From a virus, in IMG/VR virus record IMGVR_UViG_3300045996_000592, positions 1-64,000 of that record: a DNA stretch of 64,000 nucleotides; one strand, written 5' to 3'. Under the pieces are notes generated by a model, which saw only the letters and a program-made list of their open reading frames with translations, made no database searches and was not told the origin of the DNA. Shown in pieces: positions 1 through 64,000 of the stretch (position 1 is its first letter; each line of letters opens with the position of its first letter). A program made the translations under genes and the position numbers.

Positions 1-164
1 GGGCTCAAGTGAGGGATCAAGTGGGGGCTCAAGTGAGGGCTCAAGTGAGGGATCAAGTGGGGGCTCAAGTGTGGGCTCAAGTGAGGGCTCAAGTGTGGGC
101 TCAAGTGGGGGCTCAAGTGAGGGATCAAGTGGGGGCTCAAGTGAGGGATCAAGTGGGGGCTCAA
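1..164 (+). repeat. 12-bp tandem repeat encoding a 4-residue repeat
   Basis: Thirteen full copies plus eight bases of a 12-bp unit of the form GGGCTCAAGTGA run without a break from the left edge. Only two positions vary: base 4 (C or A) and base 12 (A, G or T). Read in the frame of the gene, the unit is [A/D]-Q-V-[R/G/W]. The array starts outside the window, so the total copy number is unknown. Confidence 0.95.
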
Positions 165-878
165 AAACTGGAAACATTCTCATTTGCATCTTATGGTTCT
201 ATTTACGATTACGGGTGGGTGTCATTTTTTGATTTTTTCACGCAGATCGGGATAATAAACCATAAAGGGTTTAATGAGTTTCAGGAACTTATTAGTTCAG
301 GAATATATGACATGATCCGGTTAAACGGATTCTGCATAGTATCCTCTCTGCCTACTAAGATCAGTCGTAACCCGGAGAACCAACTTCATAGTTCTGAGGG
401 AGCTGCCATAGAGTTCAAGGACGGGTACAAACAGTACTACCTGAATGGACGTAATATCCCAGACTGGGTTTTTGAAGAGTATGAGAGTAAGACCTTGACT
501 GTTGACAAGTTCAACAAAGAAGATAATGAGGATATCCGAGCCGGAATTATCACCCTGATAAAAGAACGGGAAGGAGCCGAAGGACTAATGAAGTTCTTAG
601 GATCTACCTGTATAGATGAGCAGATAGTTGTTCATAGCGGAGGGTATACCGAAACCCTACGTCTTTACAGGACAGATAAGAAATTCCCGGAATTACAGAA
701 CAGTAAGGGTGAGTTTGACCAGTCAGCAGCTTGGATAGAAATGAAGTGTCCTTCTACAGGACAGACGTACCTTATAGATACTTGCCCTACGTTTAATAAC
801 GCAGTAGAGTGTGCTAAGTGGCACAGACCTAAAGTAGTAACCTCTGATATCCCTTACATATGGGAGTCAGCCAATTAA
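1..878 (+). CDS. DUF6745-like protein with N-terminal AQVR/DQVG repeats (5' partial)
   Basis: The reading frame is open from the first complete codon at base 3, so the true start lies left of the window; the GTG at base 9 is only an internal repeat codon. The first ~55 visible residues are the four-residue repeat. The remaining ~235 residues resemble the DUF6745 family, judged from the block around EFKDGYKQYYLNGRNIPDWV and the following acidic stretch that leads to an IRAGI..L helix. The family has no established function. Repeat arrays of this type are known to me beside DUF6745 domains in bacteria, which suggests transfer between host and phage. The family call is from memory of its pattern. 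Confidence 0.7.
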   Translation, partial: AQVRDQVGAQVRAQVRDQVGAQVWAQVRAQVWAQVGAQVRDQVGAQVRDQVGAQKLETFSFASYGSIYDYGWVSFFDFFTQIGIINHKGFNEFQELISSGIYDMIRLNGFCIVSSLPTKISRNPENQLHSSEGAAIEFKDGYKQYYLNGRNIPDWVFEEYESKTLTVDKFNKEDNEDIRAGIITLIKEREGAEGLMKFLGSTCIDEQIVVHSGGYTETLRLYRTDKKFPELQNSKGEFDQSAAWIEMKCPSTGQTYLIDTCPTFNNAVECAKWHRPKVVTSDIPYIWESAN

Positions 879-901
879 GTTAACCAGTAAAAACAGATAA
901 T

Positions 902-1276
902 ATGAAACTAAAATTCACAGGTAAGAACCACCACCAAGGGGACACACAATTCTTCGAGATATCAGAACTCCCCAAAGGTTTAAAGAAGACAGAAAAACAG
1001 TTTATAGCTGCCTCAGAACGATCTGGCTCTTTCCATGCCTTGTTCGGCCAGTACGACATGTATCAAGTAGAAGACGGGTTTATCGTAGATGTCAAAGAAG
1101 ACTGTATCTTGAACCATAGTCTGAACGAACACTTAAAAGATATCTCTATGGAAGATGTCCGGGTCCTTCCTAAGAAGGATCACCGCCACACAGAACTAAA
1201 ACCCGGGATCTACTATGTGGGCATTCAAAACCGGTTTGACCCTTTGGCCGGTATGAAAACCCGGGTGAGAGACTAA
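902..1276 (+). CDS. Hypothetical protein, 124 aa
   Basis: Basic and hydrophilic, with no membrane segment and no domain I recognise. The ATG at 902 is preceded by an A-rich stretch and no Shine-Dalgarno site. It follows the DUF6745 gene by 23 bases and is followed at once by a strong terminator hairpin, so it is probably the last gene of the operon that begins left of the window. Confidence 0.75.
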   Translation: MKLKFTGKNHHQGDTQFFEISELPKGLKKTEKQFIAASERSGSFHALFGQYDMYQVEDGFIVDVKEDCILNHSLNEHLKDISMEDVRVLPKKDHRHTELKPGIYYVGIQNRFDPLAGMKTRVRD

Positions 1277-1297
1277 CTACTTACTATACTTTCTACG

Positions 1298-1334
1298 AAG
1301 AGCCGGTTCTACCCAAGGATCGGCTCTTTTTTAT
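1298..1334 (+). terminator. Intrinsic terminator
   Basis: Stem AAGAGCCG (1298-1305) pairs with CGGCTCTT (1321-1328) and runs into a T tract. It closes the operon ending at 1276 and separates it from the gene starting at 1351. Confidence 0.85.
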
Positions 1335-1350
1335 CACTAAAACTTATTTT

Positions 1351-2172
1351 ATGAACACAACTAATTTAACGGAGAAGATGAATAAGTTCTTCGACTCCAT
1401 CACAGCAGAGGAGCTAGTAGAGCACCTTCGACAGAAGGGTTATAAGGTGGAGAAGGAAGAAAAACCAGAGTGGACCATCTTAAGTTTTAAAGATCCTAAA
1501 ATCGCAGATTGTATTCTGAAATTGAATGAAGTTAGAGGGACTTATTATTCTAATGAAGAGTATAAAGATAAATCGAAAAGTACACTAAATGATGCACTGT
1601 ATAACTCTTGGCGTAGTGTTAAAACCGGTCATTGGTTCATTCATTCAGTCCGTCGGGAATCAGACGGTGAGGTATTTACTTTAGGGGATATTGTTTATCA
1701 CTCTAATGATAGACCGGATAATAACGGTAAGATAGAGTCCCTTAAGATAAGGGGGGATCAGCTATACGCGTTTTCTGACTCCAAATGGAAAACCATCCAC
1801 ATAGACTACTTGAAGAGAACCCCAACTACCTTATTTACCACCGAGGACGGAGTAGAATTGACTAAGAAGGATCAGAAGATTTATTCAGTGTGTCCTAATG
1901 ATCCAAATTTTGTAACCCTGGATGACCTTACAGTAGCCAGACTTACACACTCCAGTAATTTTGGGGGAACTGGGTATAAAGCCTGGAAACACTTCAGTAC
2001 AGAAGAGGCTCGTAATCAGTATATCCGGCACAATAAACCGGTTTTTTCTGGTACAGACATCCAGAACATTATTGATAAACTCCGTCCTAAGGATGGCCGT
2101 TTTATTGATGCTGACCTGATAGAGGATGAGTTGGGGCATGAACTACAAGTAAAATTTAAAAACACGCTGTAA
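1351..2172 (+). CDS. Hypothetical protein, 273 aa
   Basis: Soluble mixed alpha/beta composition. The first ~40 residues (TEKMNKFFDSITAEELVEHL) look helical. Later segments alternate charged and aromatic residues, with a repeated 'F/VTLxDL' type strand pattern near residues 185-195. The stop overlaps the start of the ATPase gene by one base, so the two are translationally coupled and possibly work together. I do not recognise the family. Confidence 0.75.
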   Translation: MNTTNLTEKMNKFFDSITAEELVEHLRQKGYKVEKEEKPEWTILSFKDPKIADCILKLNEVRGTYYSNEEYKDKSKSTLNDALYNSWRSVKTGHWFIHSVRRESDGEVFTLGDIVYHSNDRPDNNGKIESLKIRGDQLYAFSDSKWKTIHIDYLKRTPTTLFTTEDGVELTKKDQKIYSVCPNDPNFVTLDDLTVARLTHSSNFGGTGYKAWKHFSTEEARNQYIRHNKPVFSGTDIQNIIDKLRPKDGRFIDADLIEDELGHELQVKFKNTL

Positions 2173-3455
2173 TGAAGTTTTTGAAAATTCAAAATAAAGG
2201 TCTGTTAGATATCAGACTGATCGCCCTGATGGGGGGGGGAACTACTAAGAGTGGTAACTCCTACGCTATTGGTAGGTTTGGTACCGGATTAAAATACACT
2301 TTGGCGTTCCTATTCAGGAACAACCTGGCCTTTAAGATATTTGTGGGTCAGGAAGAGATAAAGATAAACACGGAGATAGAGCAGATAGGGGACACCACTT
2401 TTGAGATCATCTGTATTAACGGACACAGGACCTCGATCACTACACAGATGGGTCAGGAGTGGAGACCTTGGATGATCTGCAGAGAGCTATATTGTAATGC
2501 CCTAGATGAGGGAGAGGCTTCTCACGAAGTCACTACGAATGCCGTAGGAACTGAGGGGAAAACCACCTTCTATATTCAGGTGGACACACAGATACAGGAC
2601 GTCATCAACAATTGGGATAAGTACTTTATACAGAATAAGACCCCGATGTTCGTCAATGATAACTGCCGGATCTACCCGGGCGGTGACTCCCTACGACTAT
2701 ATAAGAACGGGGTACTGATACTGGAAGATGGCAAGACCCGGTCCCTATTCGCTTACGACCTTCTTGAAGCTGAGATAAATGAGCTGAGGGAGTTCAAGGG
2801 TAGTAAATCCTACACAGTAGCCAAGTGCCTCGCACAAGCTGACCGTAAAGTAGCTAGTTACTTCCTGGAAAACATCAAGGACTCTTATTATGAAGGAAGT
2901 CACGAGATGGACTTCGAGTGGTACCTCACATTTAATCCTGCATGGGGCGAAGTTATCGGTCAGGCCAAACTGATCACGCAGAAGAGTCTCGATGATATAA
3001 GGGCGCGAGGAATAGAGATGGATGGTAAAGACTACATCATTGTTCCCAAGAACGTGTACAAGACCCTGACGAAGCAGTTTGAAGGTGTAGGTGCTCTCCG
3101 GGTAGCCCAGAAGGGTGCGGAGTTCTTCGAACACTATGACCCAATCGTAGAAAATCGGGTTAAAGAAGCACTTACTGTACTGGAACACTGTGACTATATC
3201 TTCCACCCGGATCTCGAGTTTGTATTCGGGTACTTCGAAGACAGGAATGTAGGCGCCAGGATAAACCTTGATGAGAAGAAGGTTTATATATCGAACACCT
3301 TCCTGAGTAAGTCAGTCTTCGAGATCTGCTACATACTGGCCGAGGAGAACGAGCACTTCCTGACCGGGTTCCATGACTGTTCCCGGGAACTACAGACCCA
3401 CTTCCTGAAACTTTGGATGCAGCGGTTATTAAAAGAACATGAGGTTGAACTCTAA
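2172..3455 (+). CDS. Hsp90-like (GHKL-type) ATPase, motifs in permuted order
   Basis: Residues ~18-45 hold MGGGTTKSG followed by IGRFGTGLKY, matching the ATP-lid region (G2 type GxFGxGxK) of GHKL ATPases. Residues ~104-113 hold RELYCNALDE, matching the N box (E...NA.D) that binds Mg-ATP. In Hsp90, MutL and histidine kinases the N box comes first; here it follows the lid, so the fold looks circularly permuted. The C-terminus (~390 onward) has AEENEHF...DCSRELQ, a conserved-looking helical tail that I recall from phage and bacterial ATP-binding proteins of unknown role. The 427 residues include no second enzymatic domain that I can see. The gene overlaps its upstream neighbour by one base. Assignment to the superfamily is fairly secure; the biological role is unknown. 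Confidence 0.65.
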   Translation: MKFLKIQNKGLLDIRLIALMGGGTTKSGNSYAIGRFGTGLKYTLAFLFRNNLAFKIFVGQEEIKINTEIEQIGDTTFEIICINGHRTSITTQMGQEWRPWMICRELYCNALDEGEASHEVTTNAVGTEGKTTFYIQVDTQIQDVINNWDKYFIQNKTPMFVNDNCRIYPGGDSLRLYKNGVLILEDGKTRSLFAYDLLEAEINELREFKGSKSYTVAKCLAQADRKVASYFLENIKDSYYEGSHEMDFEWYLTFNPAWGEVIGQAKLITQKSLDDIRARGIEMDGKDYIIVPKNVYKTLTKQFEGVGALRVAQKGAEFFEHYDPIVENRVKEALTVLEHCDYIFHPDLEFVFGYFEDRNVGARINLDEKKVYISNTFLSKSVFEICYILAEENEHFLTGFHDCSRELQTHFLKLWMQRLLKEHEVEL

Positions 3456-3468
3456 ATTACAGATCGTT

Positions 3469-3852
3469 ATGATACAAAGAAAATCAGCAGTTCAGATAAT
3501 TCAGGAGACAATCGAGTACTACTCGGCAGACCCGGTAGGAAGGAGAGGTAAAAACGGGGGAGCCTGTGTGTACATTTCCGATGAAGGTGAAATGTGTGCA
3601 GTTGGCAGGTGTATGGAAGACCCTAATTTAGTATCTGCCCAGAATGTGTGCTCAAATATGGCCTTAAGTATAGGTGGTAAAGCTCCACTGGAAGAACTTC
3701 TTAAAGAAGAGTATCGCGGCCACCCGATTTCATTCTGGGGAAGTTTGCAAAGAATACATGACCAGGACGAGTACTGGTGTGAGGCTGGCCTGACTGAACT
3801 CGGTAGGACAAGGGTAACGCAGTTAATAGATTTTTACAAAAGTGAGGAATGA
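3469..3852 (+). CDS. Hypothetical protein, 127 aa
   Basis: I chose the ATG at 3469 (MIQRKSAVQII) over the earlier ATG at 3439, because the earlier one would overlap the ATPase gene by 17 bases and adds an unlikely basic leader. Residues ~25-50 contain GRRGKNGGACVYIS and an MCAVGRCM segment with a short Cys pattern. The remainder is acidic and helical. The stop overlaps the next start as ATGA. Function unknown. Confidence 0.7.
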   Translation: MIQRKSAVQIIQETIEYYSADPVGRRGKNGGACVYISDEGEMCAVGRCMEDPNLVSAQNVCSNMALSIGGKAPLEELLKEEYRGHPISFWGSLQRIHDQDEYWCEAGLTELGRTRVTQLIDFYKSEE

Positions 3853-4013
3853 CAGTAGAAGTAAAGAAGTTGAAGGCTGAGGTAGAATTAGCTAAGGCGC
3901 TTTATTTCAGCCTCAGGGACCGGTTAGAGGAAGCAGAGAAAAAGCAGATAAAGCCGGCAAAGAAGAGTGTCCCGAACAGGTTTATTACCCGGCAGCTGAA
4001 GAAGGCTAGTTAA
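3849..4013 (+). CDS. Small basic helical protein, 54 aa
   Basis: Starts at an ATGA overlap with the preceding stop and encodes a 54-residue, mostly helical, Lys/Glu/Ala-rich protein with a basic C-terminus (NRFITRQLKKAS). It ends tail-to-tail with the minus-strand integrase, overlapping it by 8 bases. The ATGA coupling is the main support for it being real. Function unknown. Confidence 0.6.
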   Translation: MTVEVKKLKAEVELAKALYFSLRDRLEEAEKKQIKPAKKSVPNRFITRQLKKAS

Positions 4014-5187
4014 AAGGATTCTGTACTTTCTTTACCTGGTCATCTTTTCTGGACTTATGCTTCACATCATATACCCCTGTTATCATTTTTTCAGACTCGG
4101 CGTTCTGTAATGCCGCACCCTTAACACCTATTAGGTCGGAAGTCTCTGTAGTATTCAGGTGCTTTAATGGATAAAAGTTCTTATTTATTTTCAGTTTATC
4201 CTTTATGTGTCTTTTCCATCTCCTGTCGATCTGGGAACGATGAATAGGTTCTGGCCCGGGCAGCAGATCTTTAGAGAACACATAATAATTACCAGGACAG
4301 TTCCATAAAGCAGCTTGCCAGAAGGGGAGCGCTATATCTTTGATCGGTCTTATGGCCCAGGTGTAGTGCTTCCCTTTTAGTATTTGGTAGCGTACCTCTT
4401 GTTTAACCAGGTCTACATGCTCAGGTTTTATCTTAAGTAGCTCGGTAGACCGGGCGCCAGAGTGGAAGAAGATATGAAGATAGAGCCACCAGTTGATATC
4501 GTAGTCGAAGATGTATTCATCGACTCTCTTACGCTCTTCGGGGGTAAGCACATCCCGGGGCGCCGTAATAGTTTTCTGTTTTTTGAGTCCCTTACAGGGA
4601 TTACCGTTCGTAATTTCCAGTTCATCCAGGTACGAAAACAGTCCGGATAGGTTTTTACGATAACGGTTAAAGGTTGTAGCTGACTTACCCAGTGTAGCAG
4701 TATCCAGCAGTAGCTTTATATCCCGTCGGCGGACATCATAAATGGCCTTATCTTCTATTCCGAGTTCGATAGCTGCTGTCTTTATAAACCCCAGCGTACT
4801 CTTAAGCTCTACTCTGTATTCCCTGACCACCTTGACCTTATCTTTCGCGTATTCAAGGGCCTTGATAAAAGGAGTGGTCTCTGATATCCTACTGATGGGT
4901 TCTGTAGCAACCCGGGCGTATGTTTTAGTGATCGGGTTCCATCCCTTGTTGGTAAGGCGGTCTATCTCGAAAGCCAGAGCGTCCTTCAGCTGCCGGCGCC
5001 GCTCTTCCAGCGTATCTATCCGGTTGAAGTCACTGATGGATACCTGTTTGGATTTGCCGGTATTATCATCGTAGAACCGGTATCGGATAAGCCATTCCTC
5101 TTTCAGGAGTGCTTTACCGCCGGTCTCAAAATTCTTGGGGGAGATAAAAACCTTCCCCATTCGGTAATTATTCGGTAGATATTTCAT
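4006..5187 (-). CDS. int: Tyrosine recombinase (integrase), Bacteroidota type
   Basis: Catalyses site-specific integration and excision. The 393-residue length is usual. An N-terminal arm-binding region (~1-95) is followed by a SAM-like core-binding domain (~105-200) and a catalytic domain (~210-393). Catalytic Arg is R246 in HSGARSTELLK. A conserved Lys lies in the KGKHYTWAIR hairpin (~271-280). Box II reads LKHLNTTETS, so His343 is present but the usual HxxR arginine is Thr346. Tyr373 (ITGVYDVK) is the likely nucleophile. Replacement of the second Arg is familiar in a subgroup of Bacteroidota integrases that read KHLN..ET, so it need not mean inactivity. It is transcribed towards the left and lies beside a truncated tRNA-Arg, the likely attachment site. 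Confidence 0.9.
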   Translation of the reverse strand: MKYLPNNYRMGKVFISPKNFETGGKALLKEEWLIRYRFYDDNTGKSKQVSISDFNRIDTLEERRRQLKDALAFEIDRLTNKGWNPITKTYARVATEPISRISETTPFIKALEYAKDKVKVVREYRVELKSTLGFIKTAAIELGIEDKAIYDVRRRDIKLLLDTATLGKSATTFNRYRKNLSGLFSYLDELEITNGNPCKGLKKQKTITAPRDVLTPEERKRVDEYIFDYDINWWLYLHIFFHSGARSTELLKIKPEHVDLVKQEVRYQILKGKHYTWAIRPIKDIALPFWQAALWNCPGNYYVFSKDLLPGPEPIHRSQIDRRWKRHIKDKLKINKNFYPLKHLNTTETSDLIGVKGAALQNAESEKMITGVYDVKHKSRKDDQVKKVQNPFN

Positions 5188-5209
5188 ACTTTTACGGCAG
5201 ATAACACGC

Positions 5210-5249
5210 CAAAAGTAGCTGAAAAAAACCGAACAAAAAACCGAACAAA
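5210..5249 (-). promoter_or_regulatory. Integrase promoter with two 12-bp direct repeats
   Basis: On the minus strand a -7 box TACTTTTG (5217-5210) fits the Bacteroidota consensus TAnnTTTG, with TTTG (5237-5234) 16 bases upstream as a -33 element. The -33 region consists of two copies of CCGAACAAAA (plus strand, units from 5229 and 5241), which could also be binding sites for integrase or an excision or repressor protein. Confidence 0.55.
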
Positions 5250-5309
5250 AGGTTTAGGAAGAGGGCTAAAAATAGAAAAGTAGGTTACTTAAAGTATTGA
5301 TTATCAGCC

Positions 5310-5366
5310 GGCCCGGTAGCTCAGCTGGATAGAGCACCAGCCTTCTAAGCTGGGGGTCATTGGTTC
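5310..5366 (+). tRNA. Truncated tRNA-Arg(TCT), probable attachment-site core
   Basis: The 5' acceptor strand GGCCCGG (5310-5316), D arm (TAGCTCAGCTGGATAGAGCA) and anticodon arm CCAGC-CTTCTAA-GCTGG are intact, with anticodon TCT for Arg. The sequence matches a tRNA up to GGTTCG in the T loop and then stops: no complementary T stem and no CCGGGCC acceptor 3' strand follows. It cannot fold as a complete tRNA. Its position directly upstream of the integrase suggests it is the piece of attP shared with a host tRNA-Arg gene. A decayed phage tRNA is the alternative. Confidence 0.7.
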
Positions 5367-5456
5367 GTTCAAACTTCTGAAACACAGTACTGATACCACT
5401 CCTAGGACTTATCTGTTACCTTACCACCCTGAATATCGAACAAAACTCCGAACGTT

Positions 5457-5906
5457 TTAAGCAGCTTTATATCTTTCTCCGCTATTAATTCCCTGTAGAG
5501 TCGAATAGTGTATGCCGAGTTCTTTGGCTAACTGCCTTAAGGATGTGTCTCCTCTGTTTTTTAATGCTTCCCGGATTTCAGTAATCCTTTCCAAAGGAAT
5601 AGAGTTGTTATGGGCTGCCGCGATAAGTACCGAGGATCTTCCTTTTTTAAAGGCATCTTTCATATTATCTGAGTATGTTCCCAGAAAGAAATGATCTGGG
5701 TTAATACAGGCCCTATTATCACAGATGTGGCAAACAAGTAGCCCCGGCGGTATTACTCCACGGGTGAGCTCATAAGACAGTCGATGGGCACCAACCACTT
5801 TACCTTTATACCTAACGGCACCATATCCTGCACGTTTGGCACCCTGCCAGATCATACATTCATTTTCGTCAGTTATTGTTCTACTATATAATTTCTCTTT
5901 ATCCAT
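5457..5906 (-). CDS. HNH endonuclease with C-terminal HTH
   Basis: Residues ~15-85 carry the HNH fold of phage homing-type nucleases: [19 protein letters not shown] supplies the first His, then [19 protein letters not shown] supplies the zinc or metal core with NPDH. Residues ~105-145 ([18 protein letters not shown]) form a helix-turn-helix that probably gives DNA site specificity. Such genes are often selfish insertions. This one lies alone on the minus strand between the truncated tRNA and the regulator gene. It ends in Ala-Ala. Confidence 0.9.
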
Positions 5907-5997
5907 ATGATAGGGAGTTTTTAGGTAGGATCACTAATATAACGAAAAGTACCCTTAAACCCAAAAATCGACAACACCGAGTTGGCATGATTGTGTA

Positions 5998-6091
5998 ATT
6001 AGTTTAGTAGTCCCCAGAACAGAAATTAGGATTATTAATTAGAAGAAGTATATTTGTTGGATGAATAAAAACCATATACTACTAAACTAAT
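5998..6091. promoter_or_regulatory. 14-bp perfect inverted repeat, putative operator pair
   Basis: ATTAGTTTAGTAGT (5998-6011) and its exact reverse complement ACTACTAAACTAAT (6078-6091) flank 66 bases that contain a -7 type box at 6049-6056. The right arm ends 6 bases before the start codon of the HTH protein at 6098. The arrangement suggests binding and autoregulation by that protein, possibly with DNA looping. The arms are exact; the role is inferred. Confidence 0.6.
6049..6056 (+). promoter_or_regulatory. Promoter -7 box TATATTTG
   Basis: Matches the Bacteroidota TAnnTTTG consensus and lies 41 bases before the HTH gene, between the two arms of the inverted repeat. No clear TTTG is found at the -33 position, which is common for regulated promoters of this group. 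Confidence 0.5.
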
Positions 6092-6097
6092 ACCATC

Positions 6098-6439
6098 ATG
6101 AGTAAAGACGAAAAAAAGAACCAGGTAGCCCTACTTACCAAAGAAGGAAAGTCTATCGCGCAGATAGCTAAGACTACCGGTTTATCTAAAGCCACGGTAT
6201 CTAACTACCGGGCACTCCTTAAAGATGAAGGGGTTACGACCCCGAATATTAAGGGTAAACCCGGAGTTACAACAGCTCCCGGGGCTACACAGCGCCCACA
6301 AGGGACTAATAGTCCTCAGCAGTCATCATTTACCTCAGGTACCACCCGGTTTGTTATTGACGGTATATCCGTACAGCTGCCCCCAGGTTCCCGGATCAAG
6401 ATAATGCCTACTGGAGAAGTGGATATCAAGACCCATTAA
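6098..6439 (+). CDS. HTH DNA-binding protein, putative regulator
   Basis: Residues ~5-45 form a resolvase/homeodomain-like helix-turn-helix: ALLTKEGKSIAQIAKTTG then LSKATVSNYRALL as recognition helix. A Pro/Thr/Gln-rich linker (~50-80) leads to a short conserved-looking tail (FVIDGISVQLPPGSRIKI). The 113-residue protein is the first plus-strand gene after the integration region, sits under an inverted-repeat operator and is followed by its own terminator. This is the usual position for a repressor or early regulator. It could also be a nucleoid-type or partner protein of the recombination module. Confidence 0.75.
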   Translation: MSKDEKKNQVALLTKEGKSIAQIAKTTGLSKATVSNYRALLKDEGVTTPNIKGKPGVTTAPGATQRPQGTNSPQQSSFTSGTTRFVIDGISVQLPPGSRIKIMPTGEVDIKTH

Positions 6440-6482
6440 AATTCTCCACTTATTTTTGGGGAACATAATACCCAAATACAGA

Positions 6483-6508
6483 CCTCGGTTTTATAACCGG
6501 GGTTTTTT
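6483..6508 (+). terminator. Intrinsic terminator
   Basis: CCTCGGTT (6483-6490), loop TTAT and AACCGGGG (6495-6502), followed by six T. It isolates the HTH gene as a single-gene unit. Confidence 0.9.
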
Positions 6509-6526
6509 ATTTTACCGGAAGATATT

Positions 6527-6558
6527 TTTGGATATCTGAATAATATAGGTTAAGTTTA
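6527..6558 (+). promoter_or_regulatory. Promoter, extended TTTG-TATCT motif (copy 1)
   Basis: TTTG (6527-6530), 20-base spacer beginning GATATCTGAA, then -7 box TAAGTTTA (6551-6558). It lies 34 bases before the gene at 6592. A further TATCTAA (6586-6592) overlaps that gene's start codon. Spacer sequence and spacing recur at several other sites in this window. Confidence 0.6.
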
Positions 6559-6591
6559 GGATACCTAATAACCCCTAACCAACCCTATCTA

Positions 6592-6855
6592 ATGGTTATC
6601 CAATTGTTATCCGGTAAGATCGTGGAGATCTCCGTCGAGCAGTACCTGAATATGAGTGATGACGACTTTATCGCAGAGATGGAAGAAGTCGTCAGTTATA
6701 ATTATGGAGAATATGTGGAGGACCCCTTCTTCCGGTCCGCTATCTTCGGAACACCTGAGAAGAAGGAAGAAGATAATGAGCACGAGCCCTCACTGGATGA
6801 ACTGGGTTCCCTTGATAAGTTACGAGACCTGGACATAACCCTGTCAGAAGATTAA
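6592..6855 (+). CDS. Small acidic protein, 87 aa
   Basis: Strongly acidic, with Asp/Glu-rich segments near residues 20-35 and throughout the C-terminal third (EKKEEDNEHEPSLDEL). A likely beta-helix start (MVIQLLSGKIVEISVEQYL) precedes them. It has its own promoter upstream and terminator downstream, so it is a monocistronic unit, often seen for early host-takeover or DNA-mimic proteins. That role is only a suggestion. Confidence 0.7.
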   Translation: MVIQLLSGKIVEISVEQYLNMSDDDFIAEMEEVVSYNYGEYVEDPFFRSAIFGTPEKKEEDNEHEPSLDELGSLDKLRDLDITLSED

Positions 6856-6880
6856 ATACCCCGTCACTATGAAACAGACA

Positions 6881-6914
6881 CCCCGGAGCCATTAAGGTTA
6901 CCGGGGATTTTTAT
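6881..6914 (+). terminator. Intrinsic terminator
   Basis: CCCCGG (6881-6886) pairs with CCGGGG (6901-6906), with extra pairing GGAGCC/GGTTACC inside, followed by ATTTTTATT. Confidence 0.8.
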
Positions 6915-6930
6915 TCTTAAAGTTTTGATT

Positions 6931-7173
6931 ATGACAACTACAGAATTAATACAGGGTGCAGTAGAGGCAGGAATAAGCCTTCAGACGAAGGCAGAACACC
7001 GTAAACATGTAGAAGCCGGCAGGAAGGGCTGGCAAACCCGGTTAAAGAACATAGAGAAAGAGAGTACAACATCACGGTTTACTTACGATCAGGTAGACTT
7101 CACCGTCGAGTGTCCCTACTATATGTGGGTTCATCCTGATGGTACATTAGAACTTAAAACCATAACAAACTAA
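6931..7173 (+). CDS. Hypothetical protein, 80 aa
   Basis: The ATG at 6931 is preferred to the TTG two codons upstream. The first half is a helical segment with AEHRKHVEAGRKGW, a basic motif that could contact nucleic acid. The second half (DFTVECPYYMWVHPDGTLEL) looks like beta strands. No promoter is seen directly upstream; it follows a terminator by 17 bases, so its own transcription start is unclear. Confidence 0.65.
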   Translation: MTTTELIQGAVEAGISLQTKAEHRKHVEAGRKGWQTRLKNIEKESTTSRFTYDQVDFTVECPYYMWVHPDGTLELKTITN

Positions 7174-7184
7174 ACCAATATTTT

Positions 7185-7628
7185 ATGAATAATTCAGTTA
7201 TAATCACAGCAGACAACCAGAATAACGTTATAAGACTTACCAAGAACCCTGAGTACGGGTGGATACTGGTCAGTCAGACCACACCTGTTTTTAAGGGCAG
7301 GTTTATAGACATGGAAAAACGTACAGCCATCATCACAGGTAAGGTAGATTTCCTTAAGCAGATGGACTACAAGGCCAGTCAGGAACTACCGGGTAAGATC
7401 GTGGTAAAGGAGAGCCTTGAACCAACCAACCCGGATAACAACCTGCAAGACGTAAAGTGTGCCGGGGATTCAAATATCCCGTGTACTGTAGACGATCAGC
7501 CTATCTACCGCACTTCTTACTACACGATCAACCTGTCTGATACAGACATACTGATAGAGCACGACAACGGTGACGAGATCAGGGCCGCTCAAAAGAAGGA
7601 GCGTCTAACGCTTGGCGCCACACTATAA
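7185..7628 (+). CDS. Conserved phage protein, 147 aa
   Basis: All-beta pattern in the first ~65 residues, then a segment with KIVVKESLEPTNP, AGDSNIPCTVDDQPIYR and a C-terminal EHDNGDEIRAAQ helix. I recall this block order from conserved hypothetical proteins of Bacteroidota phages, including crAss-like ones, but no function is assigned. It is 11 bases downstream of the previous gene and ends in a terminator. Confidence 0.75.
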   Translation: MNNSVIITADNQNNVIRLTKNPEYGWILVSQTTPVFKGRFIDMEKRTAIITGKVDFLKQMDYKASQELPGKIVVKESLEPTNPDNNLQDVKCAGDSNIPCTVDDQPIYRTSYYTINLSDTDILIEHDNGDEIRAAQKKERLTLGATL

Positions 7629-7646
7629 CAGGACCATTATTTACAG

Positions 7647-7676
7647 ACCGGGGGGTATCACTGACTCCCGGTTTTT
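7647..7676 (+). terminator. Intrinsic terminator
   Basis: ACCGGG (7647-7652) pairs with CCCGGT (7667-7672), with a T run immediately after. It ends the 6931-7628 unit. Confidence 0.8.
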
Positions 7677-7705
7677 CATGTACCTGAAAATATTTAGGTA
7701 CTCTA

Positions 7706-7736
7706 TTTGGTTATCTAAGATTATTATCTAATTTTA
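7706..7736 (+). promoter_or_regulatory. Promoter, extended TTTG-TATCT motif (copy 2)
   Basis: TTTG (7706-7709), 19-base spacer starting GTTATCTAAG, then -7 box TAATTTTA (7729-7736). The start codon at 7758 lies 21 bases further on, giving a short leader. It begins the operon that runs towards 13.6 kb or beyond. Confidence 0.65.
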
Positions 7737-7757
7737 CACTCTTAACACACTTATTTT

Positions 7758-8255
7758 ATGAAGAAGAACTTTAACCAGCATCGGGTATATACGGTGTCAG
7801 AATACGGTACTAAACTAATCTACACTGATACAGGTAAGGTCAAAATATTAGACCAGCGCAAACCTACTAACATCCTCAGGGATATACAGCGTCACGGTAC
7901 TTCTCATAAGGGAGTACGTTACCAGAATGAGCCGCGCGACTGGGAACTCAAACAAATCATTTATGGGCCGAGGAAGTACGACCCTTCCATGACCCCGGAG
8001 GAATACAGTCATTATGAGATCGCTCACCAGAAGTTAGTATTAATAGTGCGTGATATGAAGCGTAAGGCTCTCTCGTGGGCTGACCAGATGCTCGGTATGT
8101 TTAAGACCACTCTGTCTACCCCGGATGTCACCGACGCGGAACTCGACAGTATGAAGTTATTGGACTTCGGTATAACCAGGGAAGAACTTATCCGCCTTAT
8201 CTGTGGCCAGGAAGACCTCTTCTTTTCTCCTAACAAGATAAATCTCGCGGCGTGA
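7758..8255 (+). CDS. Hypothetical protein, 165 aa (ends NLAA)
   Basis: Basic N-terminal half with beta strands (VYTVSEYGTKLIYTDTGKVKIL) and a helical C-terminal half. The start ATG follows TTATTTT, a start context repeated throughout the window. The C-terminus NKINLAA resembles the LAA end of ssrA tags. The stop overlaps the GTG of the next small gene. First gene behind a strong promoter, so probably early and abundant. Confidence 0.75.
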   Translation: MKKNFNQHRVYTVSEYGTKLIYTDTGKVKILDQRKPTNILRDIQRHGTSHKGVRYQNEPRDWELKQIIYGPRKYDPSMTPEEYSHYEIAHQKLVLIVRDMKRKALSWADQMLGMFKTTLSTPDVTDAELDSMKLLDFGITREELIRLICGQEDLFFSPNKINLAA

Positions 8256-8422
8256 AAAAATTACTCATGACCCTCCTCATGGGTGTACCTGCAGCCGGTT
8301 ACCGGGTTTTCGATAAGAAGCCCGGTTTCCGTACTGTGGAGCCCAAGGAGCGGATATCATTTAACACCTGGGCGACGCAGTTCAACGTGTCTTCCCGTGT
8401 ACCTAAATTCAAATCTCTATGA
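8252..8422 (+). CDS. Small protein with signal-like N-terminus, 56 aa
   Basis: Begins with GTG overlapping the previous TGA stop and ends in an ATGA overlap with the next gene, so coupling supports it on both sides. The first 15 residues (MKKLLMTLLMGVPAA) look like a signal peptide or short membrane anchor. The remainder is basic. Its neighbour at 8419 is a membrane protein, so the two may act together at the envelope. Confidence 0.6.
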   Translation: MKKLLMTLLMGVPAAGYRVFDKKPGFRTVEPKERISFNTWATQFNVSSRVPKFKSL

Positions 8423-8604
8423 AGCATAACAGCAAAGACCTGTTTACCATACTCTCGGTCTCTAGTTTTATCATGTCCCTGGGGTCCGGGTACATGGTAA
8501 CCTTGGATTATGACCCGATTTTTACCCTGTTCACTGTATTATTCACCTTGGTTTTCGGTTTTTCACTCGGAACAGTAATAACACTGTACAGGTATGACCC
8601 CTAA
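8419..8604 (+). CDS. Small membrane protein, two transmembrane helices
   Basis: 61 residues with two hydrophobic segments (~9-28 and ~34-55) separated by a short acidic turn (DYDP). It could be a holin-like, superinfection-exclusion or defence-modulating membrane protein. It is far from the spanin cassette at 18 kb, which argues against a lysis role. Overlaps both neighbours. Confidence 0.7.
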   Translation: MKHNSKDLFTILSVSSFIMSLGSGYMVTLDYDPIFTLFTVLFTLVFGFSLGTVITLYRYDP

Positions 8605-9013
8605 ACTAAAACAGTGTGCGGGTTGTAATGAACCACGGGTTATCTGGAAGAACCTTAACGGGTTGAAATACTGTAAAAACTGTATAGGGCAGATGGAACC
8701 AACAAACAGGAAGTCTAAGAAGAGGATACCTATCAGTCCTACGTCAGATAAACGGGAAAAACAGACCCGGGCCTATAATGTATTAGTAGCCATCTTTAAA
8801 AGGGATAATCCGGTTTGTAAGGCTCAACTACCCGGGGTCTGTACCGGAAAGACAGAGGACAACCACCACATGAAGGGTAAAGAGAACGAGCTCCTACTCG
8901 ATTCGCGATACTGGCTCCCTGTCTGTCGTGCCTGCCATGACTGGATAGGAATAAACAGCCAGCAGGCCATCGAAATGGGGTTATCAATCAGCAGGCATAA
9001 ACAAGCATCATGA
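8594..9013 (+). CDS. HNH-type zinc protein (Cys-rich)
   Basis: The N-terminus has a zinc ribbon (CAGCNE...YCKNCIGQ, residues ~8-33). The C-terminal half has CKAQLPGVCTG, then NHHMKG and CRACHDWI (~75-120), the arrangement of a phage HNH-like domain often annotated beside replication genes (NinG/Rap-like). It probably binds or cuts branched or specific DNA. The catalytic His would lie in NHH. Overlaps the next gene as ATGA. Confidence 0.75.
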   Translation: MTPKLKQCAGCNEPRVIWKNLNGLKYCKNCIGQMEPTNRKSKKRIPISPTSDKREKQTRAYNVLVAIFKRDNPVCKAQLPGVCTGKTEDNHHMKGKENELLLDSRYWLPVCRACHDWIGINSQQAIEMGLSISRHKQAS

Positions 9014-9597
9014 TCAACAATCTCGATAAAATAAAAAGTATTCTGTCCTTCCCAGATGAGGATACCTTTTATCATCTTCAAATACTGAAGAGGAAGAAGG
9101 AACATCCGGAGCTAGGATCTAACTCTTACGTGGTAAAGACTTATTATATCAGTAGTCTGGAATACCTTGATGGGAAGATGCCGGAGATTATCAGTCTCTG
9201 CAAGTTCCATAATGCACGGGGCTGTATCAATCTAAACAGAAGGAGTTTCGAAAAGACCGCATATCACCTACTAAAGAAGGTTACTGATCAGATCATGAAC
9301 CGCGACTTTAAATCAGTCCGTAAGGCGTATGAGTCTGTTTGTGGTATGCACTCAGATGAATCTGATAAGAAGTGGATAGTAGACATAGATCATAAGGATG
9401 ACGATAAGGTAGCTGTCTATATCAATGATATCAGGAACTGTGAGCCGGGTCGTCGAATGGATAAAGTCTACCGGGTACTGGAAACTAAAAACGGGTACCA
9501 TCTTATCACAAAACCCTTTAATAAAGAAGAGTTCAAACAACTACACCCTGACGTGGATATTCACACTAACAACCCCACAATATTGATCATCCCATGA
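9010..9597 (+). CDS. Conserved phage protein, possible primase-like (AEP) fold
   Basis: Residues ~70-80 read ARGCINLNRRS, ~121-130 WIVDIDHKDD and ~158-170 ETKNGYHLITKPF. A DxD pair followed by a small-x-His motif after a strand is the layout of archaeo-eukaryotic primase cores, and a third acidic residue could be the Asp of DVDIHTNN (~180). The similarity is in motif order only; length (195 aa) is short for the superfamily. I recall homologues as widespread uncharacterised phage proteins. Treat the enzymatic suggestion as a hypothesis. Confidence 0.6.
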   Translation: MINNLDKIKSILSFPDEDTFYHLQILKRKKEHPELGSNSYVVKTYYISSLEYLDGKMPEIISLCKFHNARGCINLNRRSFEKTAYHLLKKVTDQIMNRDFKSVRKAYESVCGMHSDESDKKWIVDIDHKDDDKVAVYINDIRNCEPGRRMDKVYRVLETKNGYHLITKPFNKEEFKQLHPDVDIHTNNPTILIIP

Positions 9598-9728
9598 CCT
9601 TCGAAGTACCACTAACAATATACCTGTCAGAGAACAGTAACATCCCTTCGGATAAGGAGGTGATAGCACGGACACAACCCGGTATCAGTATTATCCTGAC
9701 AGGGTGCCGGCAACAGGAAATAACCTGA
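9594..9728 (+). CDS. Small hypothetical protein, 44 aa
   Basis: Starts at an ATGA overlap with the preceding stop. 44 residues, beta-rich N-terminus (TFEVPLTIYL) and no recognisable motif. Coupled start and lack of competing frames are the support. Confidence 0.45.
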   Translation: MTFEVPLTIYLSENSNIPSDKEVIARTQPGISIILTGCRQQEIT

Positions 9729-9859
9729 CACACAAGGATGAAGAACAGAAGGCAATAGGGATAGTGGGATACACTTTTACCAGGGAAGAGATAATAGCCT
9801 CCGTCTGGGAGTGTTCTATAAAGATGGACTCTAAAATATTAAAAGAAGATGTGGTGTAG
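9704..9859 (+). CDS. Small hypothetical protein, 51 aa (GTG start)
   Basis: The open frame has no ATG; GTG at 9704 is the only plausible start, and it overlaps the preceding small gene by 25 bases. The middle (TREEIIASVWECSIK) looks like an amphipathic helix. Weaker than its neighbours but it fills an otherwise empty gap. Confidence 0.35.
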   Translation: MPATGNNLTHKDEEQKAIGIVGYTFTREEIIASVWECSIKMDSKILKEDVV

Positions 9860-10028
9860 GAATAAAAAGATAAAGAGGGCTATAGCCACCCGGAATTTTA
9901 TGATCAGTTATTACGAGTCCTACTGTAGCAGATACCACGGGATGGACTGTATCATGGATAAACACTTCTCTGACCTTATCAGCTGGGAGAAGAGATATAA
10001 AGACCGTTTACTTAAACTACTAAAATAA
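9849..10028 (+). CDS. Small Cys-containing basic protein, 59 aa
   Basis: ATG at 9849 overlaps the previous frame by 11 bases; the stop is 6 bases before the ParB-like gene. Basic, with Cys at residues 3, 26 and 34 and many Tyr/Lys. Spacing and tight fit suggest a real gene. Function unknown. Confidence 0.5.
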   Translation: MWCRNKKIKRAIATRNFMISYYESYCSRYHGMDCIMDKHFSDLISWEKRYKDRLLKLLK

Positions 10029-10034
10029 AGTTTT

Positions 10035-10763
10035 ATGTCAGTCACACAAGAGATTAAGAAAACCAAGAATTACGACCAGTTCCTATTGTTGGGAGGTAAC
10101 CGTAAAGTTGACCCGCGCCACGTAGCACGTCTGAAAGAAAGTATGTCTCAGGAGTACTTCATGTCCCCGATTCAGGTAAACGAGAAAATGGAGGTACTTG
10201 ATGGTCAACACCGCCTGGCTGCGTGTACAGAACTCGGGCTACCGGTTCACTACTTCGTATCAAAGGGCGGGAATCTACGTACAGTACAGGTACTCAACTC
10301 AAACAGTAAAGACTGGAAGATCGAAGACTATATGGAGAGCTATATCGAACAGGGAATAAAGGACTATCAAACCTACAAAGAGTTTTACCAGAGTTACGGG
10401 TTCAACCATAAGGTCTGCTTGATGCTGCTCTTGAACCGGGACGCATCTAACAGTGATGACCTGCGCGATTTTGCTGAGGGTAATTTCCGGATAAAATCAG
10501 TAGCTAAGGCTGCCGAGACTGCCGAAAAGATTAACCTCTGTGGCCAGCACTACGACGGGTTCAAGCGTAGGAATTTCATATTCGCCTTGATGAAGTGCCT
10601 GAAGAAACCTAAGTTCAACTTCGACGAGTTCCTGAAAAAACTCTCCTACCAGTCCCGCAAAATGGTTGACTGCTCCCAAGTAGAACAGTACCTCGAACTA
10701 ATTGAAGAGATCTACAACTTCAAAAGGAATAAGGGTGAGAAATTGGTTCTCAGGACTATCTGA
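10035..10763 (+). CDS. ParB/Sulfiredoxin-fold protein
   Basis: Residues ~20-75 carry the ParB-like nuclease fold: a basic strand-helix region, then SPIQVNEKMEVLDGQHRLAA with the signature DGQHR. The fold binds nucleotides and DNA in ParB, Srx and phage relatives. The C-terminal ~150 residues are helical and Lys-rich without a clear HTH. There is no ParA partner nearby, so plasmid-type partition is unlikely. A role as a DNA-binding or nucleotide-hydrolysing early protein is more plausible. Confidence 0.85.
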   Translation: MSVTQEIKKTKNYDQFLLLGGNRKVDPRHVARLKESMSQEYFMSPIQVNEKMEVLDGQHRLAACTELGLPVHYFVSKGGNLRTVQVLNSNSKDWKIEDYMESYIEQGIKDYQTYKEFYQSYGFNHKVCLMLLLNRDASNSDDLRDFAEGNFRIKSVAKAAETAEKINLCGQHYDGFKRRNFIFALMKCLKKPKFNFDEFLKKLSYQSRKMVDCSQVEQYLELIEEIYNFKRNKGEKLVLRTI

Positions 10764-10800
10764 TTACCTGTCACTATGAAAACTAACTAAACCAAGACAG

Positions 10801-11175
10801 ATGAAGTCAAAAAAGTTTCTTCGAATAACATCCGAGACTCCCCCTAAGATAAAAGAGGTAATAAAGAATCACCTAAACCATCTCGATAAAGAATATGAGG
10901 AGTCCGAAGACTGGTTCGACCGAAGATTACGTCAGGTACTCCCAGATATTAAGCGGATGAAATCAGAAGGATTTAACCCGATTGGTTATTCTGTAATGTT
11001 TATTGAGGACACCTTTTACTTCAAGACCAAAGAAGAAGCTCTGAGGGCGTACCAGTACTTTGAAGTAGAACGGAGAGGTATCGCTGGGTGGTGGTACGGA
11101 ATAGAAGAAAAGGACCAGAATGCTAAAGACTATCTGGAGTCTACAGATAGTGAACCCCGATATACAGACCTATAA
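10801..11175 (+). CDS. Hypothetical protein, 124 aa
   Basis: Charged, helical protein (KIKEVIKNHLNHLDKEYEE). The segment FIEDTFYFKTKEEALRAYQYF is a pattern seen in small phage proteins with a ferredoxin-like fold; a similar YFKTKEEAIAYA segment occurs in the gene at 26336. It ends 7 bases before the SNF2 helicase start. Function unknown. Confidence 0.7.
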   Translation: MKSKKFLRITSETPPKIKEVIKNHLNHLDKEYEESEDWFDRRLRQVLPDIKRMKSEGFNPIGYSVMFIEDTFYFKTKEEALRAYQYFEVERRGIAGWWYGIEEKDQNAKDYLESTDSEPRYTDL

Positions 11176-11182
11176 AAATAAG

Positions 11183-12310
11183 ATGATGACCAAAAGAGAA
11201 CAGATACAGTTAGAAGCCTTTACAGAACTTACTAAACACCCCCGCGCCGGCGCCGCTATCAGTATGAGAGTAGGTAAAACATATCTGGGGTTACAGGTTC
11301 TGGATTACTATCAGCCTTCGCGTATACTGGTTGTTTACCCAAAATTATCTATCAGAAAATCATGGGAAGATGACATAAAGAAATTCGGGTTTGAGCACCT
11401 GGATATAACCTATACTACTTACTTATCCCTTGATAAGCAGTCCTTAGACTATGATGTGGTTGTCTTAGATGAATGTCACTCTCTTACTATTAAGAGTGAG
11501 CCGTGGTTAAAGGAATACCGAGGGATAATAGTAGGACTTACAGGTACACCCTCTAAGAACACTTACTCAGATAAATACCGGTTAGTAGCTACTTACTGCC
11601 CAATCGTCTACACCTACATCGTAAATGACGCGGTAGAGGATAAGATATTATCGGACTACCGGGTTATAGTACACAAACTTAGGTTATCTGGTAAGAAGGA
11701 TGTACTAGTACAGTTAAAAAACCGGCAGTTCTGGACATCTGAACAGGAATCTTATAACTACTGGACAGAACAGGTAGCGTCAGCAGACCGGCCACAAACC
11801 CGGCAGATAAAGTCTATCATGCGTATGAGGTCTATGATGGACTTTAAGACTAAGGAAGACTACGCGAAAAAGTTAACAGAATTACTAGAGTATAATAAAC
11901 TACTGGTATTCTGCAACACGACAGAACAGTCAGACCGATTAGTAACTCATACTTACCACTCCAAGAACAAGAAGTCAGAAGAAAACCTACAGTTATTCCA
12001 GGACGGTAGTATTACCCGGTTAGGCTGTGTCGCCCAGCTCTCTGAGGGTCTCTCCTTTAATCAGCTGGACTCTATCTTACTACTACACGCCTTCGGGAAC
12101 GAACGTAAGAGTATGCAGCGGCTGGCCAGGGCACTGTTACCAGAAGAAGGTAAAACTGCTAACATCCATGTACTTTGTTATAAAGATACTATAGATGAAA
12201 AATGGGTAGAGACAGCCTTAGCGGAACTGAACCAAGATAAAATAAGGTATGTAGACGGGGAATTTTATCTCGAACAGTTAAAACAGGAAAAATTATGGCT
12301 ACACGATTAA
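11183..12310 (+). CDS. SNF2-type SF2 helicase/ATPase
   Basis: I start it at the ATG at 11183 (MMTKREQ), just after the previous stop, rather than further upstream. Motif I is MRVGKT (~28-33), motif II DECH (~96-99), motif III GLTGTP (~118-123), and motif VI lies in QRLARALLP near the C-terminus. 375 residues is short for SNF2 proteins but typical for the phage version. crAss-like phages commonly carry such an SNF2 helicase in the replication block. It likely remodels protein-DNA complexes or helps recombination-dependent replication. Confidence 0.9.
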   Translation: MMTKREQIQLEAFTELTKHPRAGAAISMRVGKTYLGLQVLDYYQPSRILVVYPKLSIRKSWEDDIKKFGFEHLDITYTTYLSLDKQSLDYDVVVLDECHSLTIKSEPWLKEYRGIIVGLTGTPSKNTYSDKYRLVATYCPIVYTYIVNDAVEDKILSDYRVIVHKLRLSGKKDVLVQLKNRQFWTSEQESYNYWTEQVASADRPQTRQIKSIMRMRSMMDFKTKEDYAKKLTELLEYNKLLVFCNTTEQSDRLVTHTYHSKNKKSEENLQLFQDGSITRLGCVAQLSEGLSFNQLDSILLLHAFGNERKSMQRLARALLPEEGKTANIHVLCYKDTIDEKWVETALAELNQDKIRYVDGEFYLEQLKQEKLWLHD

Positions 12311-12513
12311 CAGAACATCAGTTTCATGCCGTCTGGACTGAAGCGGTAGGTAAACCGGGGTACGATAAAAAGCTCTTTCAAGAAGTGCTGTCATCCTTAA
12401 TAGAAAAGGGTATAGTTATTCCTACAGAAGAGATAAAAAGTATGTGTACCTGTCAAGGATTTTATCGACCAATAAACTGCCCGATTCACGGAATTAACGG
12501 TATAGCAAAATAA
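12295..12513 (+). CDS. Small protein with Cys-rich C-terminus, 72 aa
   Basis: Overlaps the helicase by 16 bases. The C-terminal CTCQGFYRPINCPIHG has three Cys and one His spaced for a single zinc site. The N-terminal 45 residues are helical. It may bind nucleic acid or be a helicase partner; no family recognised. Confidence 0.65.
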   Translation: MATRLTEHQFHAVWTEAVGKPGYDKKLFQEVLSSLIEKGIVIPTEEIKSMCTCQGFYRPINCPIHGINGIAK

Positions 12514-12516
12514 CTT

Positions 12517-12912
12517 ATGACGCACTCATTCCACACCAAACTAAAGAAGGTAGACGGTAAGATGGTCTTTCCTGACGTACTAACAGAAGAGAAGTACAAA
12601 CTTTTTATGAAGAAAGTAGGGGAGGGAGAAGAGGTGAAGATCGAAGTCCACGAAGTAGGCGCCGAAAAGACATTACCCCAGCTCCGTATGATCTACGGTA
12701 TTCTCCGTAACGTATCAAAGGGTACCGGGGAAGACTTTTCCGCAGTAAAGAAGCGTTATAAGGAGAAGGTAGGTATGGTGATCAACTATAAGGTAGGTAC
12801 CGAAGTACGAGAACTGGTACTATCATTCGCAGATCTGGAATTAGATGATGCAGTTTACGTGTGTAACCAGTTTCAGATAATATCTGACCAGGAATTACGG
12901 ATGGTGGCCTAA
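12517..12912 (+). CDS. Hypothetical protein, 131 aa (possibly NinB-like)
   Basis: Residues ~48-75 (AEKTLPQLRMIYGILRNVSKGTG) and ~80-90 (VKKRYKEKVG) recall the Q-N-x-L...WK layout of NinB-type recombination proteins, and its place after an SNF2 helicase would fit. The match is weak. It ends in MVA and overlaps the converging minus-strand gene by 4 bases. Confidence 0.65.
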   Translation: MTHSFHTKLKKVDGKMVFPDVLTEEKYKLFMKKVGEGEEVKIEVHEVGAEKTLPQLRMIYGILRNVSKGTGEDFSAVKKRYKEKVGMVINYKVGTEVRELVLSFADLELDDAVYVCNQFQIISDQELRMVA

Positions 12913-13226
12913 CTGCCGGTTGGAATACCTGACGCCTGTAATATAGACTCTGCAGAAAACTCGGTAAAGTCAACCTGTGAGGTCTTTTCAGCAGCGTCCA
13001 CAATCTTCTTATAGGTAGCGTTTAACTGACAGACTGCGTACATCCACGGTTCCAATTCTTCCCCGGTTTTCACTTTAGAGGTCAGGGTGCTGAGTTCTTC
13101 CGGGGTTCTACCCTTAGTGAGTTCCGCGATAGCCAACGGGAAGGATACCCCGAGGTTGTAATCTATGCTGATAGTAACATCCAGGGTTTTCTTAAGGACG
13201 GGGACGAGTTGTTTAGTAGGTTCCAT
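12909..13226 (-). CDS. Isolated minus-strand protein, 105 aa
   Basis: A single reversed gene inside a long plus-strand operon. Two minus-strand frames compete; I prefer this one because a motif-type promoter stands 8-39 bases upstream of its ATG. It is helical, with a plausible N-terminal dimer segment (LVPVLKKTLDVTISIDYNLG). The region has no plus-strand gene. Independent expression suggests an accessory or 'moron'-like function. Unknown family. Confidence 0.65.
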   Translation of the reverse strand: MEPTKQLVPVLKKTLDVTISIDYNLGVSFPLAIAELTKGRTPEELSTLTSKVKTGEELEPWMYAVCQLNATYKKIVDAAEKTSQVDFTEFSAESILQASGIPTGS

Positions 13227-13233
13227 AGGATCA

Positions 13234-13265
13234 TTAAGATAAGAAGATAGTAAAAGATAACCAAA
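13234..13265 (-). promoter_or_regulatory. Promoter, extended TTTG-TATCT motif (copy on minus strand)
   Basis: Minus strand: TTTG (13265-13262), 20-base spacer starting GTTATCT and containing a second TATCT, then TATCTTAA (13241-13234) at the -7 position. The ATG of the minus-strand gene follows at 13226. Spacing agrees with the plus-strand copies. Confidence 0.55.
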
Positions 13266-13274
13266 AAATATTTT

Positions 13275-13613
13275 ATGATAGATAAGGTTTACGTTCTTGA
13301 AACCTCAGCCGGCTGCTGGGATGACTTCAGATGGATAACAGTAGGAATATATACTGACCCGGTTACTGCGGATCAGGAAAAACAGAAGTTTATAACTGAG
13401 GTTACCACGGAGAAGTCCAGGTATACTCCTGAGGAAAGTGAGAGGTTTGATAAACAATCTGAGGAGATGTTTGAGCTAAACATCTCGGATGAGAAGTGGC
13501 CCCAACCCCTTACAGACTGGTGGGGGTGGAAGTATAACTCTGATAAGAACATTAACATTAATGACACTAAGGTCACCGAACAACCACTCAACCAAAGACT
13601 GTTTACTATATGA
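13275..13613 (+). CDS. Hypothetical protein, 112 aa
   Basis: The opening MIDKVYVLETSAG...WITVGIYTDPVTADQEKQKF is a strand-strand-helix pattern seen in small uncharacterised phage proteins. Acidic middle, Trp-rich (DWWGWKY) later. Overlaps the Ung start by 4 bases, so co-translated with it. Confidence 0.7.
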   Translation: MIDKVYVLETSAGCWDDFRWITVGIYTDPVTADQEKQKFITEVTTEKSRYTPEESERFDKQSEEMFELNISDEKWPQPLTDWWGWKYNSDKNININDTKVTEQPLNQRLFTI

Positions 13614-14362
13614 GCACACAGACGATCAACATAACAGACCTCTCCCAGAAGCTGCAGGATAGGCTAGTCCCTTCAGGATGGTATAACATCCTACGCCCGT
13701 ACTTTCTAAGGGGAGGACTTGATAAAGCGTTGGAACTGCTGGTAAAAGAAAAGCAGTTGGGGTATTCATTTACCCCGGGAGTTAAACACCTGTTTACCGC
13801 GTTCGAGAACTGTCCCTATTCAGAACTTAAGGTAGTGATAGTAGGGCAAGACCCGTACCCTTTTATAGGGAAAAACCCGGAAGGCCAAGAAACTTCTGTA
13901 GCAGATGGGATGGCATTTTCATGTAGCCACACTAAGGCGTTACAACCTTCTTTGAAGCGGATACTGGAAAGCATCGACCGGACAGTATACCATAACAGTG
14001 CCTCCGTAGACTATGATTATAACCCGGACCTAACCCATCTGGCTAAACAGGGTGTACTGTTGTTAAATACTGCACTCACAACCCGGGTAGGAGAATCCGG
14101 CAGCCACTACGATATCTGGAAACCTTTTATAGCCACCTTACTGGATACCCTGAATAAGATAAACTCGGGTTTAGTATTCCTGTTTGCAGGCAGTAAGAGT
14201 AGGGAGTTCGCCAACTATCTCTCAGAGGGTAACCACTATATCTTCTTTAATGAGCACCCGGCCTTTGCGTCTCGGGAGAAGCGGGATTGGCAGGATAACG
14301 ACTTCTTCAACAAGTGTAACGACATTCTTCACAACAACAATAATTCAAGGATATTATGGTAA
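13610..14362 (+). CDS. ung: Uracil-DNA glycosylase
   Basis: Removes uracil from DNA. The water-activating loop GQDPYP is at ~79-84 (Asp81) and the minor-groove loop is NEHPAF (~214-219), a variant of HPSP. LLLNTALTTR (~150-160) is the uracil-binding strand. 250 residues, slightly longer than bacterial Ung because of an insertion after the first motif. A phage copy is common in crAss-like genomes. It suggests DNA with T rather than U and works with ThyX. Overlaps the following gene by 7 bases. Confidence 0.95.
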   Translation: MSTQTINITDLSQKLQDRLVPSGWYNILRPYFLRGGLDKALELLVKEKQLGYSFTPGVKHLFTAFENCPYSELKVVIVGQDPYPFIGKNPEGQETSVADGMAFSCSHTKALQPSLKRILESIDRTVYHNSASVDYDYNPDLTHLAKQGVLLLNTALTTRVGESGSHYDIWKPFIATLLDTLNKINSGLVFLFAGSKSREFANYLSEGNHYIFFNEHPAFASREKRDWQDNDFFNKCNDILHNNNNSRILW

Positions 14363-14598
14363 AAGACAAAATAACCTACCGAGGTTTAGACTGGCCATTA
14401 CGGGTACTTACTATCCCGGGTTATGGAGAAGACCTGCTTATAGGGTCTACTGATCTGTACAGTGTCTTATTTGAGGGTTATGCATCTTCTGACAGGGATG
14501 CAGAAGAAGTAGATGACCAAATATTCTTTTATGTAGAACCTTCTGAGTTAGAGCTACCTGACCGAGAAATTAAAAAAGTAGTGGAGGAAAATTTATGA
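14356..14598 (+). CDS. Small acidic protein, 80 aa
   Basis: Overlaps the ung stop by 7 bases. Acidic C-terminal half (SSDRDAEEVDDQ...LELPDREIKKVVEE). No motif recognised. Its acidity and position next to Ung recall glycosylase inhibitors, but there is no sequence support for that. Confidence 0.6.
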   Translation: MVKDKITYRGLDWPLRVLTIPGYGEDLLIGSTDLYSVLFEGYASSDRDAEEVDDQIFFYVEPSELELPDREIKKVVEENL

Positions 14599-14646
14599 CT
14601 GAAGTGTAGCAGTAAAGAGTTAGCTGAATAGTACAAAGGATGTTTT

Positions 14647-16143
14647 ATGAATTTAATAATAGCGGAATCTCTCAGGAGGTTCCTCGAACTGAACAGAAGT
14701 AAGAGCCTGATAGCTCAGATATTACTCGATGATGATTTTACGACAGTAGAGTTTGGTAACTATATAGCGCGGAGAGGAGATATGTTAAGTTTTCTACCGG
14801 CCGGTAAAGAACACCAGGTAAACGATAACGGGGACTGGAGAAGAGAGAACAGGCAGACTGCCCGTGCTGGTAAGTTAGTAAGGAAATTGATCAATGAGTA
14901 CGGATACACCAATATGAACCCTAAAGACAGCGACTTCGAACTTTTTTCTAACCTGGTTAAATCTGATAAGGTTAACGATGAAGACTGTAAGGTCAGGTTT
15001 GAACTGGTAAAAGGAGAAGATATCAGGTACCGGTACTACGAAGACAACCACTCGGATAAGTATAATCTCGGTACTATGAAGGACTCCTGTATGCGTTACG
15101 GTAAATGCCAGGATTGGTTAGACCTTTACGTCAAGAACCCGAACAAAGTGGGACTACTGGTTCTCCTGGACGAGGATAATAAGACAGTAGGTAGAGCCCT
15201 TGTCTGGAAGCTGGACTCAGGGGAAACTTTTATGGACCGTGTTTATGGTACTGAAGCTCATCAGAAGATGTTTGAGTCTTACGCAGAGAACAGGAAGTGG
15301 TGGTATAAATCAACACACGATAATGATCAGAGTGCTGACATCGTTACTCCGGATGGAGAACCCTCACGTAAAGCTCTGGAAGTTACTCTTAGCTACGCCA
15401 ATTTGGACAGGTTCCCTTATATGGACACTTTATCCTATTACAGTCACGATGGTTTGATAACTAACGCAAGTAGTAGTTATGACTACGAACTCAGGGATAC
15501 CGAGGGTTATTGGGAAGGACATAATGATGATGATGATGACGAGGATGATAACGATGGACAGGTGTATGATACATATCGTTGTCGCTATATTGACGAGAAT
15601 GGTGCCTGCTATATCGAAGGTTTCGGTTATGCCCATGAGGACGACTGTATTTATGATGAGTACACTTGGCGTTGGAACTTAAACAGGGACAGTGAGAGGT
15701 TAGAAAACGGTAAATGGTGTCACGAGGATGACGCTATTTATGTAGAGGATTACGGTCATATACACAAGACCGAAATAGACGACTACCGGCAAGTAGATGG
15801 TAAGTGGTACCGTGAAGATGATACTTGTTGGGATGAGATCGGGGAAGAAGACATCCTTATCAAAGACTCAGTAGAACTGTATACAGGAGGAAGAACATCT
15901 AAAAATCACAGGGGTGTAGTAGAGCTTGATGAGTTTTATGGGGATAAACAATATGCCCTGACTTCTGACTGTTTTGTCTGTCCCCACTCGGGTACTTATT
16001 ATCTAACAGAAGATAGTGTAGTTACTTATTGCGGTACCCGGGTAGCACAAGAAAATCTCAGAAATTACCTCGAAGAACATGAAGAAGAAACAGGAACACC
16101 TACAGAAAATCAGTTAACCTTAGAACTCATAGATCATGGATAG
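14647..16143 (+). CDS. Large acidic phage protein with internal repeats, 498 aa
   Basis: The N-terminal ~215 residues contain TMKDSCMRYGKCQDWLDLY and GLLVLLDEDNKTVGRALVW, a block I recall from uncharacterised proteins of large phages. A run of Asp/Glu follows (~296-306). The last ~200 residues repeat a short unit three to four times: AHEDDCIYDEY, CHEDDAIYVEDYG and YREDDTCWDEIGEED, each ending near a Trp/Tyr and with scattered Cys. Function unknown; metal binding by the acidic repeats is possible. Overlaps the peptidase gene by 8 bases. Confidence 0.75.
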   Translation: MNLIIAESLRRFLELNRSKSLIAQILLDDDFTTVEFGNYIARRGDMLSFLPAGKEHQVNDNGDWRRENRQTARAGKLVRKLINEYGYTNMNPKDSDFELFSNLVKSDKVNDEDCKVRFELVKGEDIRYRYYEDNHSDKYNLGTMKDSCMRYGKCQDWLDLYVKNPNKVGLLVLLDEDNKTVGRALVWKLDSGETFMDRVYGTEAHQKMFESYAENRKWWYKSTHDNDQSADIVTPDGEPSRKALEVTLSYANLDRFPYMDTLSYYSHDGLITNASSSYDYELRDTEGYWEGHNDDDDDEDDNDGQVYDTYRCRYIDENGACYIEGFGYAHEDDCIYDEYTWRWNLNRDSERLENGKWCHEDDAIYVEDYGHIHKTEIDDYRQVDGKWYREDDTCWDEIGEEDILIKDSVELYTGGRTSKNHRGVVELDEFYGDKQYALTSDCFVCPHSGTYYLTEDSVVTYCGTRVAQENLRNYLEEHEEETGTPTENQLTLELIDHG

Positions 16144-17131
16144 TTTATTGTGGACAGTTTTAGAAGTACAATCCGAATCAGGGAACGTAAAGTTCATGAA
16201 CCGGCTGGTTAAGAAGATAGCCGAATCCTTCGGGGCTCAGGTAAAAGAAGATAAGGGTAATATCTACGTAACAAAAGGTGAGGCTGACAGTTATAACTGT
16301 ATCGTAGCGCACACCGATACCGTACACAGGATCATCCCGCAGAATCACTACAAGGTGTTAGAGTTGGAAGGAAGAGTATTCGCCTATAATACAAAGGATA
16401 TGAAACCTACGGGTATAGGTGGGGACGATAAATGTGGGATTGCTATAGCATTGACCGCTATCCGGGATCTTCCTGTTATCAAGGCCGCATTCTTCAGAGA
16501 CGAGGAGACAGGTGGTGAAGGTTCTCAGGAAGCAGATATGAGTTTCTTTAATGATTGTAATTTTGTTCTCCAGTGTGACCGTAAGGGTAATTCTGGGTTC
16601 GTGGATAACATCTACGGAGAACCTCTTTATGCAGACAACTTCAGGGAGGACATCTATCCCGTACTGGAAAAATACGGGTATAAGGAGGTTGAAGGTATGT
16701 TTACTGATGTCTATCAACTGGCCTGTAACGATCTACCCATAGCCTGTGCTAACATAGAGTGTGGGTACTATGCTCCTCATACGTCTACAGAGTATATTAT
16801 ACTAAAGGACTGGGAGAACTGTAAGAAGATGGTACTGGAGATGTTAAGTACGTTCACGAAGAAGTACAAGATCGACCGCGTACCGCCGTATTCTGGTAAA
16901 GGACGTTATTCTGAAAACCGTTATTTCTGGGAGGAAAGGGCTACAGGTGCCGGCCATTTCGATGGACGAGACTACTGGGATTTCTGCTGGAGTTGTAATG
17001 AGTACGATATTCTGAATGAGAGTAATATGTGTTGCGAGTTCTGTACTGAGGCAGTGGGGATGACTAAGAAGGAGAAGAAGTCCCCTATTGTCAAATCACA
17101 GAAAGAGTTATTCCTGGATTTTAAGTTATGA
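16136..17131 (+). CDS. M20-family metallopeptidase (peptidase T-like)
   Basis: All dinuclear zinc ligands of M20/M28-type aminopeptidases can be seen in order: HTDTVH (~57-62), GGDDKCG with the bridging Asp (~96-102), DEETGGEGS with general-base and ligand Glu (~122-130), a CDRKG Asp (~142) and APHTSTEY with the last His (~218-225). The C-terminal ~60 residues carry an extra Cys-rich segment (CWSCNEY, CCEFC), probably a zinc ribbon. Likely a cytosolic di- or tripeptidase, or a repurposed amidohydrolase. Unusual cargo for a phage. The upstream overlap suggests co-expression with the acidic repeat protein. Confidence 0.85.
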   Translation: MDSLLWTVLEVQSESGNVKFMNRLVKKIAESFGAQVKEDKGNIYVTKGEADSYNCIVAHTDTVHRIIPQNHYKVLELEGRVFAYNTKDMKPTGIGGDDKCGIAIALTAIRDLPVIKAAFFRDEETGGEGSQEADMSFFNDCNFVLQCDRKGNSGFVDNIYGEPLYADNFREDIYPVLEKYGYKEVEGMFTDVYQLACNDLPIACANIECGYYAPHTSTEYIILKDWENCKKMVLEMLSTFTKKYKIDRVPPYSGKGRYSENRYFWEERATGAGHFDGRDYWDFCWSCNEYDILNESNMCCEFCTEAVGMTKKEKKSPIVKSQKELFLDFKL

Positions 17132-17535
17132 TACAGGCAAAAGACGTGGTAAAAGAGTTCTTCAGTGAACTCGAACGATTGATACTCAGGCCGGCGCAGG
17201 ACGCAGGGCTAACTAAAATATCAGAACTCTTCCTGTACCACGGGTTCATACACTCCAGTAAAGAGTGGTTTATCCATAATATAGAAGAAGCGGAATACTG
17301 GGAAGAAAAATTCGATGCTGCAGAAGAAGAACGAAATAATATAGACAGGGATCTACAAGACATGGAAGCTCAGGTAGACGACATAGCCAGTGATCTCAGT
17401 AATATCACTGATAAACTGGAAAACGCGGACCCGGATGAAACAGCCCGGTTAGTAGCAGAGCTAAAGGGACGAATAGAAGACCTGGAGAGCGCTACCGGCT
17501 GGAGGACTAAACCGACTAAAAAGAAAGCAGCATGA
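17128..17535 (+). CDS. Coiled-coil protein, 135 aa (ends KKAA)
   Basis: Residues ~45-125 form a long heptad pattern rich in Glu, Asp and Leu (DIASDLSNITDKLENAD). The N-terminal 45 residues are globular. Overlaps its upstream neighbour as ATGA. The tail is basic then Ala-Ala. Probably an oligomeric scaffold or partner protein; function unknown. Confidence 0.7.
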   Translation: MIQAKDVVKEFFSELERLILRPAQDAGLTKISELFLYHGFIHSSKEWFIHNIEEAEYWEEKFDAAEEERNNIDRDLQDMEAQVDDIASDLSNITDKLENADPDETARLVAELKGRIEDLESATGWRTKPTKKKAA

Positions 17536-17741
17536 CGTTATATCAGATATTAGATACTGAAGGTGATGAGATGGGACTCATCTACACAGATGCCCCGGGA
17601 GAAGTAGTGCAGAGTACATGGAAGAAGGTATACTTAGAAGATGAACCGGAGGACTGCGCTTATATAGACTGGTTAGTAGAAACGCTATCTGCCGCGTGGC
17701 CTAAGACAGAAAGATTGTTTACAGAGGTAATATTACCCTAA
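17532..17741 (+). CDS. Small acidic protein, 69 aa
   Basis: Starts at an ATGA overlap and is the last gene of the plus-strand run before the converging lysis cassette. Acidic, with a C-terminal helix. The pattern YQILDTEGDEMGLIYTDAPGE suggests a small alpha/beta fold. Function unknown. Confidence 0.65.
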   Translation: MTLYQILDTEGDEMGLIYTDAPGEVVQSTWKKVYLEDEPEDCAYIDWLVETLSAAWPKTERLFTEVILP

Positions 17742-17744
17742 AAC

Positions 17745-17779
17745 ATAAAAAAAACCCCGAACCTTAACAGGAACGGGGT
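17745..17779 (-). terminator. Intrinsic terminator of the minus-strand cassette
   Basis: On the minus strand CCCCG (complement of 17774-17778) pairs with CGGGG (complement of 17755-17759) and is followed by eight T. It stops transcription of the 19022-17837 genes before they enter the plus-strand operon; the stem could also act for the plus strand, where it lacks a good T run. Confidence 0.8.
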
Positions 17780-17836
17780 ATAATTCTTATCAGCCGGTGG
17801 GTTTACAGGGGTTGGCCGAGGGAATCGTAGGTGGGA

Positions 17837-18430
17837 CTAAATTATTTTTTTGAATTTCAGGAATCCGAGACCGGTGCCGATAATAACTATCAGGCTTATC
17901 AATCCCCAGAACTGTATCCGGGAAGTAGTTAACCTTGATTTTAGTTCGGAAACAGTCAGTTTCTGTGCTCTCACGGTAGAATCTGACCGGTTGAGTTTAC
18001 CTTCCAGCAGCTTCCGGCGGGTACTGTCCTCCACCCTTGTCACTATTTTTTGAATATGGGTGACAGTTTTCTCAGTAACCGGGACATAGGTAGTAAGAAC
18101 TCCCCCGGTGATCTTTAAGTAAAGGCCGTTAGGAAGGGTAGTATCCAGCTGATATAGTTGTGAACAATCAACGGGTATAGCTTTTCCTTCCAGGTATATC
18201 GTATCCGGAGCAGACGGTAATTTAACGGAAGTAGAGTCATAGGTGGTATCGGTTTTGGTTATCTCCTCGTTAAGAGTGTCCGATCCGGTTATTACCGGGA
18301 TACAGCCCCCACGGGATACGAAGGTGTCTATTATAGCCCTGTGTTTCCGGGGGTGCTTTACCGCGAACTTATCAACGGTGAAACACCCGGTCAGTAACAC
18401 TAAGGATAGGATGACTAATATTGATTTCAT
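17837..18430 (-). CDS. Candidate unimolecular spanin (lipoprotein with C-terminal TM)
   Basis: The N-terminus is a lipoprotein signal peptide with lipobox LLTGC (Cys16). The middle is periplasmic, with strand-rich and then coiled-coil sequence (~130-165, RKLLEGKLNRSDSTVRAQ). The C-terminus has one transmembrane helix (~172-191) and a short basic tail. A lipidated outer-membrane end joined to an inner-membrane helix in a single chain is the definition of a u-spanin, which fuses outer and inner membranes at lysis in Gram-negative hosts. It is the last gene of the minus-strand cassette, next to a single-TM protein that may be a holin. Confidence 0.75.
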   Translation of the reverse strand: MKSILVILSLVLLTGCFTVDKFAVKHPRKHRAIIDTFVSRGGCIPVITGSDTLNEEITKTDTTYDSTSVKLPSAPDTIYLEGKAIPVDCSQLYQLDTTLPNGLYLKITGGVLTTYVPVTEKTVTHIQKIVTRVEDSTRRKLLEGKLNRSDSTVRAQKLTVSELKSRLTTSRIQFWGLISLIVIIGTGLGFLKFKKII

Positions 18431-18729
18431 AGGTACTGGTATTTACGCCGCGTTCGGTCCTCGGGATTAGTAAAGACCAGCGGTTCTTTTACGCTTGGTA
18501 ATCTCTCGGGAACACCTGGCCGGTCTTCTACCTGATACACTACGATACCTCCGCGGTCCATACGCTCTTTGAGGTTCTTTAGCTCTGTCTTGTCAACCCC
18601 CTGGGCTACCAGGACAGCTTCCATTTTAGTGTCCAGGTTATCCAGTTTTTTCAAGACCATCCCCGAAAACGAGGTAGCTAAAGTCACCAAGAGTCCGAAT
18701 ACGAATTTCTGAGTAGAGTTTAAACCCAT
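18427..18729 (-). CDS. Single-TM protein, possible holin
   Basis: One N-terminal transmembrane helix (~8-27, FVFGLLVTLATSFSGMVL) followed by a charged coiled region (DNLDTKMEAV...) and a basic tail. Size (100 aa) and position directly upstream of the spanin fit a class III-type holin or pinholin-related protein, but holins have no sequence signature. Overlaps the spanin start as ATGA. Confidence 0.55.
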   Translation of the reverse strand: MGLNSTQKFVFGLLVTLATSFSGMVLKKLDNLDTKMEAVLVAQGVDKTELKNLKERMDRGGIVVYQVEDRPGVPERLPSVKEPLVFTNPEDRTRRKYQYL

Positions 18730-19022
18730 TAAGAACAGTTTTTATAGTTTTTGATCTCAATAACACAAACTTCTCCCTTAGGATAACCTTTTATCATAAA
18801 CACAGAGTTCGGTTTTACAGAACCATCCCGGTTTATGCGGTAGAAGTACCTGTTACCTTCCGGATGTTTACACTCGGTAGCGCCTTCCGGGGCCACCATA
18901 GCGGAACCCGTTAACAGAAGGAGATCACACTGGCAGATATAGGTGGGGTATGCTCTCTGGGTTCCGGGTATCGGGTAGCCCTGAGAGTCAGTTTTTACAT
19001 AATAACGGAGTGGGGGGCACAT
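18729..19022 (-). CDS. Small Cys-containing protein of the lysis cassette, 97 aa
   Basis: First gene of the minus-strand cassette. Two Cys near the start of YICQCDLLLLTGSAM, further Cys late (ECKHPEG, GEVCVIEIKNYKNCS). The start codon overlaps nothing and a promoter-like region lies directly upstream. No signal peptide is obvious. It is not a recognisable endolysin. Function unknown. Confidence 0.65.
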   Translation of the reverse strand: MCPPLRYYVKTDSQGYPIPGTQRAYPTYICQCDLLLLTGSAMVAPEGATECKHPEGNRYFYRINRDGSVKPNSVFMIKGYPKGEVCVIEIKNYKNCS

Positions 19023-19038
19023 AGGTCTAAAAAATATC

Positions 19039-19097
19039 TGTGGGTATCTAACTTAGATAATCTAAAAAGTGGTACTTTTGATACCCTCCCTATCTAA
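19039..19097. promoter_or_regulatory. Divergent control region with TATCTAA sites and a palindrome
   Basis: Between the leftward lysis cassette and the rightward replication genes lie TGTG (19039-19042), a 20-base spacer with TATCTAACTTAGATA (an interrupted palindrome, 19045-19059) and TAAAAAGT (19063-19070) in the -33/-7 arrangement. A TAnnTTTG match TACTTTTG follows (19073-19080), and another TATCTAA (19091-19097). The palindrome reads almost the same on the minus strand, so one protein could control both directions. Confidence 0.55.
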
Positions 19098-19154
19098 AAT
19101 AAGACCGGTTTTCCGGGTGAAGAGTACAAGATTAATATACACAAATTAACCGAC

Positions 19155-19718
19155 ATGACCAAGGAAGATTACAAGAAAAACTTATCCCGAACTCTCATTA
19201 ACCGGTTCCGGGAAGAGTATTATGAGAAGATAGGGGTCTATCCGGATGTAAAACCTCCGGTATGGGATAAAATACCCCTCAACGAACTGAGAAGGATATG
19301 TGATAAGGTTTTACCTAACGAGTACACAGTAGTAGGGTTTAAAGGGTATTACTCAAGTAATGGTCCTGTTCCTATAAACATTATCCGTGAAACCGGTTTC
19401 ACTACTATTCTGGCTAGAACCCGTAAACTACCGATTGTACGCCTCAGGAAGATTTTTATACACTTCGCCCTGGAGATGGGGTACTCTTCTGTAGTAATTG
19501 GAAAGTATCTAGGATTAGATCACGCCACTGTGTTATACTGCAACAAAGAGTGTCAGAAACATCTACAGGCACACCCGGATTTTATAGAGTTATACACTCA
19601 AGTAAACGACCTCTTATATGATACACCCGCTATTCGATCTGCTGCTGCAAAAGAAGGTGACTCCGAACCAATTCATGTGTCTTTGGTACCAATCTCAGTC
19701 GATTCAGCCGCCGCTTAA
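19155..19718 (+). CDS. DnaA domain IV-like protein, putative replication initiator
   Basis: Residues ~95-138 (LRKIFIHFALEMGYSSVVIGKYLG then LDHATVLYCNKECQKH) match the DNA-binding domain of DnaA, including the signature DHATV seen as DHTTV in bacterial DnaA. The AAA+ domain is absent. The N-terminal 90 residues are unassigned. A protein that keeps only the DnaA box-binding domain could recognise a phage origin or act as a decoy on the host initiation system. It opens the replication operon, upstream of helicase and primase. The C-terminus is SAAA. Its last ~100 bases overlap the next gene in another frame. Confidence 0.8.
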   Translation: MTKEDYKKNLSRTLINRFREEYYEKIGVYPDVKPPVWDKIPLNELRRICDKVLPNEYTVVGFKGYYSSNGPVPINIIRETGFTTILARTRKLPIVRLRKIFIHFALEMGYSSVVIGKYLGLDHATVLYCNKECQKHLQAHPDFIELYTQVNDLLYDTPAIRSAAAKEGDSEPIHVSLVPISVDSAAA

Positions 19719-20175
19719 CACCCGGGAAGGGGAGTGTAACAACCTGATCGGGAAGGGACTGCTTGACCAGAACTATAAACCTACCCTCTTAGGGAAGCAG
19801 ATCCTGAAAGATATAGACCGGTTGTTCACCAAGAAGAAAAAAGAGGTTGTCAACCCAGAGGATCTTGATGAGCAGAAGATAAAGGAGTACCGCGAGAAGT
19901 GGCCCAAACACCTGAAAGCTACCCCCAAGGGGATCACCGAGAAGTTCGGTTGGTTGTTCCGGGAATATCCCGAATACGCCGGTAAGTGGGATGATATACT
20001 GGAGGCCACAAACCTCTATTTGTCAGAAGCTGATAGTAAATGGATGTACCGCGCAGACCACTTCATCATCAAACAGGTGACCGGGGGTAACCGTTACGCC
20101 CTGAATGAATTCCTGGAGCGGGTACAATCAGGAGAGAAAAAAGAAGAAGTACTCAGTATTTATAAAGTAGCGTAA
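19618..20175 (+). CDS. Replication-module protein, 185 aa
   Basis: I keep the start at 19618 because the opening MIHPLFDLLLQKKVTPNQFMCLWY looks like a conserved helical domain (Q-x-x-x-TPNQF), although it overlaps the preceding gene by 101 bases. A Lys/Glu-rich linker (~75-100) leads to a helical C-terminal domain. Order in the operon (initiator-like protein, this gene, DnaB-type helicase) fits a helicase loader or adaptor, but no P-loop is visible. Function inferred from context only. Confidence 0.65.
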   Translation: MIHPLFDLLLQKKVTPNQFMCLWYQSQSIQPPLNTREGECNNLIGKGLLDQNYKPTLLGKQILKDIDRLFTKKKKEVVNPEDLDEQKIKEYREKWPKHLKATPKGITEKFGWLFREYPEYAGKWDDILEATNLYLSEADSKWMYRADHFIIKQVTGGNRYALNEFLERVQSGEKKEEVLSIYKVA

Positions 20176-20176
20176 G

Positions 20177-20254
20177 ATGTACACATATTTAATATGGCTG
20201 GTAGTTAAGGTAGTAGAATTTTTCTACCCTTTAATATCAGTCTTCATCAGATAA
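20177..20254 (+). CDS. Possible 25-aa membrane peptide
   Basis: An ATG one base after the preceding stop opens a 25-codon frame of almost pure hydrophobic and aromatic residues with Lys and Arg ends (MYTYLIWLVVKVVEFFYPL...). It could form one transmembrane helix. The same DNA also contains a small hairpin (GTAGAA/TTCTAC). Very short frames arise easily by chance, so support is limited. Confidence 0.3.
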   Translation: MYTYLIWLVVKVVEFFYPLISVFIR

Positions 20255-20264
20255 AATCCAGTTT

Positions 20265-20531
20265 ATGTTAACAGTACAGGAAGAACGGGAATTGATACTC
20301 GAACCCATTAAGGTAGTAGAGAATAAGAAATCAGAGATAGTAGAACTTTTTGATAGCCTGCCGTCCGCCGGGATGGAAGACCCTAACATCAGGATGATCA
20401 GCCTGGATATGTTCCAGTTGGTGGCCAACCAGCTGATCGGAATGGGTTACTACCACGGGGAGCGCCAGGGTTGGAAAGCCGGAGGAGCAGAAATTTATGA
20501 CATGACCCAAAACTTCTTCAACAGGGCGTAG
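20265..20531 (+). CDS. Small helical protein, 88 aa
   Basis: Acidic N-terminal half with a coiled pattern (EERELILEPIKVVENKKSE). The C-terminal half (FQLVANQLIGMGYYHGERQGW) is amphipathic. It abuts the helicase gene with no gap, so it is translated with it. Unknown function; a helicase or primase accessory role is possible. Confidence 0.65.
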   Translation: MLTVQEERELILEPIKVVENKKSEIVELFDSLPSAGMEDPNIRMISLDMFQLVANQLIGMGYYHGERQGWKAGGAEIYDMTQNFFNRA

Positions 20532-21506
20532 ATGAGCACACCGGTAAAAACACCGTGGACCCATATATCCGAGATACGGAACAGGACCCGGGAGTATATA
20601 GATAAAAGAAGGAAGGGAGAAATAAAATCCTTTCGGACACCCTGGTACAAGCTCAACCACGAACTCGTTCTGGGATACGAGTGGCAGACCATCAACCTAC
20701 TGGCGGGATCGTCGGGTATAGGTAAGACTGCCATCAAGGATCAGATCATTAAAGAGGGGATGGAGTTAAACAAAGATCAGAATATAGTGGCGCTGGAATA
20801 CCAGTTTGAGATGACAGACATACAGACCGGCGCCCGGGAGTTAACAGCTCCCACGGGAATGTCTATAAAGAAGTTATTCTCAGCAGAAGAAGGGGAGTTG
20901 GTCACTGACGAAGAGTTTGAGCAGATAGAACAATTACACCACAAACGAAAGAATGACCGGATCTACCAGGTAAGTTCACCGAGGAAGGTCGATACTATGG
21001 AAAAGGAGATACTATCCTTTTACGAGTACGCTAAGAAAACTTACGGGGACGACGTTAGAGTTCTTATCTCGGTAGATCACGCGCTCCTGATAGACGGCGG
21101 GATGGATGATAACTCGGAACTGGACACTATTGGTAATATGGCCAAAATGTTTCTCCGGATAAAGAAGAGGGTACCGGTGATCGTCTTCATTCTCAGTCAA
21201 CTGAACTCCTATATCGAGGAACCCAGCAGAAGGGAGAATGGCAAGGTGTCTAATTTCCCTACCAAGAGAGACCTCTACGGAGGAAAGCAGCTGTATTTTG
21301 CCTGTGACACTGTAATGATCTTCATGAAGCCGCTGGCTGATGGGATATCAATATACGGTCCCGGTAGGTTCGACGTAACACAGGGTGACTACATCTTTAA
21401 CCACATTCTAAAGACCCGGTTCTCTAACCCCACTACCCTCACATTTAAGGCAGACATGGAACACTTTCGGATAGAGGAGTGTGATCCACCACCAGTAAAA
21501 AAATAA
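20532..21506 (+). CDS. Replicative DNA helicase, DnaB-type (SF4)
   Basis: RecA-like ATPase core: Walker A GSSGIGKTAIKD (~59-70), Walker B strand RVLISVDHALLID (~176-188), then VPVIVFILSQLN (~220-231), the SQLN segment typical of DnaB and T7 gp4 helicases. 324 residues, so it lacks the DnaB N-terminal primase-binding domain, as is common in phages. Unwinds DNA 5'-3' at the fork. The primase is separate at 25302. Confidence 0.9.
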   Translation: MSTPVKTPWTHISEIRNRTREYIDKRRKGEIKSFRTPWYKLNHELVLGYEWQTINLLAGSSGIGKTAIKDQIIKEGMELNKDQNIVALEYQFEMTDIQTGARELTAPTGMSIKKLFSAEEGELVTDEEFEQIEQLHHKRKNDRIYQVSSPRKVDTMEKEILSFYEYAKKTYGDDVRVLISVDHALLIDGGMDDNSELDTIGNMAKMFLRIKKRVPVIVFILSQLNSYIEEPSRRENGKVSNFPTKRDLYGGKQLYFACDTVMIFMKPLADGISIYGPGRFDVTQGDYIFNHILKTRFSNPTTLTFKADMEHFRIEECDPPPVKK

Positions 21507-21508
21507 TT

Positions 21509-22513
21509 ATGCAGCAGATAGAGGCTAAAATCATAGCAGACAGTAAAAATGAGTTCGGTAACAGGATAACTACCTTCTTACTGACGTTCCCCCGGATAAT
21601 ACTGGCTGAGGTCAACACTCACCGGATGTTGTCCCGGAACTCAGCGTCAAGCAGGGCTATACCCTTCGAGAAGATGTTGAAGAGAGTACAGGAAGACCCG
21701 TTCATCCCGATCAAATGGATGAAGGACCATAAGGGTATGCAGGGAGTAGAATATTTCACTGAGACCGCCAAAGAAGCGTGGATACACCAGGATCGTTCAT
21801 GGGGGTATGAACAGTATGCGGATGTCCCAGCAGTAGAGTTCCTGAAAAAAGAATGGTTACAGGCTCGTGACTGGGCAGTAATGCAGGCTCAGTGGTTAAG
21901 TGACCGGGGTCTTACTAAGCAGATCTGTAACCGGTTACTGGAGCCCTTCATGTGGCACACGGCCATTGTTACCGGAACCGAGTGGGAGAACTTTTTCGCA
22001 CTCCGGGCACACGAAGCAGCTGAAATACACCTACAGGAACTTGCGTACAAGATGTTGGAAGAGTATAATAATTCTACTCCTCAACTACTCAGTCCTGGTC
22101 AGTGGCACATACCGTTCGGAGACCAGATGGATGAAAACAGACTGTATGCGCTCCTTAAAGGAGAAGACTACCACACAGAGGAGACTCGTGACAATGCCCT
22201 ATCCGATTTACAGGTTAAGATCGCTACAGCCCGCTGTGCCAGGTTGTCCTATCTGAACTACGAGGGTAAGGACGACTACGAGGCCGATCTTAAACTTCAC
22301 GATAGTCTGTCAGCAGCCGGTCACTGGTCAGCGTTTGAACACTGTGCCCGTAGTATGGATAATGATGAGTATCACTGCTGGACATCCGGGTTTTCTGAAG
22401 TATCCGATCATCCTGACATGTTAGGTTGGTGCGGGAACTATCGCGGGTATATACAATATCGTAAGTTATTTTCTAACGAAAACCGGACAGATGACCGGGT
22501 AATAACTAAATAA
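21509..22513 (+). CDS. thyX: Flavin-dependent thymidylate synthase ThyX
   Basis: Makes dTMP from dUMP using FAD and methylenetetrahydrofolate. The ThyX motif appears as THRMLSRNSASSRA (~37-50), a close form of RHRxxSxxxxSxR. Further conserved stretches are WENFFALRAHEAAEIHLQ (~158-175) and the Arg/Tyr region near 180. At 334 residues it is longer than host ThyX, because of an extra ~90-residue C-terminal segment (ARCARLSYLNYEGK onwards) that is typical of phage versions. Two bases separate it from the helicase. Confidence 0.95.
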   Translation: MQQIEAKIIADSKNEFGNRITTFLLTFPRIILAEVNTHRMLSRNSASSRAIPFEKMLKRVQEDPFIPIKWMKDHKGMQGVEYFTETAKEAWIHQDRSWGYEQYADVPAVEFLKKEWLQARDWAVMQAQWLSDRGLTKQICNRLLEPFMWHTAIVTGTEWENFFALRAHEAAEIHLQELAYKMLEEYNNSTPQLLSPGQWHIPFGDQMDENRLYALLKGEDYHTEETRDNALSDLQVKIATARCARLSYLNYEGKDDYEADLKLHDSLSAAGHWSAFEHCARSMDNDEYHCWTSGFSEVSDHPDMLGWCGNYRGYIQYRKLFSNENRTDDRVITK

Positions 22514-22514
22514 T

Positions 22515-22892
22515 ATGACAGGATCAAACACTACCCCTAAGAAGAGGGGGCGTAAACCAAAACTGGAAGCAGATAACAGGAAGACTACAGTTAGTAAAAG
22601 GATGATCAAGGGTGCTGTTAGAGGCGTACTTACCCCTGAAGAGATATTTAAGATACAGGTGCAAGACAGGTCTAACGCTGTTAATCACCCTAACCATTAC
22701 GGAGGAGAATTAAACCCTTACGAGGCCATTAAGGTGATAGAGGCGTGGAACCTCGGATTCAACATAGGTAATACAGTGAAGTACCTCTCTCGCGCCGGTA
22801 AGAAGGACGGTAATCCGCCGCTTCAAGACCTCGAAAAGGCCTGTTGGTACCTATCCCGGGAAATTCAGAACCTCAAAAAACAGAACTCATGA
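22515..22892 (+). CDS. DUF3310 protein
   Basis: The basic N-terminus (KKRGRKPKLEADNRK) is AT-hook-like. Residues ~52-120 give the DUF3310 pattern: NHPNHYGG, EAIKVIEAW, FNIGNTVKYLSRAGKK and DLEKACWYL. The family is frequent in phages beside nucleotide-metabolism genes and is sometimes annotated as a nucleotide kinase, without proof. One base from thyX. The stop overlaps the next start. Confidence 0.85.
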   Translation: MTGSNTTPKKRGRKPKLEADNRKTTVSKRMIKGAVRGVLTPEEIFKIQVQDRSNAVNHPNHYGGELNPYEAIKVIEAWNLGFNIGNTVKYLSRAGKKDGNPPLQDLEKACWYLSREIQNLKKQNS

Positions 22893-23326
22893 ACCACACA
22901 AAGTTTTTTGAAGACATAGACCAGACAGGAGGGTATATCAACCGATTAGTCTGGATAGCAGGCCAGTTAGATAGTAACACCCTTACCGATTTACTGGATG
23001 ATATGGAACCTGAAGATATAGAAGACTGCTTCCCGGGTTTTGATCTTTCTAACTATGACGGAGACTCTAAGGAATTAAAAGAATACATCAGTAGTGAAAG
23101 TAAACCCGGTTTTCTGGCGGAATGTTATTTCCAGCACCAGTACGGGTTCCATTTCCCTGAAGGCAGTAAAACCCCGACATCCTGGAGCAGCAGTCGTGGA
23201 GTTTCTACGATCTACTGGGTGTACGCAGAGTCATTTCCTGAGCTGATAAGGAAGATGACTAAGATCGGTAAATCTCATCATAAGAATGAAATCAGGAGAG
23301 AACTAAAAAAGAAACAAACAGTATGA
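22889..23326 (+). CDS. Hypothetical protein, 145 aa
   Basis: The ATG at 22889 (MNHTKFFEDIDQ) is chosen because it gives an ATGA overlap with the DUF3310 gene. Acidic N-terminal half, Ser-rich middle (KTPTSWSSSRGVST), basic end. Function unknown. Confidence 0.65.
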   Translation: MNHTKFFEDIDQTGGYINRLVWIAGQLDSNTLTDLLDDMEPEDIEDCFPGFDLSNYDGDSKELKEYISSESKPGFLAECYFQHQYGFHFPEGSKTPTSWSSSRGVSTIYWVYAESFPELIRKMTKIGKSHHKNEIRRELKKKQTV

Positions 23327-23856
23327 GTACAGCAGTAAAAAGAGGCTGGTCGGAGATGTTAGAAGACTCCATCAGCTACAACCGGTCCCTACTGGAAAAG
23401 ATGGGGTTGAGTACAGACCCCAAGAAGAAGGGGATAACCGCCAAGAAGATCTTCAGCTGGGCCCGACAACAGGGTGGACAGAAGGAAGACTGCTTCTATA
23501 TGTTCAAGGAAGAAGGGGAGAAGGATCTGATGTTAATAGAGTTCTTCAACGCGGACGGTTACCCACTGATACCCCGAAAGACTTACAAATGGATCGGGTC
23601 TCCAACCGCATTCACATCTGAACACGAAGAAGGTCAGTACGGGTTCCGTGTGTATATGGACGAGCTAATCGAAGTAAAACCAGAAGCAGGTATGCTGGCA
23701 CCCTGGATAGACCCGGTAAATGAGCCCGAGGTATCATCAGTTATCAGGTTCGATAAGATGACAGCCAACGACTTTTTAGCAGTATTTCACGGAGTACCCT
23801 GCGCAGATCACGAAAGTATAAATAGAAAGATCAGGGAGATAAAATCAGCAGCATAA
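23323..23856 (+). CDS. Hypothetical protein, 177 aa (ends KSAA)
   Basis: Basic N-terminal helix, then alternating strands (FYMFKEEGEKDLMLIEFF). Immediately before a RecT-like gene and 3 bases from it, so probably part of the recombination/replication unit. No family recognised. Ends Ser-Ala-Ala. Confidence 0.65.
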   Translation: MSTAVKRGWSEMLEDSISYNRSLLEKMGLSTDPKKKGITAKKIFSWARQQGGQKEDCFYMFKEEGEKDLMLIEFFNADGYPLIPRKTYKWIGSPTAFTSEHEEGQYGFRVYMDELIEVKPEAGMLAPWIDPVNEPEVSSVIRFDKMTANDFLAVFHGVPCADHESINRKIREIKSAA

Positions 23857-23858
23857 CT

Positions 23859-24509
23859 ATGGCAGACAATAAGGGGTTGGTCACCTTAACAGACCAGAAA
23901 GACTTCTTGCAGTCTTTAATAGACTCGAAGAAGTTACCATCACACATTAAAACAGTAGAGGATGCCTTTACTGTTGCGCAGATGGGTAAAGAACTGGGAT
24001 TTCCGACTCTTCAAGCCATGCACTACATAATACCTGTTCAGGGAAGGTTAACTCTATCTGCTAAGGCTACTGCTGCCCTCTTAAGAAAGGGCGGTATAAA
24101 GTTCCGCACACTGGAAGATGGTATGTATGTGTATAATGATGGTTCTATATCTGAGTACGCTAAGACTGATCCTAAACCCATTGATCAGAGAACGGTTATC
24201 CTGTTTATCAGGGATGGTATGGAAGAAAAGGTGTCCTTTACCATGAGGGACGCAGAGGCTCAGGGATTAACCGGAAAGGATAACTGGTTGCGTTTAAGAA
24301 AAGAGATGCTGTACGCCCGTTGTTTGGCCAAGGGTGCTAACAGGATCGGGCAGGATCTCCTCCTCGGTCTATACACAGCAGAGGAAATGACAGACTCTCT
24401 TAACGTACCGGAGACCCAGATAAAGAGGAATGAAGAAGGTGAGATCGAGACCATCGACACCACACACGAAGAAGTAACAGAAGATAACAACCCGGCAGCA
24501 GCCGCGTAA
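23859..24509 (+). CDS. RecT-like single-strand annealing protein
   Basis: The pattern IKTVEDAFTVAQMGKELGFPTLQAMHYI..VQGRLTLSAKATAALLR (~25-75) is that of phage RecT-related recombinases: a helix, a 'GLxP' type loop (GFPT) and a strand-helix. It would anneal homologous strands and pair with the RecE-like nuclease at 29945. The tail is acidic then AAAA. The RecT call rests on pattern memory and the nuclease partner. Confidence 0.7.
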   Translation: MADNKGLVTLTDQKDFLQSLIDSKKLPSHIKTVEDAFTVAQMGKELGFPTLQAMHYIIPVQGRLTLSAKATAALLRKGGIKFRTLEDGMYVYNDGSISEYAKTDPKPIDQRTVILFIRDGMEEKVSFTMRDAEAQGLTGKDNWLRLRKEMLYARCLAKGANRIGQDLLLGLYTAEEMTDSLNVPETQIKRNEEGEIETIDTTHEEVTEDNNPAAAA

Positions 24510-24537
24510 TTCAGTAACATTTTAAAACCAACATAGT

Positions 24538-25173
24538 ATGTTTAGTACAAAAGGGATGGACACGGTCCGCACAGTAGGTCAGTTTTTAGATCCGGGAAAA
24601 CACGAAGTAAGGATCAGGTCTGCAAAAGTAGCACGCTCAGAAAGAACAGGTAAAAAGGCGTTAGAACTCGTACTGGAAGGTCCTCGTCCGTTCGAAGGAT
24701 GGGAAGGACTGGCTCTCGACAAGAACGACAAGGAAGGCCCGAAGTATGATGGTCCGGTAGGATTCCTGACAGCCACCAGCTGGCTCACAGAAGATCAGTA
24801 TAACAGCCCTACCCCGGCCAAAAACGCGATCCTGAATATCATGATGTATATCGCGGACAGTACCGGTATGCGTAAACAGATGGATGAGGCAGTAGAAGGG
24901 GCCGCTACTATCGAGGAGTTCGTAGAGCGTGTAGCTAAGGTTATGGCTAATACCTACTTCTGGATGCTCCTTACCGGTAAAGAAGAGGAATACCAGGGTA
25001 AGGTGAGGGTAAAACTGAACTTCTTCCCGAGCAGGTCAGTAAGCCTGAAGAAAGAAAACCTCGAAGACTTTAGTATGGATAATCCGTACCATTACCGTAA
25101 GCTGAAGAAGGCTGAGAAGGTATCTGAGTTCGCCGCTCCATCAGGAGGTGAGTTCGATTTGCCGAACGACTAA
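24538..25173 (+). CDS. Putative single-stranded DNA-binding protein
   Basis: Residues ~15-90 look like an OB-type beta barrel (KHEVRIRSAKVAR, KKALELVLEGP). The middle is helical (~105-140). The C-terminus ends in GGEFDLPND, an acidic tail of the type that SSB proteins use to recruit partners. It is placed between the RecT-like protein and primase, as expected for the phage SSB. The family resembles DUF669-type SSB proteins. Assignment by architecture and context. Confidence 0.65.
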   Translation: MFSTKGMDTVRTVGQFLDPGKHEVRIRSAKVARSERTGKKALELVLEGPRPFEGWEGLALDKNDKEGPKYDGPVGFLTATSWLTEDQYNSPTPAKNAILNIMMYIADSTGMRKQMDEAVEGAATIEEFVERVAKVMANTYFWMLLTGKEEEYQGKVRVKLNFFPSRSVSLKKENLEDFSMDNPYHYRKLKKAEKVSEFAAPSGGEFDLPND

Positions 25174-25182
25174 TCTTTTCAC

Positions 25183-25287
25183 ATAAGACTGTGAGAACCC
25201 CGGGGTAACATTTTTAACATTTAAACTAAACTTTAACCATGTTAATAAATTAGTTGGGGAACTAACCCCGGGGTTCTGCTGTCTTAT
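25183..25287. repeat. Long inverted repeat enclosing an AT-rich core, candidate origin
   Basis: AGAACCCCGGGGT (25194-25206) pairs perfectly with ACCCCGGGGTTCT (25265-25277), and ATAAGAC (25183-25189) with GTCTTAT (25281-25287), leaving only a 4/3-base internal bulge. The 58-base loop is very AT-rich, with TTTAA repeats and a small hairpin TTAGTT-GGGG-AACTAA (25250-25265). There is no T tract, so a terminator is unlikely. Position between SSB and primase genes suits a replication origin or a control element of primase expression. Confidence 0.6.
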
Positions 25288-25301
25288 AAAACCAGCAGAT
25301 A

Positions 25302-26348
25302 ATGATAAAGACATCCGGGTTGGTCACAAAAATAGACCAGGTAGACGAACGGTGGATATATCAGTATTACGCCTGTCTGCAGGAAGAACTTACCGGACAG
25401 GACGTGTGTATCCACTCGGTATTCAGAACAGAGAAAACCCCAAGTCTGAAAATATACCTGACCCCAGAAGGACATTACCGTTTTAAGGATTGGGGTGGAT
25501 CTGCCGGCGGTGACGCAGTAGAGTTCGTTAAACAGCTCTTCAAGGTAGATTACAAAACGGCTGTAAAACAAATACTGGCAGACTATAACGACTATGTTAT
25601 CAACGGTGGCGCCTTTAACCCCGGTGAGTATAAGAGGTGTGGGAAGTTCCGTATTACAGACTACCTGGAACGCAGCTGGAATACAGATGACCGGGATTAC
25701 TGGACACAGTACGGGATAGGCTCCAAGATACTTACCTGTTATAACATCAGGCCACTCTTGTGGTACAGAATGGATAAAGAAGAGGACGGGAAGGTGAGGT
25801 CTATAGTGATAGAGAACAAGTACCTCTATGGTTATTTTACGAAAGACGGAGTATTAGCGCGGGTATACCAACCCAAGATAAGAGAGAAGAAGATGATCGT
25901 CCAGACCGGTTATATACAGGGTGAAGACCAACTGACCGGGAAGAAGATATTGGCTATCATTTCTTCGATGAAGGATGGTCTGTGTATGTTGGACGGGTTG
26001 AAGTTAAAGGAGATAGAATTTACTGCTCCAAATAGCGAAACCAGTCTCATACCTGCGGAGAAGATGAATAAGTGGTTGAAGGAGTACAGGTACGTTATCC
26101 TGATCCATGATTATGATGCCGCGGGGATGGAATCAGCTGTCATGTACCAACAAGCCTACCCGTCAGTTATCCCGGTAACAGTTAGCCTGCTCAAAGATCT
26201 CAGTGACTCCTACGCGGGTTGTGGACGTAAAGCAGTCCTGGAAAAACTCATCCCAAGTATCAACATGGCCTGTAGTCTGGTAGATGAGATGAGGCCACCA
26301 GAAGAAGAATTGTTAACCATTAATAACCCCAGTTTATGGAACACGTAG
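25302..26348 (+). CDS. DNA primase, DnaG-type with Toprim domain
   Basis: Residues ~35-85 form a CHC2-like N-terminal domain (CIHSVFRTEKTPSLKIYLTP, then FKDWGGSAGGDAVEFV) in which most zinc Cys are absent. Residues ~210-290 form the Toprim region: a Glu/Lys strand near KILAIISSMKDG, then LIHDYDAAGMES with the DxD metal site. 348 residues. It makes RNA primers for the polymerase and works with the DnaB-type helicase. Begins 15 bases after the inverted repeat. Confidence 0.85.
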   Translation: MIKTSGLVTKIDQVDERWIYQYYACLQEELTGQDVCIHSVFRTEKTPSLKIYLTPEGHYRFKDWGGSAGGDAVEFVKQLFKVDYKTAVKQILADYNDYVINGGAFNPGEYKRCGKFRITDYLERSWNTDDRDYWTQYGIGSKILTCYNIRPLLWYRMDKEEDGKVRSIVIENKYLYGYFTKDGVLARVYQPKIREKKMIVQTGYIQGEDQLTGKKILAIISSMKDGLCMLDGLKLKEIEFTAPNSETSLIPAEKMNKWLKEYRYVILIHDYDAAGMESAVMYQQAYPSVIPVTVSLLKDLSDSYAGCGRKAVLEKLIPSINMACSLVDEMRPPEEELLTINNPSLWNT

Positions 26349-26539
26349 GAATAGAAAACCTTGATAACGGAATCTTCCATGCATCGGTAGATATCCCAAG
26401 AATCAACCACTCAGGTAGACCGGAAGAATACTGGCGTACTGTAGAGTACTTTAAGACCAAGGAAGAAGCCATAGCCTACGCCCGGGAACACTTCGGGGCA
26501 GATGAGGAAGGTAGGGTATGTTTGGTATCTACTTTTTAA
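26336..26539 (+). CDS. Small protein, 67 aa
   Basis: Overlaps the primase by 13 bases. Contains VEYFKTKEEAIAYARE, a strand-helix seen also in the gene at 10801, so the two may share a small fold. Function unknown. Confidence 0.6.
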   Translation: MEHVGIENLDNGIFHASVDIPRINHSGRPEEYWRTVEYFKTKEEAIAYAREHFGADEEGRVCLVSTF

Positions 26540-26550
26540 AGACTATTAAG

Positions 26551-26838
26551 ATGAGTAAACAAAAATTTATAACAGTAACCGAACTGAGTGACCGGGACGT
26601 TAAAGTGTTATCATCACTCACTTTCCACACCGATGATAAGAGTAGACCACTAAGAAATATATCAACTATTTCTGGTAAACCGATTGGTGTAAACGGTAAT
26701 AAGTTCTGTGAGAGGATGTGTGATCTTGGGGTTTGTAGTATGCTTGTTGATGGTTGGGAGTACCAAGAGGTTGGGTACGCTCTAACAGACTTAGGCGTAG
26801 ATATACTCAGTAAGATAAAAAATAATAATCTTAAATAA
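26551..26838 (+). CDS. Hypothetical protein, 95 aa
   Basis: I use the ATG at 26551 (MSKQKFITVTELSDRDVKVL), which follows the previous stop by 11 bases. The pattern looks like a small winged-helix (helix, helix, GYALTDLGVDIL strand-helix at the end), perhaps a DNA-binding protein. More AT-rich than its neighbours. Followed by a motif-type promoter. Confidence 0.6.
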   Translation: MSKQKFITVTELSDRDVKVLSSLTFHTDDKSRPLRNISTISGKPIGVNGNKFCERMCDLGVCSMLVDGWEYQEVGYALTDLGVDILSKIKNNNLK

Positions 26839-26850
26839 ATAGTTCTTACT

Positions 26851-26881
26851 TTTGGGTATCTAAACTGATACTCTAATATGT
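26851..26881 (+). promoter_or_regulatory. Extended TTTG-TATCT motif (copy 4), overlapping a start codon
   Basis: TTTG (26851-26854), 19-base spacer GGTATCTAAACTGATACTC, then TAATATGT (26874-26881). The -7 position overlaps the ATG at 26878, so a conventional start site would lie inside the gene. Either transcription begins nearer the motif and the mRNA is almost leaderless, or the motif is an operator. Confidence 0.5.
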
Positions 26882-27318
26882 GGTACTATCAAGGAGCTCC
26901 TATCCGGTCTATAGAAGACTGTCCCGAAGAAGCGGTGGGTTTTATCTACTGTATAACTGACCCGAACGGTAAAATATATTTAGGGAAAAAGATCCTTCAT
27001 AATTCCACCTGGTCGAAGATCAGTAAAAGGGAAAAAACTCAGACAAAGACCCGTAAGACCTACAAGAGGACTATTAAAGAATCAGACTGGCTCACGTACT
27101 GGGGCAGCTGTAAAGACCCCGATTACCGCGCTCTTCTGGAGCAGACCGGTAAGTTGGGATGGGACAGGAAAATTCTGGAGTTCTGCTGTACCAAACGGAT
27201 GATGAGTATCCGGGAAACATATTATCAACTGACCTGGAATGTACTGGAGCGTGATACCTGGAACGGATACATTCAACTCGGGAAGGTTTTTCGTAAAGAC
27301 ATAAAATACTGTATATGA
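26878..27318 (+). CDS. GIY-YIG-like endonuclease family protein
   Basis: Residues ~20-40 (VGFIYCITDPNGKIYLGKK) are the GIY-YIG strand pair with YLGKK, then a basic loop and SDWLTYWGSCKD, followed by a helical tail with a Glu (RETYYQL). I recall this as a family of phage nucleases where the DWxxYxGSS block is diagnostic; T4 has similar homing enzymes. It may be a homing or host-DNA-degrading nuclease. Start codon agrees with the usual N-terminus of the family. Confidence 0.75.
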   Translation: MWYYQGAPIRSIEDCPEEAVGFIYCITDPNGKIYLGKKILHNSTWSKISKREKTQTKTRKTYKRTIKESDWLTYWGSCKDPDYRALLEQTGKLGWDRKILEFCCTKRMMSIRETYYQLTWNVLERDTWNGYIQLGKVFRKDIKYCI

Positions 27319-27581
27319 TAACAGCAGATGAAATAATAGAACAACATTTAGGAGACTTTATAGCCATCAATCACCTCACCCGCGAAGATATAGATGAGAT
27401 CAGGATCGCGTTAATAGTCTACGGTAAGGCTGTCGTGGATGTCTGCGCCGGTTCGTTTGAATGTACTATGGAGACCGCAGATTATGATGACGAGAACTCT
27501 TACCAGCTGGCTAACGGGAAGTGTGTCAACCCAGTCTTAGTAAGACAGAGTGTATTAGACGTTAAAAACCAGATAAGATGA
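27315..27581 (+). CDS. Small acidic protein, 88 aa
   Basis: Starts as ATGA overlap with the nuclease gene. Acidic helical N-terminal half (ADEIIEQHLGDF), then a segment with two Cys (VDVCAGSFECTME). Function unknown. Confidence 0.65.
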   Translation: MITADEIIEQHLGDFIAINHLTREDIDEIRIALIVYGKAVVDVCAGSFECTMETADYDDENSYQLANGKCVNPVLVRQSVLDVKNQIR

Positions 27582-27904
27582 GTAAAATATTAAGTGAAGG
27601 GTTCTTAGAAGAACTCAATAACGTTCTCGATTACCTGATCCTAAACGAACACAATAGTTTTTTAGAGTCAGACATACCGAATGACCACATTTATCAATCA
27701 GCATTAGTACTGAAGGGGTATCTCGGGGAAGTTGAGTTGACAGCAGAAGAAGCACACCAACTCATGAAAACAGATTGTCGTGATAACGTAATGACCGGTA
27801 CTGAGATCGACGGGTGGACAGAGGCTGACGAAGATGACTTTAACGAGGATGAAGATGGTACAATAACCTCATCCGCCGGAGTAGAGTTTAGACTCTGGAT
27901 ATAA
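27578..27904 (+). CDS. Small acidic protein, paralogue of 41525 gene
   Basis: The block NNVLDYLILNEHNSFLESD..NDHIYQS matches ILDYLEDTEERSYLESD..DTHIYED of the gene at 41525 in order and spacing, so the two are paralogues. The C-terminal part (EADEDDFNEDEDG) is very acidic. Function unknown. Confidence 0.65.
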   Translation: MSKILSEGFLEELNNVLDYLILNEHNSFLESDIPNDHIYQSALVLKGYLGEVELTAEEAHQLMKTDCRDNVMTGTEIDGWTEADEDDFNEDEDGTITSSAGVEFRLWI

Positions 27905-27915
27905 AACCAACCAAG

Positions 27916-28158
27916 ATGAACACAAAATACCTGAAGAAGATCCGTAAGTACTGGGACTACAGGTTCAAGAACGGTAAGGTTTACACCAGACGTAAGGTAG
28001 ACGGAGAAGTCCGGGAGTACACCAGTATCCGGAGTTTCCTTTACTGGATGTTTGATGACCTTATCTCGGAGAGGGCTCATTACCGGTGGGGAGAACGCTG
28101 GAATAAAAGACGGGATACCAGACTCTGGAAATCTCTTAACGAAAGAAAACAACAATAA
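27916..28158 (+). CDS. Small basic aromatic protein, 80 aa
   Basis: Rich in Arg, Lys, Tyr and Trp (KIRKYWDYRFKNGKVYTRRK), pI clearly basic, so possibly nucleic-acid binding. Function unknown. No overlap with neighbours. Confidence 0.6.
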   Translation: MNTKYLKKIRKYWDYRFKNGKVYTRRKVDGEVREYTSIRSFLYWMFDDLISERAHYRWGERWNKRRDTRLWKSLNERKQQ

Positions 28159-28165
28159 CAGTTTT

Positions 28166-28504
28166 ATGGATCACATACTGGAATCACACGAATACCCTTA
28201 TCAGGCACCGGCTGTAAAAGCGGATACTAAAGAGAAAGTGAGTACCCGCAAAGTAACGATAGATATTCCATTAGAAAACATTCGGAGACTTCTTAAGGGA
28301 CTTAAAGATGCTCCTGTATCTAATCCACCCGGTCTAGACCTTGGCCCTAAAGATTACTACCATCAGGAAGCTATCCGGTTGGCAGACCTGAGTGACCGTC
28401 TCATAGGTTTTATAGAAGAAACCGAGGCGTTATGTAAAGATCCGATAACGCAGGATAGAATAATCCTGTTCCTGATAAAAGAAGGTATATGGCCGAGAAG
28501 ATAA
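28166..28504 (+). CDS. Hypothetical protein, 112 aa
   Basis: The ATG at 28166 follows CAGTTTT, the start context typical of this window, and is preferred to an upstream in-frame ATG inside the previous gene. The C-terminal helix LADLSDRLIGFIEETEALC suggests a bundle. Overlaps the phosphoesterase gene by 16 bases. Confidence 0.65.
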   Translation: MDHILESHEYPYQAPAVKADTKEKVSTRKVTIDIPLENIRRLLKGLKDAPVSNPPGLDLGPKDYYHQEAIRLADLSDRLIGFIEETEALCKDPITQDRIILFLIKEGIWPRR

Positions 28505-29169
28505 AGATAGTGGCGATCAGTGATACGCATACCCTGCATGAAGAAGTGATAATACCTGAGTGTGATATTCTGATACATGCAGGAGATTATACCTCTACCG
28601 GTCTTGAGGATGAGGTGAAAGATTTCTTATGTTGGTTTTCTCATCAACCTGCACGGTATAAAGTATTTATCAACGGTAACCACGACCGTCATGGTGAATC
28701 CCGGTTTAATTCTCGTACCGGTGCGGATCTCTGGATGGAGGAACTCTGGAATAAATATGTATACGAGGTTCCTGATATTGTTTACCTGGAAAACTCCGCT
28801 GTGTGGATAGAAGGTATAAAGATATGGGGGAGCCCTATTACCCCTGACTTCTATCCTCAGAACTGGGCCCATAATATGCCCCGGGGAGAAAAGATAAAAA
28901 AGGTGTGGAATACTATCCCAGAAGACACAGATATAGTGGTTACTCACGGGCCTGCTTACGGGGTACTGGATAAAGTTAATAGAGGAGAACGAGTAGGATG
29001 CCAAGACTTACAGCAAGCTCTTTATAGGGTAAACCCTAAGATCCATATCTGCGGGCACATTCACGAAGGTTATGGAACTGATCGGGTAGTAGACACCGGG
29101 TTCTTTAATGTTTCTATCTGTAACGAGTACTACCGCCCGATAAATAAACCAGTAATAATAGAACTATGA
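28489..29169 (+). CDS. Calcineurin-like metallophosphoesterase
   Basis: All metal-binding motifs are seen: SDTH (~12-15), AGDYT (~31-35), GNHDRHG (~64-70), VVTHGPAYG (~150-158) and GHIHEGYG (~190-197). 226 residues. Cleaves phosphomonoesters or diesters; the substrate cannot be told from sequence. In phages such enzymes can be nucleases, 2'3'-cyclic phosphodiesterases or anti-defence enzymes that degrade cyclic nucleotides, so this is a candidate to test. Overlaps the downstream gene by 4 bases. Confidence 0.9.
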   Translation: MAEKIKIVAISDTHTLHEEVIIPECDILIHAGDYTSTGLEDEVKDFLCWFSHQPARYKVFINGNHDRHGESRFNSRTGADLWMEELWNKYVYEVPDIVYLENSAVWIEGIKIWGSPITPDFYPQNWAHNMPRGEKIKKVWNTIPEDTDIVVTHGPAYGVLDKVNRGERVGCQDLQQALYRVNPKIHICGHIHEGYGTDRVVDTGFFNVSICNEYYRPINKPVIIEL

Positions 29170-29420
29170 AACTTTTAATAGAATTAGAAGTACCTGACAG
29201 TTTTGTAGGGTACGAAGAGAATATACTCAATAAAGACAGAGGAGTATGGAATTTTGTCTCCACCTTCTACCCAAACTATCAAACTTCCTCGGAGATAACT
29301 CTGGCGGATGACTTACAGAAGATAATGGATAACGAAGTAGACCGTGGTTCCGGTGCGGAAGAGCTGCTTCATGATAGGTGTGAGAATTCCGTGGTACGCG
29401 CCGGGAGATGGGGTGGGTAG
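29166..29420 (+). CDS. Hypothetical protein, 84 aa
   Basis: ATGA overlap with the phosphoesterase. Strand at the start (KLLIELEVPDSFVGYEEN), then acidic helix, then Arg/Gly-rich tail. Unknown. Confidence 0.6.
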   Translation: MKLLIELEVPDSFVGYEENILNKDRGVWNFVSTFYPNYQTSSEITLADDLQKIMDNEVDRGSGAEELLHDRCENSVVRAGRWGG

Positions 29421-29472
29421 AATCCAGCGGGATCTACCTGATAAGTATAACAGAAAAACTAAATCAACACCA

Positions 29473-29670
29473 ATGAACAGGACAGACGAAAAAAGATATG
29501 ATGAGGCCGTATCAACAGTAGAGTGGATGCGTGACCGGATAGTTGAACTCGAAGATGAGGTCTCCGCACTGGAGAGTAAGATATATAACCTTACAACAGA
29601 GAACGATGAACTCGACAAGATGTTACAGGACGCCCGGGAAGAGATAAAAGATCTAATAGAAAAACAGTAA
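29473..29670 (+). CDS. Short coiled-coil protein, 65 aa
   Basis: I use the ATG at 29473 (MNRTDEKRYDEAV), since upstream in-frame sequence overlaps the preceding gene with unlike composition. Nearly the whole chain is a heptad repeat (VELEDEVSALESKIYNLTTE). Likely forms a dimer. Function unknown. Confidence 0.65.
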   Translation: MNRTDEKRYDEAVSTVEWMRDRIVELEDEVSALESKIYNLTTENDELDKMLQDAREEIKDLIEKQ

Positions 29671-29676
29671 GTCTGT

Positions 29677-29937
29677 ATGATCCAGAAGGCACCAGACCCG
29701 ATACTGCGGGTCATCAGTATAGAAAAAGATACACTATCAGAGGGATTTAGGAAGAAACTTGGTGACCGGTATATCTACCAAGATGTAGATAACTCAGTCT
29801 TAGGGGAGCACCTGTATAGTCTCGATGATATACTCGAGAATGTAGAGTTTACCCCGGAACAGGTAGAAGAACTGAATGAGCTAACCTTATTATGTGACCA
29901 ATACAGAGCGGACTACTTCCGGCTGGTAAAAAATTAA
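29677..29937 (+). CDS. Hypothetical protein, 86 aa
   Basis: Acidic; DVDNSVLGEHLYSLDDILENVEFTPEQVEELNEL suggests two helices after a strand. Directly before the RecE-like nuclease (7 bases). Unknown function. Confidence 0.6.
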   Translation: MIQKAPDPILRVISIEKDTLSEGFRKKLGDRYIYQDVDNSVLGEHLYSLDDILENVEFTPEQVEELNELTLLCDQYRADYFRLVKN

Positions 29938-29944
29938 CAAACTA

Positions 29945-30997
29945 ATGTTTAATACAGCAGAACTAAAGAGAGAACTAACCCGGGAAGAGAAGGAGGAAAT
30001 ATTTTTCAGTAATCCTCGCGTGTGGAGTTTTAGCGCTCTGTCCCAGATACTGACCTCACCCCGGCTGTTCTATAAAGAACGGGTACTAAAAGAAGTAGAT
30101 AAAGACGAGAGCCGACACTTCGGAGAGGGCACTCTAATTCACTGTATGCTACTGGAGAGCGATACCCTAACTGATAAATATATCGTCCAATCAGGTAAGA
30201 TCCCGATAGAGAAACCCGGGCAAATAATGGATAAGGTGTACCAGACCTGGTTAGCAGAAAAGATACTTCTCGGCCCACAGGGAGGTAACTACATCAACGT
30301 CAGCCTCAGGGACTACTCAGCACTCATCATAGAAGAGATGAAGTCTCTCGACTACTACCAGAACCTGAAAACAGATGAGCAGCGTCTTGAAAAAGTAATC
30401 ACCCCGGTTAACACAGAGTACTTCGAGTTTTTGAAATCGTCCCCGGGTAAGACCATCGTGAGTCAGGAGACCTGGGATTACTGTGTTAAAGCGGTAGAGT
30501 ACGTTAAGAACCATCCTAAGTGCGCGTTCCTGTTAGGGTTAAACCCGGAAGAGCTTAATAACTCGGAAGTGATCAACGAACACCTGATAAGGATAGAGCC
30601 AACTGAGGATAAACCGGGGCTGAAGGGTTTTATCGACTCTCACCATATCAACCACGATCACCGGATCATCTTCGTTTCAGACTTTAAAACCAGCGGTAAA
30701 CCCTTAGACCGGTTCAAAAAGAGTGTACAGGACTATAACTACCATCTACAGGGCGCACTCTACCGCCGGTTGATAGCACACAAATACGCTGATCTGATAG
30801 ACGCGGGGTACGAGATAGTAGTACACTTCGTAACAATAGACAATAACCTGAACGTCTACCCGTTCCCGGTTTCGGAGGAGAGCATGGCCCGGTGGACTGC
30901 TGATCTGGATCAGGCTATCAAGAAGGCCGAGTGGCACTGTCTGAACCGGTCGTTTAATTCACAATATCACTACGAACTAAACTTAGTAGAACTATAA
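29945..30997 (+). CDS. RecE-like PD-(D/E)XK exonuclease (DUF3799 type)
   Basis: Resection nuclease that would produce single strands for the RecT-like protein. Signs: SFSALSQILTSPRLFYKE (~30-48) and HFGEGTLIHCMLLES (~59-73) as the first helix with Glu, then GFIDSHH (Asp ~230), SDFKTSG (Asp/Lys ~246-248) and a QGALYRRLI helix with Gln (~269-277). This D-x-x and D-x-K spacing is that of PD-(D/E)XK nucleases. 350 residues fits the phage RecE/PDDEXK family. Located 5.4 kb from the RecT-like gene. Confidence 0.85.
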   Translation: MFNTAELKRELTREEKEEIFFSNPRVWSFSALSQILTSPRLFYKERVLKEVDKDESRHFGEGTLIHCMLLESDTLTDKYIVQSGKIPIEKPGQIMDKVYQTWLAEKILLGPQGGNYINVSLRDYSALIIEEMKSLDYYQNLKTDEQRLEKVITPVNTEYFEFLKSSPGKTIVSQETWDYCVKAVEYVKNHPKCAFLLGLNPEELNNSEVINEHLIRIEPTEDKPGLKGFIDSHHINHDHRIIFVSDFKTSGKPLDRFKKSVQDYNYHLQGALYRRLIAHKYADLIDAGYEIVVHFVTIDNNLNVYPFPVSEESMARWTADLDQAIKKAEWHCLNRSFNSQYHYELNLVEL

Positions 30998-31026
30998 AGA
31001 AGAACCTATGAATAAAAGAAGAACTA

Positions 31027-31635
31027 ATGACAGAGATCAAAACACTGTACCAGAACTACCATCAAAAATCCAAAACCTTCCTGAGCAGTCTGTTAGGGCT
31101 GCACCCACAGAGTTATATTCAGGCATTACAAACCTACATCAGCTGGCCTAAGTACGGAATAACCCCGGAAGATAGATTACTATTATTACTGTACAACAAG
31201 TTACCGGGGACCGGATACGAAAAATATAAAAATCTACTCCTCTGTAATACCCTCTATCACTCCCACTACGAAACAATAGACGACCGGGAAGTATTCCTGT
31301 TCTCTTTTGAATCCTACGGGGCTGACTGGGGGTATTTTCTTGAGGGGAAGTATAGTAAACTCAGCCTGTTTTTTAAGTCCACAGTGTCCAGATATTACAA
31401 GAACACCCCGGAAGCGCCTTATATAGACAGTTACCTGTACCCCGATCGTTACCGGGAGAACTACACCCGGCTCCTTTGGGATAACAGTGATATAGAGAAA
31501 TACGAACCCCAGAACTGGTTAGAAGAACTCTGTGACAAACCCGACTTAGTTAGGGAGGAGTGTAGAGAGACTGTAGAAAATTTTGGGTATCTAAAAAATA
31601 TCCCTAACTTAGCGAAACTAAAAGATCAGATATGA
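31027..31635 (+). CDS. Hypothetical protein, 202 aa
   Basis: Tyr-rich and basic in places (KYGI, KNLL, RYYKNTP). No motif recognised. Its final 55 bases contain a motif-type promoter that can drive the next gene, so the DNA does double duty. Function unknown. Confidence 0.65.
   Translation: MTEIKTLYQNYHQKSKTFLSSLLGLHPQSYIQALQTYISWPKYGITPEDRLLLLLYNKLPGTGYEKYKNLLLCNTLYHSHYETIDDREVFLFSFESYGADWGYFLEGKYSKLSLFFKSTVSRYYKNTPEAPYIDSYLYPDRYRENYTRLLWDNSDIEKYEPQNWLEELCDKPDLVREECRETVENFGYLKNIPNLAKLKDQI
31582..31612 (+). promoter_or_regulatory. Promoter, extended TTTG-TATCT motif (copy 6, intragenic)
   Basis: TTTG (31582-31585), 19-base spacer GGTATCTAAAAAATATCCC, then TAACTTAG (31605-31612), 20 bases before the gene at 31632. 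It lies inside the coding end of the previous gene. Confidence 0.5.
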
Positions 31636-32030
31636 CCAACCAACTACCCACCCCATCTATGATGCTCATCAGTAAGACGGTGTATAACAAACTCAGGGGG
31701 TTATCCCTTATCCCAGTGGATAATAACTGTCCTTTCCTGGAAGCCATCTACGACCCGCAGAATAAGGTGCTGGCCGTCCTGTCCAAGGAGACCCGTCAGG
31801 TATACGATCTGTTTCCGAAACTCACCGAGTACGGGCAGAACCAGACCAAGAACGGTAAAACTCTACTCGAACGTCGTGCCGTGGACAACTACCATGAATA
31901 TTATGTTACTGAAAGAACCGATATAGAGTCCTTCATCAAGATGTTCGCGGTAAATCACAAAGACTTCCCATACCAGGAGATCCTTAATCAAGAGGTAGAA
32001 AAAACTGCGGATGAGAAAATAGCAGCCTAA
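31632..32030 (+). CDS. Hypothetical protein, 132 aa (ends KIAA)
   Basis: ATGA overlap with the preceding gene and its own promoter just upstream. Residues ~20-60 (GLSLIPVDNNCPFLEAIYDP) look like a strand-loop-strand fold. It ends in Ala-Ala and is followed by a terminator. Function unknown. Confidence 0.7.
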   Translation: MTNQLPTPSMMLISKTVYNKLRGLSLIPVDNNCPFLEAIYDPQNKVLAVLSKETRQVYDLFPKLTEYGQNQTKNGKTLLERRAVDNYHEYYVTERTDIESFIKMFAVNHKDFPYQEILNQEVEKTADEKIAA

Positions 32031-32061
32031 ATCGTAAAAACCAATCACACCTTATAGTAAG

Positions 32062-32083
32062 AGCCGGTTCGCCCGGCTTTTTC
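32062..32083 (+). terminator. Intrinsic terminator
   Basis: AGCCGG (32062-32067), loop TTCGC, CCGGCT (32073-32078), T run. Ends the operon upstream of the MazG-like gene. Confidence 0.85.
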
Positions 32084-32106
32084 TATCGGGTCTAAAGACA
32101 GATGTT

Positions 32107-32511
32107 ATGACTAACTGGATAGAAGATATAAAAGAGTTCCAGACAACCTTCGGGTTAGGAGTTAAGGCCACACCCGGTTTTCCAGAAATAGATGTTATCA
32201 AACTCCGACATAAACTGATAACAGAAGAGGTCCGCGAATTAACAGAGGCTGAGTTCGGACCAGATGGAGTTTATCATGGTTATGATATCATAGAAGCAGC
32301 AGACGCCATCACAGATTGTCTGTACGTTCTTCTCGGTACCGCCTGTGAGTACGGTTTAATAGACCAGATAGACGAGTGCTGGAAAGCCGTCCATACCAAC
32401 AACATGAGTAAGGTAGGTCCTGATGGTAAAGTACTTCGTCGGGAAGATGGCAAGATAATAAAACCAGCCGGGTTCCAACCGGTTAATCTTGAACCCATAA
32501 TCTATGGATAA
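32107..32511 (+). CDS. MazG-like nucleotide pyrophosphohydrolase (PRA-PH type)
   Basis: All-helical fold with the metal-binding motif EEVRELTEAEF (~39-49), preceded by VIKLRHKLIT, and a second acidic motif EAADAITDCLYVL (~63-75). This is the EExxE...ExxD layout of MazG/phosphoribosyl-ATP pyrophosphatase domains. 134 residues. It would hydrolyse NTPs, dNTPs or ppGpp-like signals; many phages carry MazG to reset host nucleotide signals. The tail (PDGKVLRREDGKIIKPAGF) matches the longer phage versions. Confidence 0.85.
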   Translation: MTNWIEDIKEFQTTFGLGVKATPGFPEIDVIKLRHKLITEEVRELTEAEFGPDGVYHGYDIIEAADAITDCLYVLLGTACEYGLIDQIDECWKAVHTNNMSKVGPDGKVLRREDGKIIKPAGFQPVNLEPIIYG

Positions 32512-32770
32512 TATAACAGAAGAACTACAGAAGTACGGACCCAAGAGAGCTGCCGAGATAGTCACGGAAAACTTCCAGTGCTTGGACGGGTTAGTAGAAG
32601 ACGAAGAGCTCAGGTTCTGGTTAAGAAGTCTTATCACTACCTGTCTCTCCGGCTACGCGGAAGAAGTCTGGGACAGAGCCTGTGTCGTACAGAGAGCCCG
32701 CTGCCGGGAACACCGGTTTTTAGTAGAAGCGCCCCTGATACCTTATAAAGAACATATGTATTATGAGTAA
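32504..32770 (+). CDS. Hypothetical protein, 88 aa
   Basis: Overlaps the MazG-like gene by 8 bases. Acidic N-terminus, basic Cys/Arg-rich middle (ACVVQRARCREHRF). Precedes the DNA polymerase by 11 bases. Unknown function. Confidence 0.6.
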   Translation: MDNITEELQKYGPKRAAEIVTENFQCLDGLVEDEELRFWLRSLITTCLSGYAEEVWDRACVVQRARCREHRFLVEAPLIPYKEHMYYE

Positions 32771-32781
32771 ACCCCTGTCTT

Positions 32782-34764
32782 ATGATTTACCTGATAACCG
32801 GCCAGTCTCAGCTCCACACAGAGGGCGCGGGATATAAACTGACCACGATAGAAGAAGTAGAACGGTACTTATCCGGAGTAGAGGAAGCCTCAGTAGATAC
32901 AGAGACTACTGGGTTAGACGCTCATCGGGATAAACTACATACCCTGCAGATAGGTGATTACTATAACCAGTACATTATAGACGCCTCAACAACGGACATT
33001 ACCCGGTTGAAGCCCTACCTAGAAGAACGCTTGTTACTGATCCAGAACGCTAAGTTCGACCTGAAGTTCTTGTATAAGTACGGAATATACCCGCGTAAGG
33101 TGTGGGATACCTTCGTTACGGAGCGGGTTCTTTACTGCGGAATACCCGACCATAAGGCCGGTTTAGATTCACTGGTTCAACAGTACTGTAACATTACTTT
33201 GGATAAATCAGTACAGAAGACTATAGCAAAAGAAGGGCTGGTTACCAAAAACCTTCAGTATATGGCTGACGATATAAAGTATCTGTCAGCTATCAGGGAT
33301 AAGCAGCTGGTCGATCTCAGGAAGAAATATCTAAAGGGTACCTCTAATCTTGAAAACAAGTTTGTACCGGTCTTAGCCTACATCGAATACTGTGGTATGA
33401 AGCTGAACGTACCCAAGTGGACGGAGAAGATGATCACGGATAAAGACCGGATGAATAAGGCTAGGATAACCTTGGACAACTGGATACTGAATAAAGGTAT
33501 TAAGAAGTTTATCGAGGTGCAGGGTAACCTCTTCGACCCTCCGGGATGTACTGTTAACTGGTCTTCACCTAAACAGGTAGTAGATCTGCTCGAGCACCTT
33601 GGGGTAAACTGTACGATCGTAGAGAAGGGTAAGGAGAAGAAGTCGGTGGAGGCCTCAGTGATAGAGAAACAGAAGAACGAGTTTGAGATCATCTCCCTGT
33701 ACCTGGAATATAAGAAGGCGGAAAAAATAGTTGGTACATATGGAGAGAACTTTATCCGTCAGATTAACCCGGTAACCGGTAGAATACATACCAAGTTCAC
33801 TCAGATAATGGATACTGGCAGGATGTCTTCAGGCGGTAAGGACCGCGCTACAAAAGAAGAGTTCATCAACTTCCAGAACATACCATCTGACCCGGAAACG
33901 CGATCTTGTTTTATAGCAGAACCGGGAAGTACGCTGGTAGTATCGGACTACTCCGGTCAAGAGCAGATAGTACTCGCTAATAGGTGTCTGGATAAAAACC
34001 TGCTAAAGTTCTATGATGAAGGGCTGGCTGATATGCACTCATTCGTGGCGTCTAAGATGTACCCCGAACTCGAAGGGTTAGACCTTGACGAGATAAAGAA
34101 GTTACATAAGGATAAAAGACAGGCGGCTAAATCTGCTGGCTTCGCCATAAATTATGGTGGGAGTGGCATTACCATAGCAGATAACCTCGGTATCAGTAAA
34201 GAGGATGGGGATCGGATTTATAACGCCTACTTCCAAGCCTTTCCGGGGTTAAGTGACTACTTCAAGAAGGTGAAACAGCAGGGACTAAATGATGGTTATA
34301 TCCTGATAAGTCCAATAACAGGTAGGAAGTCTTATATCTACTTCTTCGACCGGTATAAGGAACTAGAAGCCCAAACAAAAGGAGACTTCTGGGAACGCTA
34401 CCGGGAAGCTAAGAAAACTCAGTCTAAAGACTGGCCAGAACTATCCAAGACCTGCCGAGAGTACTTCCAGTTAAAGGGAGAAATAGAGCGTATGACTCTT
34501 AACTACCCGATCCAGGGAAGTTCCGCCGACGTAACCAAGATTGCCTGTGTCTACTTCTATAACTGGATTATCAACAATAACTACTTCTGGACTGTGAAGA
34601 TCCCGAACGTAGTTCATGATGAGGTAGTGGCAGAGTGCCCCGTAGACCTCGGAGAAGAGGTGTCTCAGGTGTTACACGATACTATGGGTAAGGCAGGAGA
34701 TATATACTGTAAGAGAGTGCCACTAAAGGCAGACCCGGAACTAACAAGTGTATGGAAAAAATAG
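32782..34764 (+). CDS. Family A DNA polymerase with 3'-5' exonuclease
   Basis: Exo I SVDTETTGLD (Asp39/Glu41), Exo II NAKFDLKFL, Exo III YMADDIKYLSAIRDK give an active proofreading domain. Polymerase motif A is SDYSGQEQIVLANR (~388), motif B KDKRQAAKSAGFAINYGG (~443-460) and motif C VHDEVV (~611). No 5'-3' exonuclease domain. 660 residues. The gene ends ELTSVWKK-TAG. Downstream, after a GIY-YIG gene, an orphan coding stretch ends with TQLDLF, a beta-clamp-binding motif that this polymerase lacks, so the visible gene may be truncated by the insertion. Confidence 0.95.
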   Translation: MIYLITGQSQLHTEGAGYKLTTIEEVERYLSGVEEASVDTETTGLDAHRDKLHTLQIGDYYNQYIIDASTTDITRLKPYLEERLLLIQNAKFDLKFLYKYGIYPRKVWDTFVTERVLYCGIPDHKAGLDSLVQQYCNITLDKSVQKTIAKEGLVTKNLQYMADDIKYLSAIRDKQLVDLRKKYLKGTSNLENKFVPVLAYIEYCGMKLNVPKWTEKMITDKDRMNKARITLDNWILNKGIKKFIEVQGNLFDPPGCTVNWSSPKQVVDLLEHLGVNCTIVEKGKEKKSVEASVIEKQKNEFEIISLYLEYKKAEKIVGTYGENFIRQINPVTGRIHTKFTQIMDTGRMSSGGKDRATKEEFINFQNIPSDPETRSCFIAEPGSTLVVSDYSGQEQIVLANRCLDKNLLKFYDEGLADMHSFVASKMYPELEGLDLDEIKKLHKDKRQAAKSAGFAINYGGSGITIADNLGISKEDGDRIYNAYFQAFPGLSDYFKKVKQQGLNDGYILISPITGRKSYIYFFDRYKELEAQTKGDFWERYREAKKTQSKDWPELSKTCREYFQLKGEIERMTLNYPIQGSSADVTKIACVYFYNWIINNNYFWTVKIPNVVHDEVVAECPVDLGEEVSQVLHDTMGKAGDIYCKRVPLKADPELTSVWKK

Positions 34765-34770
34765 TGCCCC

Positions 34771-35490
34771 ATGAAACCGTTATCAGATCATAAAGATAAA
34801 TCAGGAATATACTGTATTAAGAATATACAGAATGGTAAAGTTTATATAGGTAAGGCCAAATGTATCTTCAGTAGGATTCAGAGTCATATTTATGCTCTTA
34901 CCGGACGAAATAGTAAGAAGTCTAACTCTTATTTAATAAACTCCTGGCATAAGTATGGTCCGGACGCCTTCACATATTCAGTACTTGAAAACGTTGATTT
35001 TACAGATGAGTCCTTAATGCGGGATAGAGAACTTTATTGGATAAATCTAATGAATGCCCTGGACCCAGACAAGGGATATAATCTAAGATCCGACTCATCT
35101 ACAGGAATGGTTACTCATGAAAAAACCTCTAAGAAAATATCAGATCGACTAAAGAAAGAGTGGGAAGCTGGGTTAAGATCTAGTCACTCAGAAAAATTAA
35201 AGAAAAAGTGGGAGGAGGCTCCCCAAAGACGGACTGAACAGGGGAAGATGCTTTCTAAGATTAAAACTAAGTACTTCTATCATATAATAAATCCATCTGA
35301 TAAAGAAGACCTAGGAAGTTCTATGGTGATGGATATGTCTCCCGGAGTTCATGGAGGGTACGATTTACTAAAGAAGTTAGGACTACAGAACTGTATAACA
35401 ACCTTTTTTAATCGTAAGTCTAATTCTATATCCTTTAAGGGGTACGATATTATAAGATTCAACCCAGATACTGCACCTGAATTTGATTAA
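34771..35490 (+). CDS. GIY-YIG homing endonuclease
   Basis: Residues ~12-30 (SGIYCIKNIQNGKVYIGKA) hold the GIY and YIG strands. An Arg follows in FSRIQSHIYAL, and Glu in RDRELYWINLMNALDP closes the active site (~88-103). Residues ~118-155 are a basic helical DNA-binding part (SKKISDRLKKEWEAG). 239 residues. AT-rich compared with the surrounding genes, indicating recent arrival. It starts 6 bases after the polymerase stop, in the same frame, and the polymerase-like tail follows it in frame too. Confidence 0.9.
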   Translation: MKPLSDHKDKSGIYCIKNIQNGKVYIGKAKCIFSRIQSHIYALTGRNSKKSNSYLINSWHKYGPDAFTYSVLENVDFTDESLMRDRELYWINLMNALDPDKGYNLRSDSSTGMVTHEKTSKKISDRLKKEWEAGLRSSHSEKLKKKWEEAPQRRTEQGKMLSKIKTKYFYHIINPSDKEDLGSSMVMDMSPGVHGGYDLLKKLGLQNCITTFFNRKSNSISFKGYDIIRFNPDTAPEFD

Positions 35491-35559
35491 GTACACAACA
35501 TTAACAAGAAGATCACCCGGGGGTACACTCAGCTAGACCTCTTCGGGATGGCCGCGTAA
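35491..35559 (+). pseudogene. Orphan C-terminal coding fragment with QLDLF clamp motif
   Basis: No start codon, but in frame with the GIY-YIG gene after its TAA the DNA encodes VHNINKKITRGYTQLDLFGMAA and a stop. TQLDLF fits the beta-clamp-binding consensus QLxLF, which belongs at the end of DNA polymerases. The Lys-Lys before it matches the Lys-Lys end of the polymerase at 34764, so I read this as the detached polymerase tail. Written in short: NKKITRGY then TQLDLFGMAA. Confidence 0.55.
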
Positions 35560-35569
35560 AACAGAAGTT

Positions 35570-36115
35570 ATGAAGAAGAGAACATCTATAGATTTCAGTA
35601 AGCACGTACTAACTACGTTTGAGGATAAGTACGTCACTATTTACGAGTTTAAAATACCCGGAACCTACACCCACAGTATGAAGTTTATTAACACGTCAGG
35701 GGTGATGACGGTCACCGGGGATTGGGGTAACTGGGTCTTCTGTAGAGAGTTTCATCCGGGCCCGGAAAATGGGGTTTCAGATGGTTACTGGATAGAGAAA
35801 CTACACATCAGTTCCTGTCAAAAACCCTATAAGTATGATTCTGACGAGACTACAAGAAGATTAAAGGAACGTTTACAAGAGATCAAGGAGGAATACGAAG
35901 AGGGAAGTAGGTATGAACAGTTAAAAGAGTACTACGAGAGCTGTCTGGAAAACGTGGACGACTATTATGACTACATACAGGCAGCTCGGGACCACCCCGG
36001 TTTTATGGATGCAGAGAGTATAATAGAAGGTAAAGAACTAAACAGATGGTTAGAGGCAATCTTCGACGGGTTCGACGAGATATGTTCCCGGATGAAGGTC
36101 GCTCAGGCCGCGTAA
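35570..36115 (+). CDS. Hypothetical protein, 181 aa (ends AQAA)
   Basis: Strand-rich first half (YVTIYEFKIPGTYTHSMKF), long acidic helical second half (RRLKERLQEIKEEYEEG). Starts 10 bases after the orphan tail. Ends Ala-Ala. Function unknown. Confidence 0.7.
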   Translation: MKKRTSIDFSKHVLTTFEDKYVTIYEFKIPGTYTHSMKFINTSGVMTVTGDWGNWVFCREFHPGPENGVSDGYWIEKLHISSCQKPYKYDSDETTRRLKERLQEIKEEYEEGSRYEQLKEYYESCLENVDDYYDYIQAARDHPGFMDAESIIEGKELNRWLEAIFDGFDEICSRMKVAQAA

Positions 36116-36126
36116 ACAAACATTTT

Positions 36127-36267
36127 ATGATAGAATTACTAATAGGAGTAGGCGGCCTCATCGTATGCTGGATAGCGTACAGAGCAGGTTACAGGAACGG
36201 TCTTGTAGCAGCAGAAGATGATGAGTATGATAACGATTATGAACCGGAAGAATTTACAGGAGTATGA
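36127..36267 (+). CDS. Small single-TM protein, 46 aa
   Basis: I use the ATG at 36127 after CATTTT. Residues 2-20 form a transmembrane helix (IELLIGVGGLIVCWIAYR); the tail is very acidic (AAEDDEYDNDYEPEE). Overlaps the next gene as ATGA. Possibly inner-membrane anchored. Confidence 0.6.
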   Translation: MIELLIGVGGLIVCWIAYRAGYRNGLVAAEDDEYDNDYEPEEFTGV

Positions 36268-36731
36268 TAAACAACTTTGATATACCTACCCTAACAGACG
36301 TTATGGTAGCGGTAACAGCCTACAAACAGTTGGCCCACTATTTTCCCTCGATAAACAGGGAGCAAACAGAACAGATAAAGCCTTACTGGGACAAGTGGCA
36401 GAAAAATGTTGGCACTGATCGTACAGGTTACAGTAGGTTCCATGAGTTCTGGTCAGACATAGAGTTACACCTTGTATCCCAAACATGGGGTAGTACCGCT
36501 TGCGGGTGGGGTGGAATCGGCGGGGCTGCTATAACTACCGCATATACTCTCGTTATCACCAACAAACACCTGAATGCAGCATTCATCTACTGGGCCGGTA
36601 AACTGGCGTATGTAGTGGACATGGATAAGAAATATCAAACTCTGATAACAGGGGAGTCAGGTTACTCCGCGCTACCAGGACTGAACAGGGTGAAAGAAAG
36701 ATTAACCGTTATATACAGTGAGAGAAGATGA
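36264..36731 (+). CDS. Hypothetical protein, 155 aa
   Basis: The middle has a Gly/Ala-rich segment (STACGWGGIGGAAITTAYTLVI, in two parts) that could be buried or membrane-associated. Trp-rich start (YWDKWQKN). I recall similar small conserved phage proteins without function. Overlaps both neighbours by 4 bases. Confidence 0.65.
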   Translation: MINNFDIPTLTDVMVAVTAYKQLAHYFPSINREQTEQIKPYWDKWQKNVGTDRTGYSRFHEFWSDIELHLVSQTWGSTACGWGGIGGAAITTAYTLVITNKHLNAAFIYWAGKLAYVVDMDKKYQTLITGESGYSALPGLNRVKERLTVIYSERR

Positions 36732-37258
36732 CACCAACATTAATACAGAAGTGCTGGGAGGTACATGATAGGACTACAGTAGACTGGTCGTTATCCTATG
36801 AAGCTCGTCAGCACTATACCTACAGAGAACACATACTGGCAGAAACCGCGTCTAAGGCTAAGGGTAAGTTTATAGAACACGCCCGGTTTATCGACCTGAA
36901 AGCTGTACGCTGTGAGGAGTACGACCAAGTAGAAGTAGACGGTAAAAAGATGAGGCGTAATGAGGTAGACAACTACCTTAGAAAGCAGGAGAGAAAGAAG
37001 AAGATACAAGAACTACCGGAAGATCAGCTCTACTACGTTCAGAACGGGTTCGTGGGTAACTGCCCGCTCTTCTGGGGACTCGGTAACTGCGGGTACACCT
37101 CAGACCTTGATAAAGCCCAGAAGTACACCAAAGAACAGATAGTAAAAGAGTTTTCTAACCCACGGGAACAGGATATTATCTGGTTAGCTGCAGAAGTAGA
37201 CAGTAAAGTAAAAAGAATAGTAGATCACCAGTACTTAGATTACACAAAAAGCGTATGA
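36728..37258 (+). CDS. Hypothetical protein, 176 aa
   Basis: Basic and helical in the middle (NYLRKQERKKKIQELPED), then a segment with CPLFWGLGNCGYTSDLDKAQKYT. That segment resembles a small strand-helix unit found in uncharacterised phage proteins. Function unknown. Confidence 0.65.
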   Translation: MTPTLIQKCWEVHDRTTVDWSLSYEARQHYTYREHILAETASKAKGKFIEHARFIDLKAVRCEEYDQVEVDGKKMRRNEVDNYLRKQERKKKIQELPEDQLYYVQNGFVGNCPLFWGLGNCGYTSDLDKAQKYTKEQIVKEFSNPREQDIIWLAAEVDSKVKRIVDHQYLDYTKSV

Positions 37259-37653
37259 TAACACAGATATATCAGTTGCTCTTCGGTAAAAAGAAAGAGC
37301 AGAAAAAAGAACAGAAGCGCCCCGCTACACCTTACGGGGGTAGTTCAACCCAGTCATCTAATGCGAATGACTCCCAGAGTTCTTATGACCCGCTGCTCGA
37401 TCCGATGAACCCGGTCAGTCCTTTGTGGATCGGGAACTCAGATAGTTCTTCCAATCATAATAATAACTCTTTCGGTGGGTACGGTGGAGGGGAAAGTGGT
37501 GGCTCTGGAGCAGGCGGTTCATGGGAATCACACAGTAACCACTCTTACGATAGCGGGAGTACCTACGACAGTTCCCCCTCTTATGGCTCAGATAGCAGCT
37601 CTTATGATAGTGGTAGTTCTTTTGACAGCAGTTCATCCGGGAGTTTTGACTAA
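37255..37653 (+). CDS. Low-complexity Ser/Gly/Tyr-rich protein, 132 aa
   Basis: Starts with a short amphipathic helix (MITQIYQLLFGKKKEQKKEQ), then ~100 residues of disordered sequence with repeats of SYDSGS/TYDSSPSYG. Related sequences in other phages and bacteria carry an N-terminal anchor with a Ser-Asp-Tyr tail. The composition suits phase separation or sticky surface exposure. Function unknown; no obvious signal peptide. Confidence 0.7.
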   Translation: MITQIYQLLFGKKKEQKKEQKRPATPYGGSSTQSSNANDSQSSYDPLLDPMNPVSPLWIGNSDSSSNHNNNSFGGYGGGESGGSGAGGSWESHSNHSYDSGSTYDSSPSYGSDSSSYDSGSSFDSSSSGSFD

Positions 37654-37665
37654 ACCTTTGATCGT

Positions 37666-37896
37666 ATGACCTACACAGTAGACTTCCCGGATGATGTAGA
37701 TGTATTCTACTGGGACTACATCATAGAACCGACTCAGAGATCAGGGATAAATAAAATAATAGTCTTCTTCGAACACGATACCCGGCGCACTACAAAATTC
37801 GTAGGACACACTACCCGGTCTAACGCAGATTGGCGGGAGTTCCAGATAACAGAAGAAGAACAGGAAGGTAAGAGAAAACTAATATTTAAGATATGA
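37666..37896 (+). CDS. Hypothetical protein, 76 aa
   Basis: Mostly beta (VDFPDDVDVFYWDYI, NKIIVFFEHDTRRTTKF), with an acidic start. Unknown. Confidence 0.6.
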   Translation: MTYTVDFPDDVDVFYWDYIIEPTQRSGINKIIVFFEHDTRRTTKFVGHTTRSNADWREFQITEEEQEGKRKLIFKI

Positions 37897-38288
37897 AGCA
37901 CACCATAAAAACCTATGAATATAAGCGGATAGAAAAAACCGCTACCGAGATAGAGATACCCGAAGAGACTATATACTGTTTTCAAACTGGTATACGTCGG
38001 GCAGTTAAGATAGAACCTCAATGGACTACTTGGAATAAAGAGAACTACCAAAAAGATGAAGAAGTGTGGAACCTTAAAATTACCTGTGTATATAACTCTT
38101 TCGAGTGTAAAATAGAGCAGTATACTATACAGGTTTCTCAGCTTGAGGATAATATAAATCGCGGTAAAGATTCCTACAGTATTCCTAACCTTTTACTCCA
38201 CCGTGATTTTAACCTACGTACAAAAGAACAGTTTGAGGCTGACTTAAAGATAGCTCTCGATAAAATAACCGGTGTAACTGAAGATTAA
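37893..38288 (+). CDS. Hypothetical protein, 131 aa
   Basis: ATGA overlap. Beta-rich with Trp and Tyr (EPQWTTWNKENYQKD). AT-rich relative to flanking genes. Followed 2 bases later by a disrupted gene. Unknown. Confidence 0.6.
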   Translation: MKHTIKTYEYKRIEKTATEIEIPEETIYCFQTGIRRAVKIEPQWTTWNKENYQKDEEVWNLKITCVYNSFECKIEQYTIQVSQLEDNINRGKDSYSIPNLLLHRDFNLRTKEQFEADLKIALDKITGVTED

Positions 38289-38290
38289 TT

Positions 38291-38551
38291 ATGACACAAA
38301 AAGTAGAACTACTATACCGGGACGCTGCTAACTACAAGTTCTGAGTAACAGCAGAGATAGACTGGGAATCACTTGGTTTCCCCAGCCCCCTAGAAGTAGA
38401 CCAGGATATAGAGATGGAGCAACTCAGGTTAGACCCGTACAAGTTCGTTCCGGCAAGAATGGGTTTTCCGTGGAATGAGGATGACCACAACATCCTGACC
38501 GTTGAGGAAATCCTGAAAGAAGACATAGAAGTAGAATTAACGATAAAGTAA
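38291..38551 (+). pseudogene. Conserved phage protein interrupted by in-frame TGA
   Basis: The 87-codon frame starts with ATG two bases after the preceding stop and reads MTQKVELLYRDAANYKF, then TGA at 38342-38344, then VTAEIDWESLGFPS and a C-terminal EEILKEDIEVELTIK ending in TAA. Everything else fits one gene of a phage family that begins 'YRDAANYKF'. Since TGA serves as stop in many genes here, this is more likely a nonsense mutation or sequencing artefact than recoding. The TGA may replace a Trp. Confidence 0.75.
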
Positions 38552-38570
38552 ACCTTAAAAACAACAAAAG

Positions 38571-39584
38571 ATGGCTCACAAGATCAATTATAATAACGGT
38601 AAGTACGCCTTTGCCTCATCCGAGAAGGAATGGCATTCAGGGGAGACTAACCACCACATTCACGGGCGGGAGATGACCGCTGAAGAGATTATCCGGTTAG
38701 CCGGCCTTGACTACGACGTACAGAAGATGCCGATCGTGGCTAAAGTACCTTCCGGCCGGTTCAGCATGGACGTACCAGTGGATGGGAACTTCGCTACCGT
38801 AAGAACAGATACCAACCAGGTACTCGGAATAGTAGGTAAGAAGTATCAGATACTACAGAATAAAGACGCCTTTAAGTTCTTCGACTCTATCGTAGGGGAA
38901 GGTGAAGCCATGTATCATACCGCCGGCGCTCTTGGTAACGGAGAGAAGATATTCATCACAGCTAAACTCCCGCAGAAATTAGTAATAACTCCGGATGATG
39001 TAACAGACCAGTACCTCTTCCTCTGCAATAGCCACGACGGATCTGGCAGTCTTTCTGCGTACTTCACGCCGATCCGGGTAGTGTGCAACAATACACTCAG
39101 GTTATCCATGAAGTCTAATTCCTACAGGATAAACCTCAGACATACCGCGAATATCGTAAAGGCGCTGGAACAGGCCCACGAACTGATGGGGATTGTCAAT
39201 AGAGAAGGTCAGGACTTCTTGGAAGTGTGTAAGACCATGACCCGGGTATCGGTTACAGACCAGCAGCTCAGGAAGTTTATCGAGTTATCCCTCAAACCGG
39301 AGACCGAAATGATCACAGAGGATGAGTTCTCTAAAAGATTCACAAATATAGCTGACGCAGCCTATGAGTACGCACTATCTGACGAGACTCAGCTGATGGA
39401 TACAACTCGTGGTACACTATACGGCGCATTCCAGGCAGTGACCGGCTACTACTCGAATGTGAAGCAGTATAACTCTGGTGAGGATAAAACCAAGTCACTC
39501 ATCTACGGAGCAGGGTATCGCGCCTCTAATCAGGCTTACCAGATGGGAGTAAGGGCATTAAGTAACACTAACTTTTTGAACTAA
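38571..39584 (+). CDS. DUF932 phage/plasmid-like protein
   Basis: 337 residues with the family pattern: N-terminal ~1-60 rich in His, middle YQILQNKDAFKFFDSIVGEG, YFTPIRVVCNNTLR and C-terminal LYGAFQAVTGYYSNV. DUF932 proteins are widespread in phages and plasmids and have no proven role. AT/GC balance like its neighbours. Followed by a strong hairpin. Confidence 0.9.
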   Translation: MAHKINYNNGKYAFASSEKEWHSGETNHHIHGREMTAEEIIRLAGLDYDVQKMPIVAKVPSGRFSMDVPVDGNFATVRTDTNQVLGIVGKKYQILQNKDAFKFFDSIVGEGEAMYHTAGALGNGEKIFITAKLPQKLVITPDDVTDQYLFLCNSHDGSGSLSAYFTPIRVVCNNTLRLSMKSNSYRINLRHTANIVKALEQAHELMGIVNREGQDFLEVCKTMTRVSVTDQQLRKFIELSLKPETEMITEDEFSKRFTNIADAAYEYALSDETQLMDTTRGTLYGAFQAVTGYYSNVKQYNSGEDKTKSLIYGAGYRASNQAYQMGVRALSNTNFLN

Positions 39585-39592
39585 CCAGCACA

Positions 39593-39626
39593 AGGAAGGT
39601 AGGTCTCAGGATCTACCTTCCTCTTT
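39593..39626 (+). terminator. Terminator-like hairpin
   Basis: AGGAAGGTAG (39593-39602) pairs perfectly with CTACCTTCCT (39613-39622) across a 10-base loop. The following CTTTAAAA is a poor T tract, so termination may be partial. Confidence 0.6.
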
Positions 39627-39639
39627 AAAACTTAACAGG

Positions 39640-39816
39640 ATGACAGAGTATAACATCAAGATATCAGGTTCTGGTACAGCCTTAGAATTAGCGCTTTCCA
39701 TGGATCTCCTTCAGAAAAGTATCATAGATAGTGTGAAGAAGGGGTATTCTCTGGAATCAGACCCCTATTATGAAGATGAGACTATCGTAGTAGAAATAAC
39801 CCAAACATCATTATGA
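39640..39816 (+). CDS. Small acidic protein, 58 aa
   Basis: ATG at 39640 after the hairpin; ends as ATGA overlap with the next gene, which supports it. Two strands around a helix (EYNIKISGSG, LELALSMDLLQKS). Unknown. Confidence 0.6.
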   Translation: MTEYNIKISGSGTALELALSMDLLQKSIIDSVKKGYSLESDPYYEDETIVVEITQTSL

Positions 39817-40103
39817 TAAAAACCAACCTCACTCCATACAGCTACACCCGGTACTACTCCGGTAATTATTTCGATGGGATAAATGATTACTCCTACTCTG
39901 TCATAACCACAGAGACTTTCGACCTCTGCCCCGAATACCCATTACAGGTAGACTGGACGGACGGGAATATTCCCTATGGGCATGAGCGGATAGAAGCCAA
40001 AATAATACAAGATTTTAATAACAAAAAAGACCAAGAAAGAAAACAGATTGAGGATAACTACAGAAGAGAAGTCCTCGGTGAAGAAGATGAACCTAAAGAC
40101 TAA
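39813..40103 (+). CDS. Hypothetical protein, 96 aa
   Basis: Tyr-rich N-terminus (YSYTRYYSGNYFDGIN), acidic/basic coiled C-terminus (DFNNKKDQERKQIEDNYRRE). ATGA overlap at the start. Unknown. Confidence 0.6.
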   Translation: MIKTNLTPYSYTRYYSGNYFDGINDYSYSVITTETFDLCPEYPLQVDWTDGNIPYGHERIEAKIIQDFNNKKDQERKQIEDNYRREVLGEEDEPKD

Positions 40104-40106
40104 CAG

Positions 40107-40433
40107 ATGACACTAAACCACAAACCTAACCACTACGAAAACACTACCTGCCTTAAAACAGGAAAAACCGGGTTCCCTTCTCAAAGGGTGGCCATGGAAC
40201 AGATCCAAAAATTCAAGGCGTTCAACCGGATGAAGATCAACGGAAGACGTATAAAACACAGAGTCGGTAAACCAGAACAAACCCGCGCCTATCAGTGCCC
40301 ATCTTGTAGCCAATGGCACTTGACCAGTATGAAGGAGTCTGAGTACAAGAACAACCTTGACCCGCTGGGAAAACCAGTGAGGATCAGGATCAACCACGTT
40401 AACGAGTTTAAAAAATATTTATCGGCAGCATGA
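40107..40433 (+). CDS. Zinc-ribbon protein, 108 aa (ends SAA)
   Basis: A CxxC...WH unit (YQCPSCSQWHLTS, ~62-74) with an upstream Cys gives a small zinc site, a type common in phage proteins. Rest is basic. May bind DNA or RNA. Ends Ser-Ala-Ala and overlaps the kinase gene by 4 bases. Confidence 0.7.
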   Translation: MTLNHKPNHYENTTCLKTGKTGFPSQRVAMEQIQKFKAFNRMKINGRRIKHRVGKPEQTRAYQCPSCSQWHLTSMKESEYKNNLDPLGKPVRIRINHVNEFKKYLSAA

Positions 40434-41344
40434 GTAAAAATATCTTAGCCCTATTTGGGGCAGCAGAGTCGGGTAAAGACACAGCCGCTAAGATCATACA
40501 ATATCTTACCGGAGTCAAATATTGGGAACAAAAGACTGAAAGAATTATCGACAACCCGATACCTTACGGGTTAGACGGATATGAGGACTGGGTCGCACTC
40601 AGTCCTTACCAGATAAAGAGGTTCGCCGGTAAAATTAAGGAGATAGCGTCCCTTATTACCGGTGTTCCTGTTTCCCAGTTCGAAGACCAGGAGTTCAAGA
40701 AGTCCTACTTACCGGATAACTGGGACAGGTGGAAAATACAGTTTACCGGGGAACACGGTAATGCTCAGTTTGGACCTAATTACTCATCAAAAGAAGAGGC
40801 TATAGAAACTGAAAAAAATGCCAGAGTTAGTTACGCGTGGCCTAAAAGTTTAAAAACCGTTATTAGAAAAGAACATATGACCTTCCGAGACCTACTTGAA
40901 GAGATTGGCGCCAAGATGAGGGAGGTACACCCTATGTTCTGGATAAACTCCCTGTTTGCAGACTATAAAGGTCATACGGAACGCTACCATAATCTTGAAA
41001 AGGATGGGTTATCTGAGATGTATCACCATCATTCTTGTGCTGAGTGTAGTCGATCCTTTAATGGGTGGAAGAGACAGTACAGATGTCGGGAGTGTATAGA
41101 AAAGAACCCAGTTGTCTACCCCTTATGGTTGATAGCCGACGGACGCCTACCCGAAGAAGCTCAGGTTGTAAAAGAACGTGGGGGCCTTGTTATCAAGATA
41201 GTCCGCGAGACAGATAACCCAGTTTACGAGTCAGAGAGAAAACTGGATCAGGTGGAAGCTGACTACGTGATCTCGAACAATAAGAACAAGGAAGACCTGG
41301 TGAAGAAGTTAAGACTTATTCTCATCAAAGAAGGCATACTATGA
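40430..41344 (+). CDS. dNMP kinase-like protein with zinc-ribbon insertion
   Basis: P-loop GAAESGKDTA (~10-19), then a helical NMP-binding region (YQIKRFAGKIKEIASLITG and FRDLLEEIGAKMREV), as in T4-type deoxynucleoside monophosphate kinase. The late part EADYVISNNKNKEDLVKKL is the usual C-terminus. Between ~200 and ~225 lies a four-Cys module (CAEC...CREC) that the T4 enzyme lacks; it probably replaces the LID or adds a structural zinc. 304 residues. It phosphorylates dNMPs for DNA synthesis. Confidence 0.8.
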   Translation: MSKNILALFGAAESGKDTAAKIIQYLTGVKYWEQKTERIIDNPIPYGLDGYEDWVALSPYQIKRFAGKIKEIASLITGVPVSQFEDQEFKKSYLPDNWDRWKIQFTGEHGNAQFGPNYSSKEEAIETEKNARVSYAWPKSLKTVIRKEHMTFRDLLEEIGAKMREVHPMFWINSLFADYKGHTERYHNLEKDGLSEMYHHHSCAECSRSFNGWKRQYRCRECIEKNPVVYPLWLIADGRLPEEAQVVKERGGLVIKIVRETDNPVYESERKLDQVEADYVISNNKNKEDLVKKLRLILIKEGIL

Positions 41345-41535
41345 CCGACTTCCTCAAACAGATAAACTGGAAAGAACTCCGGGATGACAGGTTCAACTTG
41401 GAGTATATCGCGGAGTTCGAACCACTGGATGATAAAGACATCAACTCCCTTTATTCAATAGTAGAGCTGATAGACCAGTTACAGCAGGAAGCAGTAAGGT
41501 CAGGAATAACTAAAGAAGAAGTATATGGACAGTAA
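41341..41535 (+). CDS. Small acidic protein, 64 aa
   Basis: ATGA overlap with the kinase gene. Acidic, helical (DDKDINSLYSIVELIDQL). Unknown. Confidence 0.55.
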   Translation: MTDFLKQINWKELRDDRFNLEYIAEFEPLDDKDINSLYSIVELIDQLQQEAVRSGITKEEVYGQ

Positions 41536-41737
41536 ATTAAAAGAAGTAGTAGAATGTATCCTTGACTATCTGGAGGATACAGAAGAGCGGAGTTATCTCG
41601 AATCAGATGATAACGTCAGGGATACTCACATCTACGAGGATGTAGTAAGGCTCCGCCAGTGGCAGCAAACCGGGTGGATAGACGAGAATAAAGTACAGGA
41701 GGCACTGAACACCTTAAAAAAGAATCACGGACTATGA
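41525..41737 (+). CDS. Small acidic protein, paralogue of 27578 gene
   Basis: ILDYLEDTEERSYLESDD and THIYEDVVRL match the gene at 27578 in order and spacing. Overlaps its upstream neighbour by 11 bases. A small helical family with two members in this window. Function unknown. Confidence 0.65.
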   Translation: MDSKLKEVVECILDYLEDTEERSYLESDDNVRDTHIYEDVVRLRQWQQTGWIDENKVQEALNTLKKNHGL

Positions 41738-41997
41738 TAGACGTAGTAAACAAGAAGGTAGACGACCGCCGGCTCACTCATGATGAGGAAGAGTTACTGG
41801 AAGCCGGTCGTAAACAGGGAATGGTACAGGGGTTAGCTCTCGCCGTAGCCACCTTTATGAAATACTGGGGGGAACACGCCGGTATTCAAGAGGTGTGGGG
41901 TTCTGCAGGGATGACTATACAGGAGTGTTACAATAATGGGGTAGACGAGTACGATATAGAAACTCTTATAAAATACCAAGATTACCTCGAAGGATAA
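41734..41997 (+). CDS. Hypothetical protein, 87 aa
   Basis: ATGA overlap. Contains the helix RKQGMVQGLALAVATFMKY and an acidic tail. Could associate with a membrane only weakly. Unknown. Confidence 0.55.
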   Translation: MIDVVNKKVDDRRLTHDEEELLEAGRKQGMVQGLALAVATFMKYWGEHAGIQEVWGSAGMTIQECYNNGVDEYDIETLIKYQDYLEG

Positions 41998-42008
41998 AAT
42001 AGACCAAT

Positions 42009-42428
42009 ATGAAACTAACAGATAAAAATACTGGGTACATTCTTATGAATGCTCAGACTCAGTCAGAATGGGATACCTGCACACATGCACTTTTATCCTT
42101 TACCCCAACTGATGTAGAAAAATGGAAAAAATACGCCCAGACAGCTAAGAATTTAAAGGAAGAGAACCCCGACTTCGCCAACCTCAGTTTTTATGAGTCT
42201 GTTGATTTCCTGAATCTGGGAGATGATATTTTACCGGAAGAAGTGGGTTGGTCTTTTGTAGAACTGGAAGAAGGTGAAAATAATTGGGACCAGGAAGAGT
42301 TACCAGAACAACGACTGGATACACATATGATGAAGGTTTATTCAAGTGGGTGCATTCAGTTCACAGCCTACGGTAAACACACTTCCGAGGAGTTCTGGAC
42401 GACACACCTTAAAGTAGAAAGCCTGTAA
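42009..42428 (+). CDS. Hypothetical protein, 139 aa
   Basis: Acidic, Trp-containing. ALLSFTPTDVEKWKKYAQTAK suggests a helix-turn. Last gene before a terminator. Unknown. Confidence 0.65.
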   Translation: MKLTDKNTGYILMNAQTQSEWDTCTHALLSFTPTDVEKWKKYAQTAKNLKEENPDFANLSFYESVDFLNLGDDILPEEVGWSFVELEEGENNWDQEELPEQRLDTHMMKVYSSGCIQFTAYGKHTSEEFWTTHLKVESL

Positions 42429-42453
42429 AAAAGTAGGCTAAATTGTAGATAAT

Positions 42454-42488
42454 GGGTGAGTTCATAGTGGGCTCACCCTTTTTATTTT
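42454..42488 (+). terminator. Intrinsic terminator
   Basis: GGGTGAG (42454-42460) pairs with CTCACCC (42472-42478), followed by TTTTTATTTT. The T tract overlaps the -33 element of the next promoter. Confidence 0.85.
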
Positions 42489-42517
42489 GGTACTCTAATT
42501 TAGATACTCTAAATTTG
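42486..42517 (+). promoter_or_regulatory. Promoter, extended TTTG-TATCT motif (copy 5)
   Basis: The cleanest copy: TTTG (42486-42489), 20-base spacer GTACTCTAATTTAGATACTC, then -7 box TAAATTTG (42510-42517), an exact TAnnTTTG. The start codon at 42533 is 15 bases further. It follows a terminator, so it opens a new operon that leads to the NAD genes. Confidence 0.7.
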
Positions 42518-42532
42518 GTAAACCTCACACAC

Positions 42533-42850
42533 ATGACAGAAGAACTAACAGGTAACCCGCGTATCCCGTTCGAGTCTGATACCGTTCTCCAGGTATGGAA
42601 TACGGTAGATAAGGTAGTCATAGGAGTCTACGAGAACGGGAAAGCAGCAGCTATCAAGTTATCCGCCACCTACCAGTCAGTAGTACACTCTTACTCCCGT
42701 AAAAGGGTGGTAAAGGGTAAGATAAAGAGTGATCATTTTACATCCCCGCTCTACCCGGATATACCACTGGCTGCACGACTCATCAGGAGGACTACTGATA
42801 TGTTATTCCGGAACGGGGTGTTATATAACTCACTAAATAACGCAGCATGA
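42533..42850 (+). CDS. Hypothetical protein, 105 aa (ends NNAA)
   Basis: I place the start at 42533 (MTEELTGNPRIPF), 16 bases after the -7 box; longer frames begin inside the terminator. Beta-strand then basic segment (KRVVKGKIKSD). First gene of the NAD-cassette operon. Ends Asn-Ala-Ala. Unknown. Confidence 0.7.
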   Translation: MTEELTGNPRIPFESDTVLQVWNTVDKVVIGVYENGKAAAIKLSATYQSVVHSYSRKRVVKGKIKSDHFTSPLYPDIPLAARLIRRTTDMLFRNGVLYNSLNNAA

Positions 42851-43035
42851 CAGAAGAAGTAGACTACAACCAGATGGCCTGTCCTGAGTTATCAGAACTG
42901 ATCGACTACCAAATAGATAACCCAGTTGATGGGCGTAAGAAGAAAGAGTATAGAAAGTACCTGGAGAACTTACAGAAGATGATAGACAGTTATAATTTAA
43001 AAACCGGATTCCAGGCCTATCAAAAAGTTTTATGA
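42847..43035 (+). CDS. Small helical protein, 62 aa
   Basis: ATGA overlap. Charged helix (DGRKKKEYRKYLENLQKMID). Overlaps the following small gene by 4 bases. Unknown. Confidence 0.6.
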   Translation: MTEEVDYNQMACPELSELIDYQIDNPVDGRKKKEYRKYLENLQKMIDSYNLKTGFQAYQKVL

Positions 43036-43208
43036 CATTAGAACAGACCCAGACAGATCAGAAGCCAATAAAGGTATTCATGTACCCCGGAGTAGAGGAG
43101 CTCAAGAAGATGACCCCTACCCAGCTCACAGAGACCAAAATAAAAGTAGACCAGTTATCTGACTACTTGGGATACCTCATCAGACAAAAAATATATGATA
43201 TTTTATGA
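43032..43208 (+). CDS. Small protein, 58 aa
   Basis: ATGA overlaps at both ends; such coupling is the evidence for this short gene. Helix KMTPTQLTETKIKVDQL. Unknown. Confidence 0.55.
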   Translation: MTLEQTQTDQKPIKVFMYPGVEELKKMTPTQLTETKIKVDQLSDYLGYLIRQKIYDIL

Positions 43209-43540
43209 ACAGACCGCTAATTTATATAGCTGGTAAAATCAGTGATCTACCACCCGGGGTAGCTGAGAAAAACTTCCACGACGCCCAGGTTAGACTGGAA
43301 AATCAGGGGTGGGATACCCTTAACCCTTACGCCCGGATAGAAGGGTGGAAGAAGCAGAACGAGGACTACAAAGAAATAATGAGGTTAGTTCTTCAAGACC
43401 TCGCATCCTGTAAACATGCCTACTTCCTGAGGGGGTGGGAAAGAAGTTTAGGAGCGACGTTTGAGCACTTCGTTTGTCAGAAGACCGGGATAAAGATAAT
43501 TTATGAAGAACAACCTAAGGAGGAGACCGTAGAGATATGA
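43205..43540 (+). CDS. DUF4406 protein, nucleoside 2-deoxyribosyltransferase-like
   Basis: Opens with LIYIAGKISDLPPG, then GWDTLNPYA and HAYFLRGWERSLGATFEH (~80-97), the pattern of the DUF4406/nucleoside 2-deoxyribosyltransferase-like Rossmann fold that recognises nucleotides. 111 residues. It starts an ATGA-linked run with the PRPP-synthetase-like gene and may take part in nucleotide or NAD metabolism. Confidence 0.85.
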   Translation: MNRPLIYIAGKISDLPPGVAEKNFHDAQVRLENQGWDTLNPYARIEGWKKQNEDYKEIMRLVLQDLASCKHAYFLRGWERSLGATFEHFVCQKTGIKIIYEEQPKEETVEI

Positions 43541-44370
43541 TACTAAATTTAAGCAACCCACCGGCCTCAATAATCAAGGCTAAGATCGGTAAATACCCTG
43601 ATGGTCAGCAGTATGTTATTATCGACCCACAATTTACTGTAGGGGAGAACGGAATAACGATATACTCCCGGTTCAACTCCTTCCTGGATTTAGAACTAAT
43701 AGTGACTGCCACTAAAGCGCTACAAAACCTTGATGTAAAGAAAATAAATCTATACGTTCCCTACATACTCGGTGCCCGGTCTGACCGGAAGTTTGAGTAT
43801 GGTGGAACGTCCTATCTGGTGCAGATTATAGCGCCTATCCTGAACAGTTTGGGCCTCACCAAAGTTTACTGCTTGGACGTACACAACCAGGCAGTAGCAG
43901 AGGCGTGTATTAATAACCTCGTTTGTTATGATAACTCAGAGTTTATCAAACGAGTACTGGGTGACATACAATCCAAAAACCTTGTTATTGTTACCCCGGA
44001 CGACGGCGCGTCCAAAAAGATATACCCGCTCTGTAAAAAACTCGGTTTAGAAGTACCCGTCGTCGTGTGTGCCAAACACAGGGATATTAAAACCGGTAAG
44101 ATAGAAGGGGTAGATATCCCTCACGGGACACACTTCAAAAATGAAGAGGTAATGTTAATAGATGATATCTGTGATGGCGGCAGGACGTTCATCGAAATAG
44201 CCAAGAAGTTAAAAACTTGGGGAGAACCTGCTAAAATGTACCTGGCTGTCACTCACGGAATATTTTCCGCGGGGTTTGATGAACTACACCAGTACTTTGA
44301 CCAGATATTTTCTACTAACTCCGTGAAAGATCACCCAAATATATCTGTAACTCAATATCCAGTAATATGA
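43537..44370 (+). CDS. Ribose-phosphate pyrophosphokinase-like (candidate Adps of NARP1)
   Basis: Phosphoribosyltransferase fold: LYVPYILGARSDRKFEYGG (~68-86) corresponds to the ATP-binding PRPP-synthetase loop, VYCLDVHNQ (~108-116) to the D/H active strand, then VTPDDGASKKIYPL (~150-163) and the PRPP loop MLIDDICDGGRTF (~207-219). It makes PRPP, or, as known for phage NARP1, a related pyrophosphate from ADP-ribose. 277 residues, shorter than host Prs (~315). Lies two genes before a NAMPT-like gene. Confidence 0.85.
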   Translation: MILNLSNPPASIIKAKIGKYPDGQQYVIIDPQFTVGENGITIYSRFNSFLDLELIVTATKALQNLDVKKINLYVPYILGARSDRKFEYGGTSYLVQIIAPILNSLGLTKVYCLDVHNQAVAEACINNLVCYDNSEFIKRVLGDIQSKNLVIVTPDDGASKKIYPLCKKLGLEVPVVVCAKHRDIKTGKIEGVDIPHGTHFKNEEVMLIDDICDGGRTFIEIAKKLKTWGEPAKMYLAVTHGIFSAGFDELHQYFDQIFSTNSVKDHPNISVTQYPVI

Positions 44371-44795
44371 TAGATAAATATATAAACAGGTTAACCGAAG
44401 AGTGGTTACAACACGGTAAGATAATAGTAGCCATAGACTTTGATGACACAATATCTCCTTGGAAGCTGAACAGTCAGGAAGAGTGCAATAAAGTAATTGA
44501 GGTTCTTAAAGATGTGTGTGCTGTCGGAGCCTATATAGTAATATTTACAGCCTGCAGTAGTGACCGTTATCAGCACATCGCAGAATACTGTACTTCTAAA
44601 GGGTTTAGTATAGATAGAATAAACCAGAACCCCATAGTCTTACCATACGGTAACCAGACTAAGGTGTACGCGAACATATTCCTCGATGACCGCGGAGGTC
44701 TGGACGAAGCACTCAATATCTTACAAGAGAGCATGTACCGGGTACGTTCATCCAAGTATGGTAAGAACCTCTCGGAACAAACAGTAGAATTTTAA
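44367..44795 (+). CDS. HAD-family hydrolase
   Basis: Motif I IDFDDTISPW (~22-31), motif II FTACSS (~57-62) and motif IV FLDDRGG (~108-114) show a HAD phosphatase; the Lys motif (K near YCTSKGF, ~76) is present. 142 residues, so no large cap. The substrate may be a phosphate intermediate of the neighbouring PRPP/NAD genes. Overlaps the gene before by 4 bases. Confidence 0.8.
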   Translation: MIDKYINRLTEEWLQHGKIIVAIDFDDTISPWKLNSQEECNKVIEVLKDVCAVGAYIVIFTACSSDRYQHIAEYCTSKGFSIDRINQNPIVLPYGNQTKVYANIFLDDRGGLDEALNILQESMYRVRSSKYGKNLSEQTVEF

Positions 44796-44807
44796 AAACA
44801 GATACTC

Positions 44808-46361
44808 ATGTTTAAACCAAACGCTTTATACTACGTAGATGGGTATAAGATCGCTCATAAAAAGATGCTGGCAGCAGGTACCACCCGTCTATACGGAACC
44901 TGGATACCAAGGTCAGTAAAATATGCTCCTAAAGGAGTAAATAAGATAGTATCATTCGGTCAGCAGTTAATGGTACGCTGGCTGCACGATGAGTTCACGG
45001 AGAACTTTTTCAACCTTCCGGTAGATGTAGCTCACCGATTCGGTAAAGATATGTGCCTATACCTTGGGATGGACTACGACTACACGCACTTCACAGAACT
45101 GCATAATCTCGGTTATCTCCCAATCCGCATCAAATCATTACCAGAAGGAGTAGAAACTGATCCGAATATCCCACATATGACCTTCATTAATACTGTAGAC
45201 GGGTTTGGATGGCTTACTCTGTTCCTTGAAACTATCATTAGCGCCCTGGCGTGGAAGGCCCCGACTGCAGCCACTATTCAGAAACTCTATAACCGTAACA
45301 CTATGGAGTGGGTCACTAAAACCGATCCGGATAATTTATGGTTAGTACCGTTCCTTAACCATGATTTCAGCGCCCGCGGCCTTGATCCATTCTCGATGAT
45401 GGCAGTTGGTCTAGGCCATGCTACAAGTTCTTTGGGCTCAGATACACTCATAACCATCCCGGCTGCCCGTTATTATTATGACGAGCCCGAAGAGGAGGTC
45501 TGTGTGTTCTCTGTTAACGCCTCGGAACACTCAGTATCTACAACCAAAATATTTACAGTAGGGGAGCAGCAGATGATAGCAGACTGGTTACAGGATTTCC
45601 CGAAGGGAATACTATCTATTGTATCTGACACTTTCGACCTGTGGAAACTGATAACCGAGTACTTACCGGCCAATAAGGGATCCATTATGTCGAGGGAGGG
45701 TAAACTAGTCATACGTCCTGACAGTGGTGATCCGGTAGATATTATCTGCGGTTGTAAGGTTACTCAATCTGATGAAGATGAATTACTATATCGTGACCAG
45801 GATACATGGGAATCCTACCCGCCAGAAGAAGACATAGTTATTGTGAAACATAAGGTTGGTGCCAAGCCGGTATCTGAAGCGGAAAGCAAAGGGGTTATAG
45901 AAATCCTTTGGGATATATTCGGCGGTACTGTGAACACACACGGTTATAAAGTACTTGATCCTCATATTGGCGCCATCTATGGTGACTCGATAACTCCGGA
46001 CCGTCAGGTAGAAATCTATAAACGGTTAGCGGCTAAAAGGTTTGCTACTACCAACATCGTCTTGGGTATAGGGTCCTACACTTACCAGATGGTAACTCGT
46101 GATACACTAGGGTTTGCTGCTAAAGGCGCCTGGTTTGAGGCCAATGGTACGGGTTACGATATCTACAAGGATCCGGTGACAGATGATGGAACCAAAAAGT
46201 CACTAAAGGGGCTCATTAAAGTAAATCCCAACTTCACTGTTTGTACCCAATGTTCCCCGGAAGAGGAGTCAACCGGTTTACTCCAAACCATATATGAGAA
46301 CGGGCAGTATTATAACAAGACCACTTTAAAAGACGTCCGTAACAGACTTAAGAACATATGA
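44808..46361 (+). CDS. Nicotinamide phosphoribosyltransferase-like (candidate Namat/NAMPT)
   Basis: 517 residues. The start MFKPNALYYVDGYKIAHKKM and conserved parts DGFGWLTLFLETII, LGHATSSLGSDT, FSVNASEHSVST and PDSGDPVDIICG (~304-315) are those of NAMPT/NadV. It couples nicotinamide to a pyrophosphate-activated ribose (PRPP, giving NMN) or, in the phage NARP1 pathway, to ADPR-PP giving NAD+ directly. With the Prs-like gene upstream, the second is plausible. It would restore NAD+ after host defences deplete it. Confidence 0.9.
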   Translation: MFKPNALYYVDGYKIAHKKMLAAGTTRLYGTWIPRSVKYAPKGVNKIVSFGQQLMVRWLHDEFTENFFNLPVDVAHRFGKDMCLYLGMDYDYTHFTELHNLGYLPIRIKSLPEGVETDPNIPHMTFINTVDGFGWLTLFLETIISALAWKAPTAATIQKLYNRNTMEWVTKTDPDNLWLVPFLNHDFSARGLDPFSMMAVGLGHATSSLGSDTLITIPAARYYYDEPEEEVCVFSVNASEHSVSTTKIFTVGEQQMIADWLQDFPKGILSIVSDTFDLWKLITEYLPANKGSIMSREGKLVIRPDSGDPVDIICGCKVTQSDEDELLYRDQDTWESYPPEEDIVIVKHKVGAKPVSEAESKGVIEILWDIFGGTVNTHGYKVLDPHIGAIYGDSITPDRQVEIYKRLAAKRFATTNIVLGIGSYTYQMVTRDTLGFAAKGAWFEANGTGYDIYKDPVTDDGTKKSLKGLIKVNPNFTVCTQCSPEEESTGLLQTIYENGQYYNKTTLKDVRNRLKNI

Positions 46362-46609
46362 CCTTCACCATTACCTTTACCCGGTACGCAGGTTTCCACC
46401 CCCGTTATTGTAAGAGAGGGGTGTGTGGCCTCGTACTAGGATGGGTCACCCTAACTTGGTATCATTACGACCTCGAGAAGGCCGTTCTAAAATTACTGAA
46501 CAATGATCAAAACCGTACAAGTGGACGAGACCCTTCAGTTGAAGATAAAGCTGAATATGGTCACAGAAGAAAAGAGGAAGGCTCGGTCACGTTACGAACA
46601 GTTGAGTAG
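46358..46609 (+). CDS. Small protein with hydrophobic segment, 83 aa
   Basis: ATGA overlap with the NAMPT-like gene. Residues ~24-38 (GLVLGWVTLTWYHYD) are hydrophobic and look genuine. The last third (RTSGRDPSVEDKAE...) overlaps the next gene by 107 bases in another frame, so the true end or the existence of this gene is uncertain. Confidence 0.45.
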   Translation: MTFTITFTRYAGFHPRYCKRGVCGLVLGWVTLTWYHYDLEKAVLKLLNNDQNRTSGRDPSVEDKAEYGHRRKEEGSVTLRTVE

Positions 46610-47003
46610 GCAAGAAGATAATATCCGGACTAAGATAGAAGATCTGAATCAGAAGGATAAAGACCTGTTCATAACACCTCACGCCATAACCCGGTTCCGG
46701 GAGCGGATAATGGACTTACCCAACCAGAAGATAAAGAATATACTCTCTGATGAGAGTCTGCTGAATAAGTACAAAGAGAACGGACCAGGCAGATATAAGT
46801 TACCTGAACCCTTTACCTACGTCACAGTAGCAGTTAAAGACTTCAGTGTTATTACCTGTTTTAACCAAAAGGACCCGGAAGAACGGATAGACCTTTTGAG
46901 GGCCTATATGGATAACTGGGTAGAGGACAGGTGTAAACAGGTAATTAATCCCGAGTGGAATATCATGGCTCTGGGAGCATTTAAAAGAAAGTACTACAGA
47001 TAA
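46503..47003 (+). CDS. Hypothetical protein, 166 aa
   Basis: Starts inside the previous frame with MIKTVQVDETLQLKIKL. Residues ~15-50 form a coiled coil; later ITPHAITRFRERIMDLP looks like a short basic helix found in small RNA- or DNA-binding phage proteins. Overlaps the following gene by one base. Unknown function. Confidence 0.65.
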   Translation: MIKTVQVDETLQLKIKLNMVTEEKRKARSRYEQLSRQEDNIRTKIEDLNQKDKDLFITPHAITRFRERIMDLPNQKIKNILSDESLLNKYKENGPGRYKLPEPFTYVTVAVKDFSVITCFNQKDPEERIDLLRAYMDNWVEDRCKQVINPEWNIMALGAFKRKYYR

Positions 47004-47314
47004 TGGAGATAATATGTTCAGATGCTAACTTCAGTCCTGAGGCACTGTCGTTTTACGAGAAGAATAACACCATACCCCCAACACAAGACAGGATATACCC
47101 CGGTATCAGGGAGGTGATAAAGGTAGCAGCTACAGGAGAGACGGGGATACTACTGGAGGGACTGATAAACCCGCCGGTGACGTTCGCACACCCTATACTG
47201 GGCCGGGCCACAAAAGAAGTCACCTGGAATTTGAAGAGGTTCAGGACTCTATCCGGCGGTGAGATAACCCGGGAGATGATAGAAGAGATTATTAAAGAAA
47301 AGATCAAAACATGA
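47003..47314 (+). CDS. Hypothetical protein, 103 aa
   Basis: TAATG overlap with the previous stop. Strand-rich N-terminus (MEIICSDANFSPEAL), Arg/Lys-rich C-terminal helix. Unknown. Confidence 0.6.
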   Translation: MEIICSDANFSPEALSFYEKNNTIPPTQDRIYPGIREVIKVAATGETGILLEGLINPPVTFAHPILGRATKEVTWNLKRFRTLSGGEITREMIEEIIKEKIKT

Positions 47315-47547
47315 CAGAACAAGACATAATAGAATTCATAGAGTCCGGTCAGCCGGATATGGCTATCCTCGGGTACTTCCTGATGGACGTAGAAGATAAA
47401 TCCCCAGAAGCAGCCTACAACTACATAAAACCCATTTACGAAAAAGAGTTATCCCTGGCATTTACCAGGGATATTTTTATGGAGTACTTCAACAACCTCG
47501 TTGCCCGGGGCGCCATCTCAGAGGGACCGGATATTTCCGGTAATTAG
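47311..47547 (+). CDS. Hypothetical protein, 78 aa; last plus-strand gene
   Basis: ATGA overlap. Acidic, helical (EDKSPEAAYNYIKPIYEK). Within it, CCCTGG (47453-47458) and CCAGGG (47465-47470) form a hairpin followed by ATATTTTTA that may terminate the plus-strand transcript. Its stop overlaps the converging virion gene by 4 bases. Confidence 0.6.
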   Translation: MTEQDIIEFIESGQPDMAILGYFLMDVEDKSPEAAYNYIKPIYEKELSLAFTRDIFMEYFNNLVARGAISEGPDISGN

Positions 47548-50500
47548 AAGATGTGGAACTTGGTCTCCGTATCCAGGTTCAACCAGTCGTTATAGTTATG
47601 GATAAGGGGTAGCACATCCCGCCACTCCTTACTCATCTTACTCTGGTCTTTATAGGCGCCCTTCTGATAGATAGCGTCTTCTTCTGATTGGAACGGATAC
47701 TCTACTGTAGACATGATAGCTTCCGAGAAGTTCTTCAGGGTATTACTGATAGCTACCGGGTTCTTTACATACTCGTACATCTGTTTAACACCCAATACCG
47801 GATTAAAAGTAATAACTTCGGTACGTAACCTGTCCGTCTGGAATGACAGGAAGTGTACCAGTCTCTTGATACGATATTCATCATCAGGGATACCTTTAGC
47901 TAAATTACTGATCAGGGAATAAATGCCGAGTAAGGATATGATAAGTAGTATCTCCGAAAGATCCTGCATCAGGTTTTTCTTCTGTATGTCACTCATACTA
48001 CCCCACGCAGAAGTAACCCTTGACCAGTAACCGTCAAAATCACGGAGGGCTGAGAAGAACTTCACCGCTGTAACATATCTACCTTCGTACTCTCCCAGTG
48101 TCGCATGATCGTAACCACCGATAAACCGGGCGCGGAGAGCGGGGTAGATGTGTTTATGGAACTGTAATAACAGCTGTCCTACTGTATACTGCTGGAGCAT
48201 TACCCGGTCTTCCCAGGCATAGTTACCGTGGATGTGTTTATTTACCTCTTTGATATAGTTGGTGGCATTGAATTTCTCATCAGAAGACAGCTCAAACCCG
48301 TCTTTCAGTTTCAGCTCTCCGGTGTTCGGATTAAACTCGTAGGCATCATAGATAGACACCGACTCACCGGTCTTTTTATTCTTAATTTGGCGGGACATCA
48401 GTACCGCTAACCCTACCTTGCCTTGTACGTTATATTCACCGATCTCCTGACCAAGGTAAACCTTATCCATGAAGCTGACCCTACCCTGGTCCTCCTGCCA
48501 CTTGGTTATCATGTGGAAGCTGTCTATCAGGGCCTCTGCCTTACTGCCAGGTTTCCTGTTAGCGTAAGGGCCTTCTTTAGAGGAACCCAGTTTTTTAGCA
48601 AACCCGGGTAACAGTTCCGCGTTAAAGACTCCTTCCGCCCGGAAATAACTCTTACGGGAGAAGTACTTGTTAGCAGCCATCTCCAGCAGGTTATTCAACC
48701 TACCCATCGTGTAGTTGTTCAGGTTACCCTTGATGTTCAGGCCCACACCACGAAGAGACGTGATATTCTGTATCCTCTTAGCGATAATCTCCATCTGGGA
48801 GTGGGTCATAGTCTTATCGTTATAGAAGACCATGCTCAGGTAGGCGTTCAGGCGCTTTACCGTGTTCGGTAACTTGGTGTTCTTGTTCTTGGGGTCGTAG
48901 ATATAGGCCGGCTCGTCAGAACCTGCCTTGGTGATCACCTTCCCGGTAGCTGTTTTCTGGTAGTACTTACGGTTGATTACTGCGTCCTTGAGCGCCATGA
49001 TCTCCCCCTCTACTGCGGAAAGGTGAAGGAAGTTCTCGGCCATATCGGAGAACGCCAACATCTGTTTGAAGACATCCGTCTCCAGCTCAGAGTTCAGGGG
49101 TTTGGTGTTCTCCAGTCTTAGCTGCTCATTCAACTTCTTCCTCTCAGCCCTATATTCTTTCTGGCTGATCTTACCCTGTGCCTTCTGTTCGGCCAGCTCT
49201 TGTATTTTCTTCTGAAGGTTTTCCACCTTTTTCTGATTACGGAGATCCCCCATGTAGAGTTTGGGGATGACCTGCCGGGCGTTACCGGCCTCATCCGTAA
49301 CACGGGTAGAGCTAAAAGTCGTCGGGGTAAAGGAGTTGGTTATCCCACGTTTTACTACTGTCCACAGACCCTCGTTACGGGCTTGCTGTGTGAAGTTGGA
49401 CTGAAGGGTCATAAGACTTCCCTTTTTCAACCAGCGCTGCGCCGAAGGACCCATCCGGTTCGTATAACCCCCAATGATATCCATGTAGGCATTATATATC
49501 TCCTTCTGGAGTTTTCCGAGTTCTGAGGTCTGCCCCTGCAGGTCAACGTAACGCTTGTTACGCATGTCCTTACCCTTGGCTGAAAACTCCCTGATCTCGA
49601 TATGATCACGGTTCGGGAACCACCCGGTACGACGGGTAACAATACCAATTGGTTCTTTGGTTGTCCAGTCTTTGGCCATTTCCCAGTACTCCACGTATTC
49701 CTGGTATTTACGACGGAAAGAAGTATGTTCTGCCTCCGTGACATCAGGACGTTTTATCCATCTGCCGTTAATAAATTCTTCTACTTTACCTCTGGCGTCC
49801 TTGTATTCCTGTGTGTACTTATGATACTCGCCATCTTCGTAGGTCTCCCCGTTAGTGGACTCGGCTTCAGTGAATTTACGGACACGTTCCTTGATCTTGT
49901 ATAACTTACGGTTGTACTCAAGGTCTTTTGGATCAGCTGTGTGGATATCTGTTATCTGGATATATTCCATCAGTTTACCGTCATCGGTCCTTAACGCTGA
50001 ATACACCTCATCCCGGAGTTTCCAGTAATCCTGGGATATTTTCTGGAGCAGCCTAGTAGGGTTACCCTTGGCATCCAGCTCATACATGAAGTTAAAAGAG
50101 TCCTTATTCAGTTTACCTGCGAGTTTGGCGTAACGGTTACCTAACTGTTTGATACGTTCCTGTACGCCTTCCCGGGCCTCCTTACTGGTGAACATGGCCT
50201 TCTTGACACGGGTGTCGATAATACCCAGGAGTTTATCACGGGAACCGGCCAGGTCAGACGCCACATACTCGTGGAACTCTATGTCCTGGGCAGCCTCCAT
50301 CAGGTCTTCTATCTCCTTAGGGGTAAGATCAGGGTTTTGGTCTGATATCTTCTTGGTGACATACGTCCACGACTGCCGGGTGATATCATCGTTCAGGTTC
50401 TCCAGTGAGTCCAGCAGGTCTTCCAGCATCTTCTTCTGGTCATCGGTAACAAGGCCCCGGATCTTGGCAATACCCAGGTAGGAATCATTGAACTTGGCCA

Positions 50501-52025
50501 CCTCATCCAATATATGGTAATACTCCGGGCGGTCGTAGTTCTTCGGGTTATTTATAAACGCTGATATAATATTGGTCTCTTCCTGCGCGTAACGAATAAA
50601 CCTGCCATAAGCTGCTAACAGCCCACCCTTTTGTGTACGGAGCTCCGCTATGTCTGAGAGTAGTTCGTGTATCTTACTGATGGTCTCCTTACGTGGTATC
50701 AGGTTAGCCGAGTCTTCTGCCAGTGACTTGAAATAACCCAGACGGTCCTTGAAAATCTTCTCGATGTCATCCAGTGTGACAGAGAGTTTTTCTACCTGTG
50801 ACGCTGGTAACTCCGGCTCATCTGCTGTTACCTGTTCTTCCGAGAAAAACGTGCGGCTCTGGTAGTTATTATCCTTACCCCCGGTTGGTTCTTCAGATAT
50901 CACTTTGTTGATAAATTCTTCGTTAGCGCTGATCTCATGGATAATAACACCTTCTGTACCGAAGTCCTGTACCAGCTGCTCTACTTCTTCCCCCATTTTC
51001 AAGAGGATGTGGTAAGTCTCCGGCTCTTCAACATCAAGGTATCCCTGTAGCTGTATCAGTTTTGTGTAAACACCTACCTGTATACCTTGCTTCTGTACAC
51101 GATTAAGAACGCCACCGATACGGGAACCTTCCTTCACAGGATAAGCTGTGAACGCCTGGTTACTCTTTACCGAGTTCTTGGATGTCTTAAGGTCAATGAC
51201 CTTTATCCTCCCTTCAGGGCTGATCTTCACTATATCCATACTGCCGGCCACCCCTGATTTAGGATCACCAAGGGCTACCTGTGTCAAAAGTACAGAACCA
51301 TCCTTGGTCAGGTCTTCTACCAGCGCGGTAAAAAAGTCGTAGAACTTCTTACGTAAGGGCTCATTAAGAGCGGGGACGTCTGGTATCTCTTCCCCTTTTA
51401 TCACCGCCTGCAGGATACGGTCTATTGCGGTACCTATCTGGCGGGTGTGTTCGTACTGGGGTAATTGCTCCCCCTTACCTTCGATAGCCGTCGTAACCGA
51501 GGTGTATTCATTACCTTCAGAGTCAAAATAGACATGGCTCTCCGGTTCGAGGAATACAGGGTTCTTTGGGTTCAGTACCAGGTCATCTATGATCTGCTGC
51601 TGGACATGATTAGCCTGGCTCTGCTGGTATTTAGTATCTGCCTTCTTCTCTTCAGACAGGATCTCTGATACATTCTTTGGTAGTAGTTCCTTAGAGAGGA
51701 TAATATTCCGGAAGATATTAAACCGGGGTTCCCCGTTCTCATCCAACGTCATTTGTTTACGAAAGTCATTAAAGGAACTGAACTGCTCTTCCCACTCAGG
51801 GGTATAGGCCATAGACCACAGCCCTACAGCTATCTCGGGATCTGTCTTTCCCTTTATCGAACCATCCGACAGACGTTCCTGTAAGTACGGAACCTGTTCT
51901 ATGATGTCATCCAGCTTCTGGTTCTTCAGGAACTCAAGGAAATCACTATAGAGTATAGACGGTTGTTGGTTAGGCGCCAGTACTTTTTCTATCTTATTAT
52001 CTTTACGGTGGAGTTGACAGGTCAC
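47544..52025 (-). CDS. Large virion-associated protein with PD-(D/E)XK nuclease domain
   Basis: 1493 residues. An N-terminal helical part is followed by a RecB/Cas4-like nuclease domain at ~165-285: YTSVTTAIEGKGEQ, GTAIDRILQAVI, SMDIVKISPEG (Asp ~262) and KVIDLKTSK (Asp/Lys ~278-280). The middle ~440-1150 is mainly coiled coil and helical, with KLNEQLRLE type segments. One transmembrane helix lies near the C-terminus (~1355-1375, ILLIISLLGIYSLISNLA). In crAss-like phages the large proteins beside the RNA polymerase are carried in the capsid and injected; the nuclease could act on host DNA at entry. Overlaps its upstream gene by 4 bases. Confidence 0.75.
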   Translation of the reverse strand: MTCQLHRKDNKIEKVLAPNQQPSILYSDFLEFLKNQKLDDIIEQVPYLQERLSDGSIKGKTDPEIAVGLWSMAYTPEWEEQFSSFNDFRKQMTLDENGEPRFNIFRNIILSKELLPKNVSEILSEEKKADTKYQQSQANHVQQQIIDDLVLNPKNPVFLEPESHVYFDSEGNEYTSVTTAIEGKGEQLPQYEHTRQIGTAIDRILQAVIKGEEIPDVPALNEPLRKKFYDFFTALVEDLTKDGSVLLTQVALGDPKSGVAGSMDIVKISPEGRIKVIDLKTSKNSVKSNQAFTAYPVKEGSRIGGVLNRVQKQGIQVGVYTKLIQLQGYLDVEEPETYHILLKMGEEVEQLVQDFGTEGVIIHEISANEEFINKVISEEPTGGKDNNYQSRTFFSEEQVTADEPELPASQVEKLSVTLDDIEKIFKDRLGYFKSLAEDSANLIPRKETISKIHELLSDIAELRTQKGGLLAAYGRFIRYAQEETNIISAFINNPKNYDRPEYYHILDEVAKFNDSYLGIAKIRGLVTDDQKKMLEDLLDSLENLNDDITRQSWTYVTKKISDQNPDLTPKEIEDLMEAAQDIEFHEYVASDLAGSRDKLLGIIDTRVKKAMFTSKEAREGVQERIKQLGNRYAKLAGKLNKDSFNFMYELDAKGNPTRLLQKISQDYWKLRDEVYSALRTDDGKLMEYIQITDIHTADPKDLEYNRKLYKIKERVRKFTEAESTNGETYEDGEYHKYTQEYKDARGKVEEFINGRWIKRPDVTEAEHTSFRRKYQEYVEYWEMAKDWTTKEPIGIVTRRTGWFPNRDHIEIREFSAKGKDMRNKRYVDLQGQTSELGKLQKEIYNAYMDIIGGYTNRMGPSAQRWLKKGSLMTLQSNFTQQARNEGLWTVVKRGITNSFTPTTFSSTRVTDEAGNARQVIPKLYMGDLRNQKKVENLQKKIQELAEQKAQGKISQKEYRAERKKLNEQLRLENTKPLNSELETDVFKQMLAFSDMAENFLHLSAVEGEIMALKDAVINRKYYQKTATGKVITKAGSDEPAYIYDPKNKNTKLPNTVKRLNAYLSMVFYNDKTMTHSQMEIIAKRIQNITSLRGVGLNIKGNLNNYTMGRLNNLLEMAANKYFSRKSYFRAEGVFNAELLPGFAKKLGSSKEGPYANRKPGSKAEALIDSFHMITKWQEDQGRVSFMDKVYLGQEIGEYNVQGKVGLAVLMSRQIKNKKTGESVSIYDAYEFNPNTGELKLKDGFELSSDEKFNATNYIKEVNKHIHGNYAWEDRVMLQQYTVGQLLLQFHKHIYPALRARFIGGYDHATLGEYEGRYVTAVKFFSALRDFDGYWSRVTSAWGSMSDIQKKNLMQDLSEILLIISLLGIYSLISNLAKGIPDDEYRIKRLVHFLSFQTDRLRTEVITFNPVLGVKQMYEYVKNPVAISNTLKNFSEAIMSTVEYPFQSEEDAIYQKGAYKDQSKMSKEWRDVLPLIHNYNDWLNLDTETKFHIF

Positions 52026-53176
52026 GCGCAGGTGTTATTTAAAGGGTTATTAGTAGTAAATGTGAAGGTTGGTGAATCTTCTGACTGATAGTAAAGAGTA
52101 CCCGGACGAGCTTCATCAGGTGTGGTCGTACCTTCTTCTGTTAGTGTCTTGATCCTATCAATGACCCTTGCAGCTAACCTATCCGGTTTACTCTTAAAGA
52201 CATCAACCAGAAACTTCATGAGCTTTCCCAGGAACGTCCGGGAAGAAGTAGGTTTCCTGTCTTTAGTGCCGGCGCGTAACTCGTTCTCGGTGAACGTCCC
52301 GAATATGTCCTGCTGGATCATCATTCGGATATACTCATCCACTATAGTCTCAGGGTTGTCGTTATGACTTCTGTAAATACTTTTGATATAACGGATCTCA
52401 TCACGGCTGAGTTCTTTATAGATCTGGTCCATCTCCTCACTGGTAACAAGAGATAAAGCAGCCAGGTGGATAAGCTCTTCACTCAGTATGATCTCAACCC
52501 CCTTGATAAAATCTTCAGCAGACTCAAACCGGTACAAGGACGGCATAAAAATCTGATGGATATTAATAAAGAGGTTCCTCTCGGTTACGTAAACACCCGG
52601 TTTATTATGAGCATTCTCTATTCTAATATAGTTCCTACCAACCATCCCTCTCTGTTCGAGAGCTGCTGCCAGTCTTCCCACGAAGTTATCCCCCTGCTCT
52701 GTAAGCCGGGAAGCAATAAAACATCCGATAGCGAACCGAGACTCAAACTGGTCACGGTCAGGGGAGTTGTAAAGTTCCTCAAGTGTTCTTCCCAGAACTT
52801 CTTCGAGACGGGAACTATCCGGTGAACCGCTAAATCGTTCAGTAATAGCCTGGTTCCTCTCCCGCTCGTCTTCGGGGAGGGCAATTCGTGTATTACCAGA
52901 AGTTCCGGAAAGGAGTAGAAACTTAGAATCTTTTGATAGTTCCGAGAGCACTCCTCCTGCTGTTCTGTTATAAGTTTGTCGAGTTCGTTCATCTACTTCG
53001 AAGTTAATGTTTTTAATCTTACCTGAGTCAGAGAAGTCTGAGGCCAATTTACCTTGGCGATAACGAGAAGGATCAGGTATATCCCCCTTTATCAGGAACT
53101 CCCGGTACGCCTCAGTGAGGCCAATCTTATTTACTAACTCAGACCACCACGGGTTTGACACGTTAGGACACTTCAT
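52022..53176 (-). CDS. crAss-like virion module protein, 384 aa
   Basis: The start MKCPNVSNPWWSELVNKIG and GLTEAYREFLIKGDIP matches an N-terminal module that I associate with crAss-like large-protein loci. Residues ~228-240 read IILSEELIHLAALSL; EELIH is close to, but not, the zinc motif HExxH, so a metallopeptidase is possible but not supported. C-terminal part basic, then Thr-rich end. Lies between the RNA polymerase and nuclease proteins. Probably a virion protein. Confidence 0.65.
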   Translation of the reverse strand: MKCPNVSNPWWSELVNKIGLTEAYREFLIKGDIPDPSRYRQGKLASDFSDSGKIKNINFEVDERTRQTYNRTAGGVLSELSKDSKFLLLSGTSGNTRIALPEDERERNQAITERFSGSPDSSRLEEVLGRTLEELYNSPDRDQFESRFAIGCFIASRLTEQGDNFVGRLAAALEQRGMVGRNYIRIENAHNKPGVYVTERNLFINIHQIFMPSLYRFESAEDFIKGVEIILSEELIHLAALSLVTSEEMDQIYKELSRDEIRYIKSIYRSHNDNPETIVDEYIRMMIQQDIFGTFTENELRAGTKDRKPTSSRTFLGKLMKFLVDVFKSKPDRLAARVIDRIKTLTEEGTTTPDEARPGTLYYQSEDSPTFTFTTNNPLNNTCA

Positions 53177-53190
53177 TATACGATAGGGGT

Positions 53191-56100
53191 TTATTTAGTT
53201 AGTCCGCAAGCCCTTAACCCGTCCTGTACTTCTTTATCAGACGGGACAGCCGGTTGGTTACCTAAGTTACCTTTTTTATTAAAATATTCCAAGACCTCGG
53301 ATGGTAACATCGGTTTTCCCATGAGATCTGAATGGGCCGGATCTACCTGGATGTTTTTACCATCCCTCATGTAGAACCATCCTATTCCGAAGGTGTAGGT
53401 ACTTACGACATCATAATTATTCTTGAGTTCGGATACCGGGTTTTGCTGAGAACTATATTCAGCTGCCTCCAGTTCATACATTTTGGAGTCACCGAGGAAA
53501 GAAGGGCTATCCAGCTCACCAATGTTATTATCAACCCCACGTTTTATCAATAGCTGGGAAGTTGTAGGAAGTTCACCGAACATCCGGCCAAGACGCCACT
53601 GTTTGTTACTCCCTTCCGGCTCAAACCTTTTGTAGACCGCCCTGACACCACGAGCCATAACCTCACCGAGCTGGATAAAAGAGTGTGGGTCACTCAACCC
53701 CTCGTTCTCCTTACCTTCAAGGGATTCGAGGATATAATACTCATGACGACTAAAGGGTCCACCACCTGCCTTCATTTTGAAGACATAGGGAAACAGTACT
53801 TCTGTCTTACCGCGTTCTATCATCTGGAATTCAGGATTATCCTCAACAACCCTAGCCTCGGTACGGTAGAACCCGAACCCTCTAGCTTCGATCATCTGTT
53901 TATTCCTGACCAGCATATGGTTCTCTTCAGAACTGAACTTTGAAGGACTGTACTTCTTACGGATACCACCGAACAGATCTATTGTTATGGTATTTCCGGT
54001 ACCACCCTCACCTTCGACCTTGAACGACTCGGCAGCTGTATATTCATCTACAACCTTAATACCGGTAGCTGTAAACTTAGGTGTGCCGTTCTTACGGAAC
54101 ATAATGTCAAAACTCGAACCTGAGTTCGTCATATAGTAGGTCATAAACTCATTGAAGAGCTCCGCCTGCCCGATACCAAACACATTTTCATAATCTTCGT
54201 CGGACCTACGGGTCTTCATCAGGTCATTAGCCAACCCTGTAGCACTCAACAGGTCACGGAACATAAAGGTTGGGATGAACTTTATAAAGCTGCCGGAACG
54301 GTACATACCACCGTCTTTTACTAATAAGTAGTGGAACAGGGCTGTAGCTACTTCTCTGCCGGAGAACTTATTACCGTTCTTGTCGGTAAACTTCTCCCTG
54401 GTTTGGTAGAGGTCCGTAAAGCTGTCCTGTAATTTGTTTACCTGATACTCGGATAGTTTGGCCCAGGTGTTCGTATCCAGTTTCGTGATCCCGTCCCTGT
54501 TGATCCTGGACGGGACAATCTCCCCGGTCACCGTGGTTTCACTGGTCGGGATAAGATGTAAGAAGTTATTTACAAGATAGTTACTCTTCTTTCCTGTCAA
54601 CCCGGACCTCACCATGTTCACAATGTCTGCTATATGGTTGTAGCCTGTGTCAGCCGTATCATATATAAGACGGTTATCCAGGCTGTTCAACGCGGAGATC
54701 CGACCTTTATCCTTCAGCATCTGTTGATAGGCCTTGATACCAAGGTAGGAAACAAGGTTATCCCTGAGGGTAGACTCAAAGCGCTCCTTGTTGAATCTGT
54801 CCGGCTCACTCAGGTTAGCCTTCACGATACCCTTGATGCGGTTAAACACGTCGGTCTTCTCAAGGAACATACTCTTCTCGAGTTCTTCCAGCTGGCCTAG
54901 TATCTGTATGTAGGCACTCATGAACAGATGATGAGGCAACTCCGGGTCTCTGCCAGTCAATACCTGCCTGAGGTCAAACGGTACAGGGGCCTTAGAGAAC
55001 TCTTCGTTAGTCATCATTAACCCGAGCTCTGTTATATTATCTTTTATCTTATCAACATCTTCGAATGATGTACCCAGCCCTTTAGTAAGTTTCAGTACCT
55101 GCGCCACCTTATTATAGTAGATCGTCTGTTTAACGACACCTTCGAATGTCTTCAGAGCAGCATACTCAGATAACTCGGAGGGGCTTTTCAGGTTCTCTAT
55201 CAGGAGATCATCCGTAATATTCGGTATATCTTCTTCAGGCACCTCACTAAACCGGGACCTGAGTTCCGTGAACACGGCCTCCGCCTTCACCTTCTTCTCA
55301 TCTGAACGGGTCACCGCTGATTTATTCAGCAGCGTCTTGGCAAAATACTCCTGTACTATGGGTTGGCGTATTAACAACAGCGCGGTTTTTAGGGGAACAC
55401 CCTGGGCGATCATGTTCGCCACATAACCGGTGGCACTGATATTCAACCCCAGCAGGGCGGCCAGGCGTTCCTTGGCGTTATCTGTCATTACTGATACAAG
55501 GTCAGATATCTGTTTGTTGATACGCTCCCCGTCAAACATACCGGTCTCAGGGTTGTAGGAGTGATAATTCGTGTAACCGGCACCTATTACCCGGTCACCC
55601 ATCCGGAACTTGAAGAACGGCACTTCCGCACCCTGATCGTTAATATAAGAGTCACGGATTTCCACCCCATAAGTACTCAGCAGGGAGTAGGTAAGCATGG
55701 CGTTTACAGCCGGACCGATGTTAGTGGCCCCTTCCTTGTTATTCTTGAAGGCATAATACTTACCCAGAAGTGAGTTGACATCCGAGGTAGCCTCTGTAAA
55801 GTACTTCTCGGCCGGCGTACCTTTGAATATCTCCTGGAACTCTTTCAGTATATCCTTGAAGCTGTCGATACCTGCCGTCTGGAATGCGATCGGTTTATTT
55901 CCCGTTACCATGTGACTGTTACCCAACAGGGCTATCTTCTGCTGTAATATCCTGTTATTCAGTACACCGTTATTGAGTTCCTTGTTAAGGGTAGCCTCCC
56001 TGTATTCTTCAGAAGAATCAGGAAGACCCATCTCCCTTAGCGCCTGAGCCTCTAACATCACATTAAGGTCGTGTACTAATTCGTTAGCCTCAGTAACTTC

Positions 56101-59100
56101 TTCTGATAATTCTACCTGTGCCTGCTTAAGATCACGTGCAGACCACTTGAATAAAGAGTCGTACTTACCGTCATCATTGGTTATCCATTTAAGATCTTCC
56201 AGTTGGGTACGTAATTCAGACTTTTTGTCAAGAAGAGACCTGAGATTTTCCTGCGCCTCCTTGTAGTGAGGGTCTGTTTTTTTAAGGATGTTGATAATAT
56301 CAGAGTATCTTCTGTTATTCTTCTTCAGCCATACTTTATACTCGTCGAACTTCTCCTGTGGAGTAACAGCTGACCCGAACGGTTGTAGCTTACCACCCTT
56401 CTTATAGAAGACCTCGGGCCAGTGGATATATAGCTTATCTATATCGAAGTCAGCTCCGGATATCTCAATCAGTTCATGTGGGAATACCGCGGACGAACCG
56501 TAGTACTCAGGTATGAAGTCCACCAGCTTCAGGTTAACGAAGGAGTGTTTATCCTGTGACGGGATACGCACACCAAACATCTTGGTCAGGAACTCCGGTA
56601 TCTTCTCCTCAGGTAAGAGTTTCAATAGGTCTTCATACATCGGCGGCATCATGAACTCGGTATAATATCCTGTGATATTACCCCGCTCGTCATACTCAGT
56701 TACGTTATGTCTCAGGTCATCTATAAAGAAATCCCCCTCCTCAATCGGTTCTTCAAACACCCGGTCGTAAGGATTATTGTACTTCTTGGCAGACTTGTAG
56801 TATTCCGGATTCTTGGACAGGTATTTCTCCTGTTCACTCCTGCGAACGATCCTGCTCCTTAACGGCCGGCCGGAACTATCCCTCTCGGAAGTGAGCGCCT
56901 GGCGTACAACCCTTGTACCGTAATTACTTACCAGCGCCACGGAAGTACCGGGCACCTTCTCACTCATCACCCCTTTCGAGAAATAGGCCAGGAATAACTG
57001 GGTATATTTCTTCAGGGTGATCGGGTTGTTCAGGTTGTATAACGGCTGACCGTCCTTTACCTCAAACAGCTCTATCAGCTGGTTATCTGCACCAGACGCT
57101 TTCAGGGTCTCAACAGCACGTTCCTGGAACGCAGCCAGTTTAGGGGTAACACTACCTGACCGGATAGAAGTACCCAGTTCCGTCATAGCCTGGTCGATAT
57201 CAAAGATGTCGTTCCTGGCCTGGTAGAAGTTGTTACTTACCCTGTTAGATGTATCTGAAAGATACATCTCCCGTATACGCCCCACAGTCCACGGGTTACC
57301 ATCACCATCAGTCTCTACCCCCATGAAGTTAACAAGGGTATCATCTGCCTGCTCAGACATGATGACGTGCTTGGCCTGTGTGGGATCGGTTATCTTTACC
57401 TTGTTAGACGGGTTCTCCAGCTGTAACCTCATATACCGGGCCGGCCTGCTCATAAAGTAACGGGACACATCCCCGTTCTTCAGGTGGGCGGCAGAGTCGG
57501 CAGCGTTCCTCTTTATAGCCTTGGCAGTAGTCAGGTCCCCAACGAACGATATCTGTTCCGGATTCTCTGCTTCCGCCTTATCCATAGCCTCCCTCAGGTC
57601 ATGGAGTTCCTCCATACCCGGGCGGGAGTGCCACCTGCCTTCTTTATCTTTAAATGATGTATACTGCTTGGACAGGAAGAACACCGACATCTTGTCATAA
57701 TCTACCCCGTCATAATACACCAGCTTCTGAGAGTTTAGCATCCTTCCTTCTGCTATTAATCCCGACTTACCGAATATCTCCCGGTCTTGGGGGTTGAGGG
57801 GGGTACCGGCTTCCATCTTGTCAAGCACCTTAGCAAGGGTTGGGGTGAGTTTACCCAAGGCGAACGCAGTATACCGGGCAGCCTTTATAGAACCGTACAT
57901 CTGTCCGTCCGCTATCTTACCGTCTTCTTTACCATACGTAGCCTTGAACTTCTGGCTCTTGATGTGTGCTACCTGGATGCTCACGTTCTTATGGTGGATA
58001 CCCAGTGATGGCGCTGTAAAAATACTTTCGATAGAAGGGCCCGAACCGTTGGCGCCCTTGGCCCTCTTAACAGCGTCCACGGCATCTTTCAGGGAACGGG
58101 ACTCATCCCCCAGTAACAGCTGGTTCATGGCCAGTGTATTCAGGTAGTCGTTCAGGAATATCTGAGCTACATTATGCTCTATATCCCCCTCGATCATATT
58201 CAGACCGTAGTCTTTATCTTCGTTCCCGAAACCCTTCTCGATAAAACCACCTAAAAGGTTATTCTGGTAGGAACCATCTTCGTTCTTCGTTATAATCTTA
58301 CCATCTTGTAGTTCCTGTAAAAACCCGTCAACCTGGCTTCTGAAGTAGGTACGCAGTTGTTTTAATACAGTATTCTTATCTAGCTTATACTCGGGATCGG
58401 CAGCAGATGACTCTATTTCAGCAGCCAGCTCACCGAGGGCAGCCCTCATCTGGTAAAAACGCTCACCGCGACCGGGGACCTTCTGGCCATCCTTCGTCTC
58501 GTAATGATAACCTTCGATATAACCTTCAGGGTATACAGCGGTCTCATTCTGTTCCTTTACCCTGCGGATACGGTCAAACTCCCTTACCACCTCGTTATAC
58601 AAGAGGTTCAGGGTGTCTTCGGTTATTTTCAGCTTACCGTTTACTTTAGATACGGTACGGATAACCGGTAACTTAACAAGATCCCCGGTAGAAGAGGCTT
58701 CCAGTACCCGGATAAGGTGCCGGGCCGTCCAGAATGTTTCATCAGCGATCTTTATCTTTTTGTCAGACTCCAGCCCCTGGTAGAGGTTCATCGTATAGAT
58801 GAGGAACTCCCTGGGGCCGAAACTACCATAAGACACCCCGTCGATCTGGTTGACTTCCAGTAGCTTATTCACTCCGCCATCATCATCTATTTTCTCGACC
58901 TTCAGACCATCCGCCCGCACCACATTAAAACCGCCAGTAGCCTGTACCTTGTGCAGGTTGTCTAGTAAGATATTATTCTTCAGGAACGGGTCCTCTTTCA
59001 GTTTATCTATCTCTGAAGACTCGTTAAAGTCTGTTATCCGGTCAAGGTGGTAGGAGGCGTTCTGGAAATCCCAGACAAGCTCTCCTTCCGCGTTCTTCCA

Positions 59101-62100
59101 CGAGGTACCCTGTACGGTATCGTCGAACAGAGCATTACCGTTGGCCATATTCAGGAACCGGGTATAAGAACCGGAGTCACTTTCCTTCACATAAGGTTTA
59201 CCTACCTGGATAGCTGTAATGATCTCCTGCAGGTCTTCGGTTTTAGCCGGGGTAACTTCGCTGTAGGCCTCGGCTAACTTCTGTTGTGTCACCGTCCTCT
59301 TATCCTCAGGGATCGTAGCAGACACAGAATATCGTATATACTGGACAGACAGTCCTATACCCAGTTCCTGCTTTAACAGGTTGGATATCTCCTGTGCTTC
59401 GTTCGTTAGCTCCAGGTCTGAGACCTCTTTACGGTTCAATAGGGTGATAAGTGCAGATATGGCTTCAGTCTTCTCCAGTAAGAAGTTCTTCCTTTTTTCC
59501 TTTGTCGTAAGGTCGGAGAACGGTATCAGGTACTTGGTCTCAAACGCCTGCGCCCATTGGTCCACCTGCGTCTTACCGCCGTCTTTCCTGTTGGCTGCAA
59601 ATATCCGGGTACGGTTATCTTCCGATGTAGGGTCTATACCCATAAACAGGTACTGGACCCGGTGTTTCTGGAAATCCTTCAACATAGCCTGTACCTGAGA
59701 CGCTACCGTGTCCTGAGTCATTACAGGGGTACCGTCAGCCTCTATAGTCAGGCCGGCGTCAGAGAACAGTTTATTAACGAATTTCCCGGTATCACTGTCT
59801 TCATTCCGTAATATGTTGAGTCTCTGGATAACCTTCTCCTGCGAGGTGATACCGGCCATCTGTTTCAGTAAGCCATTATAAACGCTGTTCACGTTCACTG
59901 ACTGCATGATCGGCTCACCATCATTCTGCCCGGTCTCCTCACTATAGAGCCGGTCGTTACCGAAATCATCCGTATATGGGAACGCGGTAGTGGCTATGTA
60001 CTTACGGGTGACCATAGACAGGGAGCCATAACCGCCTATTGAGTAGGCGTTCTTCTTAAAGTCATCAGCTCCACGGTCACCAAGTTCATCTACTACAGTT
60101 TCATACTCCTCATCCTGCAGGCTCTGGTTATAACCCATGATACGCAGATGTACTTCTACCGCTTCTTTTAACGACTGCCTGTTCTCGGGATCAGTGAATA
60201 CGTTCTGGTAGGATTTTATCTTACCGTAATAATCAGCCAGCTTCCCGAGGTTACCACCAAAGATTGCCTTAGCCTTATCCTTGTACAGGGCCGGGTCGTA
60301 GGTCTTCTTATAAACGTCAAGTAGTTTTTCCAGCTCCTCGTTCGTGTTATACTCGGCCTTCTTACTCACTACCATATGGAAACTACGGGCGAACGCGGCC
60401 GCCAGTTTATCTCCTTCCTCCTGTGTCAGGTAACGCTGAACGGTAACCGTCTGGCCGTCCTCTGTTTTTATCACCTCTTTGTGAGACTTGATAGACTTCA
60501 GTGCCGGTTGGGTGATATGCTCGTGTTCCGGGTTAGTGAACCTGTTAGCGGCCAAGGTAGCGTTCTTATACTTACCACCTTCGATTTCGGAGAACAAACC
60601 TTCGATCTCCCCGCGGGTAAACCGGTCTATAAATTTCTTTATCCACTCCAGCAGACGGGCGAAGAACGACTTGGCGACATGGGAGGTCTCGATAGACTTA
60701 TTCGTCTTCCACTGGTCGAACCTGTCCGCCAGGTATTCCTCCAACGCACGTTCTTCCAGCTCTTTACGGCTCATCCCTTTATACATCGGGTGGAGCCCTT
60801 TGAGTTCTTCTATTCTGCGGTCTAGTCCTTTACCGACTTCCCGGCGGGCTATATCCAGTAACTGGGTTATCTTGTTATCTGGTAACAGCAGGCGGAAGAT
60901 CGCGTGGAACGCCTCGTGGTATTTATAAGGACTGTCTTCTCCTACGAATATCTTACCGCCGGTAACTGCTTTCTTACCGTTCAGGATTTCCAGTGAGCGC
61001 AGGAAATAACCTACAGTCACACTCTTCTCGGCCAGGTTCTTCGTTAGTTCTTTGAGTTCTTCTACGGAAATAAAGTCCGGAAGATTGTCCTTCACCCAGG
61101 AAACGAAACGGTCATAGTTTTCTACAGATAATCCTGTCAGTTCTTCCGGTTGCAGTACTTTTAATACCTCACCCTTGAACCGTGCGGCTACTCTGTCCGC
61201 CTCTTCACGGAACTCGGATACCGCCTGTATGATAGCGTCCTGTTCTTCTATCCCTTTAGCTGTCAGTTCACCTACACGATCATTCATCCACTCTTCCTCA
61301 CGTGCTATAAAACGATCCCAGTCGTTCTCTTCTTCTTCGGCCAGCACCACCCTGGTCCCCTCAGCTACATTTTGGATACGCTCAGGGACTTCCTCAACGA
61401 CCACTGGCTCTTTTTCCTCTTTAATAGGGACATAGTTCTCGACCGTAGGAGTAACTGAGTACACCAGTCCGGCATTCTTAACGATATTTTTACTTACTGA
61501 AGTAGTCAGAAGACTAGCCAGTACATCCGGATCAGTAACGGTAGCCGGGATGTGCTGCAGCATATTATCTGGGGTCAGGGTAAGCTCCAGATTGAATGCA
61601 GGGTTACTCTGCCGTACTTTATCAACAGCCTTCTTTATAGCCTTATTGACCTCTGTGATAAAGTCAATGGAGTCTTTGAACTGTAACCCCGTTTTCCCTG
61701 CGTCCACGTAGATCGCCGGCATCTTCAGGGTTTTATCGGAAGGGTTACTCAGGTGTACCCGCAGGCCACCGTTACTCACCAGCTCCACGTCTATATACCA
61801 TCCCTTGTTCTCAAACGGTACGGACAGGAACAGGGTACTCCCAATTACCTTGTTAACTTCATCCATGAGCGCGGGATCTACTTTCTCCCCATCTTTAAGC
61901 GCTGCCGTTTTCTCAGCCAGTTTAACTGAGTTCTTATTGATCGTGTCCAGCAGGGAATTAACCGCTTCTTCCGGCAACCTATCCGGGTAACACTCCACAT
62001 AAACCACCTTACCCCCGGGGAGCTCAATGGCCATGACATAACGCCCCAGGTTCTTACTCTTGTCATCCAGTTCCGTCAGTTTAGAACGTATAGCCCGGGA

Positions 62101-64000
62101 ATCCTTTAACCCGGCGTCCGTAATAACCGTTTCCGTAGGTATGGGCCCACCATCCTCGTAACGGGTAGTCCTGCTGACAAAATATTTCTTACCGTTGACC
62201 GAGTGATAATTCAGCTCCATCGGGCTCAGGCCTTCCTTCACAAAATCAAATTCTCCGGTAGTAGTAGCAAAACTCATCAGTTCAGACAACTTTTCCCCGG
62301 ATAGGACCAGGGACTTCTTATCCTTCATCTCCGCTGCGATCAGTATGCGGAGCTGGTCAGCCTGGATAGCATTATTTACGAACGCCTTATGAAGTTCTAT
62401 GGGATTACCCCCCTTTATGTCTGTCTTGAATATCCTGATAAAATCCTTTAGGGTGATATCCCGGGCACTGATCGTCTTACCGTCTATTTTAACCGTATAC
62501 AACCCGCCGTAAGTCAGGAACCCGACCGGGGTATCATTACCGTCAAGGTGTATAGCTACATTAAAGGGGTTGGAGTTTGTGAACAGGTAGGGGTTTGACG
62601 TCTTCCTGTTGGAGTACTGGGCGCCGTTATTTGGGGTAATCCTCACAGACAATCTGCTGTTCAGTTGGTCCTTTGGTATGGCTACCAGTATGTCACTCAT
62701 CTGTTGTTTGGCTGCCTCAGTTAACACCCCCCGTTCTTCCTGTGAGAGCCCTGACCATAAAACGGTGTCAGCCATTTCAGGGATATAAGGGTATATCCTG
62801 ACCAGCTCGTGTACACGGGTCAGCTTTAGGTTTTCTTCGGGTTTTTCTACAGGTTCCTCTACGGTCAGTTTTTCTATAGAAGACACCTGCAGTTTATCCT
62901 TACTGTTCGACGGGTTGACCAGAGTGAGGTAACTATCCTTTACACCGGATACACGCCACCTGCCTTCGGGGTTGGAAACTGTTTTCTTACCGGTGAGCAC
63001 TTCTCCTACGTGTAACGTCTTACCGTCAAACTCCACTGTATCGCTCTTTATCTTACCCGAGGAATAATCATTTTTGAAGGTGTCCACGGTATAACGCGAA
63101 CCGTCTGCGAACCGAAACTCATTACCGATAACACGGTCTACTGTAACAGTCCGTACTTCCCCTTCGTCATTCTTATAAGTAAACGACTTACCCACATACC
63201 AGTTAATATCCTCCGGGGCTTCTGCAGGAGTAAGCTCTTCTTCAGGCGACGCCTCGTCAGTGATGATCTCTGTGGCGAGTTCTTCCTTGACCTCTTCTAC
63301 ACCGGCCTCTTTCATCATCTCCTCTATCCTGGCCTGCAGAAGATTACGGGCCGCCTCTTCCAGCGCCTCTGCTACTTTATTATGAACCTTAATAAACTCC
63401 ACCGGGTTTACCAGTGTGTTATACGCCTGTATGTGCTTACCTGCCTGTTTGTCCAGCTTGATGTAATCCAGCAGTTGGCCCATGGTGTCCTCTACGTCCG
63501 ACTCCGATACGATAGACTTATTGTTATTCTGGGCGTTAACCGAGTTGATATAACCCCTGTAGGAGTTCAGCAGCTTACCCCGGAAGTCGGAGCGGGCCGA
63601 TGTCTCGTCCAGGTCGGTTAGTGGGTTCTCGTGTACTTCCCTGATACGTTCCAGGTTAGCCAGTTGTTCCTTCATCTGATTACGTAATTCAGCAGACTCG
63701 GCTATCCCCTCAAGTGTCTTTATCTCTTTGGTCAGGAGTTTGATCTCTTTTTCCAGCGTATCCAGACTACCAATAATGTCGAACGCCTTGTTTACGGATG
63801 CCCCGATACCCGGCACACGGGCTGCTTCCGACTTCAGCTGGGCGGCCCTTTTAACGGCCTGCTTCATCTTGTAGTCAGAGGTAGCCAGTATCTCGATGGC
63901 CTCATCCAGCGCTCTCTTGGCTACCAGGGCCTTAAAACGATCTGATTCAGGGTCGAGTATTTTCTCACCCTTGTCGTTCGTCAAGTCTTTACCGTCAGCA
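53191..64000 (-). CDS. crAss-like virion RNA polymerase, giant protein (N-terminus beyond window)
   Basis: At least 3600 residues; the frame is open to the right edge, so the start is outside. Residue numbers count from the leucine codon at 63984. SGADFDIDKLYIHWP (~2508-2520) is the DFDID metal-binding catalytic motif of the single-chain two-barrel RNA polymerase of crAss-like phages (phi14:2 gp66 type). YHEAFHAIFR (~1018-1028) gives HExxH, a zinc metallopeptidase motif, which may process the polyprotein or act on the host. The first ~300 residues are coiled coil. The enzyme is packaged in the virion and injected to transcribe early genes. Confidence 0.9.
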   Translation of the reverse strand, partial: ADGKDLTNDKGEKILDPESDRFKALVAKRALDEAIEILATSDYKMKQAVKRAAQLKSEAARVPGIGASVNKAFDIIGSLDTLEKEIKLLTKEIKTLEGIAESAELRNQMKEQLANLERIREVHENPLTDLDETSARSDFRGKLLNSYRGYINSVNAQNNNKSIVSESDVEDTMGQLLDYIKLDKQAGKHIQAYNTLVNPVEFIKVHNKVAEALEEAARNLLQARIEEMMKEAGVEEVKEELATEIITDEASPEEELTPAEAPEDINWYVGKSFTYKNDEGEVRTVTVDRVIGNEFRFADGSRYTVDTFKNDYSSGKIKSDTVEFDGKTLHVGEVLTGKKTVSNPEGRWRVSGVKDSYLTLVNPSNSKDKLQVSSIEKLTVEEPVEKPEENLKLTRVHELVRIYPYIPEMADTVLWSGLSQEERGVLTEAAKQQMSDILVAIPKDQLNSRLSVRITPNNGAQYSNRKTSNPYLFTNSNPFNVAIHLDGNDTPVGFLTYGGLYTVKIDGKTISARDITLKDFIRIFKTDIKGGNPIELHKAFVNNAIQADQLRILIAAEMKDKKSLVLSGEKLSELMSFATTTGEFDFVKEGLSPMELNYHSVNGKKYFVSRTTRYEDGGPIPTETVITDAGLKDSRAIRSKLTELDDKSKNLGRYVMAIELPGGKVVYVECYPDRLPEEAVNSLLDTINKNSVKLAEKTAALKDGEKVDPALMDEVNKVIGSTLFLSVPFENKGWYIDVELVSNGGLRVHLSNPSDKTLKMPAIYVDAGKTGLQFKDSIDFITEVNKAIKKAVDKVRQSNPAFNLELTLTPDNMLQHIPATVTDPDVLASLLTTSVSKNIVKNAGLVYSVTPTVENYVPIKEEKEPVVVEEVPERIQNVAEGTRVVLAEEEENDWDRFIAREEEWMNDRVGELTAKGIEEQDAIIQAVSEFREEADRVAARFKGEVLKVLQPEELTGLSVENYDRFVSWVKDNLPDFISVEELKELTKNLAEKSVTVGYFLRSLEILNGKKAVTGGKIFVGEDSPYKYHEAFHAIFRLLLPDNKITQLLDIARREVGKGLDRRIEELKGLHPMYKGMSRKELEERALEEYLADRFDQWKTNKSIETSHVAKSFFARLLEWIKKFIDRFTRGEIEGLFSEIEGGKYKNATLAANRFTNPEHEHITQPALKSIKSHKEVIKTEDGQTVTVQRYLTQEEGDKLAAAFARSFHMVVSKKAEYNTNEELEKLLDVYKKTYDPALYKDKAKAIFGGNLGKLADYYGKIKSYQNVFTDPENRQSLKEAVEVHLRIMGYNQSLQDEEYETVVDELGDRGADDFKKNAYSIGGYGSLSMVTRKYIATTAFPYTDDFGNDRLYSEETGQNDGEPIMQSVNVNSVYNGLLKQMAGITSQEKVIQRLNILRNEDSDTGKFVNKLFSDAGLTIEADGTPVMTQDTVASQVQAMLKDFQKHRVQYLFMGIDPTSEDNRTRIFAANRKDGGKTQVDQWAQAFETKYLIPFSDLTTKEKRKNFLLEKTEAISALITLLNRKEVSDLELTNEAQEISNLLKQELGIGLSVQYIRYSVSATIPEDKRTVTQQKLAEAYSEVTPAKTEDLQEIITAIQVGKPYVKESDSGSYTRFLNMANGNALFDDTVQGTSWKNAEGELVWDFQNASYHLDRITDFNESSEIDKLKEDPFLKNNILLDNLHKVQATGGFNVVRADGLKVEKIDDDGGVNKLLEVNQIDGVSYGSFGPREFLIYTMNLYQGLESDKKIKIADETFWTARHLIRVLEASSTGDLVKLPVIRTVSKVNGKLKITEDTLNLLYNEVVREFDRIRRVKEQNETAVYPEGYIEGYHYETKDGQKVPGRGERFYQMRAALGELAAEIESSAADPEYKLDKNTVLKQLRTYFRSQVDGFLQELQDGKIITKNEDGSYQNNLLGGFIEKGFGNEDKDYGLNMIEGDIEHNVAQIFLNDYLNTLAMNQLLLGDESRSLKDAVDAVKRAKGANGSGPSIESIFTAPSLGIHHKNVSIQVAHIKSQKFKATYGKEDGKIADGQMYGSIKAARYTAFALGKLTPTLAKVLDKMEAGTPLNPQDREIFGKSGLIAEGRMLNSQKLVYYDGVDYDKMSVFFLSKQYTSFKDKEGRWHSRPGMEELHDLREAMDKAEAENPEQISFVGDLTTAKAIKRNAADSAAHLKNGDVSRYFMSRPARYMRLQLENPSNKVKITDPTQAKHVIMSEQADDTLVNFMGVETDGDGNPWTVGRIREMYLSDTSNRVSNNFYQARNDIFDIDQAMTELGTSIRSGSVTPKLAAFQERAVETLKASGADNQLIELFEVKDGQPLYNLNNPITLKKYTQLFLAYFSKGVMSEKVPGTSVALVSNYGTRVVRQALTSERDSSGRPLRSRIVRRSEQEKYLSKNPEYYKSAKKYNNPYDRVFEEPIEEGDFFIDDLRHNVTEYDERGNITGYYTEFMMPPMYEDLLKLLPEEKIPEFLTKMFGVRIPSQDKHSFVNLKLVDFIPEYYGSSAVFPHELIEISGADFDIDKLYIHWPEVFYKKGGKLQPFGSAVTPQEKFDEYKVWLKKNNRRYSDIINILKKTDPHYKEAQENLRSLLDKKSELRTQLEDLKWITNDDGKYDSLFKWSARDLKQAQVELSEEVTEANELVHDLNVMLEAQALREMGLPDSSEEYREATLNKELNNGVLNNRILQQKIALLGNSHMVTGNKPIAFQTAGIDSFKDILKEFQEIFKGTPAEKYFTEATSDVNSLLGKYYAFKNNKEGATNIGPAVNAMLTYSLLSTYGVEIRDSYINDQGAEVPFFKFRMGDRVIGAGYTNYHSYNPETGMFDGERINKQISDLVSVMTDNAKERLAALLGLNISATGYVANMIAQGVPLKTALLLIRQPIVQEYFAKTLLNKSAVTRSDEKKVKAEAVFTELRSRFSEVPEEDIPNITDDLLIENLKSPSELSEYAALKTFEGVVKQTIYYNKVAQVLKLTKGLGTSFEDVDKIKDNITELGLMMTNEEFSKAPVPFDLRQVLTGRDPELPHHLFMSAYIQILGQLEELEKSMFLEKTDVFNRIKGIVKANLSEPDRFNKERFESTLRDNLVSYLGIKAYQQMLKDKGRISALNSLDNRLIYDTADTGYNHIADIVNMVRSGLTGKKSNYLVNNFLHLIPTSETTVTGEIVPSRINRDGITKLDTNTWAKLSEYQVNKLQDSFTDLYQTREKFTDKNGNKFSGREVATALFHYLLVKDGGMYRSGSFIKFIPTFMFRDLLSATGLANDLMKTRRSDEDYENVFGIGQAELFNEFMTYYMTNSGSSFDIMFRKNGTPKFTATGIKVVDEYTAAESFKVEGEGGTGNTITIDLFGGIRKKYSPSKFSSEENHMLVRNKQMIEARGFGFYRTEARVVEDNPEFQMIERGKTEVLFPYVFKMKAGGGPFSRHEYYILESLEGKENEGLSDPHSFIQLGEVMARGVRAVYKRFEPEGSNKQWRLGRMFGELPTTSQLLIKRGVDNNIGELDSPSFLGDSKMYELEAAEYSSQQNPVSELKNNYDVVSTYTFGIGWFYMRDGKNIQVDPAHSDLMGKPMLPSEVLEYFNKKGNLGNQPAVPSDKEVQDGLRACGLTK

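What the first reader, a model, noticed from the sequence alone, without database searches (positions are those of the whole stretch)
43205..46361. Candidate NARP1-type NAD+ reconstitution cassette with an added HAD hydrolase
A DUF4406 gene, a PRPP-synthetase-like gene, a HAD hydrolase and a NAMPT-like gene are linked in one operon under a strong promoter. Known phage NARP1 uses an ADP-ribose pyrophosphate synthetase (looks like PRPP synthetase) and a nicotinamide transferase (looks like NAMPT) to rebuild NAD+ from defence-generated ADPR and nicotinamide. The short Prs-like protein fits the first and the 517-aa protein the second. The embedded HAD and the DUF4406 protein are possible extra steps.
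Basis: partly seen in the sequence, partly recalled or inferred. Interest (0 to 1): 0.75.

Follow-up and report, generated by a model that had tools for sequence, protein, structure and literature searches.

The report
Phage NAD+ repair operon with phosphatase
A virus of bacteria carries the two-enzyme kit (NARP1) that rebuilds the coenzyme NAD+ after bacteria destroy it in self-defence, and the small phosphatase gene between the two turns out to be a recurrent partner of that kit in many unrelated phages and bacteria, apparently undescribed.

Summary
The four ORFs are real and contiguous. The Prs-like and NAMPT-like proteins belong to the Adps and Namat families of NARP1. Adps falls apart from ten housekeeping Prs with 100/100 support, on the side of the biochemically proven DyoEdafos Adps, and has the loop DDICDGGRTF instead of DD-x-x-DTGGT. 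Namat is closest among solved structures to the chain whose numbering fits SpbetaL1 Namat, falls on the Namat side of a tree, and has most of the adenine clamp (one of two aromatic positions is Met, as in 22 of 175 relatives). No NMN adenylyltransferase was found in the 134-kb record, which argues against NARP2.

The HAD gene is the real find. Its subfamily lies within 4 kb of Adps/Namat in 47 of 80 viral loci (27 of the 33 others are one recent clade) and with NARP1-type genes in about 40 of 61 bacterial loci, in at least five gene orders. Most bacterial operons also carry an NrtR-type Nudix regulator. Fold and catalytic residues are those of a phosphatase; its substrate is unknown. DUF4406 is only weakly supported as a part; the "strong promoter" is not supported. 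Two key NARP1 papers do not mention the HAD; the founding paper could not be read.

The parts
43205..43540 (+). DUF4406 protein (matches a nucleoside 2-deoxyribosyltransferase PHROG); possible accessory of the operon
   Evidence: Pfam PF14359 6.6e-15; phrog_355 nucleoside 2-deoxyribosyltransferase 1.5e-17; DUF4406 gene next to HAD-Namat in L038/L040/L108; PF15891-type genes within 400 bp of NARP1 genes in 26/126 phage and 6/44 bacterial loci
43537..44370 (+). Adps: ADP-ribose pyrophosphate synthetase (Prs-like)
   Evidence: phrog_619 8.6e-64; 100/100 split from ten housekeeping Prs, on the side of DyoEdafos Adps; loop DDICDGGRTF as in mistaenkt and close to DyoEdafos DDICDGGGTF, against DD-x-x-DTGGT in Prs
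44367..44795 (+). HAD-fold phosphatase of a NARP1-linked subfamily
   Evidence: catalytic residues D24, D26, T28, T61, K99, D107, D108 conserved over 72 sequences; AlphaFold2 pLDDT 94.9; linked to NARP1 in 47/80 viral loci within 4 kb and about 40/61 bacterial loci
44808..46361 (+). Namat: nicotinamide ADP-ribose transferase (NAMPT-like)
   Evidence: 9w5x 352 bits against Xcc Nampt 165 and human 135; catalytic residues kept; clamp helix GSYTYQMVTRD, clamp loop PRSVKY; Namat side of tree 100/99

Best explanation
This is a phage NARP1 cassette with a recurrent third gene. Step 1 (inferred from family and loop): Adps uses ATP to turn ADP-ribose, the product of defence NADases, into ADPR-pyrophosphate. 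Step 2 (inferred from family and clamp): Namat joins it to nicotinamide to give NAD+. Step 3 (linkage shown, chemistry inferred): the HAD protein is a phosphatase acting on a small NAD-related phosphate compound so that the pathway works well. My first choice of substrate is the 2'-phosphate of NADP-derived molecules (2'-phospho-ADPR or NADP+), which would let the phage also recycle what defence leaves of NADP+ (about 0.35). Next come AMP, the by-product of Adps (about 0.2), and NMN, Namat's known side product (about 0.12). DUF4406 may be a glycosidase that feeds in ADP-ribose, by analogy with RyDEP, but that is weakly supported. The confidence given is for NARP1 plus a functionally linked HAD phosphatase, not for one substrate.
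For: Adps. Namat: read against the clamp described in PMC12774641. No NMNAT family match in the 134-kb record although the same search rings in 14 of 14 controls. HAD linkage: window-HAD hits in phage genomes next to Adps and/or Namat in crAss-like DAC15 and cr126_1, Phass-1, Tenacibaculum PTm1, Vibrio VPT02, Aeromonas PhAER-3 and Lak phages, in different gene orders; 47/80 viral loci; 29 of 36 sequence clusters linked; bacterial loci in Paenibacillaceae and Bacteroidota. NrtR-type regulator near 36/44 bacterial operons, with Macro, ADP-ribosylglycohydrolase, PnuC, nicotinamidase or NadE in some. In LR756501 the HAD lies in an island with PncB, NadE, PnuC, a NadR-like protein and an isochorismatase-family (PncA-like) protein. 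Complete HAD catalytic set and confident fold. Precedent: RyDEP sits in the same slot between Adps and Namat and feeds ADPR into NARP1. Argonaute defence that cleaves NADP+ is reported in PMC12948488.
Against: No activity was measured. One clamp position is Met instead of aromatic. Most phage NARP1 loci sampled lack the HAD (17 of 80 in the Namat scan have it), so it is not required. In three Mucilaginibacter genomes and viral contig L099 the HAD sits with canonical NAMPT-like genes, so the substrate need not be ADPR-derived. One clade of 27 viral HADs lies in other contexts; of its eight records searched, seven had no Adps or Namat match. No fusion with Adps or Namat was found. The A1 seed alignment was made from linked copies, which favours linked hits, although the first search with the window HAD alone gave the same picture.
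Confidence: 0.75

Rival explanations
1. Plain NARP1: Adps and Namat do everything; the HAD is a general nucleotide housekeeping phosphatase (for example a 5'-nucleotidase) that travels with nucleotide genes.
For: Most phage NARP1 loci lack the HAD; one HAD clade lies in other contexts; closest solved structure is a functionally unassigned HAD, 2obb.
Against: Linkage recurs in at least five gene orders and in two bacterial phyla, often directly adjacent; 29 of 36 sequence clusters are linked.
Confidence: 0.15
2. The HAD removes AMP, the by-product of Adps, and so pulls the pathway forward.
For: By established enzymology AMP is a product of Prs-type enzymes, of NadE and of ligases; HAD copies occur next to Adps, Prs-like genes, NadE and in one case an ORF that reads by eye as LigA, and near an RNA ligase in the unlinked clade.
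Against: Cellular adenylate kinase normally recycles AMP (established knowledge); the PnuC/NadR island has no obvious AMP source at the HAD itself.
Confidence: 0.2
3. The HAD is a metabolite-repair NMN 5'-nucleotidase that clears NMN made by Namat from PRPP.
For: Namat makes NMN from PRPP as a side reaction (PMC12774641); HAD next to PnuC and a NadR-like protein in LR756501.
Against: In Mucilaginibacter and L099 the HAD sits with NAMPT-like genes whose expected product is NMN, where destroying NMN would be self-defeating.
Confidence: 0.12
4. The pair is an ordinary Prs-NAMPT salvage route that makes PRPP and NMN, completed by a host NMNAT.
For: Pfam and PHROG names; Met at one clamp position.
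Against: Trees, loop and clamp features; no NMNAT match in the phage record.
Confidence: 0.07

Closest known systems
NARP1 (Adps + Namat; SpbetaL1, Bas63, DyoEdafos, bacterial pfNARP1)
   Same: Both enzymes present and close together; Adps loop, Namat catalytic residues and most of the clamp shared; trees place them together.
   Different: HAD phosphatase gene between the two and DUF4406 in front; one clamp aromatic replaced by Met; no activity data.
RyDEP-NARP1 of Mycobacterium phage DyoEdafos
   Same: An accessory gene in the same slot between Adps and Namat; RyDEP is shown to supply ADPR to NARP1 (PMC13232231).
   Different: RyDEP is a RyR-domain glycosidase acting on cyclic ADPR signals; here the slot holds a HAD-fold protein. 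A search with RyDEP found nothing in this record, without a positive control.
NARP2 (NAMPT + NMNAT)
   Same: NAMPT-fold enzyme that restores NAD+.
   Different: No NMNAT family match in the 134-kb record; the NAMPT-like protein falls on the Namat side, apart from phage NadV references.
BT0820-type HAD phosphatases (PDB 2obb)
   Same: Same compact HAD fold and catalytic set; best PDB match by profile (1.5e-08) and by fold.
   Different: Far below the NCBIfam cut-off (27.6 against 165 bits); has an N-terminal helix and an LDDRAGL-type ending; 2obb is deposited as a conserved protein without assigned function.

Membership tests
NARP1 | Adps: Prs-like protein distinct from housekeeping Prs | tested here: met
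   100/100 split from ten Prs, with DyoEdafos Adps on the same side; loop DDICDGGRTF
NARP1 | Namat: NAMPT-like protein of the Namat clade with catalytic residues | tested here: met
   9w5x 352 bits, Xcc Nampt 165, human 135; F187, R190, H241, R303, D305 invariant in the alignment; tree 100/99
NARP1 | Clamp helix GSX-phi-X-phi-X-phi-TRD with aromatic positions 3 and 7 (PMC12774641) | tested here: inconclusive
   Window GSYTYQMVTRD: position 3 Tyr, position 7 Met; Met at this place in 22/175 relatives
NARP1 | Clamp loop: third residue Arg, or Lys/Tyr followed by a stacking residue | tested here: met
   Window PRSVKY: Lys then Tyr, the pattern described for Bas63
NARP1 | Adps and Namat encoded together | tested here: met
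   Same strand, separated only by the HAD gene
NARP1 | NAD+ from ADPR, ATP and nicotinamide; counters NADase defence | not testable with these tools
   Needs purified enzymes and phage challenge
NARP2 | NMNAT alongside NAMPT | tested here: not met
   PF01467 has no match in the 134-kb record; rings in 14/14 controls; record may be incomplete
HAD phosphatases | DxDxT, Thr/Ser motif II, Lys motif III, DD motif IV on a HAD fold | tested here: met
   D24, D26, T28, T61, K99, D107, D108; fold model pLDDT 94.9, best PDB match 2obb
HAD phosphatases | Phosphatase activity | not testable with these tools
   Needs assay

The most novel reading that the evidence does not exclude
NARP1 in many phages and bacteria is a three-enzyme pathway: a dedicated HAD phosphatase turns NADP-derived 2'-phospho-ADPR (or NADP+ itself) into a form Adps and Namat can use, so that the pathway undoes loss of both NAD+ and NADP+. 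In bacteria it is an ADPR-recycling operon under an NrtR-type regulator.
Probability: 0.3. Interest if true: 0.75.

Novelty: new variant of a known kind. Interest (0 to 1): 0.6.

Why it matters
NARP1 is described as a two-enzyme pathway. A recurrent third enzyme would mean that its chemistry, or the defence products it handles, is not fully understood, and it gives a short list of substrates that one phosphatase assay can separate. The repeated NrtR-HAD-NARP1 operons in Bacteroidota and Paenibacillaceae suggest that the pathway may also serve bacteria as regulated ADP-ribose recycling.

Tried and rejected
Ordinary Prs-NAMPT salvage: not supported. NARP2: no NMNAT match found. A dedicated strong promoter: promoter-like sites no more frequent than in shuffles. 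DUF4406 as a core NARP1 gene: within 400 bp in only 2/126 phage loci by a single-sequence search, and no detectable pairwise similarity to the PF15891 protein L201:6387-6851; kept only as a weak accessory. Fusions of HAD with Adps or Namat: none. First fold of the HAD without an alignment gave pLDDT 51.5 and was discarded. RyDEP and Macro domain in the window's own record: none found (the RyDEP search has no positive control). Literature: in PMC12774641 the words HAD, hydrolase and phosphatase do not occur; in PMC13232231 DUF4406 does not occur and 'had' occurs only twice as a word; the founding 2024 paper is not in the library, so earlier notice of the HAD cannot be excluded.

Full report
What is there. 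The window is part of a 134,155-base virus record. DNA polymerase, primase-like, helicase, exonuclease, thymidylate synthase and deoxynucleotide kinase genes lie on the same strand upstream. The host is not determined; the closest Namat in the phage collection is from Leptolyngbya phage Lbo-JY46.

Adps. The Prs-like protein matches phrog_619 (8.6e-64). I took housekeeping Prs from E. coli and from genomes that also carry NARP1-linked HAD operons. A maximum-likelihood tree separates ten Prs from fifty Adps-type rows with 100/100 support; the window protein and the DyoEdafos Adps, shown active in PMC13232231, are on the same side. The PRPP-binding loop is DDICDGGRTF in the window and in Escherichia phage mistaenkt, DDICDGGGTF in DyoEdafos, and DDMIDTGGTL in E. 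coli Prs.

Namat. The best solved relatives are 9w5x/9w5w (352 bits); the residue numbering of the aligned chain fits the SpbetaL1 Namat described in PMC12774641. Catalytic residues are kept. [quoted passage not shown] The window has Tyr at position 3, Met at position 7, and Lys-Tyr in the loop. Met at position 7 occurs in 22 of the 175 loci in which the motif was found. In a tree with four phage NadV references the window falls on the Namat side with 100/99 support. No NMNAT family match exists in the record.

The HAD gene. A search of annotated phages with the window HAD alone found it next to Adps and/or Namat in crAss-like phages (Namat-HAD-Adps), Phass-1 (Adps-Namat-HAD), Tenacibaculum PTm1 (HAD-Namat), Vibrio VPT02 and Aeromonas PhAER-3 (Adps-HAD-Namat) and Lak phages (HAD-Adps); weaker hits such as Burkholderia FLC6, Porphyromonas and Klebsiella Eowyn phages are not linked. 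A profile search of IMG/VR gave 80 loci: 42 within 4 kb of both genes, 5 of one. Of the 33 others, 27 form one clade; of its eight records searched, one (L068) has both genes elsewhere in the record and seven have neither. Grouped by similarity, 29 of 36 clusters are linked. In the reverse direction, 17 of 80 Namat loci have the HAD nearby, in five gene orders. The seed alignment was built from linked copies, which is a mild bias.

Bacteria. In 61 bacterial loci the HAD is with both genes in 44. Three of these (Mucilaginibacter) have a Prs-like loop and an NAMPT-like gene on the NadV side, so about 40 are of NARP1 type. An NrtR-like Nudix regulator is found near 36 of the 44; an NrtR-family regulator of Bacteroides is known to control arabinose use (PMC4666351), so the ligand here is not certain. 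Some operons add Macro, ADP-ribosylglycohydrolase, PnuC, nicotinamidase or NadE.

HAD structure. Over 72 sequences D24, D26, N86, K99, L106, D107, D108 and L119 are invariant and T28 and T61 nearly so: a complete HAD phosphatase set. The AlphaFold2 model has pLDDT 94.9. The nearest solved structure is 2obb (BT_0820), with T4 polynucleotide kinase/phosphatase weak. None of this names the substrate.

Mechanism. Shown: gene content, families, linkage, catalytic residues. Inferred: Adps makes ADPR-PP, Namat makes NAD+, the HAD removes a phosphate from an NAD-related compound. I favour 2'-phospho-ADPR or NADP+ because some defence systems are reported to cleave NADP+ (PMC12948488) and because RyDEP, in the same slot, feeds ADPR into the pathway (PMC13232231). 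The canonical-NAMPT contexts count against a strictly ADPR-bound role, and AMP or NMN remain open.

DUF4406. It matches a nucleoside 2-deoxyribosyltransferase PHROG (phrog_355). PF15891 proteins of the same general kind lie within 400 bp of NARP1 genes in 26/126 phage and 6/44 bacterial loci, DUF4406 itself in 2/126. I regard it as a possible accessory only.

Verdict. The HAD is a recurrent partner that the papers I could read do not describe. I rate it a new variant of a known kind.

Noticed in passing
L019 (LR756501) 644-9117: A 735-kb phage carries an NAD biosynthesis island: PncB, a HAD-like ORF, NadE, a TonB-receptor-like ORF (read by eye), a NARP1-type HAD, PnuC, a NadR-like protein and an isochorismatase-family protein.
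   Followed up: partly
window 40430-41344: Deoxynucleotide monophosphate kinase (PF21448) about 2 kb upstream of NARP1; phage kinases of this kind help trigger the NAD-depleting Kongming defence (PMC12774641, PMC12948488).
   Followed up: no
L241, L242, L245, L099: The same HAD subfamily sits with canonical NAMPT-like genes (with a Prs-like gene in Mucilaginibacter).
   Followed up: partly
L059, L065, L070, L090, L092 and relatives: One clade of 27 viral HADs in other contexts; an RNA ligase lies upstream in L059, and similar ORFs recur in L070 and L090.
   Followed up: partly
L215 504-2925: HAD directly after an ORF that reads by eye as NAD+-dependent DNA ligase.
   Followed up: no
L218 1763-4073: HAD followed by ORFs that read by eye as NadD and NadE; phmmer also finds NadE there.
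   Followed up: no
L080 and L197: HAD between two radical SAM-like proteins in a viral contig and, with the same gene layout, in a bacterial genome record.
   Followed up: no
L075 5779-6954: HAD reading frame continues into what looks by eye like an HNH/NUMOD homing-endonuclease sequence.
   Followed up: no
window 47544-63984: Very long minus-strand ORFs (1493 and 3597 aa), the first with a PD-(D/E)XK-like stretch.
   Followed up: no
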